Of a DNA stretch of 64,000 nucleotides, positions 1 to 64,000 are shown piece by piece. The notes beneath the pieces were generated by a model. The model did not search any database, was not told the DNA's origin, and saw nothing but the letters and a program-made list of their open reading frames with translations. Made by a program: the position numbers and the translations under genes. Numbering within the stretch: position 1 is the first letter of the stretch; the number at the start of each line of letters is the position of its first letter. Origin of the DNA: Medicago truncatula (lineage: Eukaryota > Streptophyta > Magnoliopsida > Fabales > Fabaceae). The stretch covers positions 3,606,001 to 3,670,000 of the forward strand of contig NC_053043.1 in assembly GCF_003473485.1 (NCBI RefSeq). The letters are read 5' to 3'.

Positions 1-1486
1 AATATTTTCATTAAAATATAGATAATAGATATTTTGCATTTTCATACTAAAATAAATTATACGTATATTTTTCAATGATATCAATAATATAACAAATATA
101 ATATGGATTCCTATCTTTAGACACCCAATTCGACTGTAAAGTATTTTTTTTTTTTTTTGGTTTTTTTTTTCTTAATTTACGGTGGATTTCTCTGATTTTT
201 TTTTTTTTTTTTAAGGATGAATTTATTTGATTATGGAGTCCACATTGGTATAGAAGAAATGATTTTGGAGATGTAAATAGCAATGGCTTGAAGCAAACTG
301 AAGTTTGTGGTTTTAAGGATAATCGTATTAAAATCAAAATAGCATTAATTTCGTCAATAGTGTTTTACCCTTATAATATAGACGACTTTTGGTTTATTTT
401 TGAAAAAAAAAAAAAAAACCCGGTAATATGAAGATTCTCTAGCTTTGAACCCTGATACCATCTGATTTGACAAAAACACTGACATGACACGTTGACCGTG
501 TATTTTTGCTTATGTGGTGCGAAGACTATGTAATTTTGATGATGTGCAATGATGACTTAACTTTTATAATGTTTTTCATTTATTTTTGTTTTCAACTATT
601 TTTTTTATTAATTAACAATTATTTAAAAAAAATTACATTTCATGTTCATAAATCCATCAAATTCTTTGGCGTTAATAAACTAAAACCTCAATTCTTTTTT
701 CCAAGATTGCTAGTTTTTATTTTATTTTATCTCTCCACCATCATCATCTTCATCACCAAACTCAATAGAAACACGCATAAACATTACCCATTTCTTACGC
801 GTCTTCATTTCCACTCATAAAGCCACAAGACCCAACCAGACAGACTCACACAAACACCTTGCAAAAACATCTAAAACAGCAGAGAAAAGTGACGAAACTC
901 AACTTAACCCCAGCCCTACGACAATAGAAACAGAGGCGAGCATGATAACACTATAAGAGTTGAGACCAGCTCAGCCACACAAGCACAACAACAACACAAA
1001 ACCAAGCCATCACAACGCTGCCGAAAAATGAGGTTTCTACATTGACCTCTTTTGTTAATTGGATGAAGGGTTTATCAGATTTTGTAAATTTAAGATTTTG
1101 AGTTTTTAGTTGATGTGGAAAAAAATGAGTTGTGAGCTTCAAATTGAGTTCTAATTTTGTGAAATAAATTTCAACTATGTTATTTTATTTCAGGTTCATA
1201 AATAAGTTGTTAGTGATGATGATGAATGGAGTTGTTGGTGTTTGTAAAGTTGATTTCTTGGATTTGAGATGAAGGAGATTAATGATGAAAAAGAATGTTA
1301 TTTTTATTTTTTAAATAAGCCATGGAGAAAATGAAGTAAAAAAATTGAAAAATTAAATTAATTATACATTAGTGTTTTTGCCTAGTCAGATAACATCATT
1401 GTCCAAAATCAAAGAATCTTCATGTTACATGGATGGAATCTAAACTTTTCTTTTACAGGGGTTAACCGAAAGTCGCCTATATTACA
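1..1486. other. AT-rich intergenic DNA, no gene seen
   Basis: Long A and T tracts (for example near 142-215 and 401-418) and only short, low-complexity open frames. I see no splice-consistent gene, no conserved protein motif and no element with matching ends. Confidence 0.6.
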
Positions 1487-1530
1487 GGGTAAAACACTTT
1501 CTTTTTTTTAACAATACGGGGTAAAACACT
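1487..1530 (-). repeat. Tail-only retroinsertion scar (20-nt insert)
   Basis: The direct repeat GGGTAAAACACT occurs at 1487-1498 and again at 1519-1530. Between them lie 20 nt that on the minus strand read roughly TATTGTTAAAAAAAA followed by GAA. A short A tract bounded by a target-site-like duplication is what an extremely 5'-truncated LINE insertion would leave. Replication slippage is the alternative. Confidence 0.5.
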
Positions 1531-1549
1531 ATTAACTTTTTTTTTAATA

Positions 1550-1717
1550 CTCCCTCCGTCTCACAATTATTGTCTCTTTAGCATTTTTTCTTTTTCTCAA
1601 AATAATTGTCACTAACTACAATTAATAAGGGTGTTTTAGTAAATGCAACTATTTTTACATCATTTTCTTAATAATCGTGCACAAACTTTAAACACCAATA
1701 TTGTGAGACGGAGGGAG
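1550..1717. mobile_element. Stowaway-type MITE (Tc1/Mariner), 168 bp
   Basis: The left end reads CTCCCTCCGTCTCACAATTA and the right end is its near-perfect inverse, ending GAGACGGAGGGAG. CTCCCTCCGT is the hallmark Stowaway terminus. The left flank has the expected TA, while the right flank is CA, so one copy of the duplication has mutated. No coding capacity. Confidence 0.85.
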
Positions 1718-1921
1718 CAATTAACAAGAGAAAACCCAAATGAAGTCTTACATAAGTTTAGAGGAGATAGATATGGCAAGTGGTGGCAGAGTAGGGGAGA
1801 GAGGGAGGATGGGAGAAGAATGACCCAGACAATAACTGGGAAAGATGGGACCAGCCAACTAGAAGACAAAATCTCAGATGTAGATATTTTTTTTAAGGTT
1901 CACCGTTGGTCCTTTTCTTAA

Positions 1922-2491
1922 GGCTTTGTTTGGATGACCAAAGAAAGTGAAAGGAAAGAATGGGAAAGGAAAGATTGTTTAAGGAAAGAAAAAGAGTAGA
2001 AAGTGAGAGGATTGTTTTGGTTGTTTGATACAAAAGAAAGTGGAGTAGAAAATTGAAGGAAAGAAAAACATACATTTGGTAATTGACATAAATACCCTTA
2101 AACAAAAATAGTAGTATTTTATTATATATAAACAATAAATAATTGTTTACAGTTCAAAGTAAAAATAAAATGGAACAGAACAATCATATTACAAAAAAAG
2201 TTAAGAGGGGGAATTATTTTCCTTAAAAAGAAAGGGGGGAATTAATTAAAAAAAAGAAAAAGTTAGCTGTGATTGAAGAAAAAAAAATATAAAAGTTTGG
2301 TGGGGCATTTTAGATATTTTAAACAAAACACATGTGTTCCTCAACCTCTCCGTTTCTATGTGGGTGGAAAGTTTTCCAACGTGGGTTCCACCTATATTCT
2401 TTCTTTCTTTCTGGTTCTAAACAACTGAAAGTCTTTCTTTCATTTATCTTTCTTTCCTTATCACAATCTTTTCTTTGAAACAAACATAGCC
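1922..2491. mobile_element. PIF/Harbinger (Tourist-like) MITE, 570 bp
   Basis: The ends are inverted: GGCTTTGTTTGGA on the left against GGCTATGTTTGTTTC on the complement of the right. The element is bounded by a TAA trinucleotide on both sides (1919-1921 and 2492-2494), the TWA target duplication typical of PIF/Harbinger. Subterminal purine-rich AAAGGAAAG motifs on the left mirror CTTTCTTTC motifs on the right. No transposase remnant seen. Confidence 0.7.
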
Positions 2492-3038
2492 TAAGGGTCT
2501 ATATTAGGGCTCTGAACCAGATTTCTGGCAAAATATGTTTGGATATGGTCAAACCGGGTTTTAATGCAGTTTTGAACGAGATTTTTATTTTAATTCAAAC
2601 TTAATTTCGTGTGTGTTTGGTTCTGCGGTGATGAAAATTGATTTTTACTGAATTGATTTTGATAGAATTGATTTTGTCTAAAAGTGAGTTGAACTTAATT
2701 GAATTATGTTTGGATATATTAAAATAAAAGTGATTTTTATTAATTCATGTTGTTTGGATAGTTTGAATTAAAATTGATTTTTGGTGTATAATTACCAAAA
2801 TGGGTATGTTTAATTAAAATTAGATTTCTTTTCTATTTTATAGCATAAATTAAATGTATGTTGTATTAATAAATTTAATCATTTTTTTGACAAAAAATTA
2901 AATTTTACCATTTATAAACTATTTTGAAAAAATCAATCATTGGTTATTAATTTAATTATTTAATTGATTTTGTTTTCTTTTGAAAGGTTATATCATAATT
3001 TTTTTAAATATAACAAATACAAATATTTAAAGGCAATA
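2492..3038. other. Intergenic; one end of a possible split PIF-like element
   Basis: From about 2608 the sequence runs GTGTGTTTGGTTCTGCGGTG followed by ATTGATTTT-type motifs. This resembles a Tourist-like terminus, and a similar sequence occurs in CCT3 intron 1 near 54.66 kb. The facing end may be the inverted GTTTGG-type sequence near 7.65 kb, separated by later insertions. No gene. Confidence 0.35.
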
Positions 3039-3056
3039 ACATAATGTCAATATTTA

Positions 3057-3637
3057 AATACAAATATTTAAACCTTTCTGCAAGTGACTCAATCATGTTT
3101 TCTCTTTTCCCTTTCTCTCTTGTGAGCCGTCACCAAAATCCTAGTTTCTTCTCCTTCATCCATCAAAGATGGGTGATTTATGGTCAACTTTTGACTCAAA
3201 ATCACCCCTCTAACTTGTTTTTCTCTTTTCCTTTTCTTGAAATAAGTGATTTTCATATCTATTTCGTTTTTTATTTTGTGATTTCATCGTCTTCGTGCGA
3301 CGTTGGTTTGTTCGTCGTCTTTGTGCGACGTTGTTTGTTTGGTTTGTTTCTCTCAGATATTTGATCCGTTCAAATTGCTATATCAACTTCGATCCAGTGC
3401 AGATCCAATCAATGACTTTGACGTCATCCATGTTGCAGATCCGAAGACATGGTTATTCCGGAGATTTAAATATAGTCATATGTGTAGGCATTTGTACTTT
3501 GCCGTTTTATGCTATTAACATGGATGTTGTGAGCCTGTTCACAGATTCATCCTTTTTGTTTTTAGCGAATTTGCATTATATCGAAGTACTATATAAATTT
3601 GAATGAATGAATATTTTTTATTTTGTCAAAAAAAAAA
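3057..3637 (+). mobile_element. Poly(A)-tailed non-LTR retroinsertion, 581 bp
   Basis: A perfect 18-bp direct repeat, ACATAATGTCAATATTTA, flanks this segment at 3039-3056 and 3638-3655. The segment ends with an A tract preceded by TTTTGTC. Long target duplications plus a 3' A tail identify target-primed reverse transcription. The body has short open frames only and no recognisable reverse transcriptase, so it is either a 5'-truncated LINE 3' end or a retrocopy of an untranslated RNA. Confidence 0.7.
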
Positions 3638-5110
3638 ACATAATGTCAATATTTATAAAATAATTAGAGCATAGCGTTGGTGCACTAATAGAAACATGGC
3701 TTAATTGTTATTTTCGTCCCTTAACTATTTATTTAGTATCGCTTTGGTCCCTTGATTAAAATTTGTTATGTTTTGGTATTTTAAGTTTATCTCTGTTACA
3801 TATTTTAGTCCTTTCCGTTAAATTTAATTCAAAAACGTTAGGGTTTAATAAAAATGTTAGGGTTTAATAAAAAAATATTAACTGCTATACACGTGTCATT
3901 ATTTCATTGGATCTGAAAATTTTATATTTTTTCCACAGCTTCATCATCATCATCATTAAAACCTTCATCATACAACTTTTCTCATGTAACAAAAAAAAAA
4001 TCTACTATTTTCTTCTTATCACTACATCATCATCATCATCATCTTCACTCTCTCATCACTACCTTTAAAAACAACACCTAATATCATCATACCCATAAAT
4101 CTTCTAACAACAACACATAACATTGAGTTAAAATTCTGCATAAATCTTCATAAATCCAAACCTTCATCGTAGGAACATTGAGAGTTGTTTCCCTCAATAA
4201 AATCCAGCAACAAACAACAATTGATTAAATCCATAAGAAAATCCTCAAACCCAAATGAAATTGATTGAATCCATGAATCAACAACAACAACAACAATTGA
4301 ATCCATGAATCAACACAACACATTTCCGAGATCCTCGTCATAGCTGACAGTTTAGAAGGAGATTTTCAATTTACAGTAGCAAGGAATTTGGAATTAGAAT
4401 TAGGAGTGGATCTCTGTGTTTCTTCTTAACATCTATCATCTTTTTTCTTCATTGAATATGGAATTGATGAATGGAAGAGGAAGAAGAGTTGGGATAAAAG
4501 AATTGGAATGATATGATTTTTTGGTGAAGGACAATCAGAGAAAAAGAGTTAGGAGAGATTTGCTGCACTTTTGCTTGAATATTAGGTGTTGAATGATTTA
4601 GGGATTTGCTGCAAAAACATGATGAAGGAAGAAGCAAAGATCCAAGATAAAAATTCATAAATGGGCATCGAAATAATGGTTTTTTGAGAGAAGAAGATGA
4701 TGAAGATGAAGTAGATAAAATAGTCACAAGGAAGGGAGGGGGTTTGAATTGTGACCCTTTAAAAATTAAACCTGTAACTTAAAATTGATTCTCAAGTTGA
4801 AACTTGGAATGGTTAAGTTAAAAGCAGACTTTCAGAACGTTCTGATGTCTCAGTGCAAAAACAGTTTAATAAAGTAAATGTGTTTGTGTGTGTTGTGTAT
4901 GCAGTAAGTGAAGAGTATAGGGAAGAGAGAATCAACACACAGAGAATTTATAGTGGTTCCCCCAATGTGGGTTAGTCCACTCCTCACAATCTTGTGAGAG
5001 TTTCCACTATGATGCTTGAGATAACCTCTCAAATCCCGCACCTTACAATATGCGTTCACCTGAACACTTACAACTTTGTATTCTCTAAGCCTCAGCAAGC
5101 TTGCACCTTG

Positions 5111-5366
5111 TTGCTAAGTTAACCACTTAGACTTTTACAAATTCAGCTCAAACTAACATTTTAGTACCCCTAAAGCTAGATGAGATTTGTTTTTCTTCTT
5201 GCTAAGTTATCTACTTAGACTTTTACTCCTTCTGCTCAAACTAACACTTTAGTACCCCTAAAGCTAGATGAGACTTTCTTTTCTTCTTGCTAAGTTACCC
5301 ACTTAGACTTTTGCACCTTTAGCTCAAACTAACACTTTAGTACCCCTAAAGCTAGATGAGACTTTA
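5111..5366. repeat. Three tandem copies of an 88-bp unit
   Basis: TTGCTAAGTT begins at 5111, 5199 and 5287, exactly 88 bp apart. Each unit contains ACTTAGACTTTT and TTTAGTACCCCTAAAGCTAG. The last copy fades near 5366. Confidence 0.85.
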
Positions 5367-5399
5367 CAAGATGTTTGAAGCTTGAATGATTGAAATCAG

Positions 5400-5731
5400 A
5401 CAAGAGAAGAAAGGAAGGAAGTGTTATCTTTAAAGAGATAACAGAAAGAATTGATTTACACTACAAGAAGATATTAAAGAATATTCAGTGATGATCAATT
5501 CAGATGCTAAAGCTTCAAAACAACCCCAAGTTGTTTTTCTTGTATGCTTTGCAATTTGTGTGGAGTTAATGTTTGAGAATCAAACAGAGGAGGAAGAAGA
5601 AGTTATCTTTAAAAGAGATAACAAAGAGTATTGATGTGCACTAAGGAAACAAGAGCCTTAGAGATTGATCAATTTCAATTTGCAAGAGCTTCAAACAATC
5701 TTTGTTGTTTTCTTGTATGTTTTGCAATGGT
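5400..5731. repeat. Diverged tandem duplication, about 177-bp period
   Basis: Two related segments (about 5400-5554 and 5577-5731) share GTTATCTTTAAAGAGATAAC-like palindromes, a TGATCAATT block and a TTTTCTTGTATG.TTTGCAAT block in the same order. Confidence 0.6.
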
Positions 5732-7302
5732 GCAAGTTTTGCTAAGGCTTTGATCTCTATTTATAGAGTCTTTGAGCTCATATAGCCGTTGTAAGGTGCC
5801 TAATGGTGTTATGCCACGTGTCCTGGGTCCCACAAGCTTTTACTTGAAAATCTGGGTGAACATTCTGACCATCATAATGTTGTTGTGTTCCCAGGATGAA
5901 CATCAGAATGTTGTTGTGTTCTTCATCAGAATGTTGATATTCATGATGTTCTTCATCTAGGTTCATCAATGATGAATGTCTGATGAGTTTCTAGGTTTAT
6001 CCAATACGTGATATGAGATTTGTTGGGCTTTATCCACCAAAAAGTAACTTCTCCATATCCATCAAAAGTTGATGGATAAAGTATGATAAAGTTATCAAAT
6101 CTGTCTTGGACTTGGTGCAGGAGAGAGATAGTGGATCTGCAATCTTCAGGCCCATGCTTTTAGAAGATTTGCTTGATTTTGTTCAGAGTACATGTTATCT
6201 CTGATGCAAGTTCTCCTTTTGCTACCTTTTTTTCTTTCTACCAACTACACTGTTCATAGCTGGAAGCATGTGCAGAAGAGAACATTCTGACCATCAGAAT
6301 GTTTCATTTGCTCTTACTTTAGGATGATTTGTAAGACTACTTTTGATGTAATCAATCCCAATAGTAGAGACATAACTGAAGTGCAGTAAAGTAACCTCTA
6401 GGATAATATCCTTTATGGAATATTCCTAGAACTTCAAGTGTTCATAGTCTTGAATGAACCTTGAAGACCTTTTTGACACTTTTGTTTGTCCAAGCCTTTA
6501 TTGCTGATACATTCATGCAATTGTACTTTCCTAGACATATATTTATGTCACGTTGTAGTTTGCATGTTCTTCATGTTCTTGATGATTCTGGGTTTGCTTA
6601 TGAACAACCTTCTGAATTATCATCAGAACGTTCTGATCAACTTCACTGATCAACTTTCTGAACTTCAGAATTAGTTCGTGGATTCAATGTCCTTTGATTT
6701 CATGTATCTTGGTATTATTCAAACCTTGTTCATGTCTTAGTAAAACACTCAAGAGCACAAGTTAAATAACAAAGAATTAATCAAAGTTCATTTAATCATT
6801 AATCATTAAAGTTTATTATCTTTAAAATTAATTAGGGATTTTTCCTCAACAGAAGATGATAAAGAATATGAGGGAGGGAGGAAGATGAACCATTTTTGTT
6901 GAATTTAAAATTTCTGGTTTTTTAATTTTTGATTTTTAAATTTCTGGGTTTAGGTGATGAAGGTGTGATGAAGATGAGAAAGGAAGAAGATGAAGAAATG
7001 AGAAAAAAAAAAGTTGGTGATGATTTCCTATAAGATAAAATAGGCTTTCATGATCCAACGGCCCTCTTTTAAGAAAAAAGATCAAATGGTTAAAATTAAT
7101 TTTTTTAATATGGTTTACGGTGGACCACCTAAATCTTGGTCCACTTAAGACATTTGAGGTTAATATATTAACAAAAGGGACCAAATTGTGTAACGAAAAT
7201 TAACTTAAAATATCAAAACGGAATAAATTTTAATTAAGGAATCAAAGCGATACTAATTAAAATTAATTAAGGAACGAAAATAGCAATTAAGCATAGAAAC
7301 AT

Positions 7303-8189
7303 TTTGTTATGTTATTAAAAAAAAAAAAAAAATTGTTATCATTGCCGGTAAAGAGAAAAGGGTATATGCGTTAAATAAAACCCAGTTCTAATCATCTAAA
7401 AAAAACCATTTAGAATGAAAAGAAAAGTAATAACTGAAAATATACAAGGACAGTAAGGGAAGAAGCCAGCCCCCACACAGGCAAAATCGATTTACACTGC
7501 CGCAGAAGCTACTATTCCTAACTTCTATTGGAATCCGATTTTAAAAGCCAGAATTGATTTTTCAAAAAACACCCAAACAAATATTTGGTAAAGCAAACTC
7601 ACTTTTACACTTGCAAACGTACGTCTACCATAACGTGCAACCAAACGGCCACTTCATTGCAAACGTTCCATATTGTTAAACGCACGTCACAATAATAGAC
7701 ACGGTAGAAATAGGGTATATGATTACAAACTTATAAACAAGGAATATGATTAGAAACTTCATGCTCTCATATCACGTAGCTATAGAGTTACGAAACACCG
7801 TTAAAAAACAAATCACATACTTGTAAAAAATTCACAAGCAACTCAAAATTATGTGATGGTTGAATTGTATCAAATAGTCACTTCACTATAAAGAATCATA
7901 TAGGTACAAATTCACAAGCAACTTAAAAAATTCACAAACAATCGTAACCAAATGTTAGAAGAAGGAGAAGAGATTGAATAATGTGGTGAACTATAGGCCT
8001 TTGGACTCATGTGATTCAGACTCAATTTGAGGATAGCTTGAGAATCTGAGTCATTGTTAGGATTACTAGTTCCATATAAGTGGTTGTTATTCTCATCCTC
8101 TTCAAACTATGCAAAGTGGAGGTTCATTTCCTTGATATTTTCTTCTCATTCTTTCTCCGCGTTCACAACTTCTTTTATCCTTGTAGGTT
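7303..8189. other. Intergenic, no gene seen
   Basis: AT-rich DNA with a long A tract near 7318-7333. Around 7490-7660 is an inverted PIF-like end (complement begins GGCCGTTTGGTTG). No coding feature. Confidence 0.5.
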
Positions 8190-8923
8190 GATAATTTAAT
8201 CGTCTTTGGATATTCGTGGATAAAATATGTCATGAGTACATGACAGATACCTCAATGGATATCTATGGATAAAATAAACGAATATTTTAATTATCTGTAA
8301 TTTAAATGATGCAAATATGGATTGGATGATATTTACATTCGTAGATATTTGAATCCACTATTAAAATAATTAAATTATATGAATAATCTTACCGTGATTT
8401 CAATTTCAATCAAAAAACCCTAACACTATACAATATTATTACATAACACTTCAATTCTTCTCTAAAATAAGGAACTTTAATTATGTTTTTGTCGAATCAA
8501 ATAACTTTGTTTTGTTAAATGTGATTAACTTTATTTATGTTTTTCTCAAGGAACATTGTTTTTGTTAAATGTGATTAATTTTTTTGGGTTATGAATGAAA
8601 AGTATGTATATTATTATATTTTTGTAAAAATAAGAAAATGAATGGGTTGAACTTTGTTGTTAAATTTTAGGTAATTATAGCTTAAAAAAATAAGTAATTA
8701 TAAAAAAAAAGTTACAAAAATGATTTTTTTTTAAAAGTGTCATCCATGAATATTTGTATATACATGTGGGCAGGGGGTACCTCAAATTCCCATGAATTAC
8801 ACATTTAACCAATATATGCACGGATATACTGAGGGCATGTTTATCATATTTATCTATCGGGACGGATACAAATATCATATTATCCACACCCACGAATATC
8901 CATTTACATCCTAATTTATCCTC
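8190..8923. mobile_element. Degraded TIR element (TGGATATTCGTGG family)
   Basis: TTGGATATTCGTGGATAAAATAT near 8206 is mirrored by ATCCACACCCACGAATATCC near 8882-8901, so the ends are inverted copies. Target duplications are not clear. The interior holds a 55-bp-scale tandem duplication near 8465-8585 with the shared block TTTGTTAAATGTGATTAA. Confidence 0.4.
8668..8702 (+). repeat. Tail-only retroinsertion scar (11-nt insert)
   Basis: TAGGTAATTATA (8668-8679) and TAAGTAATTATA (8691-8702) flank GCTTAAAAAAA. One mismatch separates the two flanks. Confidence 0.35.
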
Positions 8924-9901
8924 ATCAAAAGCTTCCCTCGAACTACATTTCCTCTTCTTGCGTAAAGGATGTTGAGTAGTGTATTTCCTAATGCGAGGTG
9001 CTTCCTCTTCAACCGCAGAAAACAAGGTCCAACAACCACGAACCATTGGAAACCGCTGTAAAGATCAACTAGCTCCACCCTGAAATATGGTTTTACCAGA
9101 AAAACGTAAAAGTGTTTGATTATATTTTTATCACTGACCACTTCTGAAATATGTTTATTATTTTTCTATTAATTAAATATTAAAAAATTAATTCATACAT
9201 AATTGAAGACTAATTTTTTGTCATATGATTTTTTTAAAGTTGTGCTATTCGAAAGAAAATGTCCCGAAAATATCACGAGTAATTAAAACCGTTAGATCTT
9301 GGCTCAAGTGGAAAACATGGGTGACCAAAGATTGAAAAGGTGGAGGAGGGGTATTAATTAATGAACTAGCATCGTGATCTTCTCGTGGTATAATTTTTCT
9401 TGAATGCGGGCATTTCCTTATTTATTTATTTTTTTAAATTGATCCATTGGATATTTTTATCACAAACTAAAAGCTAGATTTTTCTCTTTAAATATGGGAT
9501 TTTCAATATTTTTTTCTATATTAATTATATAAAAAATTATATTAATTATAAAACTTTATATATTAATTAAATAATCTATCTAATAGTATAAATACCACAT
9601 TTTAGAACCCTAAAATCAAAATCTCACAAAAAGTACGTTGTAACCTTAAAACTCGTTCGAAGAGCGGACAACACAGAAGGAGGGAGAATGCGGTTGGAAT
9701 TGTGGGTGTGATAGAAATTCACTCGCTTTGGAGGCATCTTGCACCACCATTTTATACAGAAAGAAAGGTAACACTACTTTCCGTCATCAAAGATTATTGC
9801 ATATGTAGTTTGTTAAATAAATCTTCAAATTCCATGAAAAAATTGGTATTAATTACTTGATCCGATATACATTAATAATATTCAATATTGATCTACAAAC
9901 C
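8924..9901. other. Intergenic, no gene seen
   Basis: AT-rich, with open frames that are short and unlike known proteins. Nothing else recognised. Confidence 0.5.
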
Positions 9902-10418
9902 TAGGCATGACAACATAATCCGCCCCCGTCCAAACTGGGCGTAGGTGCTGGGAAAATTCGATTTTTTGGTACGAGGGAGAGGACGGGGGATGCTTATACA
10001 TGCCCTGCATCCACCCCCGTCCCATCCCCCTTATTGAAATTTACCTTATTATATTTAATAATCATATACCCATTAACTTACACATACGTACCAAACTCTT
10101 TTAATATATTGTTACTCTTTAGAAACATGCTTATTAGAATTATCTTGCTCTTTTGAAAGAGGTCTGTCAGATCTTTTATTATTAATTTAATCTTTTTTGT
10201 TGATATAAAAAATGAAAAAAACATGCAACTTTTTAATTATTTTTTTAAGAAATACAATTTCCGTGGATTGTAGTGAAGGTGGACGGGGAAACTCACTCCC
10301 ATTGGAAGTGGGAGTTCAATTGTTACCTCCGAAAGGGTTTGGGGCAGGTGCATGTACATGAAAGCGGGAGCAGGGCCGATAATGCTTAAACTCACTCCCC
10401 GCCCCGTTGTCATGCCTA
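9902..10418. mobile_element. GC-rich-ended MITE-like element, 517 bp
   Basis: TAGGCATGACAAC at the left and its exact inverse GTTGTCATGCCTA at the right bound a segment with CCGCCCCCGTCC-like blocks at the left, GGACGGGG/GGGGCAGG blocks inside and CCCCGCCCCG at the right, strongly contrasting with its AT-rich surroundings. A related copy lies at 42.63-43.04 kb. No convincing target duplication and no coding capacity. Confidence 0.6.
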
Positions 10419-10834
10419 TTTGAACCCCTACCTCTTATTTTTTTACTTCCTCTAGTCTATTTGAACCCTAGCACCCACCACCCACCCCCCTTTTTACTTC
10501 CTCTAGACTTATATGTTAGCAAAGATTTTTTTTTTTTTAACTTCATTGAATAATGAATATACCCAGTGTATAATATTGACCGGATTCATCAATTATTCAA
10601 TAAATTTGAAAAAAAATATAGATATAGATTATTTATCTATTAACTTAAAAAAAAATATAGATTAATTGTATTTTTCCGATCAATTTTTTATTATAATTCC
10701 CAAAAAGTTGACAAAAAATAATGAGAACCTTCCTTGAGAAGCTCCTTGTTTGGCAAGATTCAAAACTCATTTTTGCATTTTGAATTATTATTTATTTTTT
10801 TGTATAGATCATTCAATTTTTACATTCAGTTGGC
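10419..10834. other. Upstream region of the SDE5-like gene
   Basis: AT-rich DNA with a small duplication of ACTTCCTCTAG.CT (near 10444-10510). No gene; it probably contains the promoter of the downstream gene. Confidence 0.4.
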
Positions 10835-10842
10835 TATATAAA
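10835..10842 (+). promoter_or_regulatory. Likely TATA box of the SDE5-like gene
   Basis: TATATAAA stands about 85 bp before a plausible first-exon donor (CAG|GTAATT, donor at 10926), in a stretch otherwise free of TATAAA near the gene. A start site near 10870 is inferred. Confidence 0.45.
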
Positions 10843-10925
10843 TCATTCAAAACGAAAGTGAGAGCAATTGTTGATAACTTTCTACTATATCATTCTCTTA
10901 GCACACACAACACTATCCAATTCAG

Positions 10926-11862
10926 GTAATTAATAATCACTTAATTAATTAATCGATTAATGCAACTTCTTCTTCTTCTTCTTGCTTTTCTCCTTCCATT
11001 GTGTAGTGTTAGTGATTGGGTTTTTGAATTTTTAACATTTCTTTTCTTCCTTCTTCAATCAATTTATGATTCGATCATCGTTTCTTGTTTGTACTGTTTA
11101 GTTTTTTGTTTCCAAATTGTGGTGATTCAGATACCCATTTTCTTTAATGGTTTCTTTATATAGAAGAAATGTCACTAAGGGTTTAAGACTTAGATCCTGT
11201 TTGGATAAACAACTTGGTTATGCTTACAAATAAGCTATTCTTATAACAAAACTGTTTTCATTTAAGCTATACAAGTTGTTTCCATGGTATTATGACCCAT
11301 TTTGGATCAACAACTCATTTTCAGCTTATAGCACTAAGTGTTTGTCATGATAAGTGCTTATGTATAAGTTATTTCTATAGCAAAAGGTAAAATAAAGTTA
11401 AATTGTTTTTGTATAGTTTATAGACTGTTTTCACAAGCTATCTTGGAGAACTTATGAAAATAAGCTAAAAACAGTTTATGAATAATGTCATAAGTTGTTT
11501 TTCGTAAATCTCCCAAACAGTCTTACGAAACTTATGATAGTAGTTAAACTCAAATGCAGAGTTTGTGGAAATAAGTTGAAAACAACTTATGGAAATAAGC
11601 CAAACCAGATAGAACCTTAAGAATCTCATTCATTTATCTAGCTTGGTACTTCAATACTTGAATCATTCCCCAAATCATGGCTATGTTAAATTTGCTCTGT
11701 GTCCCTTTGTTTTTTTGACTGAAAAGTATAATCATGTGGTATAAGCAATTGTACACAGGCACATTCTATAGCTCAGATCCTTTGGATTTCTTGACCTTAT
11801 TCATTCACAATCTATATAATTTTGAAACATTAGTTGATTCTTTTTATCAATTTATTTGACAG
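10926..11862 (+). other. 5'-UTR intron of the SDE5-like gene
   Basis: The donor CAG|GTAATT at 10926 and the acceptor TTTGACAG|TG at 11862 leave 18 nt of leader before the ATG at 11881. Introns in the leader are common in plant genes. It hosts a MITE. Inferred from splice signals only. Confidence 0.5.
11193..11616. mobile_element. PIF/Tourist-like MITE in the 5'-UTR intron, 424 bp
   Basis: TTA occurs on both sides (11190-11192 and 11617-11619). The ends GATCCTGTTTGGAT and GGTTCTATCTGGTTT are imperfect inverted repeats, and the interior is full of ATAAGTT/AACTTAT and AAGCTTAT-like motifs. A fragment of the same family lies in the PPR intron at about 22.97-23.09 kb. Confidence 0.6.
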
Positions 11863-11880
11863 TGTTCGAGCATAATTAGG

Positions 11881-12532
11881 ATGGAAGTCGCTGGCCAGAA
11901 CATGGTTGCATATGATGAAGATCAGGCGTTGAAGTGCCTGTATGATGTCTTTGGAGGTTCGTGTTCACTTGACGATATAGCTCATGCCTATTGCAAGGCA
12001 AATCGGAATGTAAACTTGGCTGGGGAAATTTTGTATGATATGAAGGGGAGCTCCTCAACCTCTGGAAACCATTCATCTAACTCCGATGCCTTTGAAAAGT
12101 CTTCAGAATCATCTGATGGACAGTCCTTTGAAAGTTCCTTCCATGGAAGTAAAAACTCAAGGCCCAAAGTTCGCCCAGTTTCAGCTGGTACTGTTTCAAG
12201 CGTTATTGGTAAAAGTTATGTTAGATCCACGCCATCTACAAGCGGGCCTAAAGTGATGACTAAACCGCCTAAGTTGGACGCAAAGGACCTGCCTATGACT
12301 GGAATCTATCGTGAAACGAGTGTGTCAAAGCCAAATTCTTCAAAGCGTGACCAGCTTCAAGAGGACATGGAGGAGTTCTTGTTTAAAATGCTTGGAGTTG
12401 GTTTTAAGCTTGATAGAAAAATGATACGCGAAGTTCTTGGTACAGAACACTCTAACTTTATGCTGTTGCTCTTAATATCTTAACATTGTACATAATTAAT
12501 TAATTACGATCTATCTTGAAAGTAAAATCGTG

Positions 12533-12567
<35 letters not shown>

Positions 12568-15500
12568 CGCCTGTGTGTGTTGGTCTGATGTAAGTCTTGA
12601 ATGCTCTCTGCCTGCACTTAACTGAACCAATTTAACACTCAATTTTATATCGAGTGCCATTACTTCATTGTATGCTGAATCTGGTTTTACTTTTCATTAA
12701 TCAACTATTACTAGTTATCAAATATACAATTCAATCTAATGTATTAGTATTTATTAATTATAGATTTCATGACTGAGTTGGAGATAAGTAACTCATTTGC
12801 TGAACTATTGTGACAATATATCTTTAGTTTGTATTAACAGTTGCCTTATTATATTGTAAACTTGCAGATATGTGCGGGTATGACTTGCAAAAGGTACACA
12901 AAAAGTGTTATGCTTCCACTGATGATGTTTCTTACTTTTTTTCCCCCTTTTCTGGTATTCATATCACAATATACAAGTTTTCTTATTTTCATATATTATT
13001 AGGGTTCAAACAATGTAAATTTTAGGAGGATATCATCTTTCACTCATTTGTTTTTTCTGCTCTGTCCACAATATACCTCATCTTTTCTACTTATCTTGGT
13101 AGATTGACATATACATTATTTATTTGCATGACATCCCAATGTCCAAATTCTAATGTTATTCTAACCTGCATGAATCATTGTGGTGGTGCTTTGAATAATA
13201 GCATTTGTTATCTTTACCTAATTAAGGTATATAATGAAATCATTCAGAGCTTGGATACACTACTAGATCAATCAGTAATGGATTCGGACAAAAGGCCAGC
13301 TGCTGTTTGTGATTCATCTGTTAAGGTGCGTATGAAGGCCAAGATTATTTGTAATTAAAGCTGCATTTAAGATTATTTATAATTGAAGCTGCACTTGGAT
13401 TACTTATTATTCTTCTATTTTTAGACATATACTCCCACCTTCACCAAGGAAGATGTTTTAGGAAAGGGTCGATTACCTTCTGTTGTAAAATTTCTTGTGA
13501 ATTTTAAATGTGTGTGGGGGTTTATGATTAAATCCCACCTTCACCAAGGAAGATGTTTTAGGAAAGGGTCGATTACCTTCTGTTGTAAAATTTCTTGTGA
13601 ATTTTAAATGTGTGTGGGGATTTATGATTAAATCCCACCTTCACCAAGGAAGATGTTTTAGGAAAGGGTCGATTACCTTCTGTTGTAAAATTTCTTTGTT
13701 CGTGCCAGCGTTTCTATTGACATTTGTCTAGTGATATACATCAGTTTTATGTAACTAATTGTTTACTTGGAGTGCGTAATGTGTTGTGAAATGTATATGT
13801 ATATTTATATTTATACGCTACCTTTTCCACTCAAATTTTATTTTATATGGCTGTCTATTATTGTAGGTCGTTTTATTCTTGTGCTTGAGTTTTATCCAAC
13901 AACAGAAGTAGCTTGTGGTTTCCTGTTCTTTTGTGTTCTCTTTCTTAGTTTTTGTATTCTCTTCATTGCCATGGTTTTTGTGCAGAAATTATTTGTTTCT
14001 CTGATTGTCATGTGCTCATTGCTGTTTAAGCTAAATGTATTTTAGTAGCCCTCCTTTAATATAATTTGGATACTATCTATGTACTTTTACAGTTTGCAGA
14101 TGTGAAAACAAAATCTGAAGCACCAGTATCTGAAAAAAAGTCTCAGGATTTAAATTGTATCAGAGGGTATATTTTCTCTCTTATTCGTCCTTCGTTTTTT
14201 GTTTATTTCAATATCCACTGCTTCTTGTTTATCTTTTGCTTTAATCGGTATTATGTTCTTGCACAGTCAACTAATTTCATGGCATACTTTGCGTAACATG
14301 TTTTCTTTTTTCCATAACAGTGATGGAAACATAGTTTCTGTTAAAGAGACACGTGACATTCAAAAAGAAGTCTTGTCTAATTTGTTCAGTTATCGTGAAT
14401 ATGTTGAGGAACCACGTAAAAGAATTGTAAGGGATGTGAATAAGAAATCACCATATGGAGTTGGACATGTGGTATTTGAACCTCCCAAAGATACAATGGA
14501 AGAACACAAGATTGACATGGACTTCAGGCGACGAGAAAACGAAGATGGTACGTCCTTCTTACTTTCCTGTCAATCCTAATTCTCAATCTTGGTTTATTAT
14601 TTCTAAAATTTGTTTTATTGCGCTGCATACCTTTCGTAGAATAATGTGTGTCTGAATTAGGTTACCATGATGGAAATATTGATATTGATTGCTAGTTTAT
14701 CGCTTGTGAGAGTGTGGATTTCTTCGATTTTACTAAGTATCTCATGATGCTTAAACTTGCTTACCCTTCCTAAGGGCGAGGATTGAGGCCTTGCAATTAT
14801 TTTATTTTTATGCTGCATTCACTGGCAGTATCAGAGATTTTGGTGTTTTAATTAGAAGAATTGCTTGATACATTCTTAGAAGCAAAATCCATTTACCGTT
14901 CATTTTTTTTTTCTTCTTGTACTTCTTGGCACGTGATATAGGGATATTTCTTTGTCTCTTCCTTTGAAATCAAACTTTACTTTTTATAAGAATGAGTGCG
15001 TTGTGTGGCAGATGCTGAGGATGAAGCAGATTACCAAAGTGCACGGAAAGCTGTGAAGGAATATCGGGTGACAATGAAGGAATATTATAAAGCGGTATGT
15101 TGCATTACTTTTTCCAGCTTATGGGGATTGTACTTTTGTCCCACATTTAATTGTTAAATAAGGTTAACTTGGTTGGGATCTTTGGTTTGGACATTGTTAA
15201 GTACTCATGATTCTCTTGTCACTTTAGGCTGTTGATGCATTCGCAAATGGAGATCAGGCTAAGGCTGAAAAATTGCTAGACCAGGTAAGGTTTTAATAGA
15301 ATTGTGTCCGACCATAAGTTGCTTGACAATATAATAAACATTGAATTTGTTCATGACATCTGAAATTCCGGTTCATTGATATGTTTGTTCTTGTGTTCTG
15401 TTCTTCTGTTAGTGGTACTTCCTTTTGCCTTCTAATGGATGCGCCCATTTTGCACTTAGTTCTTTCATACGAATACTATCTTTTGCCTTCTAATGGCGCA

Positions 15501-16222
15501 TGCTATGTTGTTCCCAGGGGCAATTTTACCTGAACAAGGCACGTGAAGCTGATGACGAATGTAGTAAAATGATTCTTGAAACCAAGTAATCTAATTGTGC
15601 TCAAAATTTTCATTTCTTCATATTTTTCTTATTCTTTTCAAGAGGGATAGCATGGAAATTTCGTATGATAGTGACTATTCCTTTTATTGTATTTGTTGGC
15701 AGAGCGGAAGAAACACAAGAAATGGTCCTTGACTTGCGTGATCATGAACCAAAGGTTGCTATTAGACTGCTGAAGACCCATCTTTCTTCCCTTTCTGGTA
15801 TTTCATGTAAGTTAGGGTATTGATCTACTAATCAGTTTATAAATTATTGAATATTGATCCCCTTTCAAATTTCCTCCTGTTAATTTTACATGGTAATTTT
15901 AACAATCCCCTATCTCTATCAGCATTCGAGTACCTCAAGGTTATCTTTGATGCAAATGATCAAGCTAACAAGAAAAGGTCTACCAGAGTAATGGTGAGAT
16001 TGAGTGGTTTTATGTTTACTTTGAATGCACCAATGATATTTTAAAAAGTAAAAGAAAAAATAACCATGAGTAAATTACTGATTAATGGTCTTTTATTTTG
16101 GACAGGTGTTAAAACTATTAGAGCAGGAGTCTATAAAGTGGGTTGAAGGAGAAACGGCTGGGACAATATTGATCCGCTTAGATAACATTGATCGTAATCG
16201 GTTGAGTTTTTACAAACCATAG
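11881..16222 (+). CDS. SDE5: SDE5-like protein (DUF1771, degenerate Smr region)
   Basis: Eleven coding exons join in frame to 487 aa: 11881-12439, 12868-12893, 13248-13325, 14093-14166, 14321-14547, 15012-15094, 15228-15284, 15518-15585, 15703-15806, 15923-15993 and 16106-16222. Residues about 12-55 form a UBA/CUE-like helical region (LYDVFGG, DIAHAYCKANRNVNLA). Residues about 328-390 match DUF1771 (ADYQSARKAVKEYR, YYKAAVDAFANGD, LNKAREADDE). The tail starts LDLRDHEP, where a true Smr domain has LDLHG, so nuclease activity is unlikely. The family member SDE5 acts in the trans-acting siRNA silencing pathway and resembles RNA export factors; that role here is inferred from family membership. 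An Smr protein of the At5g58720 type is the alternative. The exon 3 to exon 5 join skips a repeated segment and is my least certain junction. Confidence 0.8.
12535..12565. repeat. (GT)n microsatellite
   Basis: About 15 GT units in intron 1 of the SDE5-like coding region, roughly 95 bp after the donor. Confidence 0.9.
13432..13697. repeat. 100-bp tandem repeat, about 2.6 copies, in SDE5-like intron
   Basis: CCCACCTTCACCAAGGAAGA begins at 13434, 13534 and 13634, exactly 100 bp apart. The first two copies are almost identical, so the amplification is recent. The first copy follows a usable acceptor (TTTTTAG|ACATAT) and stays open in the right frame for a while, so it might be a dispensable exon. 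Since 100 is not a multiple of three, repeated use would shift the frame. Confidence 0.9.
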
Positions 16223-17262
16223 CATCTTTGCTGTGAATCAAGGATGGTGGTTTATTACACCATTGTCTTATTACTGATTACTTAACAAATGAATGGCTAT
16301 CCAACCTCCATGATGTGCAAGTAGTTTACTATTTGTCAATTTTGGAACTGGGGTTGTTGAAGTGAGGTTGGTTGTTTGGTCCCAAATATAGTTGACATGA
16401 TTTTTTTTGCAAATATTAACTGAAATATGAGGATCCAAATTGAAAAATACTAGTTTTGTCTCTTGCCTCTTGCTTGGCACATGTGATTCTGTAAACATGA
16501 ATTGTCCGTGCTAGTGAAATGTAAATGTTGTTTCACTTGAACGTACGGAATATATGAAGCTTTGACTCTTCAAGATTATTATATTTACATGTCTAAAGAT
16601 AAATGATACTTTAGTTTAAGTCAGTTATGATAAATTTGCATGATCTACTTAAAGCGTTGGTTGGTTATCCAGATCAAATTTGAAAGATAGTCAAAATATG
16701 TTATTGGTGAAGCTAACGGTTTAAGAATGGCATGACTACGAATATGTTCTAGATGGATGGGCTATGCTCATACATACTCACCTGGTTGTATTCTTCTGGT
16801 ATTTTGTGTGCGTGGAGTTTTTTTCTTTCTAGAATTTTTATTTGAAGTTTTAATTTTTAACATGACACGAATGCTTTTGTGGTCCAAAAGGTTCCTCGTA
16901 AAATAGACTATATTCTTTTTTTGGAATCATGGAGTTTATTTTCTACCAATGAAAATATTAAATTGGGTCAGACATAGATTGAAATCATTTGTTTTGTGCA
17001 TGTTGAAAAGAAAAAGAAAAGTAAGTAAAAGAAATTTGTTTACAACCAAAATTACAAAGGTTCGACAAAATAGAAGTATATTTAAGCTTTTATTTGACCA
17101 AAGCAAAAAGGAATAAAACAAAGGAATATAACAAACAGCTAGGATCTCCATCCATGACCAAAGTCTAAATAGTGGTCTGATTTGAACATGTCACACAAAT
17201 TAGACAATACAATACAATATGTACAATTTGATTTTTTTTTTTTTAAAATAAAGCTTGTATTT
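16223..17262. other. 3' flank and intergenic, no gene seen
   Basis: The start of this stretch should be the 3' UTR of the SDE5-like gene. The rest is AT-rich with no conserved frame. Confidence 0.5.
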
Positions 17263-17278
17263 AAACGTATAAGTAGTA

Positions 17279-17366
17279 ATCCTCGTGAGATAAGCTCAAT
17301 TGGTAAGGACAATGCATAATATACGCAAAGTCCAGGGTTCAAACTCCGGCCACCAAAAAAATAGAA
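17279..17366 (+). mobile_element. Short tRNA-derived SINE, 88 bp
   Basis: A perfect 16-bp duplication AAACGTATAAGTAGTA flanks it (17263-17278 and 17367-17382). Inside are a tRNA-like A box (TAAGCTCAATTGG) and B box (GGTTCAAACTCC), then GGCCACC and an A-rich tail. Its length is barely more than a tRNA. The tRNA cloverleaf ends do not pair, so it is a SINE and not a tRNA gene. Confidence 0.85.
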
Positions 17367-17382
17367 AAACGTATAAGTAGTA

Positions 17383-18300
17383 GTATCATACTCTTTAAAA
17401 AAATAGAAAATGATAAATTTATCCACATAGAAGTTTAATAATACATTTCTTTTTACGGTAGGGTTTTGTTTTTTTCAAGCAGTCTAGTAGTTAAGAATTC
17501 ACTTTTTAAATAAGTAAGGTGGCCGATTATGTAATATCTCCACCAATTAAGCAAAACTCACGAAAACGACAATAGATTTTAATAATACATAAACATTAAT
17601 TGATAAAAGCAATTTTTTTTTTATATTCATGGTTAGTGATGTTGTGTTTGATGAAAGCATCAACGGGAATCGGGAAAGTCCAAAAATTGTGAAAAAAATC
17701 AGTTCTACATGAAAAAGCAAACAAGTGTAAGTACGTAAATTTATTTTGCAGATATCCAGTATAAACACATTAGATTACCATTTAAGCTTAACTTTTCGAA
17801 AAAAACTACCATTTGCTAAATTTATCAGATGTTTCATACAAGAAATGTATACCTCAAAAAAAAAATGTATACTGTGTACACTAATCACAATCGTACTTAT
17901 AAATATAAATTGTTTTTATTAATTCTTTCATTGTATTAAAAAAATTAACAAATCATCTAATTAAGGTTTACTCGATTAATAATGAGTTGATTCATTTGTA
18001 AAGTCGTAAGTTCAACTATCGTTGTAAGCACAACGACCTCTTTGATTCACGGAGCCTTGAATCTACGTTGATCTTAGTGTGTCATCGAATCTCTAACTCA
18101 TCTAAACATCTAATCTAAAAAAAAACATTTGAAAGAAAATTATTGTAAAATAAAAAACAAAATATGGAAGATACTAGAAGGTTGTCTAAATGAATGAGAA
18201 CAAAAATAATAACTTAACGCAGAAGAAAAACCGCTATAGTATTGAAAAACTGAAACGCGTTTTGGTCTTTCGCTTTCTTAGCACCACCCTTCGTTTTTCT
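17383..18300. other. Intergenic upstream of the REF/SRPP gene
   Basis: AT-rich, with no gene. The final part probably holds distal promoter sequence. Confidence 0.45.
17843..17872 (+). repeat. Tail-only retroinsertion scar (10-nt insert)
   Basis: AAATGTATAC at 17843-17852 and again at 17863-17872 flank CTCAAAAAAA. Confidence 0.45.
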
Positions 18301-18340
18301 CTCTAACCCTAAATTCCCTCACCGCCTCATTTCCTCTTCC

Positions 18341-18408
18341 ATATATAACCCAACTCATCTTCACATTTTTCCCATTCCCAATTTCCCCTTTTCAAACCCT
18401 AACCCTAA
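18341..18408 (+). promoter_or_regulatory. Core promoter with TATA box and telo-box
   Basis: ATATATAA at 18341-18348 lies 88 bp before the start codon, and AAACCCTAACCCTAA at 18394-18408 lies in the leader. A further CTAACCCTAAA is near 18303. Telo-boxes are known in plants in promoters and leaders of highly expressed, growth-linked genes. Their function here is inferred. Confidence 0.6.
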
Positions 18409-18435
18409 TCATCATCGTTCAATTCACCGATCACC

Positions 18436-18471
18436 ATGGCCGCTGAACCCCAACAACAACAATTGGTACTG

Positions 18472-18523
<52 letters not shown>

Positions 18524-19235
18524 TTTTTTCTTCTCTTCAATTCAATCATAATTTTATATGTTTAATTTGATTTAGTTTTTCGAACTTTTTTTTTTAATTG
18601 AATTTGATTTTATTTTATTGAAGGTTGATGAGAACAATCGCGATCACACTGAAGAAGAGCAAGAATTGAAATACCTTGAATTCGTGCAATTCGCAACGAT
18701 CCAAGCCGTTATGCGATGCGCAATTCTCTATTCCTACGCTAAGGAACGTTCCGGTCCATTGAAATCCGGCGTTGACACCGTCGAAGAAGCTGTTAAAACC
18801 GTCGTTGGACCAGTCTACGACAAATTCCACCAAGTCCCAGTCGAGCTTCTCAAATACGTTGATCGCAAAGTTGATGAATCCGTTTCTGAGATCGATCGTC
18901 ATGTTCCTACTAACGTCAAGAAGGTTTCAAATCAAGCTGCCTCTGTCGTCAGCGAAGTCCGTCGCACCGGTGTTGTTGAATCTGCTTCTGGACTTGCGAA
19001 AACTGTTTACTCGAAATATGAACCGAAAGCGGAGCAGTGTGCTGTTTCGGCTTGGAAGAGGTTGAATCAGCTTCCTTTGTTTCCTACTGTTGCAAACGTG
19101 GTTTTGCCAAAAGCTGCTTATTGTAGTGAGAAGTATAATGAAGCTGTTGTTTCGAGTGCGGAGAAAGGTTATAGAGTTTCTGCTTATCTTCCATTGGTTC
19201 CTACTGAGAGGATTGCTAAGGTGTTTGCTGCTTAG
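18436..19235 (+). CDS. REF/SRPP-like stress-related / lipid-droplet protein
   Basis: Two exons (18436-18465 and 18624-19235) give 213 aa. The first exon encodes only [10 protein letters not shown]; the intron (GTACTG...TTGAAG) is in frame 0 and contains a CT microsatellite. The body matches the rubber elongation factor / small rubber particle protein family: [17 protein letters not shown] at the start, repeated amphipathic stretches ([36 protein letters not shown]), and the [19 protein letters not shown] segment near residues 160-180. In plants without rubber these proteins coat lipid droplets and are often stress-induced, but only the family assignment is seen here. ATG context CACCATGGC is strong. 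Confidence 0.9.
18474..18517. repeat. (CT)n microsatellite in REF/SRPP intron
   Basis: About 21 CT units start a few bases after the donor site of intron 1. Confidence 0.9.
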
Positions 19236-19384
19236 TTGATATGATTTCGGTTGTGTCACATTGTTCGTTCCTTTATTTTGTTTGTTTGTTTAGTTTTATT
19301 TTAAGTGTTTTTAGTTTCTGGTGTGGATATTGTGACTTGAATGGGAATCAAATTCTATGACAATACAATTTGATCTTGATTCTA

Positions 19385-20450
19385 TTATGTTTGATATCAT
19401 GGATTCATGGTGAATCTGAATGAATTAGTGGCAACTCGTGATTCTGGCAAACCTAATGCAATACTAAACATACTCTTAATGTGAGGAAAATTGAAGGTTC
19501 CTTACATATTGATTACGAACCCTTCCTTCAAAAAAAATATTGATTACGAACCCGGAGATTGGAAGATGACGAGTTAAATACAATGTTTTAAAAATTGAAC
19601 TGGAGGATTTGGTTTGTTGATTGAAACTGTTAAAAATTTGATTATTTGTACAGATTGATTGTTTCAAACCATGGAGGGTTTAATTATTTGTTGATTGAAA
19701 CTTTCTACAATTTGAACAGTTTGACTGCAGTAAACCATGATTGATATTTCAGATCTTGCTGCTTTGATATTTGGTTCATTTATTCAAACATTGGTTGAAG
19801 GCAATTTAATATGGTAGACCAGTTCAATCCACAATTTTCATAACTACTTTACACTTTTTCAAACATTGGTTGAAGGCAATTACGCTTAATAATAAACTAT
19901 TCATATAGTGTAGTTTTGATATAATATTTGATATCATTGTGAATTTGTTTGAATTATGGTGAGCTACCCTGATTTTGTATAAGCTACAAAATTGGATGAC
20001 TCATTGTGATTCCTGCAAACCTACTGCAATGATTTTTGAATCTGGTCGTGAACAAACTGAGAGTTGAAGTTTTATTTTTGATTGATAATTACAAACTTGA
20101 TTTCAACGTTTACGACGAATGAAAGATGATGAGTTAATTGCCAATGTTTTATAAGAGTTAATTGCCAATGTTTTATAAATTGAACTCGGGTTAAATATCT
20201 TCAATGAAACTGTTCACAATTTGATCATTTGAACAGTTCTACCATAGTAAACCATGGAGTATTAAATTGACTGCCCATCGAAACTGTTTACCATTTGACT
20301 ATTTCAACAGTTTGATTCTAGTAGACCATGATTCAGAAATCTTGTGGGTTTGATATTTGGTTTGTTTTTGAAAACATCATCGGTTGAAGGTAATGTGACA
20401 TGGTAAACTTGTTCAATCCATAATTTTCACAATCGTTTTACATGTAGTAA
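19385..20450. repeat. Diverged tandem duplication with internal sub-repeats
   Basis: Two copies (about 19385-19870 and 19920-20450) share in order a GCAAACCTA.TGCAAT block, GATGA.GAGTTAA..GCCAATGTTTTA, a GATATTTGGTT block, a TTGGTTGAAGG block and a GTTCAATCCA.AATTTTCA block. Within each copy a GAAACTGTT..AATTTGA motif followed by AACAGTTTGA and (A)CCATG recurs twice, so the structure is nested. It is noncoding. Confidence 0.7.
19506..19553 (+). repeat. Tail-only retroinsertion scar (14-nt insert)
   Basis: A perfect 17-bp repeat ATATTGATTACGAACCC (19506-19522 and 19537-19553) flanks TTCCTTCAAAAAAA. The flanking duplication is longer than the insert, which is hard to explain by ordinary slippage and is normal for target-primed insertion. 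Confidence 0.65.
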
Positions 20451-21673
20451 TAAACCGATCAATTTGACATTTTGCATTATGAATCCGAATCACGGAAACG
20501 TACAAAAATAGTTTCATGGAATGATTTTCAGCTTCTTTATTAACCGATGGATATAGTTAGCCATATACTCACGGCATAGTGCGCATGCTTGGATGAACGG
20601 TGGTGAGCAGATGTGATTTTGTAAAGCTACGAAGTGTAGTTTATGTCAAAATCACACAAGTGAACCATGATTTTGTCAATTTTGCCGCTCATTTAAACAT
20701 ACACTACACACTAGAGTACAAATCATACCTACACGTGATGATCCAGCCACACAATAATATGACCAAGGCTATAGAGTCCACAACCACTGCATAAACAGTT
20801 GGATTACAATTTCCCATGATGCTTATCAGTTATCATGCATTATCAATGTCCAATTCATTTCTTTGACTCCAGATATTTCTCTCCTGTCACACACTCAATC
20901 CTTCCCTCATCTGCATGCCCAATCCAAACTGGGAAATTTTTTTGGGTGTGGTGCTTGCAATTTATGAGTAATTAAATCAAAGATGGAAATAAGAAGTGAA
21001 ATTGAACGGGTTCTTTCTTATCCACTATCGATTGCAGGTTTGAGTTTGAGACATGGTTTTATATAATTTTACGATTACATAAACTATTGGATGCTTTTGC
21101 TGAATGTTAAGTAAATTAGTGAACGGGACTTCAAGAGTTGGTGCAAAATCACAACATCAAGAGGACAAGAGTTTTTATTGTGAGGCAAACATTAGTTACC
21201 AATGGTCCAGCAATTAAATTTAGGAAACAACCATAACTTATTCAAATCTAAACAGTGCTTGACATTAATCAGTGCTTTTCCAATATCTAATTCTTCTCTG
21301 CACAAATCATCACTATTATTGGGAGCTGGCAGAGGTGCTAGCCTTGAGACCGTTATGCCAATTTCCGACGTCAGTAGCAGCAGATTGCCGCTGTGGCAGC
21401 AACAAGTCTTTGACCCCTCTCTCCGTCCCTCTCCTTGTTTCATGTTTGATACTAAACCCTCTGCATTTTTGCTGCAAATTGTTGCAACATTAATAAATGT
21501 GGTTTCACAGCGAGGAGACGGAAGGAGGGTAACAGTGTAGAACTTGGGTTTGGTTGATAAAAGAGTTCTTAGGGGTCATTAATTTGAGGACTAAAATTAG
21601 TCATGAACCGAAACATGAATGAGTCTTGCACGCTAGAAGCCACCCAAGAATATAATGTGAAACTGAAGTTTGT
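20451..21673. other. Intergenic; 3' flank of the minus-strand PPR gene
   Basis: Around 21190-21540 the base composition is richer in G+C and both strands have open frames of 80-110 codons, but neither resembles a known protein. It may be PPR 3' UTR. The rest is AT-rich. Confidence 0.4.
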
Positions 21674-23352
21674 TTACAAGTTTCCTTCCTTCTTCATCTT
21701 GACAATTTCTGCAGTTTTTCCGGTTTCGTCAATGTTATCTTCTTTCATGCGGTCCAAGACCCCATCCACTTCTTTATCAGCCCGTACATAAGCCTTGAGC
21801 AGGGAATGATACATGTGTCTATTCTTTTGGAATTTTTTCAATAACCTCACCAAAGCTTCTGCGTCTTCAACAGAAGCATTATCACCAATCCAACTATATA
21901 TACTAGAAATCACCCTGTGGTTTGGCTTCCGTTTTTTATTTTCCGGATACAAACAGACGGCAGTTTTCAAGCACTCCAATGCTTTCTCCATCTCACCTTT
22001 GAGCAAGTATCGATCTGCGACTAGAATCCAAGAGCTTGTATCAGTGTACTTTCTCTTCTTCCATATATCTTGAAGTATGGCTTCTGCTTTCTCGGGAAAA
22101 TCTTTTTCAGAGTACCCAACGACTACCACATTTGGAACTCCATAATCATAGCAGTTACCAGAGAATTCCCATTCCTTGAGTATTTTGTCAGCTTCATCAA
22201 ACTCCTCAAGCTTTACCAGCGATTCTAACATGGTTATAAAATCCCTGTTTAGGCACCTCTTGCAAGCACTTTTTTCCATATCCCATAGTCTTAGAACCTC
22301 ATTCTTTTTTCCAAGACGAGCGTAAAGAGAGATAAGATGGTTGTAACCCTCTCCATCTTTGTCATCCAGCCTCTTCTCACATTTCCTCAGAGCATCAATT
22401 GCCTCACTTGAAAGTTCTGCTTTTATATAGAAATTGGCCACGACAGAATACGTGTTCCAGTCCATCACAATGTGTGGTTGACTCTCCATCTCTTTCAATA
22501 TTGCGTTCATTCCATCAATGTCTGACCTCACACCATAAGAACCTATACAGATTCTGTAGCTAAAGTTGTCCGGCAAAACATGGTTTTCCTTCATCTCATT
22601 AAACACATCAGAAACTTTCTCATGCTGTCCTATATTTGTGTACAGACACATAATGTTATTATAAGTTAGAGACGACAAAGCAAACCCCAACTCCTTCATT
22701 TTCTTCAAATGGGATAGAGACTTATCGACTTGACGCTGACGTACATAGCAATTCAAAAGAGCACCGTGTGTCTTCTCATTTCTTTCTATATCCTTCAAGC
22801 TATTAAAATAGGTTTCTGCAGCATAAAAACCGTGAACCCTTCCAGTAAGATCCAAATGCACCGCGTGTTCAACTGGAGAAAATATGCACACACCAATCTT
22901 ATTCATCCACTCGGACACCTGCACCCATTATTAGGCAACAGAGTTTAAGACTAAAAAACCAAATCAGATTAGACCCTGTTTGGATAAATAAATAGCTTAA
23001 TTTGTAGCTTATAACATCAGCGCTTTTCAATTATCATATATAAGTGCTTATTAAACACAAATCAAAAGCTGCATTAAGCTAAAATATAGAATGAAGAGAA
23101 ATTGAAAACCTGGAGAGCTTGTGTGAATCTACTACGCTTGCGAAGATCACGAACAATGCGTTGAAGCTCACCAACACTGACCTTGTTACCCTTATAGACC
23201 CAATCATCGAGCTGAGGAGCAACGCTTGTGGTTTGATTTCCGAGTGGACTGATTACGGAGTAGAGACTCGGTTTCTTGGTCTTGCTGGTGTAGTATGATC
23301 TGTTTCTGCTTCCAATGTTGGTTGCAATGCTTCGAAGAAGCTTCCAATTCAT
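21674..23352 (-). CDS. P-class pentatricopeptide repeat protein, probably mitochondrial
   Basis: Two exons, 23110-23352 and 21674-22918 on the minus strand, join at CAG|GTTTTC...GCAG|GTGTCC in frame to 495 aa. The N-terminus (MNWKLLRSIATNIGSRNRSYY) is rich in Arg and Ser and lacks acids, like a mitochondrial presequence. From about residue 85 onward helical repeats follow, for example EKTHGALLNCYVRQRQVDKS, SLTYNNIMCLYTNIGQHEKV and DGEGYNHLISLYARLGKKNE. There is no E or DYW tail. The intron after codon 81 is typical of the At2g20710/At4g21705-like group. Function is RNA binding in an organelle by family; the target RNA is unknown. The 191-bp intron contains a MITE fragment with GTTTGGATAAATAAATAGC. 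Confidence 0.9.
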
Positions 23353-23499
23353 GGTTATGGCTACTGTAGCTAGCTAGGGTTTATCTTTCTACTCTCTTTC
23401 GGTGGTAACGATTCTCACAAAGAAATGGTGAAAAACAACACGTAATCGATTGACAAATTATTTCTGTTTTTGAAGGATTTCTGACATTGACATGTTTTT

Positions 23500-23940
23500 T
23501 TTCAATAAAAATATATTAAATTTTCCTTTTAGTCTCTTTAACTTTTTTTATTTTATTTTTAGTCTTTATAAAAATTTTAATCATGATTTTTTGTTCTTAT
23601 TTTTAAATCAACTCATGTATTTATTAATGAAATTATGCAGTAATATGTAAAATATTGTAAAAATTTCTCCGGAAAAAATTAGATTTTTTTAACAAAACAT
23701 GAATGAAATATGAATTTTTAACCACAAAACAAATAAAAATTCATATTTAATTTATGTTTTGTTAAAAAAAATTGAGAGGTTCTTATAATATTATAAATTT
23801 TTCTGCAAAATATTATTTAAAAATATGAATTTTACATACGAGTTTACTTAAAAGTTAAAGAAATTTTTCATAAAAACTAAAATAAAAAAGTTGGTATTTT
23901 TGTAGGGATTAAAAATATATTTAACCTTTTTAATTTTAAG
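23500..23940. mobile_element. Degraded TIR element of the GTCCCT-end type
   Basis: ATTAAATTTTCCTTTTAGTC on the left resembles the complement of the right end (GGTTAAATATATTTTTAATC). Both subterminal parts carry TTTTTTATTTTA.TTTTTAG. No target duplication survives. Confidence 0.4.
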
Positions 23941-24095
23941 GATTATTAGTCTATTTTGTATATTTGGAGGATTAAATTGAACTATAACCCTATAATTTTA
24001 ATGACCAAAATAATTATTTATTTATTTCAAAAATTGAGTACTACGAGTCTACCCTAAGTGGTTATTGTGTAAGCTATGTAAATATAATAAAATTT

Positions 24096-25197
24096 GGGTT
24101 AAATATGTTTGTAGTCCTTACATTTTGACGAACTTGAAAGAATAGTCTCTATATTTCAAAAAAAAAATCCCTACATTTTTCTCCCGTTAACAAAATTGAT
24201 CCCTGCCGTCTATTTTCCTCCTAGTCAGCAAACGGAATAGTCTTTGGGCATATTGTGTGGACCTCGTTAAATGACATGTATAGTCGCATGAACATTTTAA
24301 ATAATGTGGTTTGTCATGTGTCAAGTGACATGTCAATTTTATTATTTAAAAAATAAAAAGAAGAAAGTGATGAATATAGTCTTGAGTTCTTCTTCCATCC
24401 AAATATAAGTCCAGAAAACTAGAAAAAACAGAATCCATACGGAGTTGAATACAGTCACATGGTAGAAAAACAAAAAGCCTATACCCACTTAACAGCAACA
24501 ATTGATACCCTTTCCACCCTCAAAAAAACGTTTTCTTCAAAATAAATTTCTAGTCATCCATTTAATTAGATTAAATCTATTTTTTGGTTGTTGATTTTCT
24601 CAAATCTAAATCCAGAAATAAGAAACAAAACCTAGTAAATCATAAATCCTCAAACCCATAAAATCTAGAAGATGATGAAGAATATGAAGGAACCATCATC
24701 TCTTTAGCAGAGAAGATTTAGAACATGGAGCAAAATCAGAAGGAACCCTCAAACTCAATTTCGTGATCCCTCTGCCCAACTCTAATGACCCACAAAATCA
24801 GACTTTGAAAGATGAATCCTTGCGTATTAATGGTAAGAGAATAGGTTGTCGTTGGAATTAAATGTGGTGATGAATGTGGGTAGATGAGAGAAAAAATAGA
24901 TGCAAAATCCAGAAGGTGTTTGATTTGGGGATTTAGGGATTTCAATCCTCTTTCTAATGGGTTCGATATAATGGATCGGGTTGTGTTTTACCCATATTTT
25001 TTAGTCCGACCCTATTAATAAGTAAAAACAAAAAAAATGTCACATCACCAATCTGTTTGTTGACTGTGTAAAACTTAACGGTAGGGACTAATTTTGTAAA
25101 AGAAGGTAAAATGTAGAATTTTAAAAACATTTATTGAAATGTAGGGACTATTCTTCAAAGTCCGTCAAAATGTAAGAACCGAAAACATATTTAACCC
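24096..25197. mobile_element. MULE-like element with long TIRs, 1,102 bp
   Basis: The perfect 9-bp duplication ATAAAATTT flanks it (24087-24095 and 25198-25206). The termini GGGTTAAATATGTTTGTAGT and GGGTTAAATATGTTTTCGGT (complement of the right end) lead into CTTACATTTTGACG on both sides. The interior is noncoding, with ATC/CAA-rich sequence. A further one-sided relative starts near 25229. Confidence 0.85.
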
Positions 25198-25206
25198 ATA
25201 AAATTT

Positions 25207-25971
25207 TAATATAAGTTTAATTTCTATTAGGGTTAATTAAGTTTTTAGTCCTTGTAAATATTCACAATTTTGTTTTTAATTCTTACAAAATAAAATCACA
25301 TTTTTTAGTCTCTGTGACATTTTCCTTAAGTATTTCAGGAACTAAAAATGTTTATAGGATCATCTAATCTAACTTCTAACTTATTCCTAATCCTAATTAA
25401 CACTCCAATTAACCATGCCAACCCTAAACCTAATGGTTTTGGCTCCAAACATTTTTGACTGTTGATTTCAATCAAAACACATCTGCACACTTCTCAACCG
25501 TTGATCCCTAAGCATAATGGTTTGCACACATCAGAATACTCATTTCAAATTCAAAATACAGCCAATTATGTTTTTATTGTGGCCCACATCAATTTTAAAC
25601 AAAAACACGTTACTTTTAATGTCTTGCTTTGAAACTTACCAACATTTAACTCTCCTTCAGTTTCCAATGAATTTCCATATGCCTTGCTCTTAAATCCATA
25701 GTCATTCTTTTCCAAAGAATGTCGCTGCCAATAACCAATTGTATTCTTGACCAAAAAAAAAAAAAAAACCAATTGTATTTGGTTTCTTCCTTAGTACTTA
25801 GTACTGTAGCTCACTCATGAATTCAACTCTTTGTGCTCTTCATGATTAAAAGCAAAAACAAATCACATTCATATTTACTATATTGTTTCCAATTTTTCAT
25901 CGGTTTTCTTTCTCTACCAAGCTTCACACTTTCTGTTTGTGATATAAATTAAATTCTTCCTGGTTTTTTCT
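25207..25971. other. Intergenic, no firm gene
   Basis: Contains a solo terminus of the GGGTTAATTAAGTTTTTAGT type near 25229 and a retroinsertion scar at 25734-25779. TTCTTTCTCTACC and GATATAAATT near 25908-25948 may be promoter sequence for the doubtful small gene that follows. Confidence 0.4.
25734..25779 (+). repeat. Tail-only retroinsertion scar (about 22-nt insert)
   Basis: ACCAATTGTATT at 25734-25745 and 25768-25779 flanks CTTGACC followed by about 15 A. TTGACCAAAA resembles the tail of a plant LINE. Confidence 0.6.
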
Positions 25972-27052
25972 ATGTGGGGTTGGATGGAGCCCATAGGGAG
26001 GACTTTGACGGTGGTTGGGTTTATGCTGTGCATTCAAGGTATTTATAATGAGAATAATATTTTACGGTTTTTATTTCAGATTTTTTTGCATCTTCTATTC
26101 CTTTTCAATGGTTTTCCCTTTAATTTTATTTTTAATTTGTTTCCAACTGTTGTCTTTGATTTGTTGACCTGGAAAACAAACAAATTTTTGTCACAGTTTA
26201 TGGATTTATGTGGTTTTGATTGTGATTTTTTCATTCACATTTCATATATATATATATATATATTTTTTTTTTTTTACGATTTTTCTGGTTTTTTATGTTG
26301 AAATTCAGATTGGTACTCATTTGGTAAGTTGGTTTTGCAGGATATTTACTTGATATGATTTAAGTCCGTTCAATTTTGATAAGTTAATTTATCTTAACCA
26401 ATGGGTTCTGTTATCATGCTTTCTCAATTGTTTTCTTATTTGTGATGAAGATGATGAAGCCAAAACCAATGGGTTATTGATATTATGTTGTTTTTATATA
26501 ACTTTTCATGGTTTAGAAATTTGTTATTAGAGTCGATTGTTCATTGGAGTTCTCTTGACTTTTCATTGTTTGCTTCAGTAAGCACAGGTGAAGCAAAAAA
26601 TGCAACCAGCCTATTCAGTTTTTCCATAACATACATTAAATGTTGTAGTAGCTTGGTGTAGCTTGGTCTCTTTTGGTTTAGCCTCATTTGTATTTGCAGG
26701 TTCTGGTTGATAATTTAGTCTATGTATTTTCTTTATTTAGCTTGGTGTAGCTTGGTCATATTTAAATATTCATTAATCAGTTGTTGTATAATTTTGTTAT
26801 CCTATACATCACTTTACTGTAAATCTTTTGTTCAACATGTTTTTATCATTTTCTTCCCTTAACCTACATGTAAGCATCTACTTATTGTGTAATAGAAATT
26901 TTGTAAAGGGTAGCTTGATACATTTGGTGTTGATTTTCTTTTGCATTGGCAGGTTGTAATTCATGGTTTGGGTAGAAAGTTGAAAATTTCTGCACAGCCA
27001 CATGATTTAGCAAAGATGGTGAAGCGGTTAAGGTGGACCAAAGCAATTTAAT
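25972..27052 (+). CDS. Doubtful small membrane-protein gene, structure uncertain
   Basis: ATG at 25972 opens MWGWMEPIGRTLTVVGFMLC followed by IQ and a donor-like CAAG|GTATTT at 26038. Residues 9-22 could cross a membrane. Further down, 26955-27052 after TTGGCAG reads VVIHGLGRKLKISAQPHDLA and ends KMVKRLRWTKAI before a stop, with coding-like composition. The two pieces do not join in frame directly, so an intermediate exon or two separate short genes would be needed. I do not recognise the product. Confidence 0.25.
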
Positions 27053-27799
27053 TTTTTTGATTTATGGCTGAGAGCAACGGAAGATATAGGATGTGTTAGT
27101 GTGATGGCCAACACAAGCATCTTCATGTCAGATGGTTTAGTTGATTGGTTATCATCAAATGTTCTTAAAATCCAAAGAGTACTGTTAAAGTGCACAAACA
27201 CAGTTTCAATTAATCAAGCTAATTATTAACCTTATATTCTTTTTCTAACAATGGATAATAATGAAAGATTTTGTGGTATAGCTGCTAATTCATTTATCTC
27301 TTTGTTAATAGTTATCAATTACAGTATAATAACTTTTATCAAATTTTGATCCAAGCGAGTCATCCTTCTAAAATATCTTTGCCATATAATGATTAGCTTC
27401 AAACATAGAATGACCACCAAAAGATTTAATCAAATCTATTCATGAAAATTTTGTACATAGGGGTTATTTGACTAAGTTATTTTTTATATAATTTTGAAGG
27501 AACCAAACTGTGCTAATCTTATATATTATTAGACAAGTTATTTTTTGTTGGCAAAAATGCTTCAAATGTAGTGTATAAGGAGATGTTCCAAAATATGTGA
27601 CTCAACATTGTATGTCTTTAAATACTATTTATGTTTATTTATTTTATTATTTATGTAATGAATAATATTGGATTTTTTTTAGCTTCTCCATTTTTAATAT
27701 CCCAGGCGGTGGCACGGGTAATAGATCTAGTTGACTTAAACCTTTTCTATTAAGTCAGAGTATATGTTGAGTATTACCATAAATGTGTTTTTTTATTGA
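27053..27799. other. Intergenic, no gene seen
   Basis: AT-rich, possibly starting with a 3' UTR. No repeat with definable ends. Confidence 0.4.
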
Positions 27800-27808
27800 A
27801 AATTATAA

Positions 27809-28363
27809 GGCTTAAACACACTTTTTACCCCTTAAGTTTGCAAAAGTTGCAATTTTGACCTCTTAATAAAAAAAATGGCAAAAATGACCCCTAATGTTTA
27901 CCTCCTTTTATAAAATTCCAATTTTAACTAAGTCAATGCCTGCGTGGCAACTTTTTTGACTATATGACATGCCACGTATGTAATTAATAATTAAAAATAA
28001 ATAAAAATGTCACATAATCAATTAATCATTTTGAAAATTAAATAAATGAAAAAGAAAGTTAAAAACCCATAAAATTCATAAATCTTCATCTTCAACACAA
28101 GCCCTGCAAAATCATCTTCAACACCCACAAACTCATTTTCACATAAACCCAAAAAATCAAATCCAATTACACATTCTTTTCTAAAAAATTATCCAGTTGG
28201 CATCTTTGTGGGTTATGTGGCATGACACATGGGCTTGACTAAGTTAAAATTGAGGTTTTGCAAAAGGGGGCAAATATGAGGGGTCATTTTTGCTATTTTT
28301 TTTTAATATGGAACCAAAATTACTACTTTTGCAAACTTAGAGGGTAAATAATGCGTTTAAGCC
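27809..28363. mobile_element. MULE-like element with long TIRs, 555 bp
   Basis: The perfect 9-bp duplication AAATTATAA flanks it (27800-27808 and 28364-28372). The ends GGCTTAAACACACTTTTTAC and GGCTTAAACGCATTATTTAC (complement of the right end) continue into CCCTTAAGTTTGCAAAAGT and CCTCTAAGTTTGCAAAAGT, and inverted similarity reaches about 170 bp. Noncoding. Confidence 0.85.
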
Positions 28364-28578
28364 AAATTATAATGGTGTGTGTACAAGAGTGGTTGCCACT
28401 CAAAGATGTTTATGTATTTGATTAAGCACAAGTTTGAAATCATAGTGGTTATGTTTGAATTATAGTGATCCATCTTAATTATATGACATATTTAGTTTTT
28501 CCCAGATTTTTAGTGTGCTTCTATTCCCTTTTTTTAGTTTTATTTTAGAGATGATGGTGTATATATATTTTAGTTCTA

Positions 28579-28858
28579 TTCATTCCGTTCCAAATTGTAT
28601 GACGTTTTAGACATTTCACATATATTAAGAAATGTAATTAATATTGTGTGAAAAAAAGATATTATGAGTTGTTTTACAAAATTGTCCTTAATAAATAATA
28701 TAGGAAAGATAAATAAAAGACTTGAAAGAAGAGAGACTAATAAATAATTAAGGTTATAATAGGAAAAATAACATTAATGTTTCATTGGTATTGTAAATAA
28801 CATACAATTTAGGACAAATATTTTTTCTAAAGTGACATACAATTTGGGACGGAGGGAG
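28579..28858. mobile_element. Stowaway-type MITE, 280 bp
   Basis: The right end reads AATTTGGGACGGAGGGAG followed by TA; the left end TTCATTCCGTTCCAAATTG is its decayed inverse and follows TA. Internal CATACAATTT and ATTGTATGAC mirror each other. Confidence 0.75.
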
Positions 28859-28860
28859 TA

Positions 28861-29251
28861 TATATTTGTGGAATTCACTTTGTTGAATGTATAGATTCCC
28901 AGAAGGTTAAATTCAATTCGGTTGCTTTCTTTGCTGGAAAACAGGTGAGAGAGAGAGAGAGAATAAAGATGAGAAAGAGCAAAACAAGATAATATGTTTT
29001 GGTGTAGAGAGTACAACATAAAATCCATTAAATCTTCTTATCCAATGGTTCTCACCATTTGTCCAAAATGGACCATGCAGCCTAAACAGCACCTATCATT
29101 ATATGCTAGTAACTAGTATTAATTAAGTCTGATCCAAATAAAAAACATTGAATGGTAAATCATTGAAGTTACTCCTCTATGAGGTTAAAATAAGTTCCAT
29201 CGCAGGTGATTCAAAAGAAGCGTGGTGGATAATAAGAAAACAAAAGCAAAA
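28861..29251. promoter_or_regulatory. Upstream region of the isomerase gene
   Basis: The region between the Stowaway element and the start codon contains (GA)n near 28949-28962 and no clear TATA box. It presumably holds the promoter. Confidence 0.4.
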
Positions 29252-29971
29252 ATGTGCAGTCTTGAGAAGCGTGGCAACCTATGGATTCTAACAATCACCG
29301 GCGACGACCAAAACCGCCTCAATCCAAACCTAATTTCATCTCTCCTCTCAACTCTCACAACTCTCTCTTCTCAATCCACTCCCGGCTCCGTCCTCATCAC
29401 CACCGCCACCGGCACCCGTTTCTTCTCCAACGGCTTCGACTTACTCTGGGCCCGATCCGCCACCTCTCCATCCGCCGCAACCGAACGCCTTCATTCCATG
29501 GTCCAGTCCCTCAAACCTGTCGCCGCAGCTCTTATGTCTCTCCCCATGCCGACAATCGCCGCTATCAACGGCCACGCCTCCGCCGCCGGATTTTTGCTTG
29601 CGATCTGTCATGACTATGTTTTGATGAGGAGTGATCAAGGTGTGTTGTATATGCCAGAGGTGAACCTTGGATTGCCGTTGCCGGATTATTTTGCGGCTGT
29701 GTTTGGAGAGAAGATTAAGTCTCCGGTGGTGTTAAGGGATGTGTTGTTGGGTGGTGTGAAGATTAAGGGGAAAGAAGCTGTGAAATTGGGGATTGTTGAT
29801 TCTGCGCATGATAGTGTGGAGAGTACTGTTGAGGCTGCTTTGCGCTTGGGGGAAGAGTTTGCAAAGAGGAAGTGGGCTGGTGAAGTTTATGCTGAGATAA
29901 GGAAGAGTTTGTATCCTCAAGCTTGTTTGGTTTTGGGATTAACTCCGAAATCACTCGTATCGAAGATCTGA
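29252..29971 (+). CDS. ECI: Enoyl-CoA delta isomerase, peroxisomal type
   Basis: A single exon encodes 239 aa. The true ATG is 29252; the frame is open upstream without another ATG, and MCSLEKRGNLWILTITGD is the normal start of plant enoyl-CoA isomerases. The crotonase fold is visible: FFSNGFDL (57-64) and NGHASAAG (106-113) make the oxyanion hole, and Glu136 in MPEVNLGLPLP is the candidate catalytic acid/base. The family shifts cis-3 or trans-3 double bonds to trans-2 during beta-oxidation of unsaturated fatty acids. The C-terminus is SKI instead of the canonical SKL, a plausible weak PTS1. The first half is C-rich and the second half G-rich on the coding strand, switching near codon 113. 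Confidence 0.92.
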   Translation: MCSLEKRGNLWILTITGDDQNRLNPNLISSLLSTLTTLSSQSTPGSVLITTATGTRFFSNGFDLLWARSATSPSAATERLHSMVQSLKPVAAALMSLPMPTIAAINGHASAAGFLLAICHDYVLMRSDQGVLYMPEVNLGLPLPDYFAAVFGEKIKSPVVLRDVLLGGVKIKGKEAVKLGIVDSAHDSVESTVEAALRLGEEFAKRKWAGEVYAEIRKSLYPQACLVLGLTPKSLVSKI

Positions 29972-30395
29972 GTTTAATTGAACTGAATTTGATTATGTTT
30001 TAATGAATGTGAGCTTGCATTGTGTTAGTGCGTCTTTTGATTGACGATAAGTTTGACGAATCTTTGAAGTGTAGCCTAGCCTCTGTCAAAATGACAGTGA
30101 TACATCGTGATTCAGTCAAACTTATCAGCAATGCAAAGATGTACTTAGTGGATTGTTGGATGAAGCTGTTGAATAATTTATTTATGCAAATTATACCATG
30201 TGCATAGAGTCACATAAATATATCAAAGTTTCTTAGTATTGTTCTCATGATTCTTGCTCAAACTCTATTGCCAAAGTGGAAGCATCAACTTTTTCTACTA
30301 ATGAAATAAAGATAGTATACAATATACATTTTTATCGTTTAATATACACATCTCTTGCAAGTAGAAAACTTGAGAAACTTTTTCAACAACAATTT

Positions 30396-30776
30396 TCAGA
30401 GACTCACTAAACTAGGTGCCTCTTTAGAGGAAGAAGAATGCAAGAACTCGATGCAATCTTCTACAGCTTTAGCACGGTGTGAATCGGTGAGGTGATCTGA
30501 TAATGAATGAGACCTTACCGAAGTGGATGAAGAAACCTTCCTAGAGGATCTTCTTCTCAAAGAAACAGCTCTTATAGAACTTGCTACCTTTGCTCCAAGC
30601 CTTATTAAGAATCTAACAGGTGACATAATAGGGTCTCTGTGTAATCTGAAACTCCAGGTTCCGATTAGCCTCTTTCTGTTTCGTAATACTTTGATGCAGC
30701 CATGCTTTAGAAAAATGGCTGGTTTCTCATCAACATCATCAGGACTAAAACACAACCTTTTGCTTTTTCTCAACAT
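30396..30776 (-). CDS. Small basic plant protein, function unknown
   Basis: A single exon of 126 aa starting MLRKSKRLCFSPDDVDEKPA. It is rich in Arg, Lys and Ser (SLRRRSSRKVSSSTSVRS in the middle) and ends with RAKAVEDCIEFLHSSS. It has no signal peptide or membrane segment. It resembles small plant proteins labelled Josephin-like, although no Josephin catalytic triad is visible; that link is from memory and weak. It converges on the isomerase gene. The frame is open 14 codons upstream but without an ATG, so 30776 is the start. A (GA)n tract lies 70 bp upstream. Confidence 0.65.
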   Translation of the reverse strand: MLRKSKRLCFSPDDVDEKPAIFLKHGCIKVLRNRKRLIGTWSFRLHRDPIMSPVRFLIRLGAKVASSIRAVSLRRRSSRKVSSSTSVRSHSLSDHLTDSHRAKAVEDCIEFLHSSSSKEAPSLVSL

Positions 30777-30845
30777 CTGAATAACAAAATGAGACTTCCC
30801 AATTACACAAAAAGCCAATTAATTGTTTCAGTTTTCCTATATAGC

Positions 30846-30846
<1 letters not shown>

Positions 30847-30877
<31 letters not shown>
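30847..30877. repeat. (GA)n microsatellite
   Basis: About 15 GA units just upstream of the minus-strand small gene, probably in its leader or promoter. Confidence 0.9.
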
Positions 30878-30880
<3 letters not shown>

Positions 30881-31108
30881 CAGTCAGATGGGACTTTTGC
30901 GAAGGTTGGAAAATGAGTATATATAGTGAATATAGATGTATTAAGTTCAAGGAAAAATGCTAGCTAGGTACTGAAATACTGAAATGGAATGATGGTTTTG
31001 TAGAATCAAAGGTAAATCATTAAGAGAGTGATGTTTCAATAACATTTAAGGACTTAGGTGTATGAGAAGTACAAAAGGAAGCAACTTGATCAGAGAAGAA
31101 GCAAGCTT

Positions 31109-31363
31109 ATGTGCTTGAGACATGCACACATGGGTTTGTTGTGGAATGAGGTTTTACCATTAATGAGGGAGAGCCCTACCATGATCAAACAGATTTTAGA
31201 GGCAAAGTATGAAGTAAATGTAGAGCAGAAAATGTTAAGGGATCAAAAAGAGAAAAAAGGGGGTTTTGGTTTGGTCAAAAGGCTAAGGGGTGGAGCCCCG
31301 ATGACCAAAGAAGGAGACAAGAATGAAAATGAAAATTTTAAGGTTAATAAAAAGATGAAGTAA
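31109..31363 (+). CDS. Possible small lysine-rich protein, unrecognised
   Basis: ATG at 31109 opens 84 codons (MCLRHAHMGLLWNEVLPLMR at the start, FKVNKKMK at the end). Composition is coding-like (helix with heptad-like spacing, then KEKKGG and Lys/Glu/Asn). The frame is open further upstream without ATG. No family recognised, and no splice sites needed. It is divergent from the small gene at 30396-30776. It could be a transcribed noncoding exon. Confidence 0.25.
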   Translation: MCLRHAHMGLLWNEVLPLMRESPTMIKQILEAKYEVNVEQKMLRDQKEKKGGFGLVKRLRGGAPMTKEGDKNENENFKVNKKMK

Positions 31364-33354
31364 CAGATAGAGAGATACTCTTCTAATCAGCTTTTCTTTT
31401 GAGCTGGAATTGGAGGGCCTACACACGCTTTTTGGTTTCTCTTTGTCTATGGTTCTGTTTCTGAAATCTGAATTTAGATACCTCTGTGCCCTCTATGTTG
31501 TGCATTGTTTAGAGAAAGAAAAAGGGGGTGGAGGGAATAAGTTTGAATATTTTCAATGGGGTTGGCGTGAAAAGTAGGGAATCGATTAATCATATTTTTG
31601 TTGTTCCTTTTTCTATTGTTGCAGAGAAAAATGTGTCTCCATTATGGCTTCTCTGCAAATTTATTTCCCAAGTCATGCTTTTTGACCTGTGTTGGATTAG
31701 ATGCACTTATTTTCTTTCCTAGTACTATGTTTATTTGGTTTTGTCTTTACAAACATGTCAAATAAATGAAATAAAATGAATGGTGGGAAATTTTATGAAA
31801 TTGTATGATTAACATATTGTAATGTTGAGGATCAGAATGTTTAAACTTTTATATAATGACCTGTTGGCAACTATCAGTTTGATCTCCTGATTCCACGATC
31901 AGTACTGAAACCAAAAAATTTATTTTGGTAAGAGCTACGTTTGCATTCTTGAATAGGTTAGGTGTTTGGAAGTAATTTAATGTTGTTTTTTGTTTATGCC
32001 TGTTGATAAAACCTTTAGAATTGAACTAGTGTGTTTGGTAGTTTGCATTTAAATGCAACCACATACTATCCGTCATTTTTACAACTCTCTTTTGCAATTT
32101 TCACATATGTTAATTACGACCAGGGTTCAAATTTCACTTGAGAAAGATAGATGCTTAGATAGAACATCTGATGACCACTTTCAATGGAGTGTTCAAGTTC
32201 AAATAGGTCTAAATAAAATTGAACTTTTAAATTTTATTTTAATAAGAGGATTTCATTAACGAACTAGACAGGAAATGGAATAATCCCTACAATCCAACAA
32301 AAGCAAAGCATGTAAAAAAATTACAAAAAATATGAAATAAGACTTGAGAAAAAGGAGCTTCATGGCAATAAGTGGGTAATAGAAGTATTTCTATGAAGTA
32401 CAACTGCGAAAATAATAGAAGAATCAGTCTCAGATATCATGATTAAGTTGTATATTTTGAACAACGATAATGCTTATTGTTACAGATAGGAGGAACACGA
32501 AACACAAGAATGAATTAAGGTCCATCGATTTGAAAGCTTTACCCACCCTGATTTCCGTCAAAGAAAACGGAGATGATAGTTTTAAATTCTTTAAATCAGT
32601 CCACGTGCACATTCTTGCCTTTCGTTCAAAATTCCTTCCTACAATTTAGCAGTACTCTTTGAACAATTTTCATGGAAACAATTCTCATAGCGCGCACTAG
32701 AGCTCAAATATAAGCAGTTAAGGAATTGTTGGGAACTTGGGATCAAAGATATTAGTAAAATCCTTGGATGAAAGCTCCACGAGTCTCTTAGTAATCCTCC
32801 ACGACCTTTGCTTTATTGTGAGATCCATCAACATTACATTTATAAATTATTGGTTGTTTCTAAATGAAATAACTATTGATATGGTTGCATACTTGCATTA
32901 CTACATGCAATTAATTACGTCACTAGCAATTTAAATGTGTAGTGGGCCTATTTATCCATAAAAAGAAGTGTAGTGTGCCACTCAAGACACCTACAGAAAA
33001 AGTGACAATTCTTGTCTACTCTCTACCCCATAATAGAAGTGAAAGGGACTTTTTCTCTTTTCTACTAGTAGGGGCTCTCCTGCACAGAGAAAACTACTAT
33101 CAGGCTATCAGCCATATGCTGACAAGCAGTGAGTCAATATCACTCTCAAGAAAGTGCTCTTAATATCCATCCCAATGTGATATATTATCACTACTATTCA
33201 TTCCAATTGAATGATCCAATTAAAGATTACAAGTAGTGGCAGCATCCTAAATAGTATATCAACCATTTCATAAATCTAAAATGTATCAAGTCTACCGGGA
33301 GCATACAAAAATGGTTATGGTTTAATCTGTTCAATCGGGAACCACAGTTTAACC
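31364..33354. other. Intergenic, no gene seen
   Basis: Two kilobases of AT-rich DNA without conserved frames or element ends that I could match. Confidence 0.5.
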
Positions 33355-33470
33355 ATACAACAACAATAACAACAATCAAGTTGAATCCCACTAAGTAAGG
33401 GCGAAATCATAAAGATTCGACAAACTTTTACTTGATTGTCGAAGTATAACACAACCCTCTTTTTTCCTCA
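33355..33470 (-). mobile_element. RTE-type LINE 3' end fragment
   Basis: CAACAACAATAACAACAATC followed by AAGTTGAATCCCACTAAGTAAGG resembles the common plant RTE 3' terminus (microsatellite tail then CCCACTAAGTGGGGTCGGCT). The tail at the left shows minus orientation. Heavily diverged. Confidence 0.45.
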
Positions 33471-33538
33471 TTACAATTGAAACATCAATAAATAAATAAA
33501 GTTCCAAATAACACTGAATAAACAGTGGATATGCAAGA

Positions 33539-36500
33539 TCAGGAATCCAGGGAGAGATTTTCAAGTTCTCGGAATCCTTGAGGTGATGCTTTTTTTAACT
33601 CTAGAGCTCTCTTGTAAGGAGGGGCAATAGGAGGTTGTACTGGATCCAAGCTCTGATATGTTCCCCCAGCAACTTTAGGCAGTGGATATGACCTATCAGA
33701 ATCATATCCAGTGAGGTCCCCGCAAGCTAGAAATGGGATATACACCTTATTAGGGCCTTCCAACCACCCACTAACACAATCTGCAAACACACATGCATTA
33801 ATTACTCCACATCAATACCATGAAAATAACTATACATGATAGTAATACAATGAAGAAATTCAACAACAAAATATTGTATCTCAAGTTATGATAGAAAGGG
33901 CAAAGGGCAACTCGGTGCACTAAAGCTCCCGCATATGCGGGGTCCGGGAAGGGGTCTCAGGTTATGATAAGCACACTAAAATCAGGGATAACATTTTCGA
34001 AGCTGGGTTTGTTTCTATTCTATGACTGCTTTTAAGAATTGCTAGAAGGACTGACATATACCTGTATCATCTACGCCTGATGGACTTCCAACCTTCTCAA
34101 GAAGTCGGTGAAGATCTTTCGGGTTGAATCCTTCAGGAGGGGAGTAGTTTTCACAAACTGCAAATGCCTCTGCAAGGGTGAACAACTAAGAAATTAGCAC
34201 AAATAGTATTAACCCACCTTCCTACCATTTTAAACCAAGGGAAATAGCCAAGTTAAACAAGGAGTATATTTGAAGTTCATATACATTGTCAGATGCTTAC
34301 ACATAATGTGTGGCATAACTACCAATTACTAAGCTATGGAAAATGCGTTTCCATAACAATTCATAAAGAAACTATAAAGAGCTAAAAAAGTATGCTTTTA
34401 AAAAAAAATAGTAACAAACAAGAAACAGTTTTTACCTATGCTGGAATTACGGCTACTTTTTGGCTTTGCGAAAGTCACCACAGGGAAAAATAATTTTAGC
34501 TGCAAACAAAAAGGCAACTTAGTATATGGAATTATGACTTTTGGATTCAAAGACTATGATACACCTTTACCACTTTCCCCTTTATTATCAGTTATTTAGC
34601 AGAAGCCAGAAAGTACAACAACACAACAATTTCACAAGTACAACGAAAAATTATCTTTTAACCAGACAAAAGCAGGCTACAAGTGACATAATCAGTTCAG
34701 AAAAGTTATCTTTTAACTCCTGCAAGTGCACTTGTTGTATTTATCAAGAGTAGGCTTTCCTTTTCCTTTAAAGTCAATTACATTGTCAACCAATTGGCTC
34801 ATTGTTTCTGTTCAGAATTTTGGTAAAACCCTGGATCTTTTAGGATGATCTAACTTTCAAAGTTACAAGTCTAGTGATATTTGTATTACTTTCATTGTTT
34901 TCAAAGGTTAGGAGCTTTCATTCTCTGTTTAGGCCTAATTTATTTCCAGAGATGAGCATCAACTGTCACTTTACTACAGAAGTTGTGAAAGCTAACTAAA
35001 AGTTGGACGACTGCCACAGATTAAAGCAAAACATACTTATGCTAAGTCAAACAATGTGTAGGTCTCCAGTTCCTGAAATCTTAATGGCAAGGGGAAACTT
35101 CAAATACCTGACAGTATAGAAGGCTTGTGTCCTTTCCTCTAAATATCTTCGCAATGAACTTCCCTCCTTCCTTCAGTACATGAGTAACAATTGTCAACCC
35201 CTGCAAGAAGTAAGTAATTAGCATCAATCTGCGACAAAAATCCAACAAGATAAACAAATAAAATCATGAAACTCTAAGCGAATGAAGGAATAGTCCATTT
35301 AAATTAAACTATATACTACGCATGTGCTTATATATTAGATTAGATAAGGTAGTAGACTGACTGGGAATAACAAGCATATATCTATATAAAGGGGCGTCGC
35401 TGATTTTATAGCCTTCAATATCGTTTGCCATCCGTAATTTTAGGTAACGGTAATGAACAACAACAATATTGCTTGCACCATGGCAAACCTAAAAGACAAT
35501 AATAACAACAACAACAACAACAACAACCAAGCCTTATCCCACTAAGTGGGGTCGGCTACATGGATCAAATGACGCCATAGTGTTCTATCAAAAACCATAT
35601 TTGGATCCAACTCATTGACAAAAATTAAGTACTTACTGCAAGTATGAGTTGGGATTGAACAAATTCATCCATGTCATGAAGTCCGGTAACTACAAAAAAT
35701 GAAGCCACATTTTTAAACTACAAACCAAAATGACGAAAAGCCCAAATATTAGAGTTTGTCTGTAGAATGTGTTTGAACTGACATGGAGCAACTAAAAAGA
35801 GATAAATTGATTCTCGTTGGTCCCATGAAAGAGGTTAAAACAAACAGTATCAAATCATTTGTAGCTGTTTGGTAAATATCATGTATTGAGAAGTTATGAA
35901 TTTAAATTACCATCAGGAGCACCATCACACACAACAAGGTTGGCCTTGCAACCATCGAAATGTCTAATGACCTGAATCGAACAAGAGAAAACAATGTTGT
36001 TTAGAAACCTCGGTGCATCACTCATAAAGAAAGTTTAACTGATGGGATAAAGAAAGCTCAAAAAAAAAAAAGCAAGACCCATATGATCCTTCAAAGTTCC
36101 AACAAACCAAGACTCCGGCAGCAAAGGAACTATTTACAACAACAAGAGACATACTTATACATGTCAAGCTAGACACATGAATTGGCTAGATTTTATAATG
36201 CAGGAATTTAACTTTTCATATGAACGCACCATGTCTTTTCACAATCATTCTTTCTTACACAAACATGAACTGAACAAAAACAATTGGAAAAAAGAAAAAG
36301 AAATAAGGTATAGCAAAAGAAAGCAGGAATATATGGTTGAAATTCGACAAAGGAGAAATAACAACAAAAACCTTTTTCCAATAGGCCAGGATGGATACAT
36401 AAATCAAATGATGCCATTAAGTTCTATCATAAATTTTAGAGCAAAAACAACCGTATCAAATGAAACTCGTAATGCGTTCACATGTTCAAATAAATCTAAA

Positions 36501-38823
36501 TTGCTAATGAACTTGATCTCATGATGAATGAACTTGAGCAATAGAGTTTAGATAAATAAAAGAAGGGTTATGCTAACAAGTGCCCTAAGGGCATTGTTTA
36601 AGGAATCTATTATAAGAAATTTTATCTTGAACACATAAGTCAAACAAATGTAAAAGTAATAATTACAGAAGTTTCTAGGTAAAAGTTACTACTTTTAGTT
36701 GCTTAAACAATGCATCAAGGGCACTTGTTAGCATTTCCCATAAAAGAATTGATATCATTTTCAAATTCTACCGAGACAAGAGTGTTCCGTAAAGGGGGAA
36801 AAAACATGACATCTGTTAACAGAATAAAAAGCAACACTTCTGTACGTACCACTTCAGCGGTCCGAGCATTAGTTATATCACCCTGCACCTGGATAACACC
36901 TTCAATCGGAGCCATTGGCTGCAAATCAATAGCTACAATAAGAGGAAGATTTTCATCCCTGCATATCGTGATGCCGCAAGGAATTAACGATATTGATAGA
37001 AACAGAGATAATATGTGATAATTAACAGAGTGTTTGTAATGTGAAGAATCCTCCTTAACATAAAATGATACAGGATAAACAAAAAAGAAGAAATCAATAA
37101 ATTCAAAACAAAACAGGAAGAAAACAATGTTTGAAAGGATGAGGCACTAACTCAGAGATTGCACCTCACATAACACATCAGGGAAAGCTTAATTTAATAC
37201 TTCTTGTATAAGAACAATAATAAAAAGTTATGAATGTACATAACTATAACCAACGGAAAAGGATGATATCGTTTTATGGAGCTTAATTTCAATCCTATGT
37301 CCAAGAATGCATTTACAGGATGTGAAACCTCAATGTCATGGAAATTCTTAACAAAGCAGATAATTTCCAAAGAAAGTCAACTTACTTTGCATCAGGTGCA
37401 AGCTTGGCTGGAAGGTACAGTTTTCGACTCAAAACCTGCATGTACATTTTTTTAAGTATCATCCATACATCAAGATGGCTGGCAGATGAGATTTATGAAT
37501 GCTTTATCTTGTTTTTCCCCTCTATTATTTATATTTGGCAATAACTTGAAACTTGTGCCCTATTCTATCATAGATAAGTCCGATCTAGTTTTCATCCTTA
37601 GTGGTGTTAACTTTTTTAGCAAAACAGCAAAAGATTTTAGCTGGGTCGCTGTAGTACAACTGGATTTTCTGGTGCATTTCGCCTCCTTCATTTGCATCAG
37701 TGCGGCAAACAATTTGTTACTGTATTTTATGTAAATGAAATCTTTGGAGGCTAGGGGTGGGAGAACTAACATTCTGTTCTAGTCAAATGTGTTGTTCACT
37801 TTTGCAACAACACAAAAAATCATGGAGTTATGTCTTCAAATGATAGTGACCTCTAGGTTTAAATTAAAATCCTTCCTTAAAGTGAATTATACATTAGGAC
37901 GATTATGAAATAATAAAATTGAAGGGAAAAGACAAAATCATTAACTAATATCACAACATAAGGGAGTACTGTATGTGTCTGTTCTGAGGATAAGTTTAGG
38001 AAGAAGGACGGTTAGTCAATTATGAATCTAGAGCATAGACATGTCTCACAGTGAGAGCTCATAAACGACCCTATCGATGAAGGATAACCTGAAGACATCT
38101 AAAGCAAGACCTTCATGTCAGTTACATTTAATGATACTAGGTGAGTCAATCCCCTCGTTGATACAACGTTTTCTTATTTAAATGCTTTTCAGCACAAAGA
38201 GACATAGTTTGTGTTTGGTAAAAGAAATTACAGCTGCTTTTGATTTCTAAGAAACTAAATCAAAAGAAAATGTGTGTTAAATATGAAATATGTTGTTGAA
38301 ATATATATGGCTGTATGATTGTGAACAATTCATATGCGAGGGCAGTGATAATTTGATCACCGGTACCTGACTCCAACTGCCTGGGGCAGCACATAAATCT
38401 ACAACACGTTTCACCCCTGCAAAAAAGAACAAAATTGAAACTATAAGCAATACAGTGGAACAAAATGCTAGCAAGAACACTTCATTTATTCTGAGACATT
38501 AGCTACTTTCTCTATTTATATATTCAGGAAAGAGAGCAAATACCATCTCTGCTAAAAATGGCAAAAATAAATGCAACAAACTCGGAATAATTAAAATCGG
38601 CTTTCAAGGTTGAGAATGTGCACCTTCAAAAATGTTAAATTCCTCATCTATCTGAAGAAGTTTAAAAGCACTTCGAGCACGCCAACCTTCTTCTTTCGCT
38701 TTTCGGTAATATATATCCTGCAAACCAATTTAGCTAACATCAAATCAAACCAACAAAAAAAAAAAAAGAACAGTGTGAGAGTTAAATCAACCATACCCTC
38801 TTATCCCTTGAAGCTTTGCCCAT
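33539..38823 (-). CDS. TRM7: TRM7-type tRNA 2'-O-methyltransferase (FtsJ family)
   Basis: Eleven minus-strand exons join in frame to 316 aa: 38797-38823, 38624-38717, 38367-38416, 37386-37435, 36850-36958, 35911-35971, 35637-35689, 35108-35200, 34436-34499, 34062-34169 and 33539-33780. [33 protein letters not shown] (SAM motif I) and [15 protein letters not shown] are diagnostic. The FtsJ catalytic tetrad is present as Lys28, Asp126, Lys166 and Glu201. Yeast Trm7 with its partners methylates positions 32 and 34 of the tRNA anticodon loop; that role is inferred. The C-terminal [14 protein letters not shown] region is the usual eukaryotic tail. Introns contain RTE and MITE fragments. It shares a 532-bp divergent upstream region with the PPR gene. 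Confidence 0.95.
33894..33954. mobile_element. Short GC-rich retroposon in TRM7 intron, 61 bp
   Basis: TCTCAAGTTATGATA (33879-33893) and TCTCAGGTTATGATA (33955-33969) flank GAAAGGGCAAAGGGCAACTC then GGTGCACTAAAGCTCCCGC and GCGGGGTCCGGGAAGGGG. The GGTGCAC..GCTCCCGC..GGGGTCCGGG string is familiar from dispersed plant repeats. A 15-bp target duplication with one mismatch fits a retroposon fragment. Confidence 0.55.
35480..35620 (-). mobile_element. RTE-type LINE 3' end in TRM7 intron
   Basis: (AAC)n followed by CAAGCCTTATCCCACTAAGT and GGGGTCGGCTACATGGATCA is the well-conserved plant RTE 3' terminus, inserted in minus orientation between the exons at 35108-35200 and 35637-35689. Confidence 0.7.
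36350..36500 (-). mobile_element. Diverged RTE-type LINE 3' end in TRM7 intron
   Basis: AAATAACAACAAAAACC then GGATGGATACATAAATCAAA and TGATGCCATTAAGTTCTATC parallels the sequence at 35.5 kb (GCTACATGGATCAAATGACG, CCATAGTGTTCTATCA), so this is an older copy. Confidence 0.5.
36565..36739. mobile_element. Mutator-type MITE in TRM7 intron, 175 bp
   Basis: The perfect 9-bp duplication ATAAAAGAA flanks it (36556-36564 and 36740-36748). The ends GGGTTATGCTAACAAGTGCC and GGGAAATGCTAACAAGTGCC (complement of the right end) are inverted, followed by a shared GCATTGTTTAAG. A partial relative (GGGAAATGTTAACGAGTGCC) lies in CCT3 intron 3 near 55902. Confidence 0.85.
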
Positions 38824-39355
38824 GGTTTATTGCTTAAGAAACAAAAACATACAACAAAATGAGAAGAAGTTAGTTAACAAAAAACAGTTTCTCTGTTTCA
38901 GACATTTACTCAAACACCTAGAGTGCATATCAACATAGGCATAAAACTACAAACCTTTTCTCCTGAATCAAACTATCCAACAAATTTCACAGAATCACAC
39001 GCTACTGGCAGACAAAAACGAATACAAGAGTTTAAATGAGCAAAATCGAATTGTACTAAGAATCTCGTACAGTGTACGAGAGGTAATTGAAGAAGCTATG
39101 AACTTAGGAGGCAAAAGTGTTTTTGGAAACAAAACCGGGTAATTTTATTTGCATAATAAACCGGACCGACCCGTTTAAACACACGACCCGGACGATTTTA
39201 TAACCCAAATACATTCCGGGTTGGAGGGAAAAATACAATTTTCCCCCAACTTCTTCTAACTCAAGCATGACTGTTACTAGTTACTACTACTCTCGAGACC
39301 ACCCGACTCATCTAAACTAAATACTAAATGGAGCTTCAGATTAACAAGAATACAA
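38824..39355. promoter_or_regulatory. Shared divergent upstream region, TRM7 and PPR
   Basis: 532 bp separate the TRM7 start codon (minus) from the PPR start codon (plus). No other gene or TE lies between, so the promoters must share this space. GGACCGACCCGTTTAAAC near 39163 is a local GC-richer block; no clear TATA box. Confidence 0.5.
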
Positions 39356-40903
39356 ATGAAGCCTCAGAATCTGAATCAAATAGCGAAGCTCTCTCAATTT
39401 CAAATCATAAACCCTAATCCCCAATTGTTAAATCAAAACCTTAAACTTCTTTCAAAATCACACGATAATGTCAAAGCTTTCTTCAACCTCTGCAATCAAA
39501 TGCTCTCTTGTTCTTCTTCCCACAATCACTACACCTTCACCCACGCGCTCAAAGCATGTTGTTCCTATCATGCGCACGCCAAAGGTCTTGAAATCCACGC
39601 GCGTCTCATCAAATCCGGTCACATCTTCGATGGCTTCATCAAAAACACTTTACTCTATTTTTACCTCTCCTCAAACGACGTCGTTTCAGCAACGCGCGTT
39701 TTCAAATCAATTCCTTCACCCGACGTAGTTTCATGGACTTCACTAATCTCAGGTCTCTCAAAATGTGGTTTTGAAACTGAAGCTATTGAAGCTTTCTCCT
39801 CAATAAATGTGAAGCCTAATGCATTAACTCTCGTAAGTGCGATTTCAGCTTGTTCGAGCATTGGAGCGATTAAATTTGGTAAAGCGATTCATGCTTACGG
39901 GTTGAAATCGTTGATGATTGATGGGAATATTGTTTTTTATAATGCTGCATTGGATTTGTATGCAAAATGTGGGTTTTTTAGTAATGCACGGAATGTGTTT
40001 GTGAAAATGTCTAAAAGGGATGTTATTTCTTGGACTACATTGTTAATGGCTTATGCACGTGGAGGACAATGTGGTGAGGCTGTTGAGGTTTTTAAACAAA
40101 TGATTGTAAGTGGAGAAGCTGAGCCAAATGAGTCGACGGTTGTTACCGTGTTATCGGCTTGTGCTTCTATCGGGTCTTTGAGTTTGGGGTGTTGGGTGCA
40201 TGATTATATTGAGAAAAGGATTGATCTTGATGTTGATGGTAATATTGGAAATGCATTGGTTAACATGTATGTTAAGTGTGGTGATATGAAAATGGGGTTG
40301 AAGGTTTTTAACATGGTTGTTCATAAAGATGTTATTTCTTGGGGTACTGTTATTTGTGGATTGGCTATGAATGGGTATGGTAAACAAGTTGTGCAGATGT
40401 TTTCACATATGCTGGTTCATGGGGTTTTACCTGATGATGTAACGTTTATTGGTTTGTTGTCTGCGTGTAGCCACGTTGGTTTGGTTAGTGAGGGAATGAT
40501 GTTCTTTAAAGCTATGAGAGATAGTTATGGCATTGTGCCACAAATGAGTCATTATGGTTGCATGGTTGATATGTATGGACGTGCTAGTTTGTTTGAGGAA
40601 GCTGTGGCTTTCCTTAAAGGTATGCCTGTTGAAGCGGAGGGACCTATTTGGAGTGCTCTTCTTCAGGCTTGTAAAACTCATGGTAATGAAGAGATGTCTG
40701 AATGGATTAGGGGACAAATCCATGATAAAAATGTTGGCGTTGGTACTCTTGCTTTGTTATCCAATATTTATGCTAGTTCTGAAAGGTGGGATGATGCTAA
40801 TAATGTTCGGAAAATAATGAGAGGCACTGGGTTGAAGAAGGTGGCTGGATTGAGCTGGGTTGAGCCTGAGGTTAGATTGGATTCAAGTTTATGTGCGGCT
40901 TAG
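39356..40903 (+). CDS. PLS-class PPR protein with E-type C-terminus
   Basis: An intronless 515-aa frame from ATG 39356. PLS-type repeats run from about residue 55 to 430, with signatures such as DVVSWTSLISGLSKCGFETE, NAALDLYAKCGFFSNARNVF, DVISWTTLLMAYARGGQCGE and GNALVNMYVKCGDMKMGLKV. The tail (PIWSALLQACKTHGNEEMSE, then LLSNIYASSERWDDANNVRK and MRGTGLKKVAGLSWVE) is the E/E+ region. There is no DYW deaminase domain, so if it takes part in C-to-U editing it would need a partner. Family knowledge places such proteins in plastids or mitochondria. The coding strand changes from C-rich to G-rich near codon 165-180. AATAAA at 41048-41053 is a likely poly(A) signal. Confidence 0.92.
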   Translation: MKPQNLNQIAKLSQFQIINPNPQLLNQNLKLLSKSHDNVKAFFNLCNQMLSCSSSHNHYTFTHALKACCSYHAHAKGLEIHARLIKSGHIFDGFIKNTLLYFYLSSNDVVSATRVFKSIPSPDVVSWTSLISGLSKCGFETEAIEAFSSINVKPNALTLVSAISACSSIGAIKFGKAIHAYGLKSLMIDGNIVFYNAALDLYAKCGFFSNARNVFVKMSKRDVISWTTLLMAYARGGQCGEAVEVFKQMIVSGEAEPNESTVVTVLSACASIGSLSLGCWVHDYIEKRIDLDVDGNIGNALVNMYVKCGDMKMGLKVFNMVVHKDVISWGTVICGLAMNGYGKQVVQMFSHMLVHGVLPDDVTFIGLLSACSHVGLVSEGMMFFKAMRDSYGIVPQMSHYGCMVDMYGRASLFEEAVAFLKGMPVEAEGPIWSALLQACKTHGNEEMSEWIRGQIHDKNVGVGTLALLSNIYASSERWDDANNVRKIMRGTGLKKVAGLSWVEPEVRLDSSLCAA

Positions 40904-41984
40904 AGGAGATTGATGAAGTTGTGTAACTCTACAGTGGTACCAATCTACAATGGAACTCTGAAGGTTGAAAGTTACATGTATCAATATATTTCTGTAGTCA
41001 GCTTATGGTAGACTTAAAATGTAAATTACTTCATTCTTGTACAAACCAATAAAATGCTTCGGTTGGCAGCAAGCAGTGCAATTTGATGACAAAAGCATAA
41101 TGCATAATTGTATATTCAACATATAGAACTAGACTTGATGGCAATGATATTCAAGAAATTATCTTTTTTGTTCTGGATTTATTGTTAAATCATGACAGAA
41201 TGTCACAAATTGACCATTCTATTGCTACAAATTATGGCCGTTTCATGGAAAATCATATTATGTGCTGGTGAAAAACCAGACAGCTGAAAATTTGAGTTTT
41301 TTTTATTTTGATGTCTTGTGTTCTACTATGTTAGTGTATCATTCTGGTGGTATGATCCTACTGCTGTTGTGGTTTTGGATTGTGTTGGTTTTGATGATTC
41401 TGTCTCCAAAATAGCAGTGAAATCGTTGTTTAAGCCATTGGAAAGAATCCAAGATTACTCGAAGAAATGTATGAAATTGGAAAGATTGTCTTGTGGCAAG
41501 CAAGGTTGATCTACTTACATCCCAGGTTTCACTTACAAAGTTAGATAGAGGGATTCCACAAGATGCAAGTGCTGGATGAACGCCCTAGTTAAGCGCAATT
41601 TTTCTATTCTTTGTTTTACACCTTTGTTTTTTACACGGTTCAACTAAAGGTCCATCTTTGGATGCTACTTCTACATTTTTTTTTGGTTTTTGAACGTTAA
41701 TAAGTATTTACCGTAGTTTTTCAGTAATTAATCTTTGTACATGTTGAGTACACTGGGTTAGGTTCTCTCTTTCTAAACAATGATAGAGTGTGATAGTTTA
41801 TGGACTAACTTGATGGATTGTGAATAGTTTAGATACCAATTTTTACATTTTTATAGTTCTGAAGCAAATAAAAGATATAGTGGTGGTACTTTGGAAACCA
41901 AATTGAATATTTACTCATTTATATCTCTTAACCCACTATTTTATTTTACTCATTTAACCAAACACTTTTCATTTTATATCACTA
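40904..41984. other. PPR 3' flank and intergenic
   Basis: The first 150 bp are probably 3' UTR. From about 41774 to 41984 is a dispersed sequence (GATAGTTTATGGACTAACTT, AAATAAAAGATATAG) related to 60.99-61.26 kb. It is the left half of the host repeat interrupted by the Helitron. Confidence 0.5.
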
Positions 41985-42013
41985 CTAGTATAGTGACCCG
42001 TGCCAAGCACGGG
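41985..42013 (-). other. Helitron 3' terminus: hairpin plus CTAG
   Basis: CCCGTGC (41997-42003) and GCACGGG (42007-42013) form a 7-bp stem with a 3-nt loop, eight bases from the terminal CTAG at 41985-41988. This matches the hairpin and CTRR end needed for Helitron termination. Confidence 0.8.
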
Positions 42014-42630
42014 GAAATAAAATACTTTTTTGATTAAATGTATAGATTTTATATTGTGTTATCTTAAAGTTATAAGTGTGGTTATAATTTAAATATGATA
42101 AGGAAAAAATATCATCTTAATTTTGTTAATTTTGTATATATTTTGAAATATCCAAACATTGCACATAACGATTAAAGTATTTAGATTTATTCTTATATTA
42201 ATTATTTGTAGTATAAGATGTACTCATTGTTAAACTTAGCATATGTAATATTTTTGCAAAAATACTCCGACGTACTGTATATTATTATTTGTTAACATAA
42301 TGTATTTTATTAATCATAAAAACTAAAAAATTTGTATTTTTTTATATAATAGAAAGTGTCAGATGTGTATACACCTAGTTTGTGAATGCAAACGTTAAAT
42401 TTTTTACGGGTGTGTATAAATATAATTTCGGCTACAGAAACGTCGATTGTTATTTGTTTTTATTTTTTACAAAACCAATGGTCTAATGTAAATATTGTAT
42501 TTTGGGGTAACAACGATGTAAAAAAAAAAGTTTCGCGTACTGTTATACCTAAAAAGTGCATCAATTAAAAGTCAATGGCAGGAGGATCTGCTTATATAGA
42601 AATTGCACATGTCTTGTAATGACCAATACG

Positions 42631-43037
42631 TAGACATGGCAACGGGGCGGACCGGAGGCGGGTTTGAGTATCCCCGTCCCCGCTTCCATGCACCCGCCCC
42701 CGTCCCCAAACCATATCGGGGGTAAAAATTGAACACCCAACCCCGCCCTCAATGGGGAAGGGTCTCCCGGCTCCACCACCACCCCCACCCGCGAAAACTT
42801 TATTTTTTATAAAATATTTAAAAAATGCATATTTTTTCATTTTTTCATAAAATTTAAGAAAGAACGTTTTCATTTTTTCTAATATATTAAAATAGGTTGG
42901 TGCTTATGGAAATAAGATTATAAAATTTAAGAAAGAAAGTTTTAAAAAGCGGGTGCTGGGCGGGGGTAAGCATCCCCCGCCCCCGCCCCTATACTAAAAC
43001 TCCAAATTTCCCCCACACCCGTACCCGCACCCGTACC
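42631..43037. mobile_element. GC-rich MITE-like element, copy 2
   Basis: TAGACATGGCAACGGGGCGG at the left corresponds to the TAGGCATGACAAC/CGGGGCGGG terminus of the element at 9902-10418. Long C-rich runs at the left (CACCCGCCCCCGTCCCC) and right (CCCCCGCCCCCGCCCC) flank an AT-rich core. The right terminus is truncated or degraded. Confidence 0.5.
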
Positions 43038-43039
43038 AA

Positions 43040-43320
43040 TGATCATACTTTTTGAAAAACTTCACGATACACAACATTTGTGGTCTCCTTGCAAACATTA
43101 TTATCTTCATCCAAAGATGCACCCAATCTCATATTAACAGTAAGCCTCAACAAATTACAATAAGCCCATATCTTTGATGAATTGATTGAGGCATCAACAA
43201 TATCCTGCCTCGTTCCTTTTCGGGCAACAGGCAATATCTACCTGAAATCACCACCTAAAACTATTAGCTTTATATGAGAGTCATTTCTATTTAAACATAT
43301 TAGCCTAAAAAATGTGGGAA
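43040..43320 (-). pseudogene. Helitron Pif1-like helicase fragment
   Basis: The minus strand encodes SHIKLIVLGGDFR, a stop, then ILPVARKGTRQDIVDASINS and SKIWAYCNLLRLTVNMRLGA. This is the motif II/III region of Pif1-type helicases as found at the C-terminal half of plant Helitron RepHel proteins (VLGGDFRQ.LPV, NMRL). Only about 90 residues survive. Its strand agrees with the Helitron orientation from the termini. Confidence 0.75.
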
Positions 43321-44065
43321 ATGCTGAATGGTGTCGTAGAGTTAGTAACTCTTAGTTTGTCCTTTACTATATCCTAAAAAAACACACCCCTCGAAAACAA
43401 CCTTCTCATCAAGGTTGGAATGTGCTAAATTTTTTAATGTGTAATAGTCTTCAAATGTATCACCCTTATCCCTATTTTTAATTAGTGAAATACTATTTTG
43501 ATTTTCACTTAAATTTGAACTCAAGATTCTTTACTCCTAGCTAGCTCCAAAACCTATTAATTCTTCTAATGTCTCTTTTGCTACTTTTCTAATATCATAT
43601 GTCATCTTGTTCCACGTATCATTTTTGCTTATATGTAGCTTCACACAACCTTCCTTCAAAATCTTTTGTAGGAAAACACTTTGGTTTTGATCCTTTAAAT
43701 GTCACCACTTGATCCTTGCATCTCAATCATTTCCTCTCATCTCCGCTCTTATCTTAACCCTTAATTACATCCATAACCAATATTATATCTTGGATAGTCA
43801 AACTCTCTCCTTGTAAAACTTTAAATTCAAACAAATATTTTTGTCATAATTCCTAATAAGAAATAAATATATTTGAGAACATGAAATCCCACTCTTGTAT
43901 GTAATAAATTTTCTTTTTATTTTCCTAAAGTAAGATTAAAAGACTACAAAAAATCTAGGATGGATTTACCCTATGCATTTATGTCCCCACGGTCATACCC
44001 TTGTTCACGCCTTTAAAACTTATCAAACACTCCTTACATGCCCATTTAGATCCCCTCCTAGAAAA

Positions 44066-44244
44066 TCTTTTTTTTTTTGCTTTCGCAACGGTTTCCGGCC
44101 CACCAAAGGTGGACGACTAATCCAGCTCATGCGTAGAGGCATGCGCACTGGCCAAGCGTTGTTCCTCGTAGAAATCAAACCCGGTATTCCCCGGATACGT
44201 CCTTGGAATGAGCTCCTTTCCACTGGAGCCCAAGCAACTTGGTT
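44066..44244 (-). mobile_element. SINE inserted in the RTE LINE, 179 bp
   Basis: TAGAAAA occurs at 44059-44065 and 44245-44251 as target duplication. On the minus strand the element starts ACCAAGTTGCTTGGGCTCCAG, holds a tRNA-like B box (GGGTTTGATTTC), then TGGGCCGGAAACCGTTGCG and an A tail. It splits the LINE endonuclease reading between ENVF and LGGDLNG. Confidence 0.85.
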
Positions 44245-44360
44245 TAGAAAAACATTTTCTCCTTGTGGTATATCTTGAATTAAACCTTTCAAATCCTTCC
44301 AAAATTTAACTTTAGAATATTCTTCCAAACCTACCTAAGGTGAGTAAACACTCATAACAT

Positions 44361-44411
44361 TAAAGATGTCTTATTTCCTTTAAAAAAAATAAAAAATAAA
44401 GATGTCTTATT
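44361..44411 (+). repeat. Tail-only retroinsertion scar (21-nt insert)
   Basis: The perfect 15-bp repeat TAAAGATGTCTTATT (44361-44375 and 44397-44411) flanks TCCTTTAAAAAAAATAAAAAA. Confidence 0.65.
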
Positions 44412-45478
44412 AAACTAAAAATTTGTGGGATACAATCAAATCTCACATCCTCTTTACATCCACAATATCATTTTTCAATTCCTTATCCACAATAATGCCT
44501 ACACCATTTCTCGATCTAACTTTTCCGGTTTATCAATGCTTAGATCTTGAACTATCTAATTATTTCGTCTTTTCACCTACCCATATAGTTTCTTGTTGGT
44601 ACATAAAATTAATCTTCATTTTAGTGATAGCGTCAACTATTTTCATATATGTTCAAGTAAGGGTGCCTTTATTCCATGTTCTAAAACAGATCATACTCTC
44701 ATTAACTAACCTCTTTACCCACACTCGTTCACAATATCCATTTAAATATCCAATATCCATTATTTATCTTTTGACAAAATATCTTTTTTAATTCTGATTT
44801 AATGCACATTAGGATTATAGAAATCAATATTTTTTTAATGATTTCTTTAATAAAAAAATCTACAATAAAAACAATAAAAATTGAAATTTCTATAAATAAA
44901 AAACTATAATAATCATTTATAAGTATAGTAGAAACTTCCACAACTAATTTTTTTCCGTTAAATTTTATATTAGCAACGACATAATATCAAATAAGTTATT
45001 TATCCCAAATTTTTTTACTTCATACTATGATTGATCCTCTTGATTCCGAGAACTTGCTTGGTTTGATATCCTAGTTTACGTGGCTGCCACTATTTTTATT
45101 TCTTCTCATAAATAAATTTTGTTGGAAATTCAGCATACGTTAGATCGCGACCGCCTACAAACCAATGATTTGCTTCAAACCGCGCGAGAAACATGGTCGA
45201 CGCTTCCTCGTTATCCATCACCATGTCAATTTATAAGAGTATAAATGCAAATAACTATTTTTAAAATGTTTCCTTAGTCAATTTGATTTATGTGTTTTGT
45301 TTCTTATATAAAGAACCAGAGATAGTATACCCATAAATTTCTTGAATTTTCCTCATAAATAGGATCAATAAGGACCGAAGGGAGTATTAAATATACCCAT
45401 CAATTTTTTGAATTTTTCTCATAAATATGACCAAGTTTATATAAGATTGATGGGTTAAGATTAACTTTTTCTTAAATA

Positions 45479-45758
45479 CTCCCTCTGTCCCTATGTGTAA
45501 GTCCTCTTTGCTTTTTTCACATTTCTTAAGAAAAGTTGTTAGTTTACTTAATGTGTCTATTTTGTGTATTAATATTACTAAATTGTCCTTCGTTTGTGTG
45601 TATATTAAATTTGACTTTTCATATTTCAAGGCAAGTTAGTAGTATTAATTAGGGTATGTTTATGAAGAAAAAAAATGTATCTAATAATTTGAAAAGGGAC
45701 TTACATTTAGGGATAAAAAGAAAATCAAATGGGTGCTTAGATATAAGGACGGAGTGAG
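45479..45758. mobile_element. Stowaway-type MITE, 280 bp
   Basis: CTCCCTCTGTCCCTATGTGTA at the left and the inverse ATATAAGGACGGAGTGAG at the right, with TA on both sides (45477-45478 and 45759-45760). A separate older half-element ends GGACCGAAGGGAGTA near 45386. Confidence 0.85.
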
Positions 45759-46590
45759 TAATTACAAACAATTAACATGAGTTTCTTGTTAGAATTAAGA
45801 TCGATGGATGCAAAAAACGAAATTTAAGAAAGAATTTTGAATTACTCATAGAATAAATTTTTCCCTATACAGTTACTCATAGAATTAAGATTTGCATCAA
45901 ATGGTAACGGAAATCAAAGTCATATATGCACTTTAAGTCGTGTCATTTACATCCATAGTTTAGTATGTTTTAGTTATCTCGAGTCCTCATTTTAAATTTA
46001 TTATGAATTCAAATTCAAATCTGAATAATAATGTATAGAATAATTATAAAATATTTCATTTATTCACTTTAATTTGACATTTTCTTCGATTGTATAAATT
46101 ATAATGAGTGTTCTTAATATACGACGTGTTTAGCAAAATGGGTTCTGGTTAATAAGTTGTTTAAGCGAGGTCGCCAGTATAAATGAGCATATTAGAGTTT
46201 CCTATATAATTTCTCCATCATTTTTTATAAGCACCTCTAATTTTTTTTTTAACATGTATTAAAAAATTGGTTTGTAAATTTAATGTGTACATTTTATACG
46301 TAAAATTTAATAATACCCTTTATATTATTTTTAAAGGAAAATACCCACTGTATCTTTAACTTTCATATTTTATTTGGGTAATGAATTCTTGCATTATTTT
46401 TGTTTAGAAAAAATAAAATAAAAAAGGGACAGCTTTGATGAAAAAAAAATGCACCTAGTTTTTTTGCAAATGAGCTCATAATTATATTTAGAGTAAAAAA
46501 ATTATTCAAGTAGAACTTATTATTAAAGAGGGATTAAGTTTCACCCAAACATTGAATCACATATACTCTAAAATAACATATGTTTAATAT

Positions 46591-47366
46591 TAAATTCCAT
46601 TTTGATAGGTACAAATCCTGTGCAACAAATTCAGATACCAGATGGTCTCAATGTGCAACCAATTCAGATACTCACCTCTGATTTGGCTGAGCAACACAGA
46701 GAGGAACAACAGAGTGACAAATATCTTGATTTACGCATTGTTGGTCATTGGAGTGATGTTGTCACTAATCTAGACTACACTCAAGGTTCCTCGTCATTGT
46801 GTGGCACAATTTCCTCAAGAATTGAGGTTTTAAACCAAACGTCGCTCATGAATTGGAGATTTTGCGGCCACATTTCTTGAAGGGTAATGATGCTAGGAAC
46901 TCTGTGCCTCAACTTTACACTGATGAAAAAGAAAGAGAGGCCGCTATCAATTATCTGAGGAACCGCACTACTGCTTCGGAAGAGCCCTACATTGAGGTGG
47001 AGTCTCGATCCACAAAGAAGAAGCAGAAGGGTTTTCGGGTTCACAATACTCGCTCCGCGGGTAGGTTACCAGATTGATTCATGAGCTTTCTATGAGTTAC
47101 TTTCCTTGTTCTTGTTCTTGTTCGTTTTCTTTTCCCCTTTGTTTGTATGCTTTTATTTTCTTGTTCTTTTTGAGTTTGGCATTTGGCCCCTGTTTTTTTG
47201 TTGCCTTTATTGTTTGAGAAGGTTTTGGTTAGGTCCCCCTTCTCCTTTTGTCCTTGTTTCTTTTTTATGTTTATATATCTAGGGTGTTGCAGTTGATTCT
47301 TCATCTGCACCCCTTTTGTTTGTTTAAAAAAAAATAAAAAATGTATTTTGATTTGTTAAAAAAAAA
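46591..47366 (+). mobile_element. Poly(A)-tailed retroinsertion with LINE ORF1-like 3' part
   Basis: ATGTTTAATAT flanks it (46580-46590 and 47367-47377), and it ends with A-rich sequence and TTGTTAAAAAAAAA. A coding-like stretch runs from about 46610 to 47077, with one apparent frame change near 46.84 kb, and ends with RSTKKKQKGFRVHNTRSAGR. Basic endings with TRS motifs occur at the end of ORF1 in some plant L1 elements. It passes directly into a T-rich 3' UTR with no ORF2. Either an internally deleted LINE or a retrocopied mRNA. Confidence 0.55.
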
Positions 47367-47475
47367 ATGTTTAATATGTTTAAGTACACATGAATGAATT
47401 ATAAATTAAAATAAAAAGCTTATCATTTTCTTTGTATGTTATACATAATATTAAATGAGCTTTGTAACAAAAAAG

Positions 47476-47510
47476 ATGTATTAATTGCTCTCAGGAAAAA
47501 AATGTATTAA
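47476..47510 (+). repeat. Tail-only retroinsertion scar (17-nt insert)
   Basis: ATGTATTAA at 47476-47484 and 47502-47510 flanks TTGCTCTCAGGAAAAAA. Confidence 0.4.
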
Positions 47511-49392
47511 AATGAGATAACGGAAAAAAGAAATGAAATGAAAGGTAGTATTATTAAAATCATTGCAAAATAAAACTTGTCAATCACTATATAATTATAA
47601 AAAGCACGAGGTATTCTTCCTTGGTCACAAGACCAAATCAATAATGTTTGAACACGAACACATAAAAAATTCTCTTTAAAATATTCAATCATCTTTTTTA
47701 TCAATTTTCTCCTTCTTATTAAAAAAATACATAAGATTTGCATCACCAACGTTACTCATAGAATACATTTTTCCCTTTGCATCATACTCTTGATACACAA
47801 GATATATACATCAAATTCAGTTTACAATAGCAAGAATTGGCAAAATTCTCAAACATGTAGCGCTGCTAATGCTGGATTCGACCTGTAAATCAAAGTTTGG
47901 CAAAATTGTTAATCAAAGTTCAGCAAACAATAGCAAGAATTATACACCCCTAACATGACAATTAAAAAAATGATTAATAATTGTCTACAAATTCATCCAT
48001 TAGATCGATTAGAATTAAAACGAAATCAATGTATATTATAATTTTTAAAAATGATTAGTAAGAAGTAAGAATGGAAGATTGTGTTGTACCGACAAAAAAA
48101 AAAGGAGATATTATCATTTCACAAATAAATCAAAACAATAAAAGAATAAGAAAACAAAACCGATTTAACAAACCAAGAAAATATTGGTTTACTGCCGCCA
48201 CTCTCAAATAAAGAAAGTAGCGTGTGTGAAAAGCATGAGTCTCAAGACGATTATTTATAGCCAAAGAAATCAAATAATCACAACATAATTAACTTTGATC
48301 GGTAGAAAATTAAAATAAATGACAAATGATTGGTTGAAATAGAAAACAATGATGCTAATATAAAAAATGACCGAGCCAACTAATGGGTATGATTATAGGC
48401 TTATTAACAATATTGATAATCATTTAAATCCCATAAAGAAAGGATAACTATTTATTGGAATTTACAAATTAGTTGGCCGGAATCAATGGAATTTGGAATA
48501 ACTTTGTTTTGCTCGATCAATAGTTTATGGACCAATTTTAATGTACTGTTCATTATACAAAGAATGTTTATATTTTTTTAAAGAAAAACTATTATCTTTT
48601 TATTAATAAACCTAAAAAAACTATATTTTAGAAAGACACATGATTAAAATAACTGAATGATTTTAGAAACATTTTCAATAGACAGTTTGTCCTTGTTCAT
48701 ATCCCTAACAAACCAAAGTTGAATGACTCGAACCATGATATTCTAATTTTCTTTCGAAGGGGAAATATCAGAAACATAATTGATTTTTTGAGCCATTTGA
48801 AGTGTAAAGAGAGATACGAAATCGAAAGAAAGAAAAATGGAGAATTGAAATTCTGATGTGAAGAAAGTGTTAGCCAACATGTCTAATTTATAGTATATTT
48901 TACAGGATAATTTCGTAAAATATTCACATTCAACTCGACAATTCATATTTAAATTTATATCTTAGTCATTAAGTAATACATATTGTTTTTTTTGTCAAGG
49001 AGTGTAATTAACTTTTTCAATCAGCCCATGACTTAAGGTTTATTTTAGCAAGTCCGTTAAATACAATTAACTGAAATCATATTTTTGATATTCTTTGTCA
49101 ATCATCCATTTATGATATTCTTTGACTAATGAACTTAATGATACCTATTTAATTCCAATTCATTTTTTGTGGTTAATTTTTAATTCCAATTAATCAGCTT
49201 CAATTCCCATTTTTTTTTCTGTCCTAAAATAAAAATAGCACATTTCAATGAAATTTATTGAAAAGAAAGAACAGTTTAATAAAATCCTTGCCTATCAGCC
49301 CATGGTTATCGTTTTTGTGAAGAAAGTGTTGGCCAATAGATCTAATTTATAATAGATTTTAGAGGACAATTAAGTAAAAATTTATTATCAAT
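47511..49392. other. AT-rich Helitron interior, nothing recognised
   Basis: No protein motif or repeat with defined ends. It may be captured or filler DNA of the Helitron. Confidence 0.4.
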
Positions 49393-49431
49393 ATGTTCGT
49401 AGCCTTTTTAAAAAAAAAAATGTTTGTAGCC
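49393..49431 (+). repeat. Tail-only retroinsertion scar (15-nt insert)
   Basis: ATGTTCGTAGCC (49393-49404) and ATGTTTGTAGCC (49420-49431) flank TTTTTAAAAAAAAAA. Confidence 0.5.
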
Positions 49432-49794
49432 GAAAATAGAAAATCAATAGGTCATAAGGTTTTTTTTTTTTTTTTTTTGTTCGGATTGCAAAGAAAGTTG
49501 CTCAATAGGTTGTTTAGTTTAGAAAATTTTAATCTGATTTTAATACCAATAAATTCCAATAACCCGTATTTATTTGGGTCAAATAAAAAAGCTACAAATC
49601 AAGAGCAAATAATATCTCTTGCAATGTTTATTCGAGAAAGTTTCAATTTGATTTATAACTAATAATAAATTCCAAAACCCATTTATTTTCGGTCAAATAA
49701 AAAGAGGAACACATCTATGATAAACTAAAAAATCAACCTATTTATTTGAGTCAAATAAAAAAGCTACACATCTATGAGAAAAATATACAATTTG

Positions 49795-50040
49795 ATAGGG
49801 TATCAATCGGTCAATGTTACAATAAAATTTTGTATTAGATAAACTATTATTAAATTTATAAAATATAGATTTTATTGCTTAATAATAATAAAAATTCACG
49901 GATTGGCAAAAAAAATCAATCTGGTAGGGTATCAATAGGTCAATATTGCCATAATATTTTGTATTAGAAAAACTATTATTAAATTTATAGATTTCATTTG
50001 TTCACAAAAAAAATCATCGATTGGCCAAAAAAATAACTTG
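49795..50040. repeat. Diverged tandem duplication, about 129-bp period
   Basis: TAGGGTATCAAT.GGTCAAT recurs at 49796 and 49925, each followed by ATTTTGTATTAGA.AAACTATT and later by CGATTGGC-like ends. It is within the Helitron. Confidence 0.6.
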
Positions 50041-50774
50041 TATAACATTATTTTTGTTTTGTTTTAAATAAACACTATTATACGGTATTGTTTTGAATAA
50101 TAAGTGTTTTTTTTCTAACATTATTAATAAAAAACAAATATTAAATTTTATATTAAAAGTGTAACTTTTGCAACTTTTTTAAGAGATTAAATGCACAATT
50201 TTTTTTTAAATTAAATTTTATATTAAAAGTATATCTTTTCCATATTTGTTTTGCAATCATTAAAATTAAAAATATTATAATAGCTCACATTATTTTTCTG
50301 AATATAAAAATGAAACAATTTTACATTTCATTAAATTCTTTCAATATCAATACTTTTAATCAAATCGTATTTTTATTATTTGACATATATCAATTATTTG
50401 ATCTCTTTGACATTAAAATATTTAAATTTTATTATTTGTTTTATTATAATACCGGAAATTAAATATTTAAATTTAAATTATTTGATTTAAATCCGTATTA
50501 TTTGAATTCAAAATGTTTGATTTTTAATTTGATATGAAATATTTGAATTAGAATTGAATTTGAATTTGAAAAACTTCCTTTTATTCATAAGCATTAAATA
50601 CAAATTTGTGAGGTTGAATGTGGTGAGAGTATTTGTGAGGATGAATGTGGTGAGAGTATTTATAAAAACTAATGAAAATGAATAGGTTGAGAGTGCCACA
50701 TGTCATATGAATAGGTTGAGAAAAACATTTCCATATAAAGCTATGAAATAGGTCCTAAATTTATATTATATAGA

Positions 50775-51115
50775 TTAGTAATTATTAGTTTAATTGTTCT
50801 CAAGAGACTAGGGTTCCTTCCTTGTCAATTAGCATGAATGGTCTAAAACATGGAACTAATATTGGAAGTATATTATACTTGTTGTTAGAATACAAGTAAC
50901 ATATTCACTATAAAATCTTAATTCGACAATTTAACCAGATACTTTTCATTTTATATCACCATTAGTAATTCGTTTGATTGTTCTCAAGAAACTCTGTTCC
51001 TTGCTTGTCAATTAGCATGAATTTAACCAGATATTAAACATGGAACTAATATTGGAAGTATAATATACTTATTAGAATACAATTAACATATTCACTAAAA
51101 AGTCTTATTCTTATA
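50775..51115. repeat. Tandem host repeat; second copy is the empty Helitron site
   Basis: TTAGTAATT..TTGTTCTCAAG begins at 50775 and again at 50962, 187 bp apart, both followed by CTTGTCAATTAGCATGAAT and AACATGGAACTAATATTGGA. The second copy is preceded by CTTTTCATTTTATATCACCA, the same sequence that ends at 41984 just before the Helitron. Confidence 0.85.
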
Positions 51116-51346
51116 TGTATCCGATTTATATAATTTAGGTATGCACGATCGTGAAAAAAGAAGGTTTTACGTGTTAGCTAAGTCATTGTAACCTCAAAAG
51201 TTTTATGATTCATTGGTATTGCAACATGATTCATGATTTTGGACAATTTTTTCATGGCAACTTATAATTTGGGTTAGATAGAGTAGTCTTTTTAAGAAGC
51301 TGAAAGAAATACATTTTGAACGATGATAACCATTCAAGCATGAGGT

Positions 51347-51622
51347 ATGCCTCAAATGGACTCAACGGAATCAGAGTACAAAATACTAAGCCAACAAAAC
51401 GACTTTAAGATATTGAGTAACTCATACAAGCTGTCCAATTATACCACCAATAGTTTTAATCCAAAATATAAGTTGGTTTTTGGGCCTTCAACCACCACCA
51501 AGAATAAAACTTTATCATATCAAGCTAATGATAAAAGAGACGATTCTTTCTTGAAAAAAGTACGAGAGTTTCGCTCCTTCCTAAAGACCCAGATACAAGA
51601 CAATCAAATCACTCAAAGATAG
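51347..51622 (+). other. Unrecognised 91-codon open frame
   Basis: ATG-initiated and Ser/Asn/Lys-rich (start MPQMDSTESEYKILSQQ). Composition could be coding, but I recognise no domain and it overlaps the end of the LINE remnant. Probably not a gene. Confidence 0.15.
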
Positions 51623-52385
51623 TGATGAATATCTCTCTTGAACATATAAGGTCCACCAAATTAAATAGCATGCGTGCACATTCAATCGAAGGAACATAAT
51701 AAATCCCCGACCAATGTACAACACATGTCCAAATGCTTGGAAAAAAAATCGCAATCCAATACCATATGATTAATATATTAGTCTTTTCCATAACCACTAA
51801 GCACGTCAAAGAACTTAAATAAACAATCCCACAACGAAGCAAAATGTCTTTTGTCATAATACATTCATGACAGAGGGGACACTTTAAAAGTCACTGTTTT
51901 ATTTCAAGTTAATTTTTACGTTATATTATCCTGCAACAAAAAATTATAAAGCACAAAACAACACACCCTGGTTCTCCTCCAAAGCAAAGAGTTTCATCAT
52001 CCATCTTCGTATGTGACCCTTAACCCCTAGCCAAAACTCCACATGTCTGACACTGAAATATTGTCATCAACATAAAGATAAAAAAGACGACTGAATCTAT
52101 AACACAAATGATCTCTTTCTAGCCAATGATCGTTCCAAAAGGAGGTACTTTTCCCATAACCAACTCTATGCACTAACCCTTCTTCAAACTACACCCCCTC
52201 ACTCACACCTACTCCCTCAGACCCCATAAGTCATTCCACCAACCTGGAGACTTACTGGTTCCACTCCTATTTTAGCCCCCTCAAAATCATACTTAGTTGT
52301 CAACACTTTAAACCACAACCATCGTTGATCAACAAGTAACCTCCAACACAACTTACACAACAACGTCATATCATATTTCCTCAAT
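51600..52385 (-). mobile_element. L1-type LINE 3' fragment (RT tail and zf-RVT region)
   Basis: On the minus strand the region contains TKDILLRCGIVYLSS followed by FFPSIWTCVVHWSGI, matching the zinc-finger/RVT region that follows reverse transcriptase in plant L1 elements (PTKDNLLRRG, then FGSVW....GI). Upstream pieces resemble LLCKLCWRLLVDQRWLW of the same region. Several frame interruptions; inactive. Confidence 0.65.
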
Positions 52386-52403
52386 AGATTATTTTAAAAT
52401 ATT

Positions 52404-53700
52404 AGCTTTAATACGTGTTTTGTCCCTGCAATCAGGGATCATTCAAAAATTGGTCAATATAATCGTTAATCATGGCAAATTACCCTTGCAAAGTTTAATC
52501 ATTTAAAATTATGTTCGTCTTCCTAGTTGATCACTGCCACGTCACCTGATTACTGATGTGGCGTTGTTAATTGGCCAATCACTTGAATGACTCAACAAAA
52601 GGGCATGAGAATGGACCAAAATACCCCTCCTCATCTCAGATTAATTCGAAAAGACCATTATACCCTTCTCTTCATCTTCTTCAAAAATCTGGAACACTCC
52701 TATTCTCTTATAACCTCTCGTCTCCACCATCACAATCGCAAATCGCCGCCATTCTCTCCATCACCAACACCTCTCACGTACTCCCACACACCTGCATCAT
52801 CACCCCAATTCAGTTTCTTCATCTCCGCACAACACCGGAATTCTGGGACCGCTACGCTGTACAGGTGTGTTACTCATTTTCATAATTTTTAAATTAATGG
52901 CCATCGATAGAGAAATACATGTATGTTATTAGTTTGATTTGATGAGCTTTTATATACTCTGTAGTCATATGTTATCTAATGCCACCGTTTCCACCGATTA
53001 TGCACCCAAAACATATGGCCACCGATTCATTGTAATATCAGCTGCAAATGGAAATCAATTTATGACATCAGGAAATCAATCTAGTTTGCTACATCATTAT
53101 GAGTTATCTCAAACAAATGGAAATCAATCCAGTTTGGCACATCCTTATGATTTATCAGCTGCATCTGGAAAACAATTTAGTGTTACTAAATTATTGATGT
53201 TAAGCACTAAGATCACTCATCATTAAGAACAAAAGTATTTATATATTTTTTATATTTGTAGTTTGTACTTATATTGTGTCTTTTGTTTTATTAATGTAGG
53301 AGTCATCTAAATTATCTATTTAATGGGTAACTGGCGCTTTTCATTTTTCACACTCCTGTGGTGTCTTTATGGTGGAAAAACATTGAACCGATGTACTTTT
53401 GAACTACAAGATGATGAAGCTATGAATTCTGGGCGACAAGAAGAAGAGGATAAAGCCAGGGGATATTTTGGTCTTTTCGCATTTGTCTGATGAGTCTAGG
53501 GGTATTTTTGTCCATTCATATGAAAATGAATCAATCAGCGGTGCCACCTCATCAGATTAGTGACGTGGTAGTGATTAACTTGGAAGAGGGACGAAATTTT
53601 AAATGATTAAACTTTGCAAGGGTAATTTGCCAGATTAACGATTACATGGACCAATTTTTAAATGACCCATAATTACAGGGACGACACACGTATTAAAGCT
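52404..53700. mobile_element. MULE-like element with long TIRs, possible Pack-MULE
   Basis: The perfect 9-bp duplication TAAAATATT flanks it (52395-52403 and 53701-53709). The ends AGCTTTAATACGTGTTTTGT and AGCTTTAATACGTGTGTCGT (complement of the right end) stay similar for roughly 250 bp, including CAAATTACCCTTGCAAAGTT. Between them lies a coding-like section. No transposase. Confidence 0.85.
52939..53226 (+). pseudogene. Coding-like fragment with peptide repeats inside the MULE
   Basis: A 95-codon frame containing NGNQFMTSGNQSSLLHHYEL, then SQTNGNQSSLAHPYDLSAAS and GKQFS: a roughly 19-residue repeat rich in Gly, Asn, Gln and Ser. Just upstream, 52741-52864 is C-rich and ends at a donor-like ACAG|GTGTGT. 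It looks like captured gene sequence, with source unknown. Confidence 0.4.
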
Positions 53701-53709
53701 TAAAATATT

Positions 53710-54180
53710 TAAGGTGTACAATTCTTTTTCTTAAGCGTATAAAATACTAAAATTATACGATTCTGATTTCAGAGACACGTTTCATAAGTATAGTTTCAAT
53801 AGTAGTTGCATAGATATTTGATATGTTGAAATGAGAATATTCAAACTCGCGATTCTCTATTTTCCATCATTCTGTCATGTTGAAGCCCCTTGGTACATTA
53901 TCCAGGAACAATTTTGCAATCAAACACAATACAACTAAAATTGTTTTATATTTTATTTTTTAACCGATCAAACACATTTTAAAGTGTTTAACAACTAAGT
54001 AAAATATAGATATTGTTAAGAAAAATACAAACCAAGGAGGACTAAATTACTAATTTAATATTAATACATCGTAAGTGTAAAAATGTTTTACACTTAAAAA
54101 AGTTTTAATTCATGCAAGTATAAAATAAACTCTACTAGTATTTTACTTACTCTCAAACTTAAATAAAAGTAAGTGCGACA
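53710..54180. other. Intergenic, upstream of CCT3
   Basis: AT-rich, with no gene. Its right end probably contains the CCT3 promoter. Confidence 0.4.
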
Positions 54181-54299
54181 GTGTTCCATTCATTTCCAGG
54201 GTTTTCTAGTTCATTTTGGCGGAAAAGAGTGTAGCCTTTCTCTCTGTTACTCACTCGCGACGCTCTGTGCCCTAACGCCGCCTCCTCCGTTAAGTTAAG

Positions 54300-54466
54300 G
54301 TAACTTCTACGCTTCTCTCCGATCTGAAAATGTTTTCATTTTCTGATTCGCCACCTTCGGTTCAGATTTAGGGTTTTACTTTCAATATTTCTTCGTTTTG
54401 CCCTTCTTTTACGCTTTCGATTTTGAGATTCAATGTGATTTTGATTATGTTTTCAAAAATGTGCAG
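54300..54466 (+). other. Probable 5'-UTR intron of CCT3
   Basis: A donor-like AAG|GTAACT near 54300 and an acceptor GTGCAG|TG at 54466 bound a T-rich segment, 85 bp before the start codon. Inferred from splice signals only. Confidence 0.45.
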
Positions 54467-54551
54467 TGAAGCTTTAAGAAGAAGATACTTTGGTTCTGGA
54501 TTTGGTTTTTGTTTTGCAAAAATCGAAGCAAGTTTTTAAACCCTAGAAATC

Positions 54552-57500
54552 ATGCAGTCCTCAGTTCTAGTTCTCAGTAAGTTTTATCTCTCCCTTTACG
54601 CATTAGTTTTTTTGGTTCTAAATCACTCATGGAAGTGATTTCATGTTTCGTATGAGTTCATGTTTGTTTCTGCGGTACAAAAATTGATTCCAAGTGAAAC
54701 TGGTTTTATGCATGTTTGGTTTTGAGGTGAGAAAAAAAATGATTTTGAATGAATCGATTAAGCTTAAAATTCAGTTGAATGTGAAGTGATTTATGTTTGT
54801 ATTTATTCATGAAAAAGTAATGAAAAAGTGAGTTAAACAATAAGTTTGTGTGTAAAAATCAGTTTTAGAATTAGATGATACGATTTCTTGTTTCAAGTAA
54901 AATCAAATCTGGAGGAAAAATCAATTCTACACTGCTAGAATCAATTATGCCTCCTCCAAAAGTGGAACCAAACATACACTTTGTAAAATTGATTTTAGTT
55001 AAAAGTGAGTTGAATGTGCAGTGACTTATGTTTTGGATAGAGTTACATAAAAGTGATTGTGTAGTGGTTTATGTTTTGGATAGTTACATAAAAGTGAGAT
55101 GAACATAAAGTTTGAGTATAAGAATCATGTTTGGAGTCAAAAGGTACAAATCCTAGCTTGAAGTTAGAATCAAGTATGTTGACGAGAACAATTCTATTCG
55201 AGAACATTCAAACATGAAAAAAAATTAATTCTACACCTCCAGAATCATTTGGTAATCAAATAATTTGCCATATTTTGTTTGGTGGTTCATGTTTCCGTTT
55301 TCACATTAGAGAATGCATTATGGAAGTTTTGGAAAATGATTTTAAACATAGGTTGGGTATTTTTGAAAAGCCTATAAAATTTCTAACATTGTTTTCGGTG
55401 TTTCTTTCTCTCTAGTTAGGTTCCATTTTATATCTGTCCACATTTTAAAAGAATAACTTATAACCATACATCATTTCATCCACCCATGTACAAAGTTAAA
55501 ATTGAGAACATTGTTTGAAATTGAACGGGCTCTTAACCTTTGGTTTTAATTCTGATGTGTTTCAATATTTGATTTCTGTTATACATTTAAGCATTGCTTT
55601 TTAAATATGGACTGGTTCATTAAATCCATGCTTTAAATGCGCAGAGGACTCTTTGAAACGTGAGTCTGGACCAAAGGTGCATCATGCTAATATTCAGGCA
55701 TCAAAGGTGAGCCTATCACTGATTACTGACCAAAACTAAGTGCTTGCTAATGGTTCTTAATATTCATTTGTTTTTTCTAATTTAATGTTGTTTTTGATGA
55801 ATGGAAGGCTGTTGCTGATATAATTCGTACAACACTGGGACCCAGGTCCATGCTAAAGATGCTTCTTGATGCTTCTGGAGGTTAGTGTTTTCATTACGTA
55901 AAGGGAAATGTTAACGAGTGCCCCCGGGGCACTCTCTTCACACTTTAATTAGTAAGTTCTTTATGAAAAGTTGTGTATTGAGTGGTTTGCAATTGTCATT
56001 CACCGAGGTTATAACTTATTAAGGACTATTGTGAATCACACCTTTTGCGATTGTCATTCACTGAGGTTATAGCTTATAAAGGACTATTGTGAATCACACT
56101 GTTTGCAATTGTCATCCACTTAGGCTAAATATTTTCTTATTATTTGTATCATTAGTGTCCGAGATGTACATAGTTTTTTGCTGATTGCAAGATGTGGTAA
56201 TTTTTGCCATTTTTTGTAAGAGTTTGGAACTGTGTTGTTCAACATGAGATTCAAGTTGTAGGTTCTGGGCATGATTTTTATCATTTTTTGCAAGAGTTTG
56301 GAACTATTTGTGTTCGACATGTAATAGTGTTTTTCATAAATGTATAGTTTTATGTCTTGTTTTTCCAAGTACTTATACACCTATTCGTTTCCCTGTAAAC
56401 TACTACAGGAATTGTGGTGACAAACGATGGAAATGCTATCTTACGTGAATTAGATATTGCTCATCCAGCTGCCAAGGTACTTGTCTCTCTTACTTCATTT
56501 TATTGATATTGCTCCGTGGTACACATATTGCCATATAGTGCGTTCTTGATCACGTCCTTTGAAGGCACAACTTTCCGGTTTGCATTGAATTTTCTACGTT
56601 TAGTTTCTCTTTTGTTTAATATTTTCTGAAATTGTTGGCTTATTGGAATGGCTACAGTCTATGATTGAATTAAGTCGCACCCAAGACGAAGAAGTCGGAG
56701 ATGGAACCACATCTGTCATCATTCTTGGTATGCTATTTGTGTCTGTATTAATTGATATTATTTGTGTGGGTATGTATGTTTATGTCTGGTATATATTTAT
56801 TTAACTGTTATCACGGATTATATATTGGGCCTATTCTGAGCCCCTTTCATACCTCAATTGGTAAATTATTTGAGTCAATTAGCAAATCTCTTCAATGCTG
56901 AAATTTCCTGATACCTGTTGTAATCTAAATTCTCCTCTCTGGTGTTAGGTTGCTATTTTGGTGCATGATTTAATATCAAATTCCATAGTGTTTAGTTGTC
57001 TCATATACTAAATAGAAGATTACTTTTGTCCTGATTTATCGGGATTGCTACTTCCTCTTTTTTTTTAACAAGATCGGGATTGTCTCTTCCTATTTCAATA
57101 TCTCATCATTTTTGTGCAGCTGGTGAGATGCTCCATGTTGCCGAAGCTTTCATTGACAAGAATTATCATCCTACAGTTATTTGCCGAGGTAATGTATGGT
57201 ATTAATCAACGGTTGTTTCCTTACAGTATAAAATTGTGTAAAATGACTGCTACAATTATGTAATTTGCAGCATATAACAAAGCTTTGGAGGATGCTATTG
57301 CTGCTATTGACAAAATTGCGATGCCTATTGATGCTCAAGACCGTAAGTTTTTTTTTTTTTTACTATCAAGATTTGTACATTTTTTGTCACAAACCCTCCA
57401 AGTGGATTTGCAAAAGTTCAGTGAGCTAAACTGTCAATTCTATATTCCGATTTTTCGCGGAGGTGGAACCTTGATAGTTTGTACAAATAGTTATTGGGAA

Positions 57501-60024
57501 GTAATTCATAGCACAGTGCCATATTGCAATTCTGTTTGCTTCAAATTCTCCTAGCTGTCTTCAGTATGTAAGAACAGCACATCATTCATCCATTGAATTT
57601 CTTCCTGACATATAATCCCAATGCTATCAATGAACTAAAATGCAGGAGGTCAAATGCTGGGGCTTGTAAAAAGCTGCATAGGTACCAAATTCACTAGTCA
57701 ATTTGGGGATTTAATTGCTGTGAGTATATTTCTCTTGGCTATATTTTCAAATGATATCCTTTGCTCTTTAATTCTTAAACCAGATAATTTCCAAAGCAAC
57801 TAAAGATTTTTGCTTAAAATTTGGCTTAAAAATGGTGTTTTTTTTGCTTATAATTAGGGAGTATTTTTTTTCCTTTGTCAATTCAATTGCTTTGCATGCC
57901 AGACCTAGCAAATAGTGTGTAAATAATATCATTATTTGTGGTCTTGTTCTTTGGTTGTATTTGTTTCTGTTCAAGTGAACATGACTAAAATTTAATGCTA
58001 CTATAAATGCAGATAATTATTACTGCCCTTTATAACTATTAATATGCACAATTGCATTCATTATTGTTAAAAGATTGGCCATGGCAATTGGCGCCACCTT
58101 GGCGGGTTTTTAGATAACTGCCATAGACAATCTGTCAAGGGATGCCCGCCATGGTGGCATCATAGGCCGCAATGGCGTGTTTATAGGGCTGATTTTCAGC
58201 TTTCCACCATATACAACATTGATTGCATGACCTTGCTAGATCTCTTGAATTATATTTAAAGTGCTGTCTTTGGTTATACTCCAGGATTTAGCTATTGATG
58301 CTACTACAACAGTGGGTGTTGATATTGGCCAAGGTTTAAGAGATGTAGATATTAAAAATTATATCAAGGTTGAGAAGGTCCCTGGCGCGCAGCTTGAGGA
58401 TTCGAGAGTTCTCAAGGGAGTTATGTTTAACAAAGATGTGGTTGCCCCTGGCAAGATGAGGAGAAAGATTGTTAACCCACGTATCATTCTTCTTGATTGT
58501 CCTCTTGAGTATAAAAAGGGTGAAAACCAAACAAATGCCGAACTGCTTAGAGAAGAAGACTGGAGTCTCTTGCTGAAGTTGGAGGAAGAATACATTGAGG
58601 AGCTCTGCATGCAGATATTGAAGTTTAAACCAGACTTGGTAGTTACAGAGAAGGGTCTTAGTGATTTGGCATGCCATTATCTGAGCAAGCATGGAGTTAG
58701 TGCAATCAGAAGACTGAGGAAAACTGATAATAATCGAATTGCTAAGGCATGCGGTGCTGTTATTGTGAACAGACCAGATGAGTTGCAGGAATCTGATGTT
58801 GGTACTGGTGCAGGGTTATTTGAAGTTAAGAAAATTGGAGACGAGTACTTCGCTTTTATTGTTGATTGCAAAGAACCTAAAGCTTGTACTGTTTTATTAA
58901 GGGGTGCTAGTAAGGATCTCTTGAACGAGGTTGAAAGAAACCTACAGGTTAGTTATTGATATTTATTTACCATTGACCAAACATATTTGATCATGCTGCT
59001 TTCTGAAACTCTTTTGCATGCCAGGATGCCATGTCTGTTGCTAGGAATATAATAAAAAATCCAAAACTTGTTCCTGGAGGTGGTGCTACAGAGATGACTG
59101 TGTCAGCTGCTTTGAAACAGAAGAGTTCTTCTATTGAAGGCATAGAGAAGGTGAGTGTATTTCACTGTTGTTTCAGTGCACCGGTGGATACTTCATTCAT
59201 GTTTGGTGGGTTTGAATTCCTATCCTGTGTTGAGCAACAGTTTGCTCTGGTTCTAACCTTTTATTCTTGCTGATTATCAGTGGCCATATGAAGCTGCTGC
59301 TATTGCTTTTGAATCTATTCCACGTACTTTGGCACAAAATTGTGGAGTAAACGTCATCCGGACAATGACTGCACTGCAAGGAAAAGTAAGTTTTGCTATG
59401 TATATTCTATATGCTCCTTTCTCTGAAGCCTGGTATTTTTTAACTTATATTTTTGAAAATTATAGCATGCAAATGGAGAAAATGCATGGATTGGCATTGA
59501 TGGAAATACTGGTGTCATTGCTGACATGAAAGAGCGCAAGGTACTTTATTGTATTCTTGAAGTTTGCATATTGTAATTGAAACCGAAAACTATCTATTGT
59601 TATTTTGCCAAAGTCACATTAGAATTAGGACCTTTGTTATCCATTTATTTCTAAAAGAGGCAAGCAACACAGTGAAGAAATCCATGTTTATTTCATTACA
59701 ATGGAAATACCTTTGCAACTTGTAATCACTAAACACTGTTATTTTGATTTACTGAGCACATGCCACATGCTTAGTTGTCTTGTAACTGTATATATCTTTG
59801 TAATTGAGCTCTGATAATGTTTTGTATTATGGTGCTAGATCTGGGATGCCTATAATGTGAAGGCACAAACTTTTAAGACTGCCATTGAAGCTGCATGCAT
59901 GCTTCTGAGAATTGATGATATAGTGAGTGGAATCAAGAAAAAGCAGGCCCCTGGAGCAGGCCCTTCAAAGCCTAAGATTGATACTGAGGGAGATGCCGAC
60001 GGCGAGCAAATCCTTCCTGACTGA
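54552..60024 (+). CDS. CCT3: T-complex protein 1 subunit gamma (CCT3)
   Basis: Thirteen exons join in frame to 555 aa: 54552-54576, 55645-55706, 55808-55880, 56409-56476, 56658-56727, 57120-57188, 57271-57342, 57646-57719, 58285-58947, 59025-59150, 59281-59385, 59466-59540 and 59839-60024. Group II chaperonin motifs are all present: [41 protein letters not shown] (ATP-binding GDGTT), VPGGGATEM and [20 protein letters not shown]-like [17 protein letters not shown] and the [20 protein letters not shown] segment fit the gamma subunit. It is one of eight subunits of the cytosolic TRiC ring that folds actin and tubulin. Exon 9 carries the whole apical domain. Confidence 0.96.
54655..55260. mobile_element. 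PIF-like MITE remnants in CCT3 intron 1
   Basis: GCATGTTTGGTTTTGAGGTG near 54710 is mirrored by CCAAAAGTGGAACCAAACAT near 54955-54974. ATTGATTTTA and AGTGAGTTGAA motifs repeat, as in the 2.6-kb copy. Two overlapping or adjacent copies seem present. Confidence 0.45.
55986..56117. repeat. 58-bp tandem repeat, about 2.3 copies, in CCT3 intron 3
   Basis: TTTGC.ATTGTCAT begins at 55987, 56045 and 56103. Units share GAGGTTATA.CTTAT and AAGGACTATTGTGAATCACA. A partial Mutator-type MITE end (GAGTGCCCCCGGGGCACTC) lies just before. Confidence 0.8.
57038..57091 (-). repeat. Tail-only retroinsertion scar in CCT3 intron (16-nt insert)
   Basis: ATCGGGATTGCTACTTCCT (57038-57056) and ATCGGGATTGTCTCTTCCT (57073-57091) flank CTTTTTTTTTAACAAG, which on the minus strand reads CTTGTTAAAAAAAAAG. 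Confidence 0.5.
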
Positions 60025-60833
60025 AAACACACTTCCCTTGACGTTGTTTTTTTGACTTGTAGAGTTGAAAATCTGCTAGGTTCTTCTTCCTCTTTAAAAG
60101 TATTTAGTTATTCTTATGAAATTTTGGGTCCTTGATGGTGCTGTTGTTTTATACTTGGTACTGTTTGTTTAAGCAACTTGTGAACTTTAATGATGTTCAA
60201 GTGTCATATGCTTTATGGAGTGTTCTCGATCTGTTTTGAGAATTGTGTCAGGCTGAAATGTTTGTTTTCTCCTTTTTGAGAGTTGCCTGTTTTCTACTAA
60301 ATTTCAGAACATGTATCTTTCTGCCAGTAATGTGATTACGCAGGGCTTTCTCTGCATTGTATCATTGAAACTGGTAGTAGTAGAATTAGAATAGCAAGAA
60401 ACTGAAAAATGCTATGGAGAGTCGTACTTATGTACACAACATAGAAGGTTTGCAAATCAAATGATTTATGGAAGTTTGTTTGGCTCATGTCCTTAATATT
60501 AGGAATATGTAGGCTGGCCTTACAAATATGATTTAATTCCATTTTTATCATAACAAAACTCTCTTTATAGTTTTTACAGAGAGGGTAAAAATAAGACAAT
60601 AAATTTTTCAAATAAGTGATAATTTTATTACTTTCTTATTTCTACAAACATTTAACAAATGAATTTACTTGGAGAAGTTAAAAATATATCATTGAGGCAA
60701 AAAAATATAAATTACAATTATTTATTCAAATAAAATATATTTTGAATAGAATAATTATTAGTTAGGTTGTACTCACCTTTCTGTCGAAATTTGGATTAAC
60801 AGGATCCATTTCTCTGCGAATCAAAGGTTAACA

Positions 60834-60838
<5 letters not shown>
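60025..60838. other. CCT3 3' UTR and intergenic
   Basis: The first 250-300 bp are probably 3' UTR. The remainder is AT-rich, with no gene. Confidence 0.45.

Positions 60839-60902
<64 letters not shown>
60839..60902. repeat. (TA)n microsatellite
   Basis: About 32 uninterrupted TA units, followed by ATCTATGTATGTATGTATG. Confidence 0.95.
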
Positions 60903-60905
<3 letters not shown>

Positions 60906-60984
60906 ATGTATGTATGTATGTTGGGGTAGTCTAAGATACCTTATTATTCTTCATATTTATTATGCCTGCCCCTGCAAGGTATCC

Positions 60985-61330
60985 TCTCCCCTTCTAAAAA
61001 GGGAGACAGTGTGGTAGTTTAGAGACAAATTTGATAGATCGTGGATAGTTTAGAAATGATTTATTAGATTTTTATATTCTATGAAGTAAATAAAAGATAG
61101 ATTGGTAGTTTTTTGTTTTGTTTTGAAGAAGCTAAATTTGTCCACTTAAATTGACATTTGAGAGAATCGAACCTGAGATCTCGAGGAGGGGCACACTCTC
61201 AGGTCCCGGGACAACCCAAATTGGATAGATTGGTAGTTTAGAAACCAAATTGGAGATTTATACTTACCAAATATTAGTAGCGTGGATGGTCTAAAACATC
61301 AACATGGAACTAATATTTGGTATGGATCAA
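60985..61330. repeat. Dispersed repeat related to the Helitron host sequence
   Basis: GTGGTAGTTTAGAGACAAAT, ATAGTTTAGAAATGATT, AGTAAATAAAAGATAG and AACATGGAACTAATATT occur in the same order as at 41.78-41.98 kb plus 50.87-50.90 kb. The family is unnamed to me. Confidence 0.6.
61112..61223 (-). mobile_element. tRNA-like SINE, 112 bp
   Basis: The perfect 16-bp duplication GATAGATTGGTAGTTT flanks it (61096-61111 and 61224-61239). On the minus strand it reads CAATTTGGGTTGTCCCGGGA, has a B box GGTTCGATTCTC, and ends with AAAACAAAACAAAA. The paralogous host sequence near 41.87 kb lacks it, giving an independent empty site. Confidence 0.8.
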
Positions 61331-62609
61331 TTTCAATGTTTTTTAAGAGTTTAATACTATGTATTCATCCCTTCAAACAACAAGAGAGTTTAATACAGTG
61401 TACCAATAATACTAAAATTTTATCATGTAGATTCATTTCCCCTTCCACAACATGTTGTGCAAATGCAAATTATGCAATATGGCTTTCTTCCTTTTATTGT
61501 TCCTTGTTGATGATTTTCCATTGGCAAGTTCTTTAGACTCATTATTATTAAGATAAGATTGTAAAGCAACTAGTCAACTGGATTTTTGGTTATGAAGTGT
61601 AATAATTTTCACTGTCAGCTTCTTTTGTTAGGACTCGTTTACAAGGATAAGGTTTGGAAAGATGCTAGTCCCCGTCGACATTTTTGTCTTCTAATAACAG
61701 CTAAAGTATGTAATGATAAGGAGAGGGTGCAACTGCAATGATGGAATCATGTGTTGGTGTAAAAAAAGAATATATAATTAAAGGGTCGGTTAACTATTGT
61801 CTATCCAAAAGTATTTATTAACATTTTTCATAATTATATTATTTATATTATGATAATTATTGTACTAAAGATTAAGTCGTATTTTTATATATTTAAGCGG
61901 GCAGAACTATCAACGAAAAAAGAGATGTTAAAATCGTGATTTATCCACAAGAGGGAAATTGACAGCCAAACTAACAGTTGTTTTGATATCTGGGTGGATA
62001 GGATGAAAACATACATGTGTGGACTTGATTGGGGTTTTCTCACATGTAGAATTGATGACCAAAACTTTTACCGTGGAACATACAACTCTCAAAACAGCTT
62101 CAAGAAAAGCGGTCAAATATGACGAAGTATATATCAAACAATCAATATGTTATTGTATCATTTACATTTGACACTTTTGTCTTCCTAACACCTCAGATCG
62201 TGCATTTTCTACAAAGAATTCAAAGCATCGTTCATATCAATGTTGCATCTCTTAAGCCCATGAATATAGTTTTAAAAGGATTGGTTTTACTGAAAGAGAT
62301 TGAGGGGTTGTTTGTTGCTCGTTGTATGTAGTTTTCTAAATATTTGATATTAAGACAAATGAATTGAACAATTATACATCAGAATTTATATAAGCAATTA
62401 AATTTAGGATTGGTATGAAATAGTTATGAACTAAGTGAAGCCTTATCTTGTACTGTAAGAGTAAAACATTGGCAGTGACTTTCTGTGATATGAAACTAAA
62501 TTGATGTGTACTAAATAGTGTAGAAGTGCACAAATTCTCTGACCGATGATAATTCATTGAATCAAGTTCTCCGATGCACATTCAGAATAATCTCATCCCA
62601 ATTGCACAT
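61331..62609. other. Intergenic, no firm gene
   Basis: Short open frames on both strands near 61.93-62.33 kb have no recognised similarity. The right end is the 3' flank of the RING gene. Confidence 0.45.
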
Positions 62610-63320
62610 TCAAAAGACAATAAGACACAAAAGAAAGCAGCAAAATAGAAAATTTGAAATTCTGTTCAAAAATTTATCAGTCTGCAACTCTTGCCTTCTC
62701 AGTCTAGAGCTATTATTTCCCACCATCTGATAAGAATTTGGCGGGTGGCCGACTACTCCGGAAAAAATCATCTCCTCGAACATTCTAACCACAGTATGGT
62801 GGCGAGATCTTGATGTCATTGAGGCACCAAGATTAAGCATTTGTGAAGTAGCATCACCCTCTTGTTGGTGGTATGAAGAGGAGTTTAAATATTGTCCCTG
62901 ATAAGGATTTCGATACGGAAGTCGCTGATGTTGATCACTTTGAGATGCTGTTGCCAAAAGAGCTTGAGCACCTGAAGCAGTTGGTCTTGGTGGTACAAAA
63001 TTATCATCACAACAAGATGATTTTCCACTCGGTGGAGTGTGGCCACCGCGGCCATACAATGGGACCATTGTGGTATGTGATATATTTTCTTTACATACAG
63101 GACATTGTGGATGTTCATCAGATCCAAGAGAATCATCACTTTGAACATGTAGCCACTTGTAGATGCAAGGCCAGCAGTAAAGGTGGCCACAAAGGGTGAC
63201 TACCGGTTCGTTGGCGAAGTCTAAGCAGATGTTACAATCAAAACCATTGGATTCTTCTGCTTCTGACATGGAATTTGGAATGGTTTTCAATTCATGGGAA
63301 AAACAATCCTCAAATGCCAT
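62610..63320 (-). CDS. RMA-like membrane-anchored RING-type E3 ubiquitin ligase
   Basis: A single coding exon of 236 aa from ATG 63320. The RING-HC finger is complete: Cys29, Cys32, Cys44, His46, Cys49, Cys52, Cys73 and Cys76 (CNIC, CGHLYCWPC, CPVC). It continues with KENISHTTMVPLYGRGGHTP, typical of RMA proteins. The middle is Gln/Ser-rich, and the C-terminus (NFLFCCFLLCLIVF) is a single membrane anchor. RMA-type ligases sit in the ER membrane and ubiquitinate membrane proteins such as aquaporins; the substrate here is unknown. An acceptor-like TATTCAG|GGCC about 60 bp upstream suggests an intron in the leader. Confidence 0.92.
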   Translation of the reverse strand: MAFEDCFSHELKTIPNSMSEAEESNGFDCNICLDFANEPVVTLCGHLYCWPCIYKWLHVQSDDSLGSDEHPQCPVCKENISHTTMVPLYGRGGHTPPSGKSSCCDDNFVPPRPTASGAQALLATASQSDQHQRLPYRNPYQGQYLNSSSYHQQEGDATSQMLNLGASMTSRSRHHTVVRMFEEMIFSGVVGHPPNSYQMVGNNSSRLRRQELQTDKFLNRISNFLFCCFLLCLIVF

Positions 63321-64000
63321 GAATCAAGGAACTGGTTCTCACAAGTGAAAACAGTTACTTATTGGTGCTTCTTTGGCCCTGAATATACAAAAGAAAAACC
63401 AACTTAATTAATATTGGAAAAAGAAAAAAGTATTGGGAGAACCAGATTAATAGATTAAGTCACTCATAATTGAAACTAACTATAGGACATGAAAGTATAT
63501 AAATCAATTACAATTTCATTAACTCAATCCATTAAAAAGAAAATTGTCAATTGAAAAAGTATCCAAATTGGATCCATCAATGAAGTGATACCATTGACCT
63601 TGACATGTAATTCAAGGTGGTTGTTAAATAAGTAGAAGATCAACTCACTCTAGTAAGGTGGACCGAATAAATTCTTGTTCATAAGCAATATTTCAATCCC
63701 TATCCACAACTTGCTTATAAAGAACTAGTATCATAAAAACACATAAAGCAAAATAATTAATTTCTATGGTTCTTGTGGCACATGGAAAGAAAGAAGCACA
63801 TCAAATCTATTAAATCAAGCACTGTCAACATCATATTTATAGATGATAAGAAACTAAAAAAAAAAACTACAAAGAGCATATATAGGAATAAATCCTTCCT
63901 AGGACACTAGTATCATTAGTTTGTTCATATTCTGGGGATTCACCAAGACAAACCATCTAATCAAAGATTTTCTAGAAACCTTTAGTGTCTTATAAGATGT
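63321..64000. other. Upstream region of the RING gene
   Basis: Probably leader intron and promoter of the minus-strand RING gene. AT-rich, with no other gene or element recognised. Confidence 0.4.

What the first reader, a model, noticed from the sequence alone, without database searches (positions are those of the whole stretch)
41985..50774. Helitron with exact ends proved by an adjacent empty-site paralogue
The sequence ending ..TTTTCATTTTATATCACTA at 41984 and the sequence beginning TTAGTAATT at 50775 join to give what is found unbroken at 50.94-50.97 kb (TTTTCATTTTATATCACCA then TTAGTAATT). The 8,790 bp between them start with TC and end with hairpin plus CTAG on the minus strand, were inserted between A and T with no duplication, and contain a Pif1-type helicase fragment on the same strand. 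Finding the target site preserved in a tandem neighbour 0.2 kb away is rare and gives base-level boundaries.
Basis: partly seen in the sequence, partly recalled or inferred. Interest (0 to 1): 0.75.

Follow-up and report, generated by a model that had tools for sequence, protein, structure and literature searches.

The report
Ordinary mosaic plant Helitron transposon
The 8.8-kb stretch is a real Helitron, a rolling-circle jumping gene that can probably no longer move on its own; its exact ends are confirmed by a neighbouring copy of the site without it and by dozens of relatives in the same genome, so it is a well-delimited but ordinary member of a known kind.

Summary
The joined flanks (ATATCACTA|TTAGTAATT) align across the junction to a tandem neighbour that lacks the insert, far above controls; one place in the genome was found for that tandem unit. 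The 8,790-bp insert, read on the minus strand, starts TC, ends with a 7-bp hairpin and CTAG, lies between A and T, and carries a truncated PIF1 helicase fragment. Genome-wide the exact 14-base 3' end occurs 80 times (reversed control 0), 79 followed by T; the exact 22-base 5' end occurs 106 times, 100 preceded by A. Of 85 5' ends examined, 42 have a same-strand 3' end within 20 kb (random mean 0.18); at least 7 of these enclose a Helitron Rep domain. The interior is a mosaic: the family's 5' block, the body of a second Helitron subfamily, and helicase-region remnants. One internal join also exists at another locus and so predates this insertion. Verdict: a genuine non-autonomous, chimeric Helitron; new member of a known kind. 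In passing: a 20-unit tandem array of this family's 5' end, a phenomenon already reported for plants.

The parts
41985..50774 (-). Whole non-autonomous Helitron, 8,790 bp, inserted between A (41984) and T (50775)
50751..50774 (-). 5' terminus TCTATATAATATAAATTTAGGACC; its first 22 bases occur 106 times in the genome, 100 preceded by A
41985..41998 (-). 3' terminus GGTCACTATACTAG; 80 exact copies in the genome, 79 followed by T, 0 for the reversed pattern
41997..42013 (-). 3' hairpin, 7-bp stem and 3-nt loop; 12 nt (TCACTATACTAG) lie between it and the 3' terminus
43046..43237 (-). truncated PIF1-like helicase fragment (64-aa frame, residues 1-46 matched); a relative with the same 3' end (L042) keeps a 457-aa frame with PIF1 and Pif1_2B domains
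49316..50774 (-). 5' block (element 1-1459); over element 1-1360 about 94-97% identical to the family copies aligned
45062..49317 (-). middle block (element 1458-5713), 94-96% identical to a second Helitron subfamily: all of it at C1:2384595-2388958, element 1458-5214 inside the complete element C5:31641561-31650872, element 1484-3595 at C6:33212395-33214829; those three have about 117-120 bp more at element 2637-2642
43362..45774 (-). element 5001-7413, colinear at 93% with C5:31676332-31678807 (L040), including the join at element 5713
41985..43119 (-). 3' block (element 7656-8790), 92-94% identical to copies L034, L035, L036
45771..45772 (-). uninterrupted A|T site (element 5003/5004); in L040 another Helitron's CTAG end abuts the homologous T (one junction seen, its 5' side not fetched)
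41934..41984 (+). left part of the interrupted copy of the tandem target unit
50775..50900 (+). right part of the interrupted target unit, as far as aligned
50906..51087 (+). uninterrupted tandem copy of the target (empty-site paralogue), about 12% diverged

Best explanation
A non-autonomous, chimeric Helitron. It was mobilised in trans by a RepHel transposase of autonomous siblings with the same ends: nicking at A|TC, strand displacement up to the 3' hairpin, cut after CTAG, and insertion between A and T in one unit of a tandem duplication of roughly 190 bp that already existed. Shown: both termini, hairpin, A|T target without duplication, empty-site paralogue, many copies with the same ends and different interiors, Rep-bearing intervals between the same ends, mosaic interior, truncated helicase. 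Inferred: mobilisation in trans, arrival of the whole 8.8 kb as one unit, and the order in which the mosaic was built.
For: Empty-site alignment; one place found for the target unit; 79 of 80 exact 3' ends followed by T and 100 of 106 exact 5' ends preceded by A; 42 of 85 5' ends with a same-strand 3' end within 20 kb, random mean 0.18 and maximum 2 in 500 trials; at least 7 such intervals enclosing a same-strand Helitron_like_N (PF14214) match over its cut-off, 5 of the 7 without a stop in the matched stretch; 7 fetched copies with both ends, 7 of 7 followed by T, 5 of 7 preceded by A, 6 of 7 with an intact TC end; hairpin; PIF1 fragment; interior map. Tandem units differ by 12% substitutions while the nearest 5' block aligned differs by 2.2% (97.1% identity with gaps), so the duplication is probably older than the insertion.
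Against: No second copy with the same 8.8-kb arrangement was found, although that search scored 40 of 2,489 candidates, so the whole unit has not been seen to move twice. The join at 49316/49317 was seen only here and could have formed after insertion. Of 7 fetched copies, two do not have A before the 5' end (L036 has lost its first 6 bases; L037 is preceded by T). 43 of 85 5' ends have no exact 3' end within 20 kb. The Rep-bearing siblings were located by position; their sequence was not fetched.
Confidence: 0.93

Rival explanations
1. A shorter Helitron of this family inserted first, and later rearrangement here (nested insertion, recombination with another copy, deletion) brought it to 8.8 kb.
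For: The join at 49316/49317 and the loss of about 117-120 bp near 48133-48138 were seen only in this copy among the loci fetched; related loci show nested or reversed Helitron 5' ends.
Against: The join at element 5713 is present at an independent locus, L040, in a colinear 2.4-kb stretch, so at least that part was assembled before insertion here.
Confidence: 0.3
2. The 8.8 kb is not one element: the two ends belong to unrelated insertions and the empty-site match is chance.
For: Little: the left-flank match is short (about 50 bp).
Against: The left flank alone exceeds all 844 control 60-mers and the joined score is far above shuffles; both ends are of one family and occur together in other copies.
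Confidence: 0.02
3. The tandem neighbour is a later copy made from an allele without the insert rather than an older duplication.
For: Cannot be excluded from one genome.
Against: 12% substitutions between the units against 2.2% to the nearest family 5' block makes the duplication the older event if rates are similar.
Confidence: 0.05

Closest known systems
Canonical plant Helitrons (Kapitonov and Jurka 2001; features recalled, paper not read)
   Same: 5' TC, 3' hairpin plus CTRR (here CTAG), A|T insertion without duplication, Rep and PIF1-like helicase domains in siblings, non-autonomous copies with varied interiors
   Different: Nothing in the ends; the interior of this copy combines two Helitron subfamilies and a broken helicase rather than being a simple deletion derivative
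Helraiser, bat Helitron (PMC4778049; passages seen)
   Same: TC and CTAG ends, 3' hairpin as termination signal, read-through model for capture of flanking DNA
   Different: Animal family, reconstructed and shown active; activity here is inferred
Plant Helitron tandem arrays (Xiong, Dooner and Du 2016; not read, known here from passages of the review PMC12628747)
   Same: Arrays with several 5' ends, as at C8:15158253-15162694
   Different: Concerns another locus of the family, not the window's element; whether that array has a single 3' end was not seen

Membership tests
Helitron | 5' terminus TC | tested here: met
   50773-50774 minus; 106 exact 22-mers genome-wide
Helitron | 3' terminus CTRR preceded closely by a hairpin | tested here: met
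   CTAG; hairpin z -5.4, 12 nt from the terminus
Helitron | insertion between A and T without target-site duplication | tested here: met
   empty-site alignment; 100 of 106 and 79 of 80
Helitron | no terminal inverted repeats | tested here: met
   the two termini are unlike; none of the 9 inverted-repeat pairs of 25 nt or more reaches the termini; the nearest pair lies at 42315 and 50596, 80% complementary
Helitron | Rep (HUH) and PIF1-like helicase in autonomous members | tested here: met
   at least 7 intervals between exact ends hold PF14214; PIF1 in L042, which has the same 3' end. Rep and helicase were not shown together in one intact frame.
Autonomous Helitron | intact RepHel frame in this copy | tested here: not met
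   26 frames of 60 aa or more, the longest 125 aa; 10 of the 26 scanned, one PIF1 fragment found
Helitron | rolling-circle transposition activity | not testable with these tools
   needs an assay or insertional polymorphism

The most novel reading that the evidence does not exclude
The mosaic arose by end-swapping: a family-A Helitron inserted into a family-B Helitron, a deletion with 2 bp of shared sequence joined A position 1459 to B position 819, and a later transposition started at the inner A 5' end and stopped at an outer 3' end, giving A's 5' cap a new body. The B element at C5 carries a reversed Helitron 5' end at an A|T 22 bp from the place of the join, so nesting does occur at that spot. 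If general, the ends of this family act as exchangeable caps on unrelated bodies.
Probability: 0.3. Interest if true: 0.4.

Novelty: new member of a known kind. Interest (0 to 1): 0.25.

Why it matters
It gives base-exact ends and a genome-wide inventory of ends for one plant Helitron family, ties non-autonomous copies to Rep-bearing siblings with the same ends, and supplies a case in which the bodies of two subfamilies were combined. Useful for annotation and for studying how Helitrons acquire new interiors; it changes no general view.

Tried and rejected
Chance match at the empty site: rejected by 200 shuffles and by 844 control 60-mers. A dispersed repeat at the target that would give spurious empty sites: not supported, one place found for the unit (that search skips very common words). 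A captured host gene: none identified; of 10 interior frames scanned (of 26 of 60 aa or more), 8 have no Pfam match at E 0.1, one has PIF1, one has a match below its cut-off; the plus-strand frame 46826-47074 matches 54 places including itself, 21 with stops inside, so it looks repetitive. Whether the family is already named in print: searches 'Helitron, Medicago truncatula, gene capture' (5 papers), 'Helitron, Medicago truncatula' (15 of 126 listed) and 'chimeric Helitron' (1 paper) listed no paper whose title or shown abstract start describes it; none of these was opened, and no repeat database was on hand.

Full report
What was claimed and what is there. Reading the sequence and aligning the joined flanks to the neighbour confirms this to the base. 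The joined alignment scores 106 against a best of 22.5 in 200 mononucleotide shuffles; with other flank lengths it has 167 matches and 23 mismatches. The weak point would be the short left flank, but alone it scores 28 against a maximum of 16 in 844 control 60-mers from elsewhere in the window. One place was found in the genome for the tandem unit (the search skips very common words), so the empty site does not look like a dispersed repeat.

Termini. On the minus strand the element begins TCTATATAATATAAATTTAGGACC and ends CCCCGTGCTTGGCACGGGTCACTATACTAG. The hairpin folds at -8.1 kcal/mol, z -5.4, with 0 of 200 shuffles as good. In the whole genome the 14-base 3' end occurs 80 times and the reversed control 0 times; 79 of the 80 are followed by T. 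The 22-base 5' end occurs 106 times, 100 of them preceded by A, again 0 for the reversed controls. Twenty of the 106 lie in one array, all preceded by A, which leaves 80 of 86 outside it. This is the A|T rule of Helitrons at base level.

Family. Of 85 5' ends examined (array collapsed to one, two unprinted ends left out), 42 have a same-strand 3' end within 20 kb, against a random mean of 0.18 and a maximum of 2 in 500 trials; two of the 42 share one 3' end, and 43 have none within 20 kb. Seven copies fetched with both ends run from 5,817 to 14,981 bp: 7 of 7 are followed by T, 5 of 7 are preceded by A; L036 has lost its first 6 bases and L037 is preceded by T. At least 7 of the 42 intervals hold a Helitron_like_N (Rep) match over its cut-off on the same strand, 5 of the 7 without a stop in the matched stretch; 24 of 126 Rep matches were entered, picked partly for nearness to ends, so this is a lower bound. 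They are candidate autonomous partners, known by position only. A relative with the same 3' end keeps a 457-aa frame with PIF1 and 2B domains (L042), of which the window copy keeps a 64-aa frame with a partial match.

Interior. In element (minus-strand) coordinates: 1-1459 is the common 5' block of the family (about 94-97% over 1-1360 in the copies aligned). 1458-5713 matches a second Helitron subfamily at 94-96%: the whole stretch at C1:2384595-2388958, and 1458-5214 of it inside the complete 9,312-bp element C5:31641561-31650872, whose own first 300 bp are only 76% like this one's. 5001-7413 is colinear at 93% with C5:31676332-31678807. 7656-8790 is shared at 92-94% with L034, L035 and L036. 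The join at 5713, where C1 departs, is present in L040, so it predates insertion here. The join at 1459, with 2 shared bases, and the loss of about 117-120 bp at 2637-2642, with 6 shared bases, were not seen in other fetched loci; the three loci that cover the second place all have the extra stretch. In L040 a Helitron 3' end abuts the homologue of element position 5004, so this element shows the empty A|T site of that other insertion; the 5' side of that insertion was not fetched. No second copy of the whole arrangement was found, in a search that scored 40 of 2,489 candidates.

Age. The tandem target units differ by 12% substitutions (JC 0.13), while the nearest 5' block aligned differs by 2.2% (97.1% identity with gaps). 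The duplication is therefore probably older than the insertion. The second figure bounds the time since this copy and its nearest known relative parted; no direct source copy is known.

Mechanism. By comparison with the experimentally studied Helraiser (PMC4778049, passages seen), transposition would start at the TC end and terminate at the hairpin and CTAG; when the terminator is missed, flanking DNA is carried along. For the window element the proteins would come in trans. An economical account of the mosaic is insertion of one Helitron into another, a deletion, and renewed transposition from the inner 5' end; the B element at C5 does carry a reversed Helitron 5' end at an A|T 22 bp from the place of the join. 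This account is inference.

Verdict. Observation confirmed and interpretation supported. It is a non-autonomous chimeric Helitron, a new member of a known kind. Interest is modest: the clean empty site is handy evidence, not a new phenomenon.

Noticed in passing
L056 (G000:C8:15157900-15162900): Twenty head-to-tail units (19 spacings: one of 221 bp, 18 of 223 bp) of this family's 5' end, each starting exactly at TC and preceded by A; the innermost unit matches on to element position 538, near the end of the stretch fetched. Plant arrays with several 5' ends and a single 3' end are reported (Xiong et al. 2016, via passages of PMC12628747).
   Followed up: partly
G000:C5:22895818-22896095: Two same-strand Helitron 5' ends 255 bp apart, perhaps a two-unit version of such an array.
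   Followed up: no
L039 (near C5:31650075) and L052 (position 2242): A Helitron 5' end lies inside B-subfamily sequence, reversed in L039; a segment of about 377 bp is inverted between the two loci.
   Followed up: partly
L049:8059-9816: The 15-kb sibling at C2:30300862-30315842 contains an LTR-retrotransposon frame (reverse transcriptase, RNase H and protease domains), which explains part of its length.
   Followed up: no
window 39356-40903 and 21674-22924: Two PPR-protein frames; the first ends about 1.1 kb from the Helitron.
   Followed up: no
window 46826-47074, plus strand: A short frame of unknown family that matches 54 places in the genome, itself included; the three best others have 86-92% identity and two of them lie in B-subfamily Helitron bodies.
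   Followed up: partly
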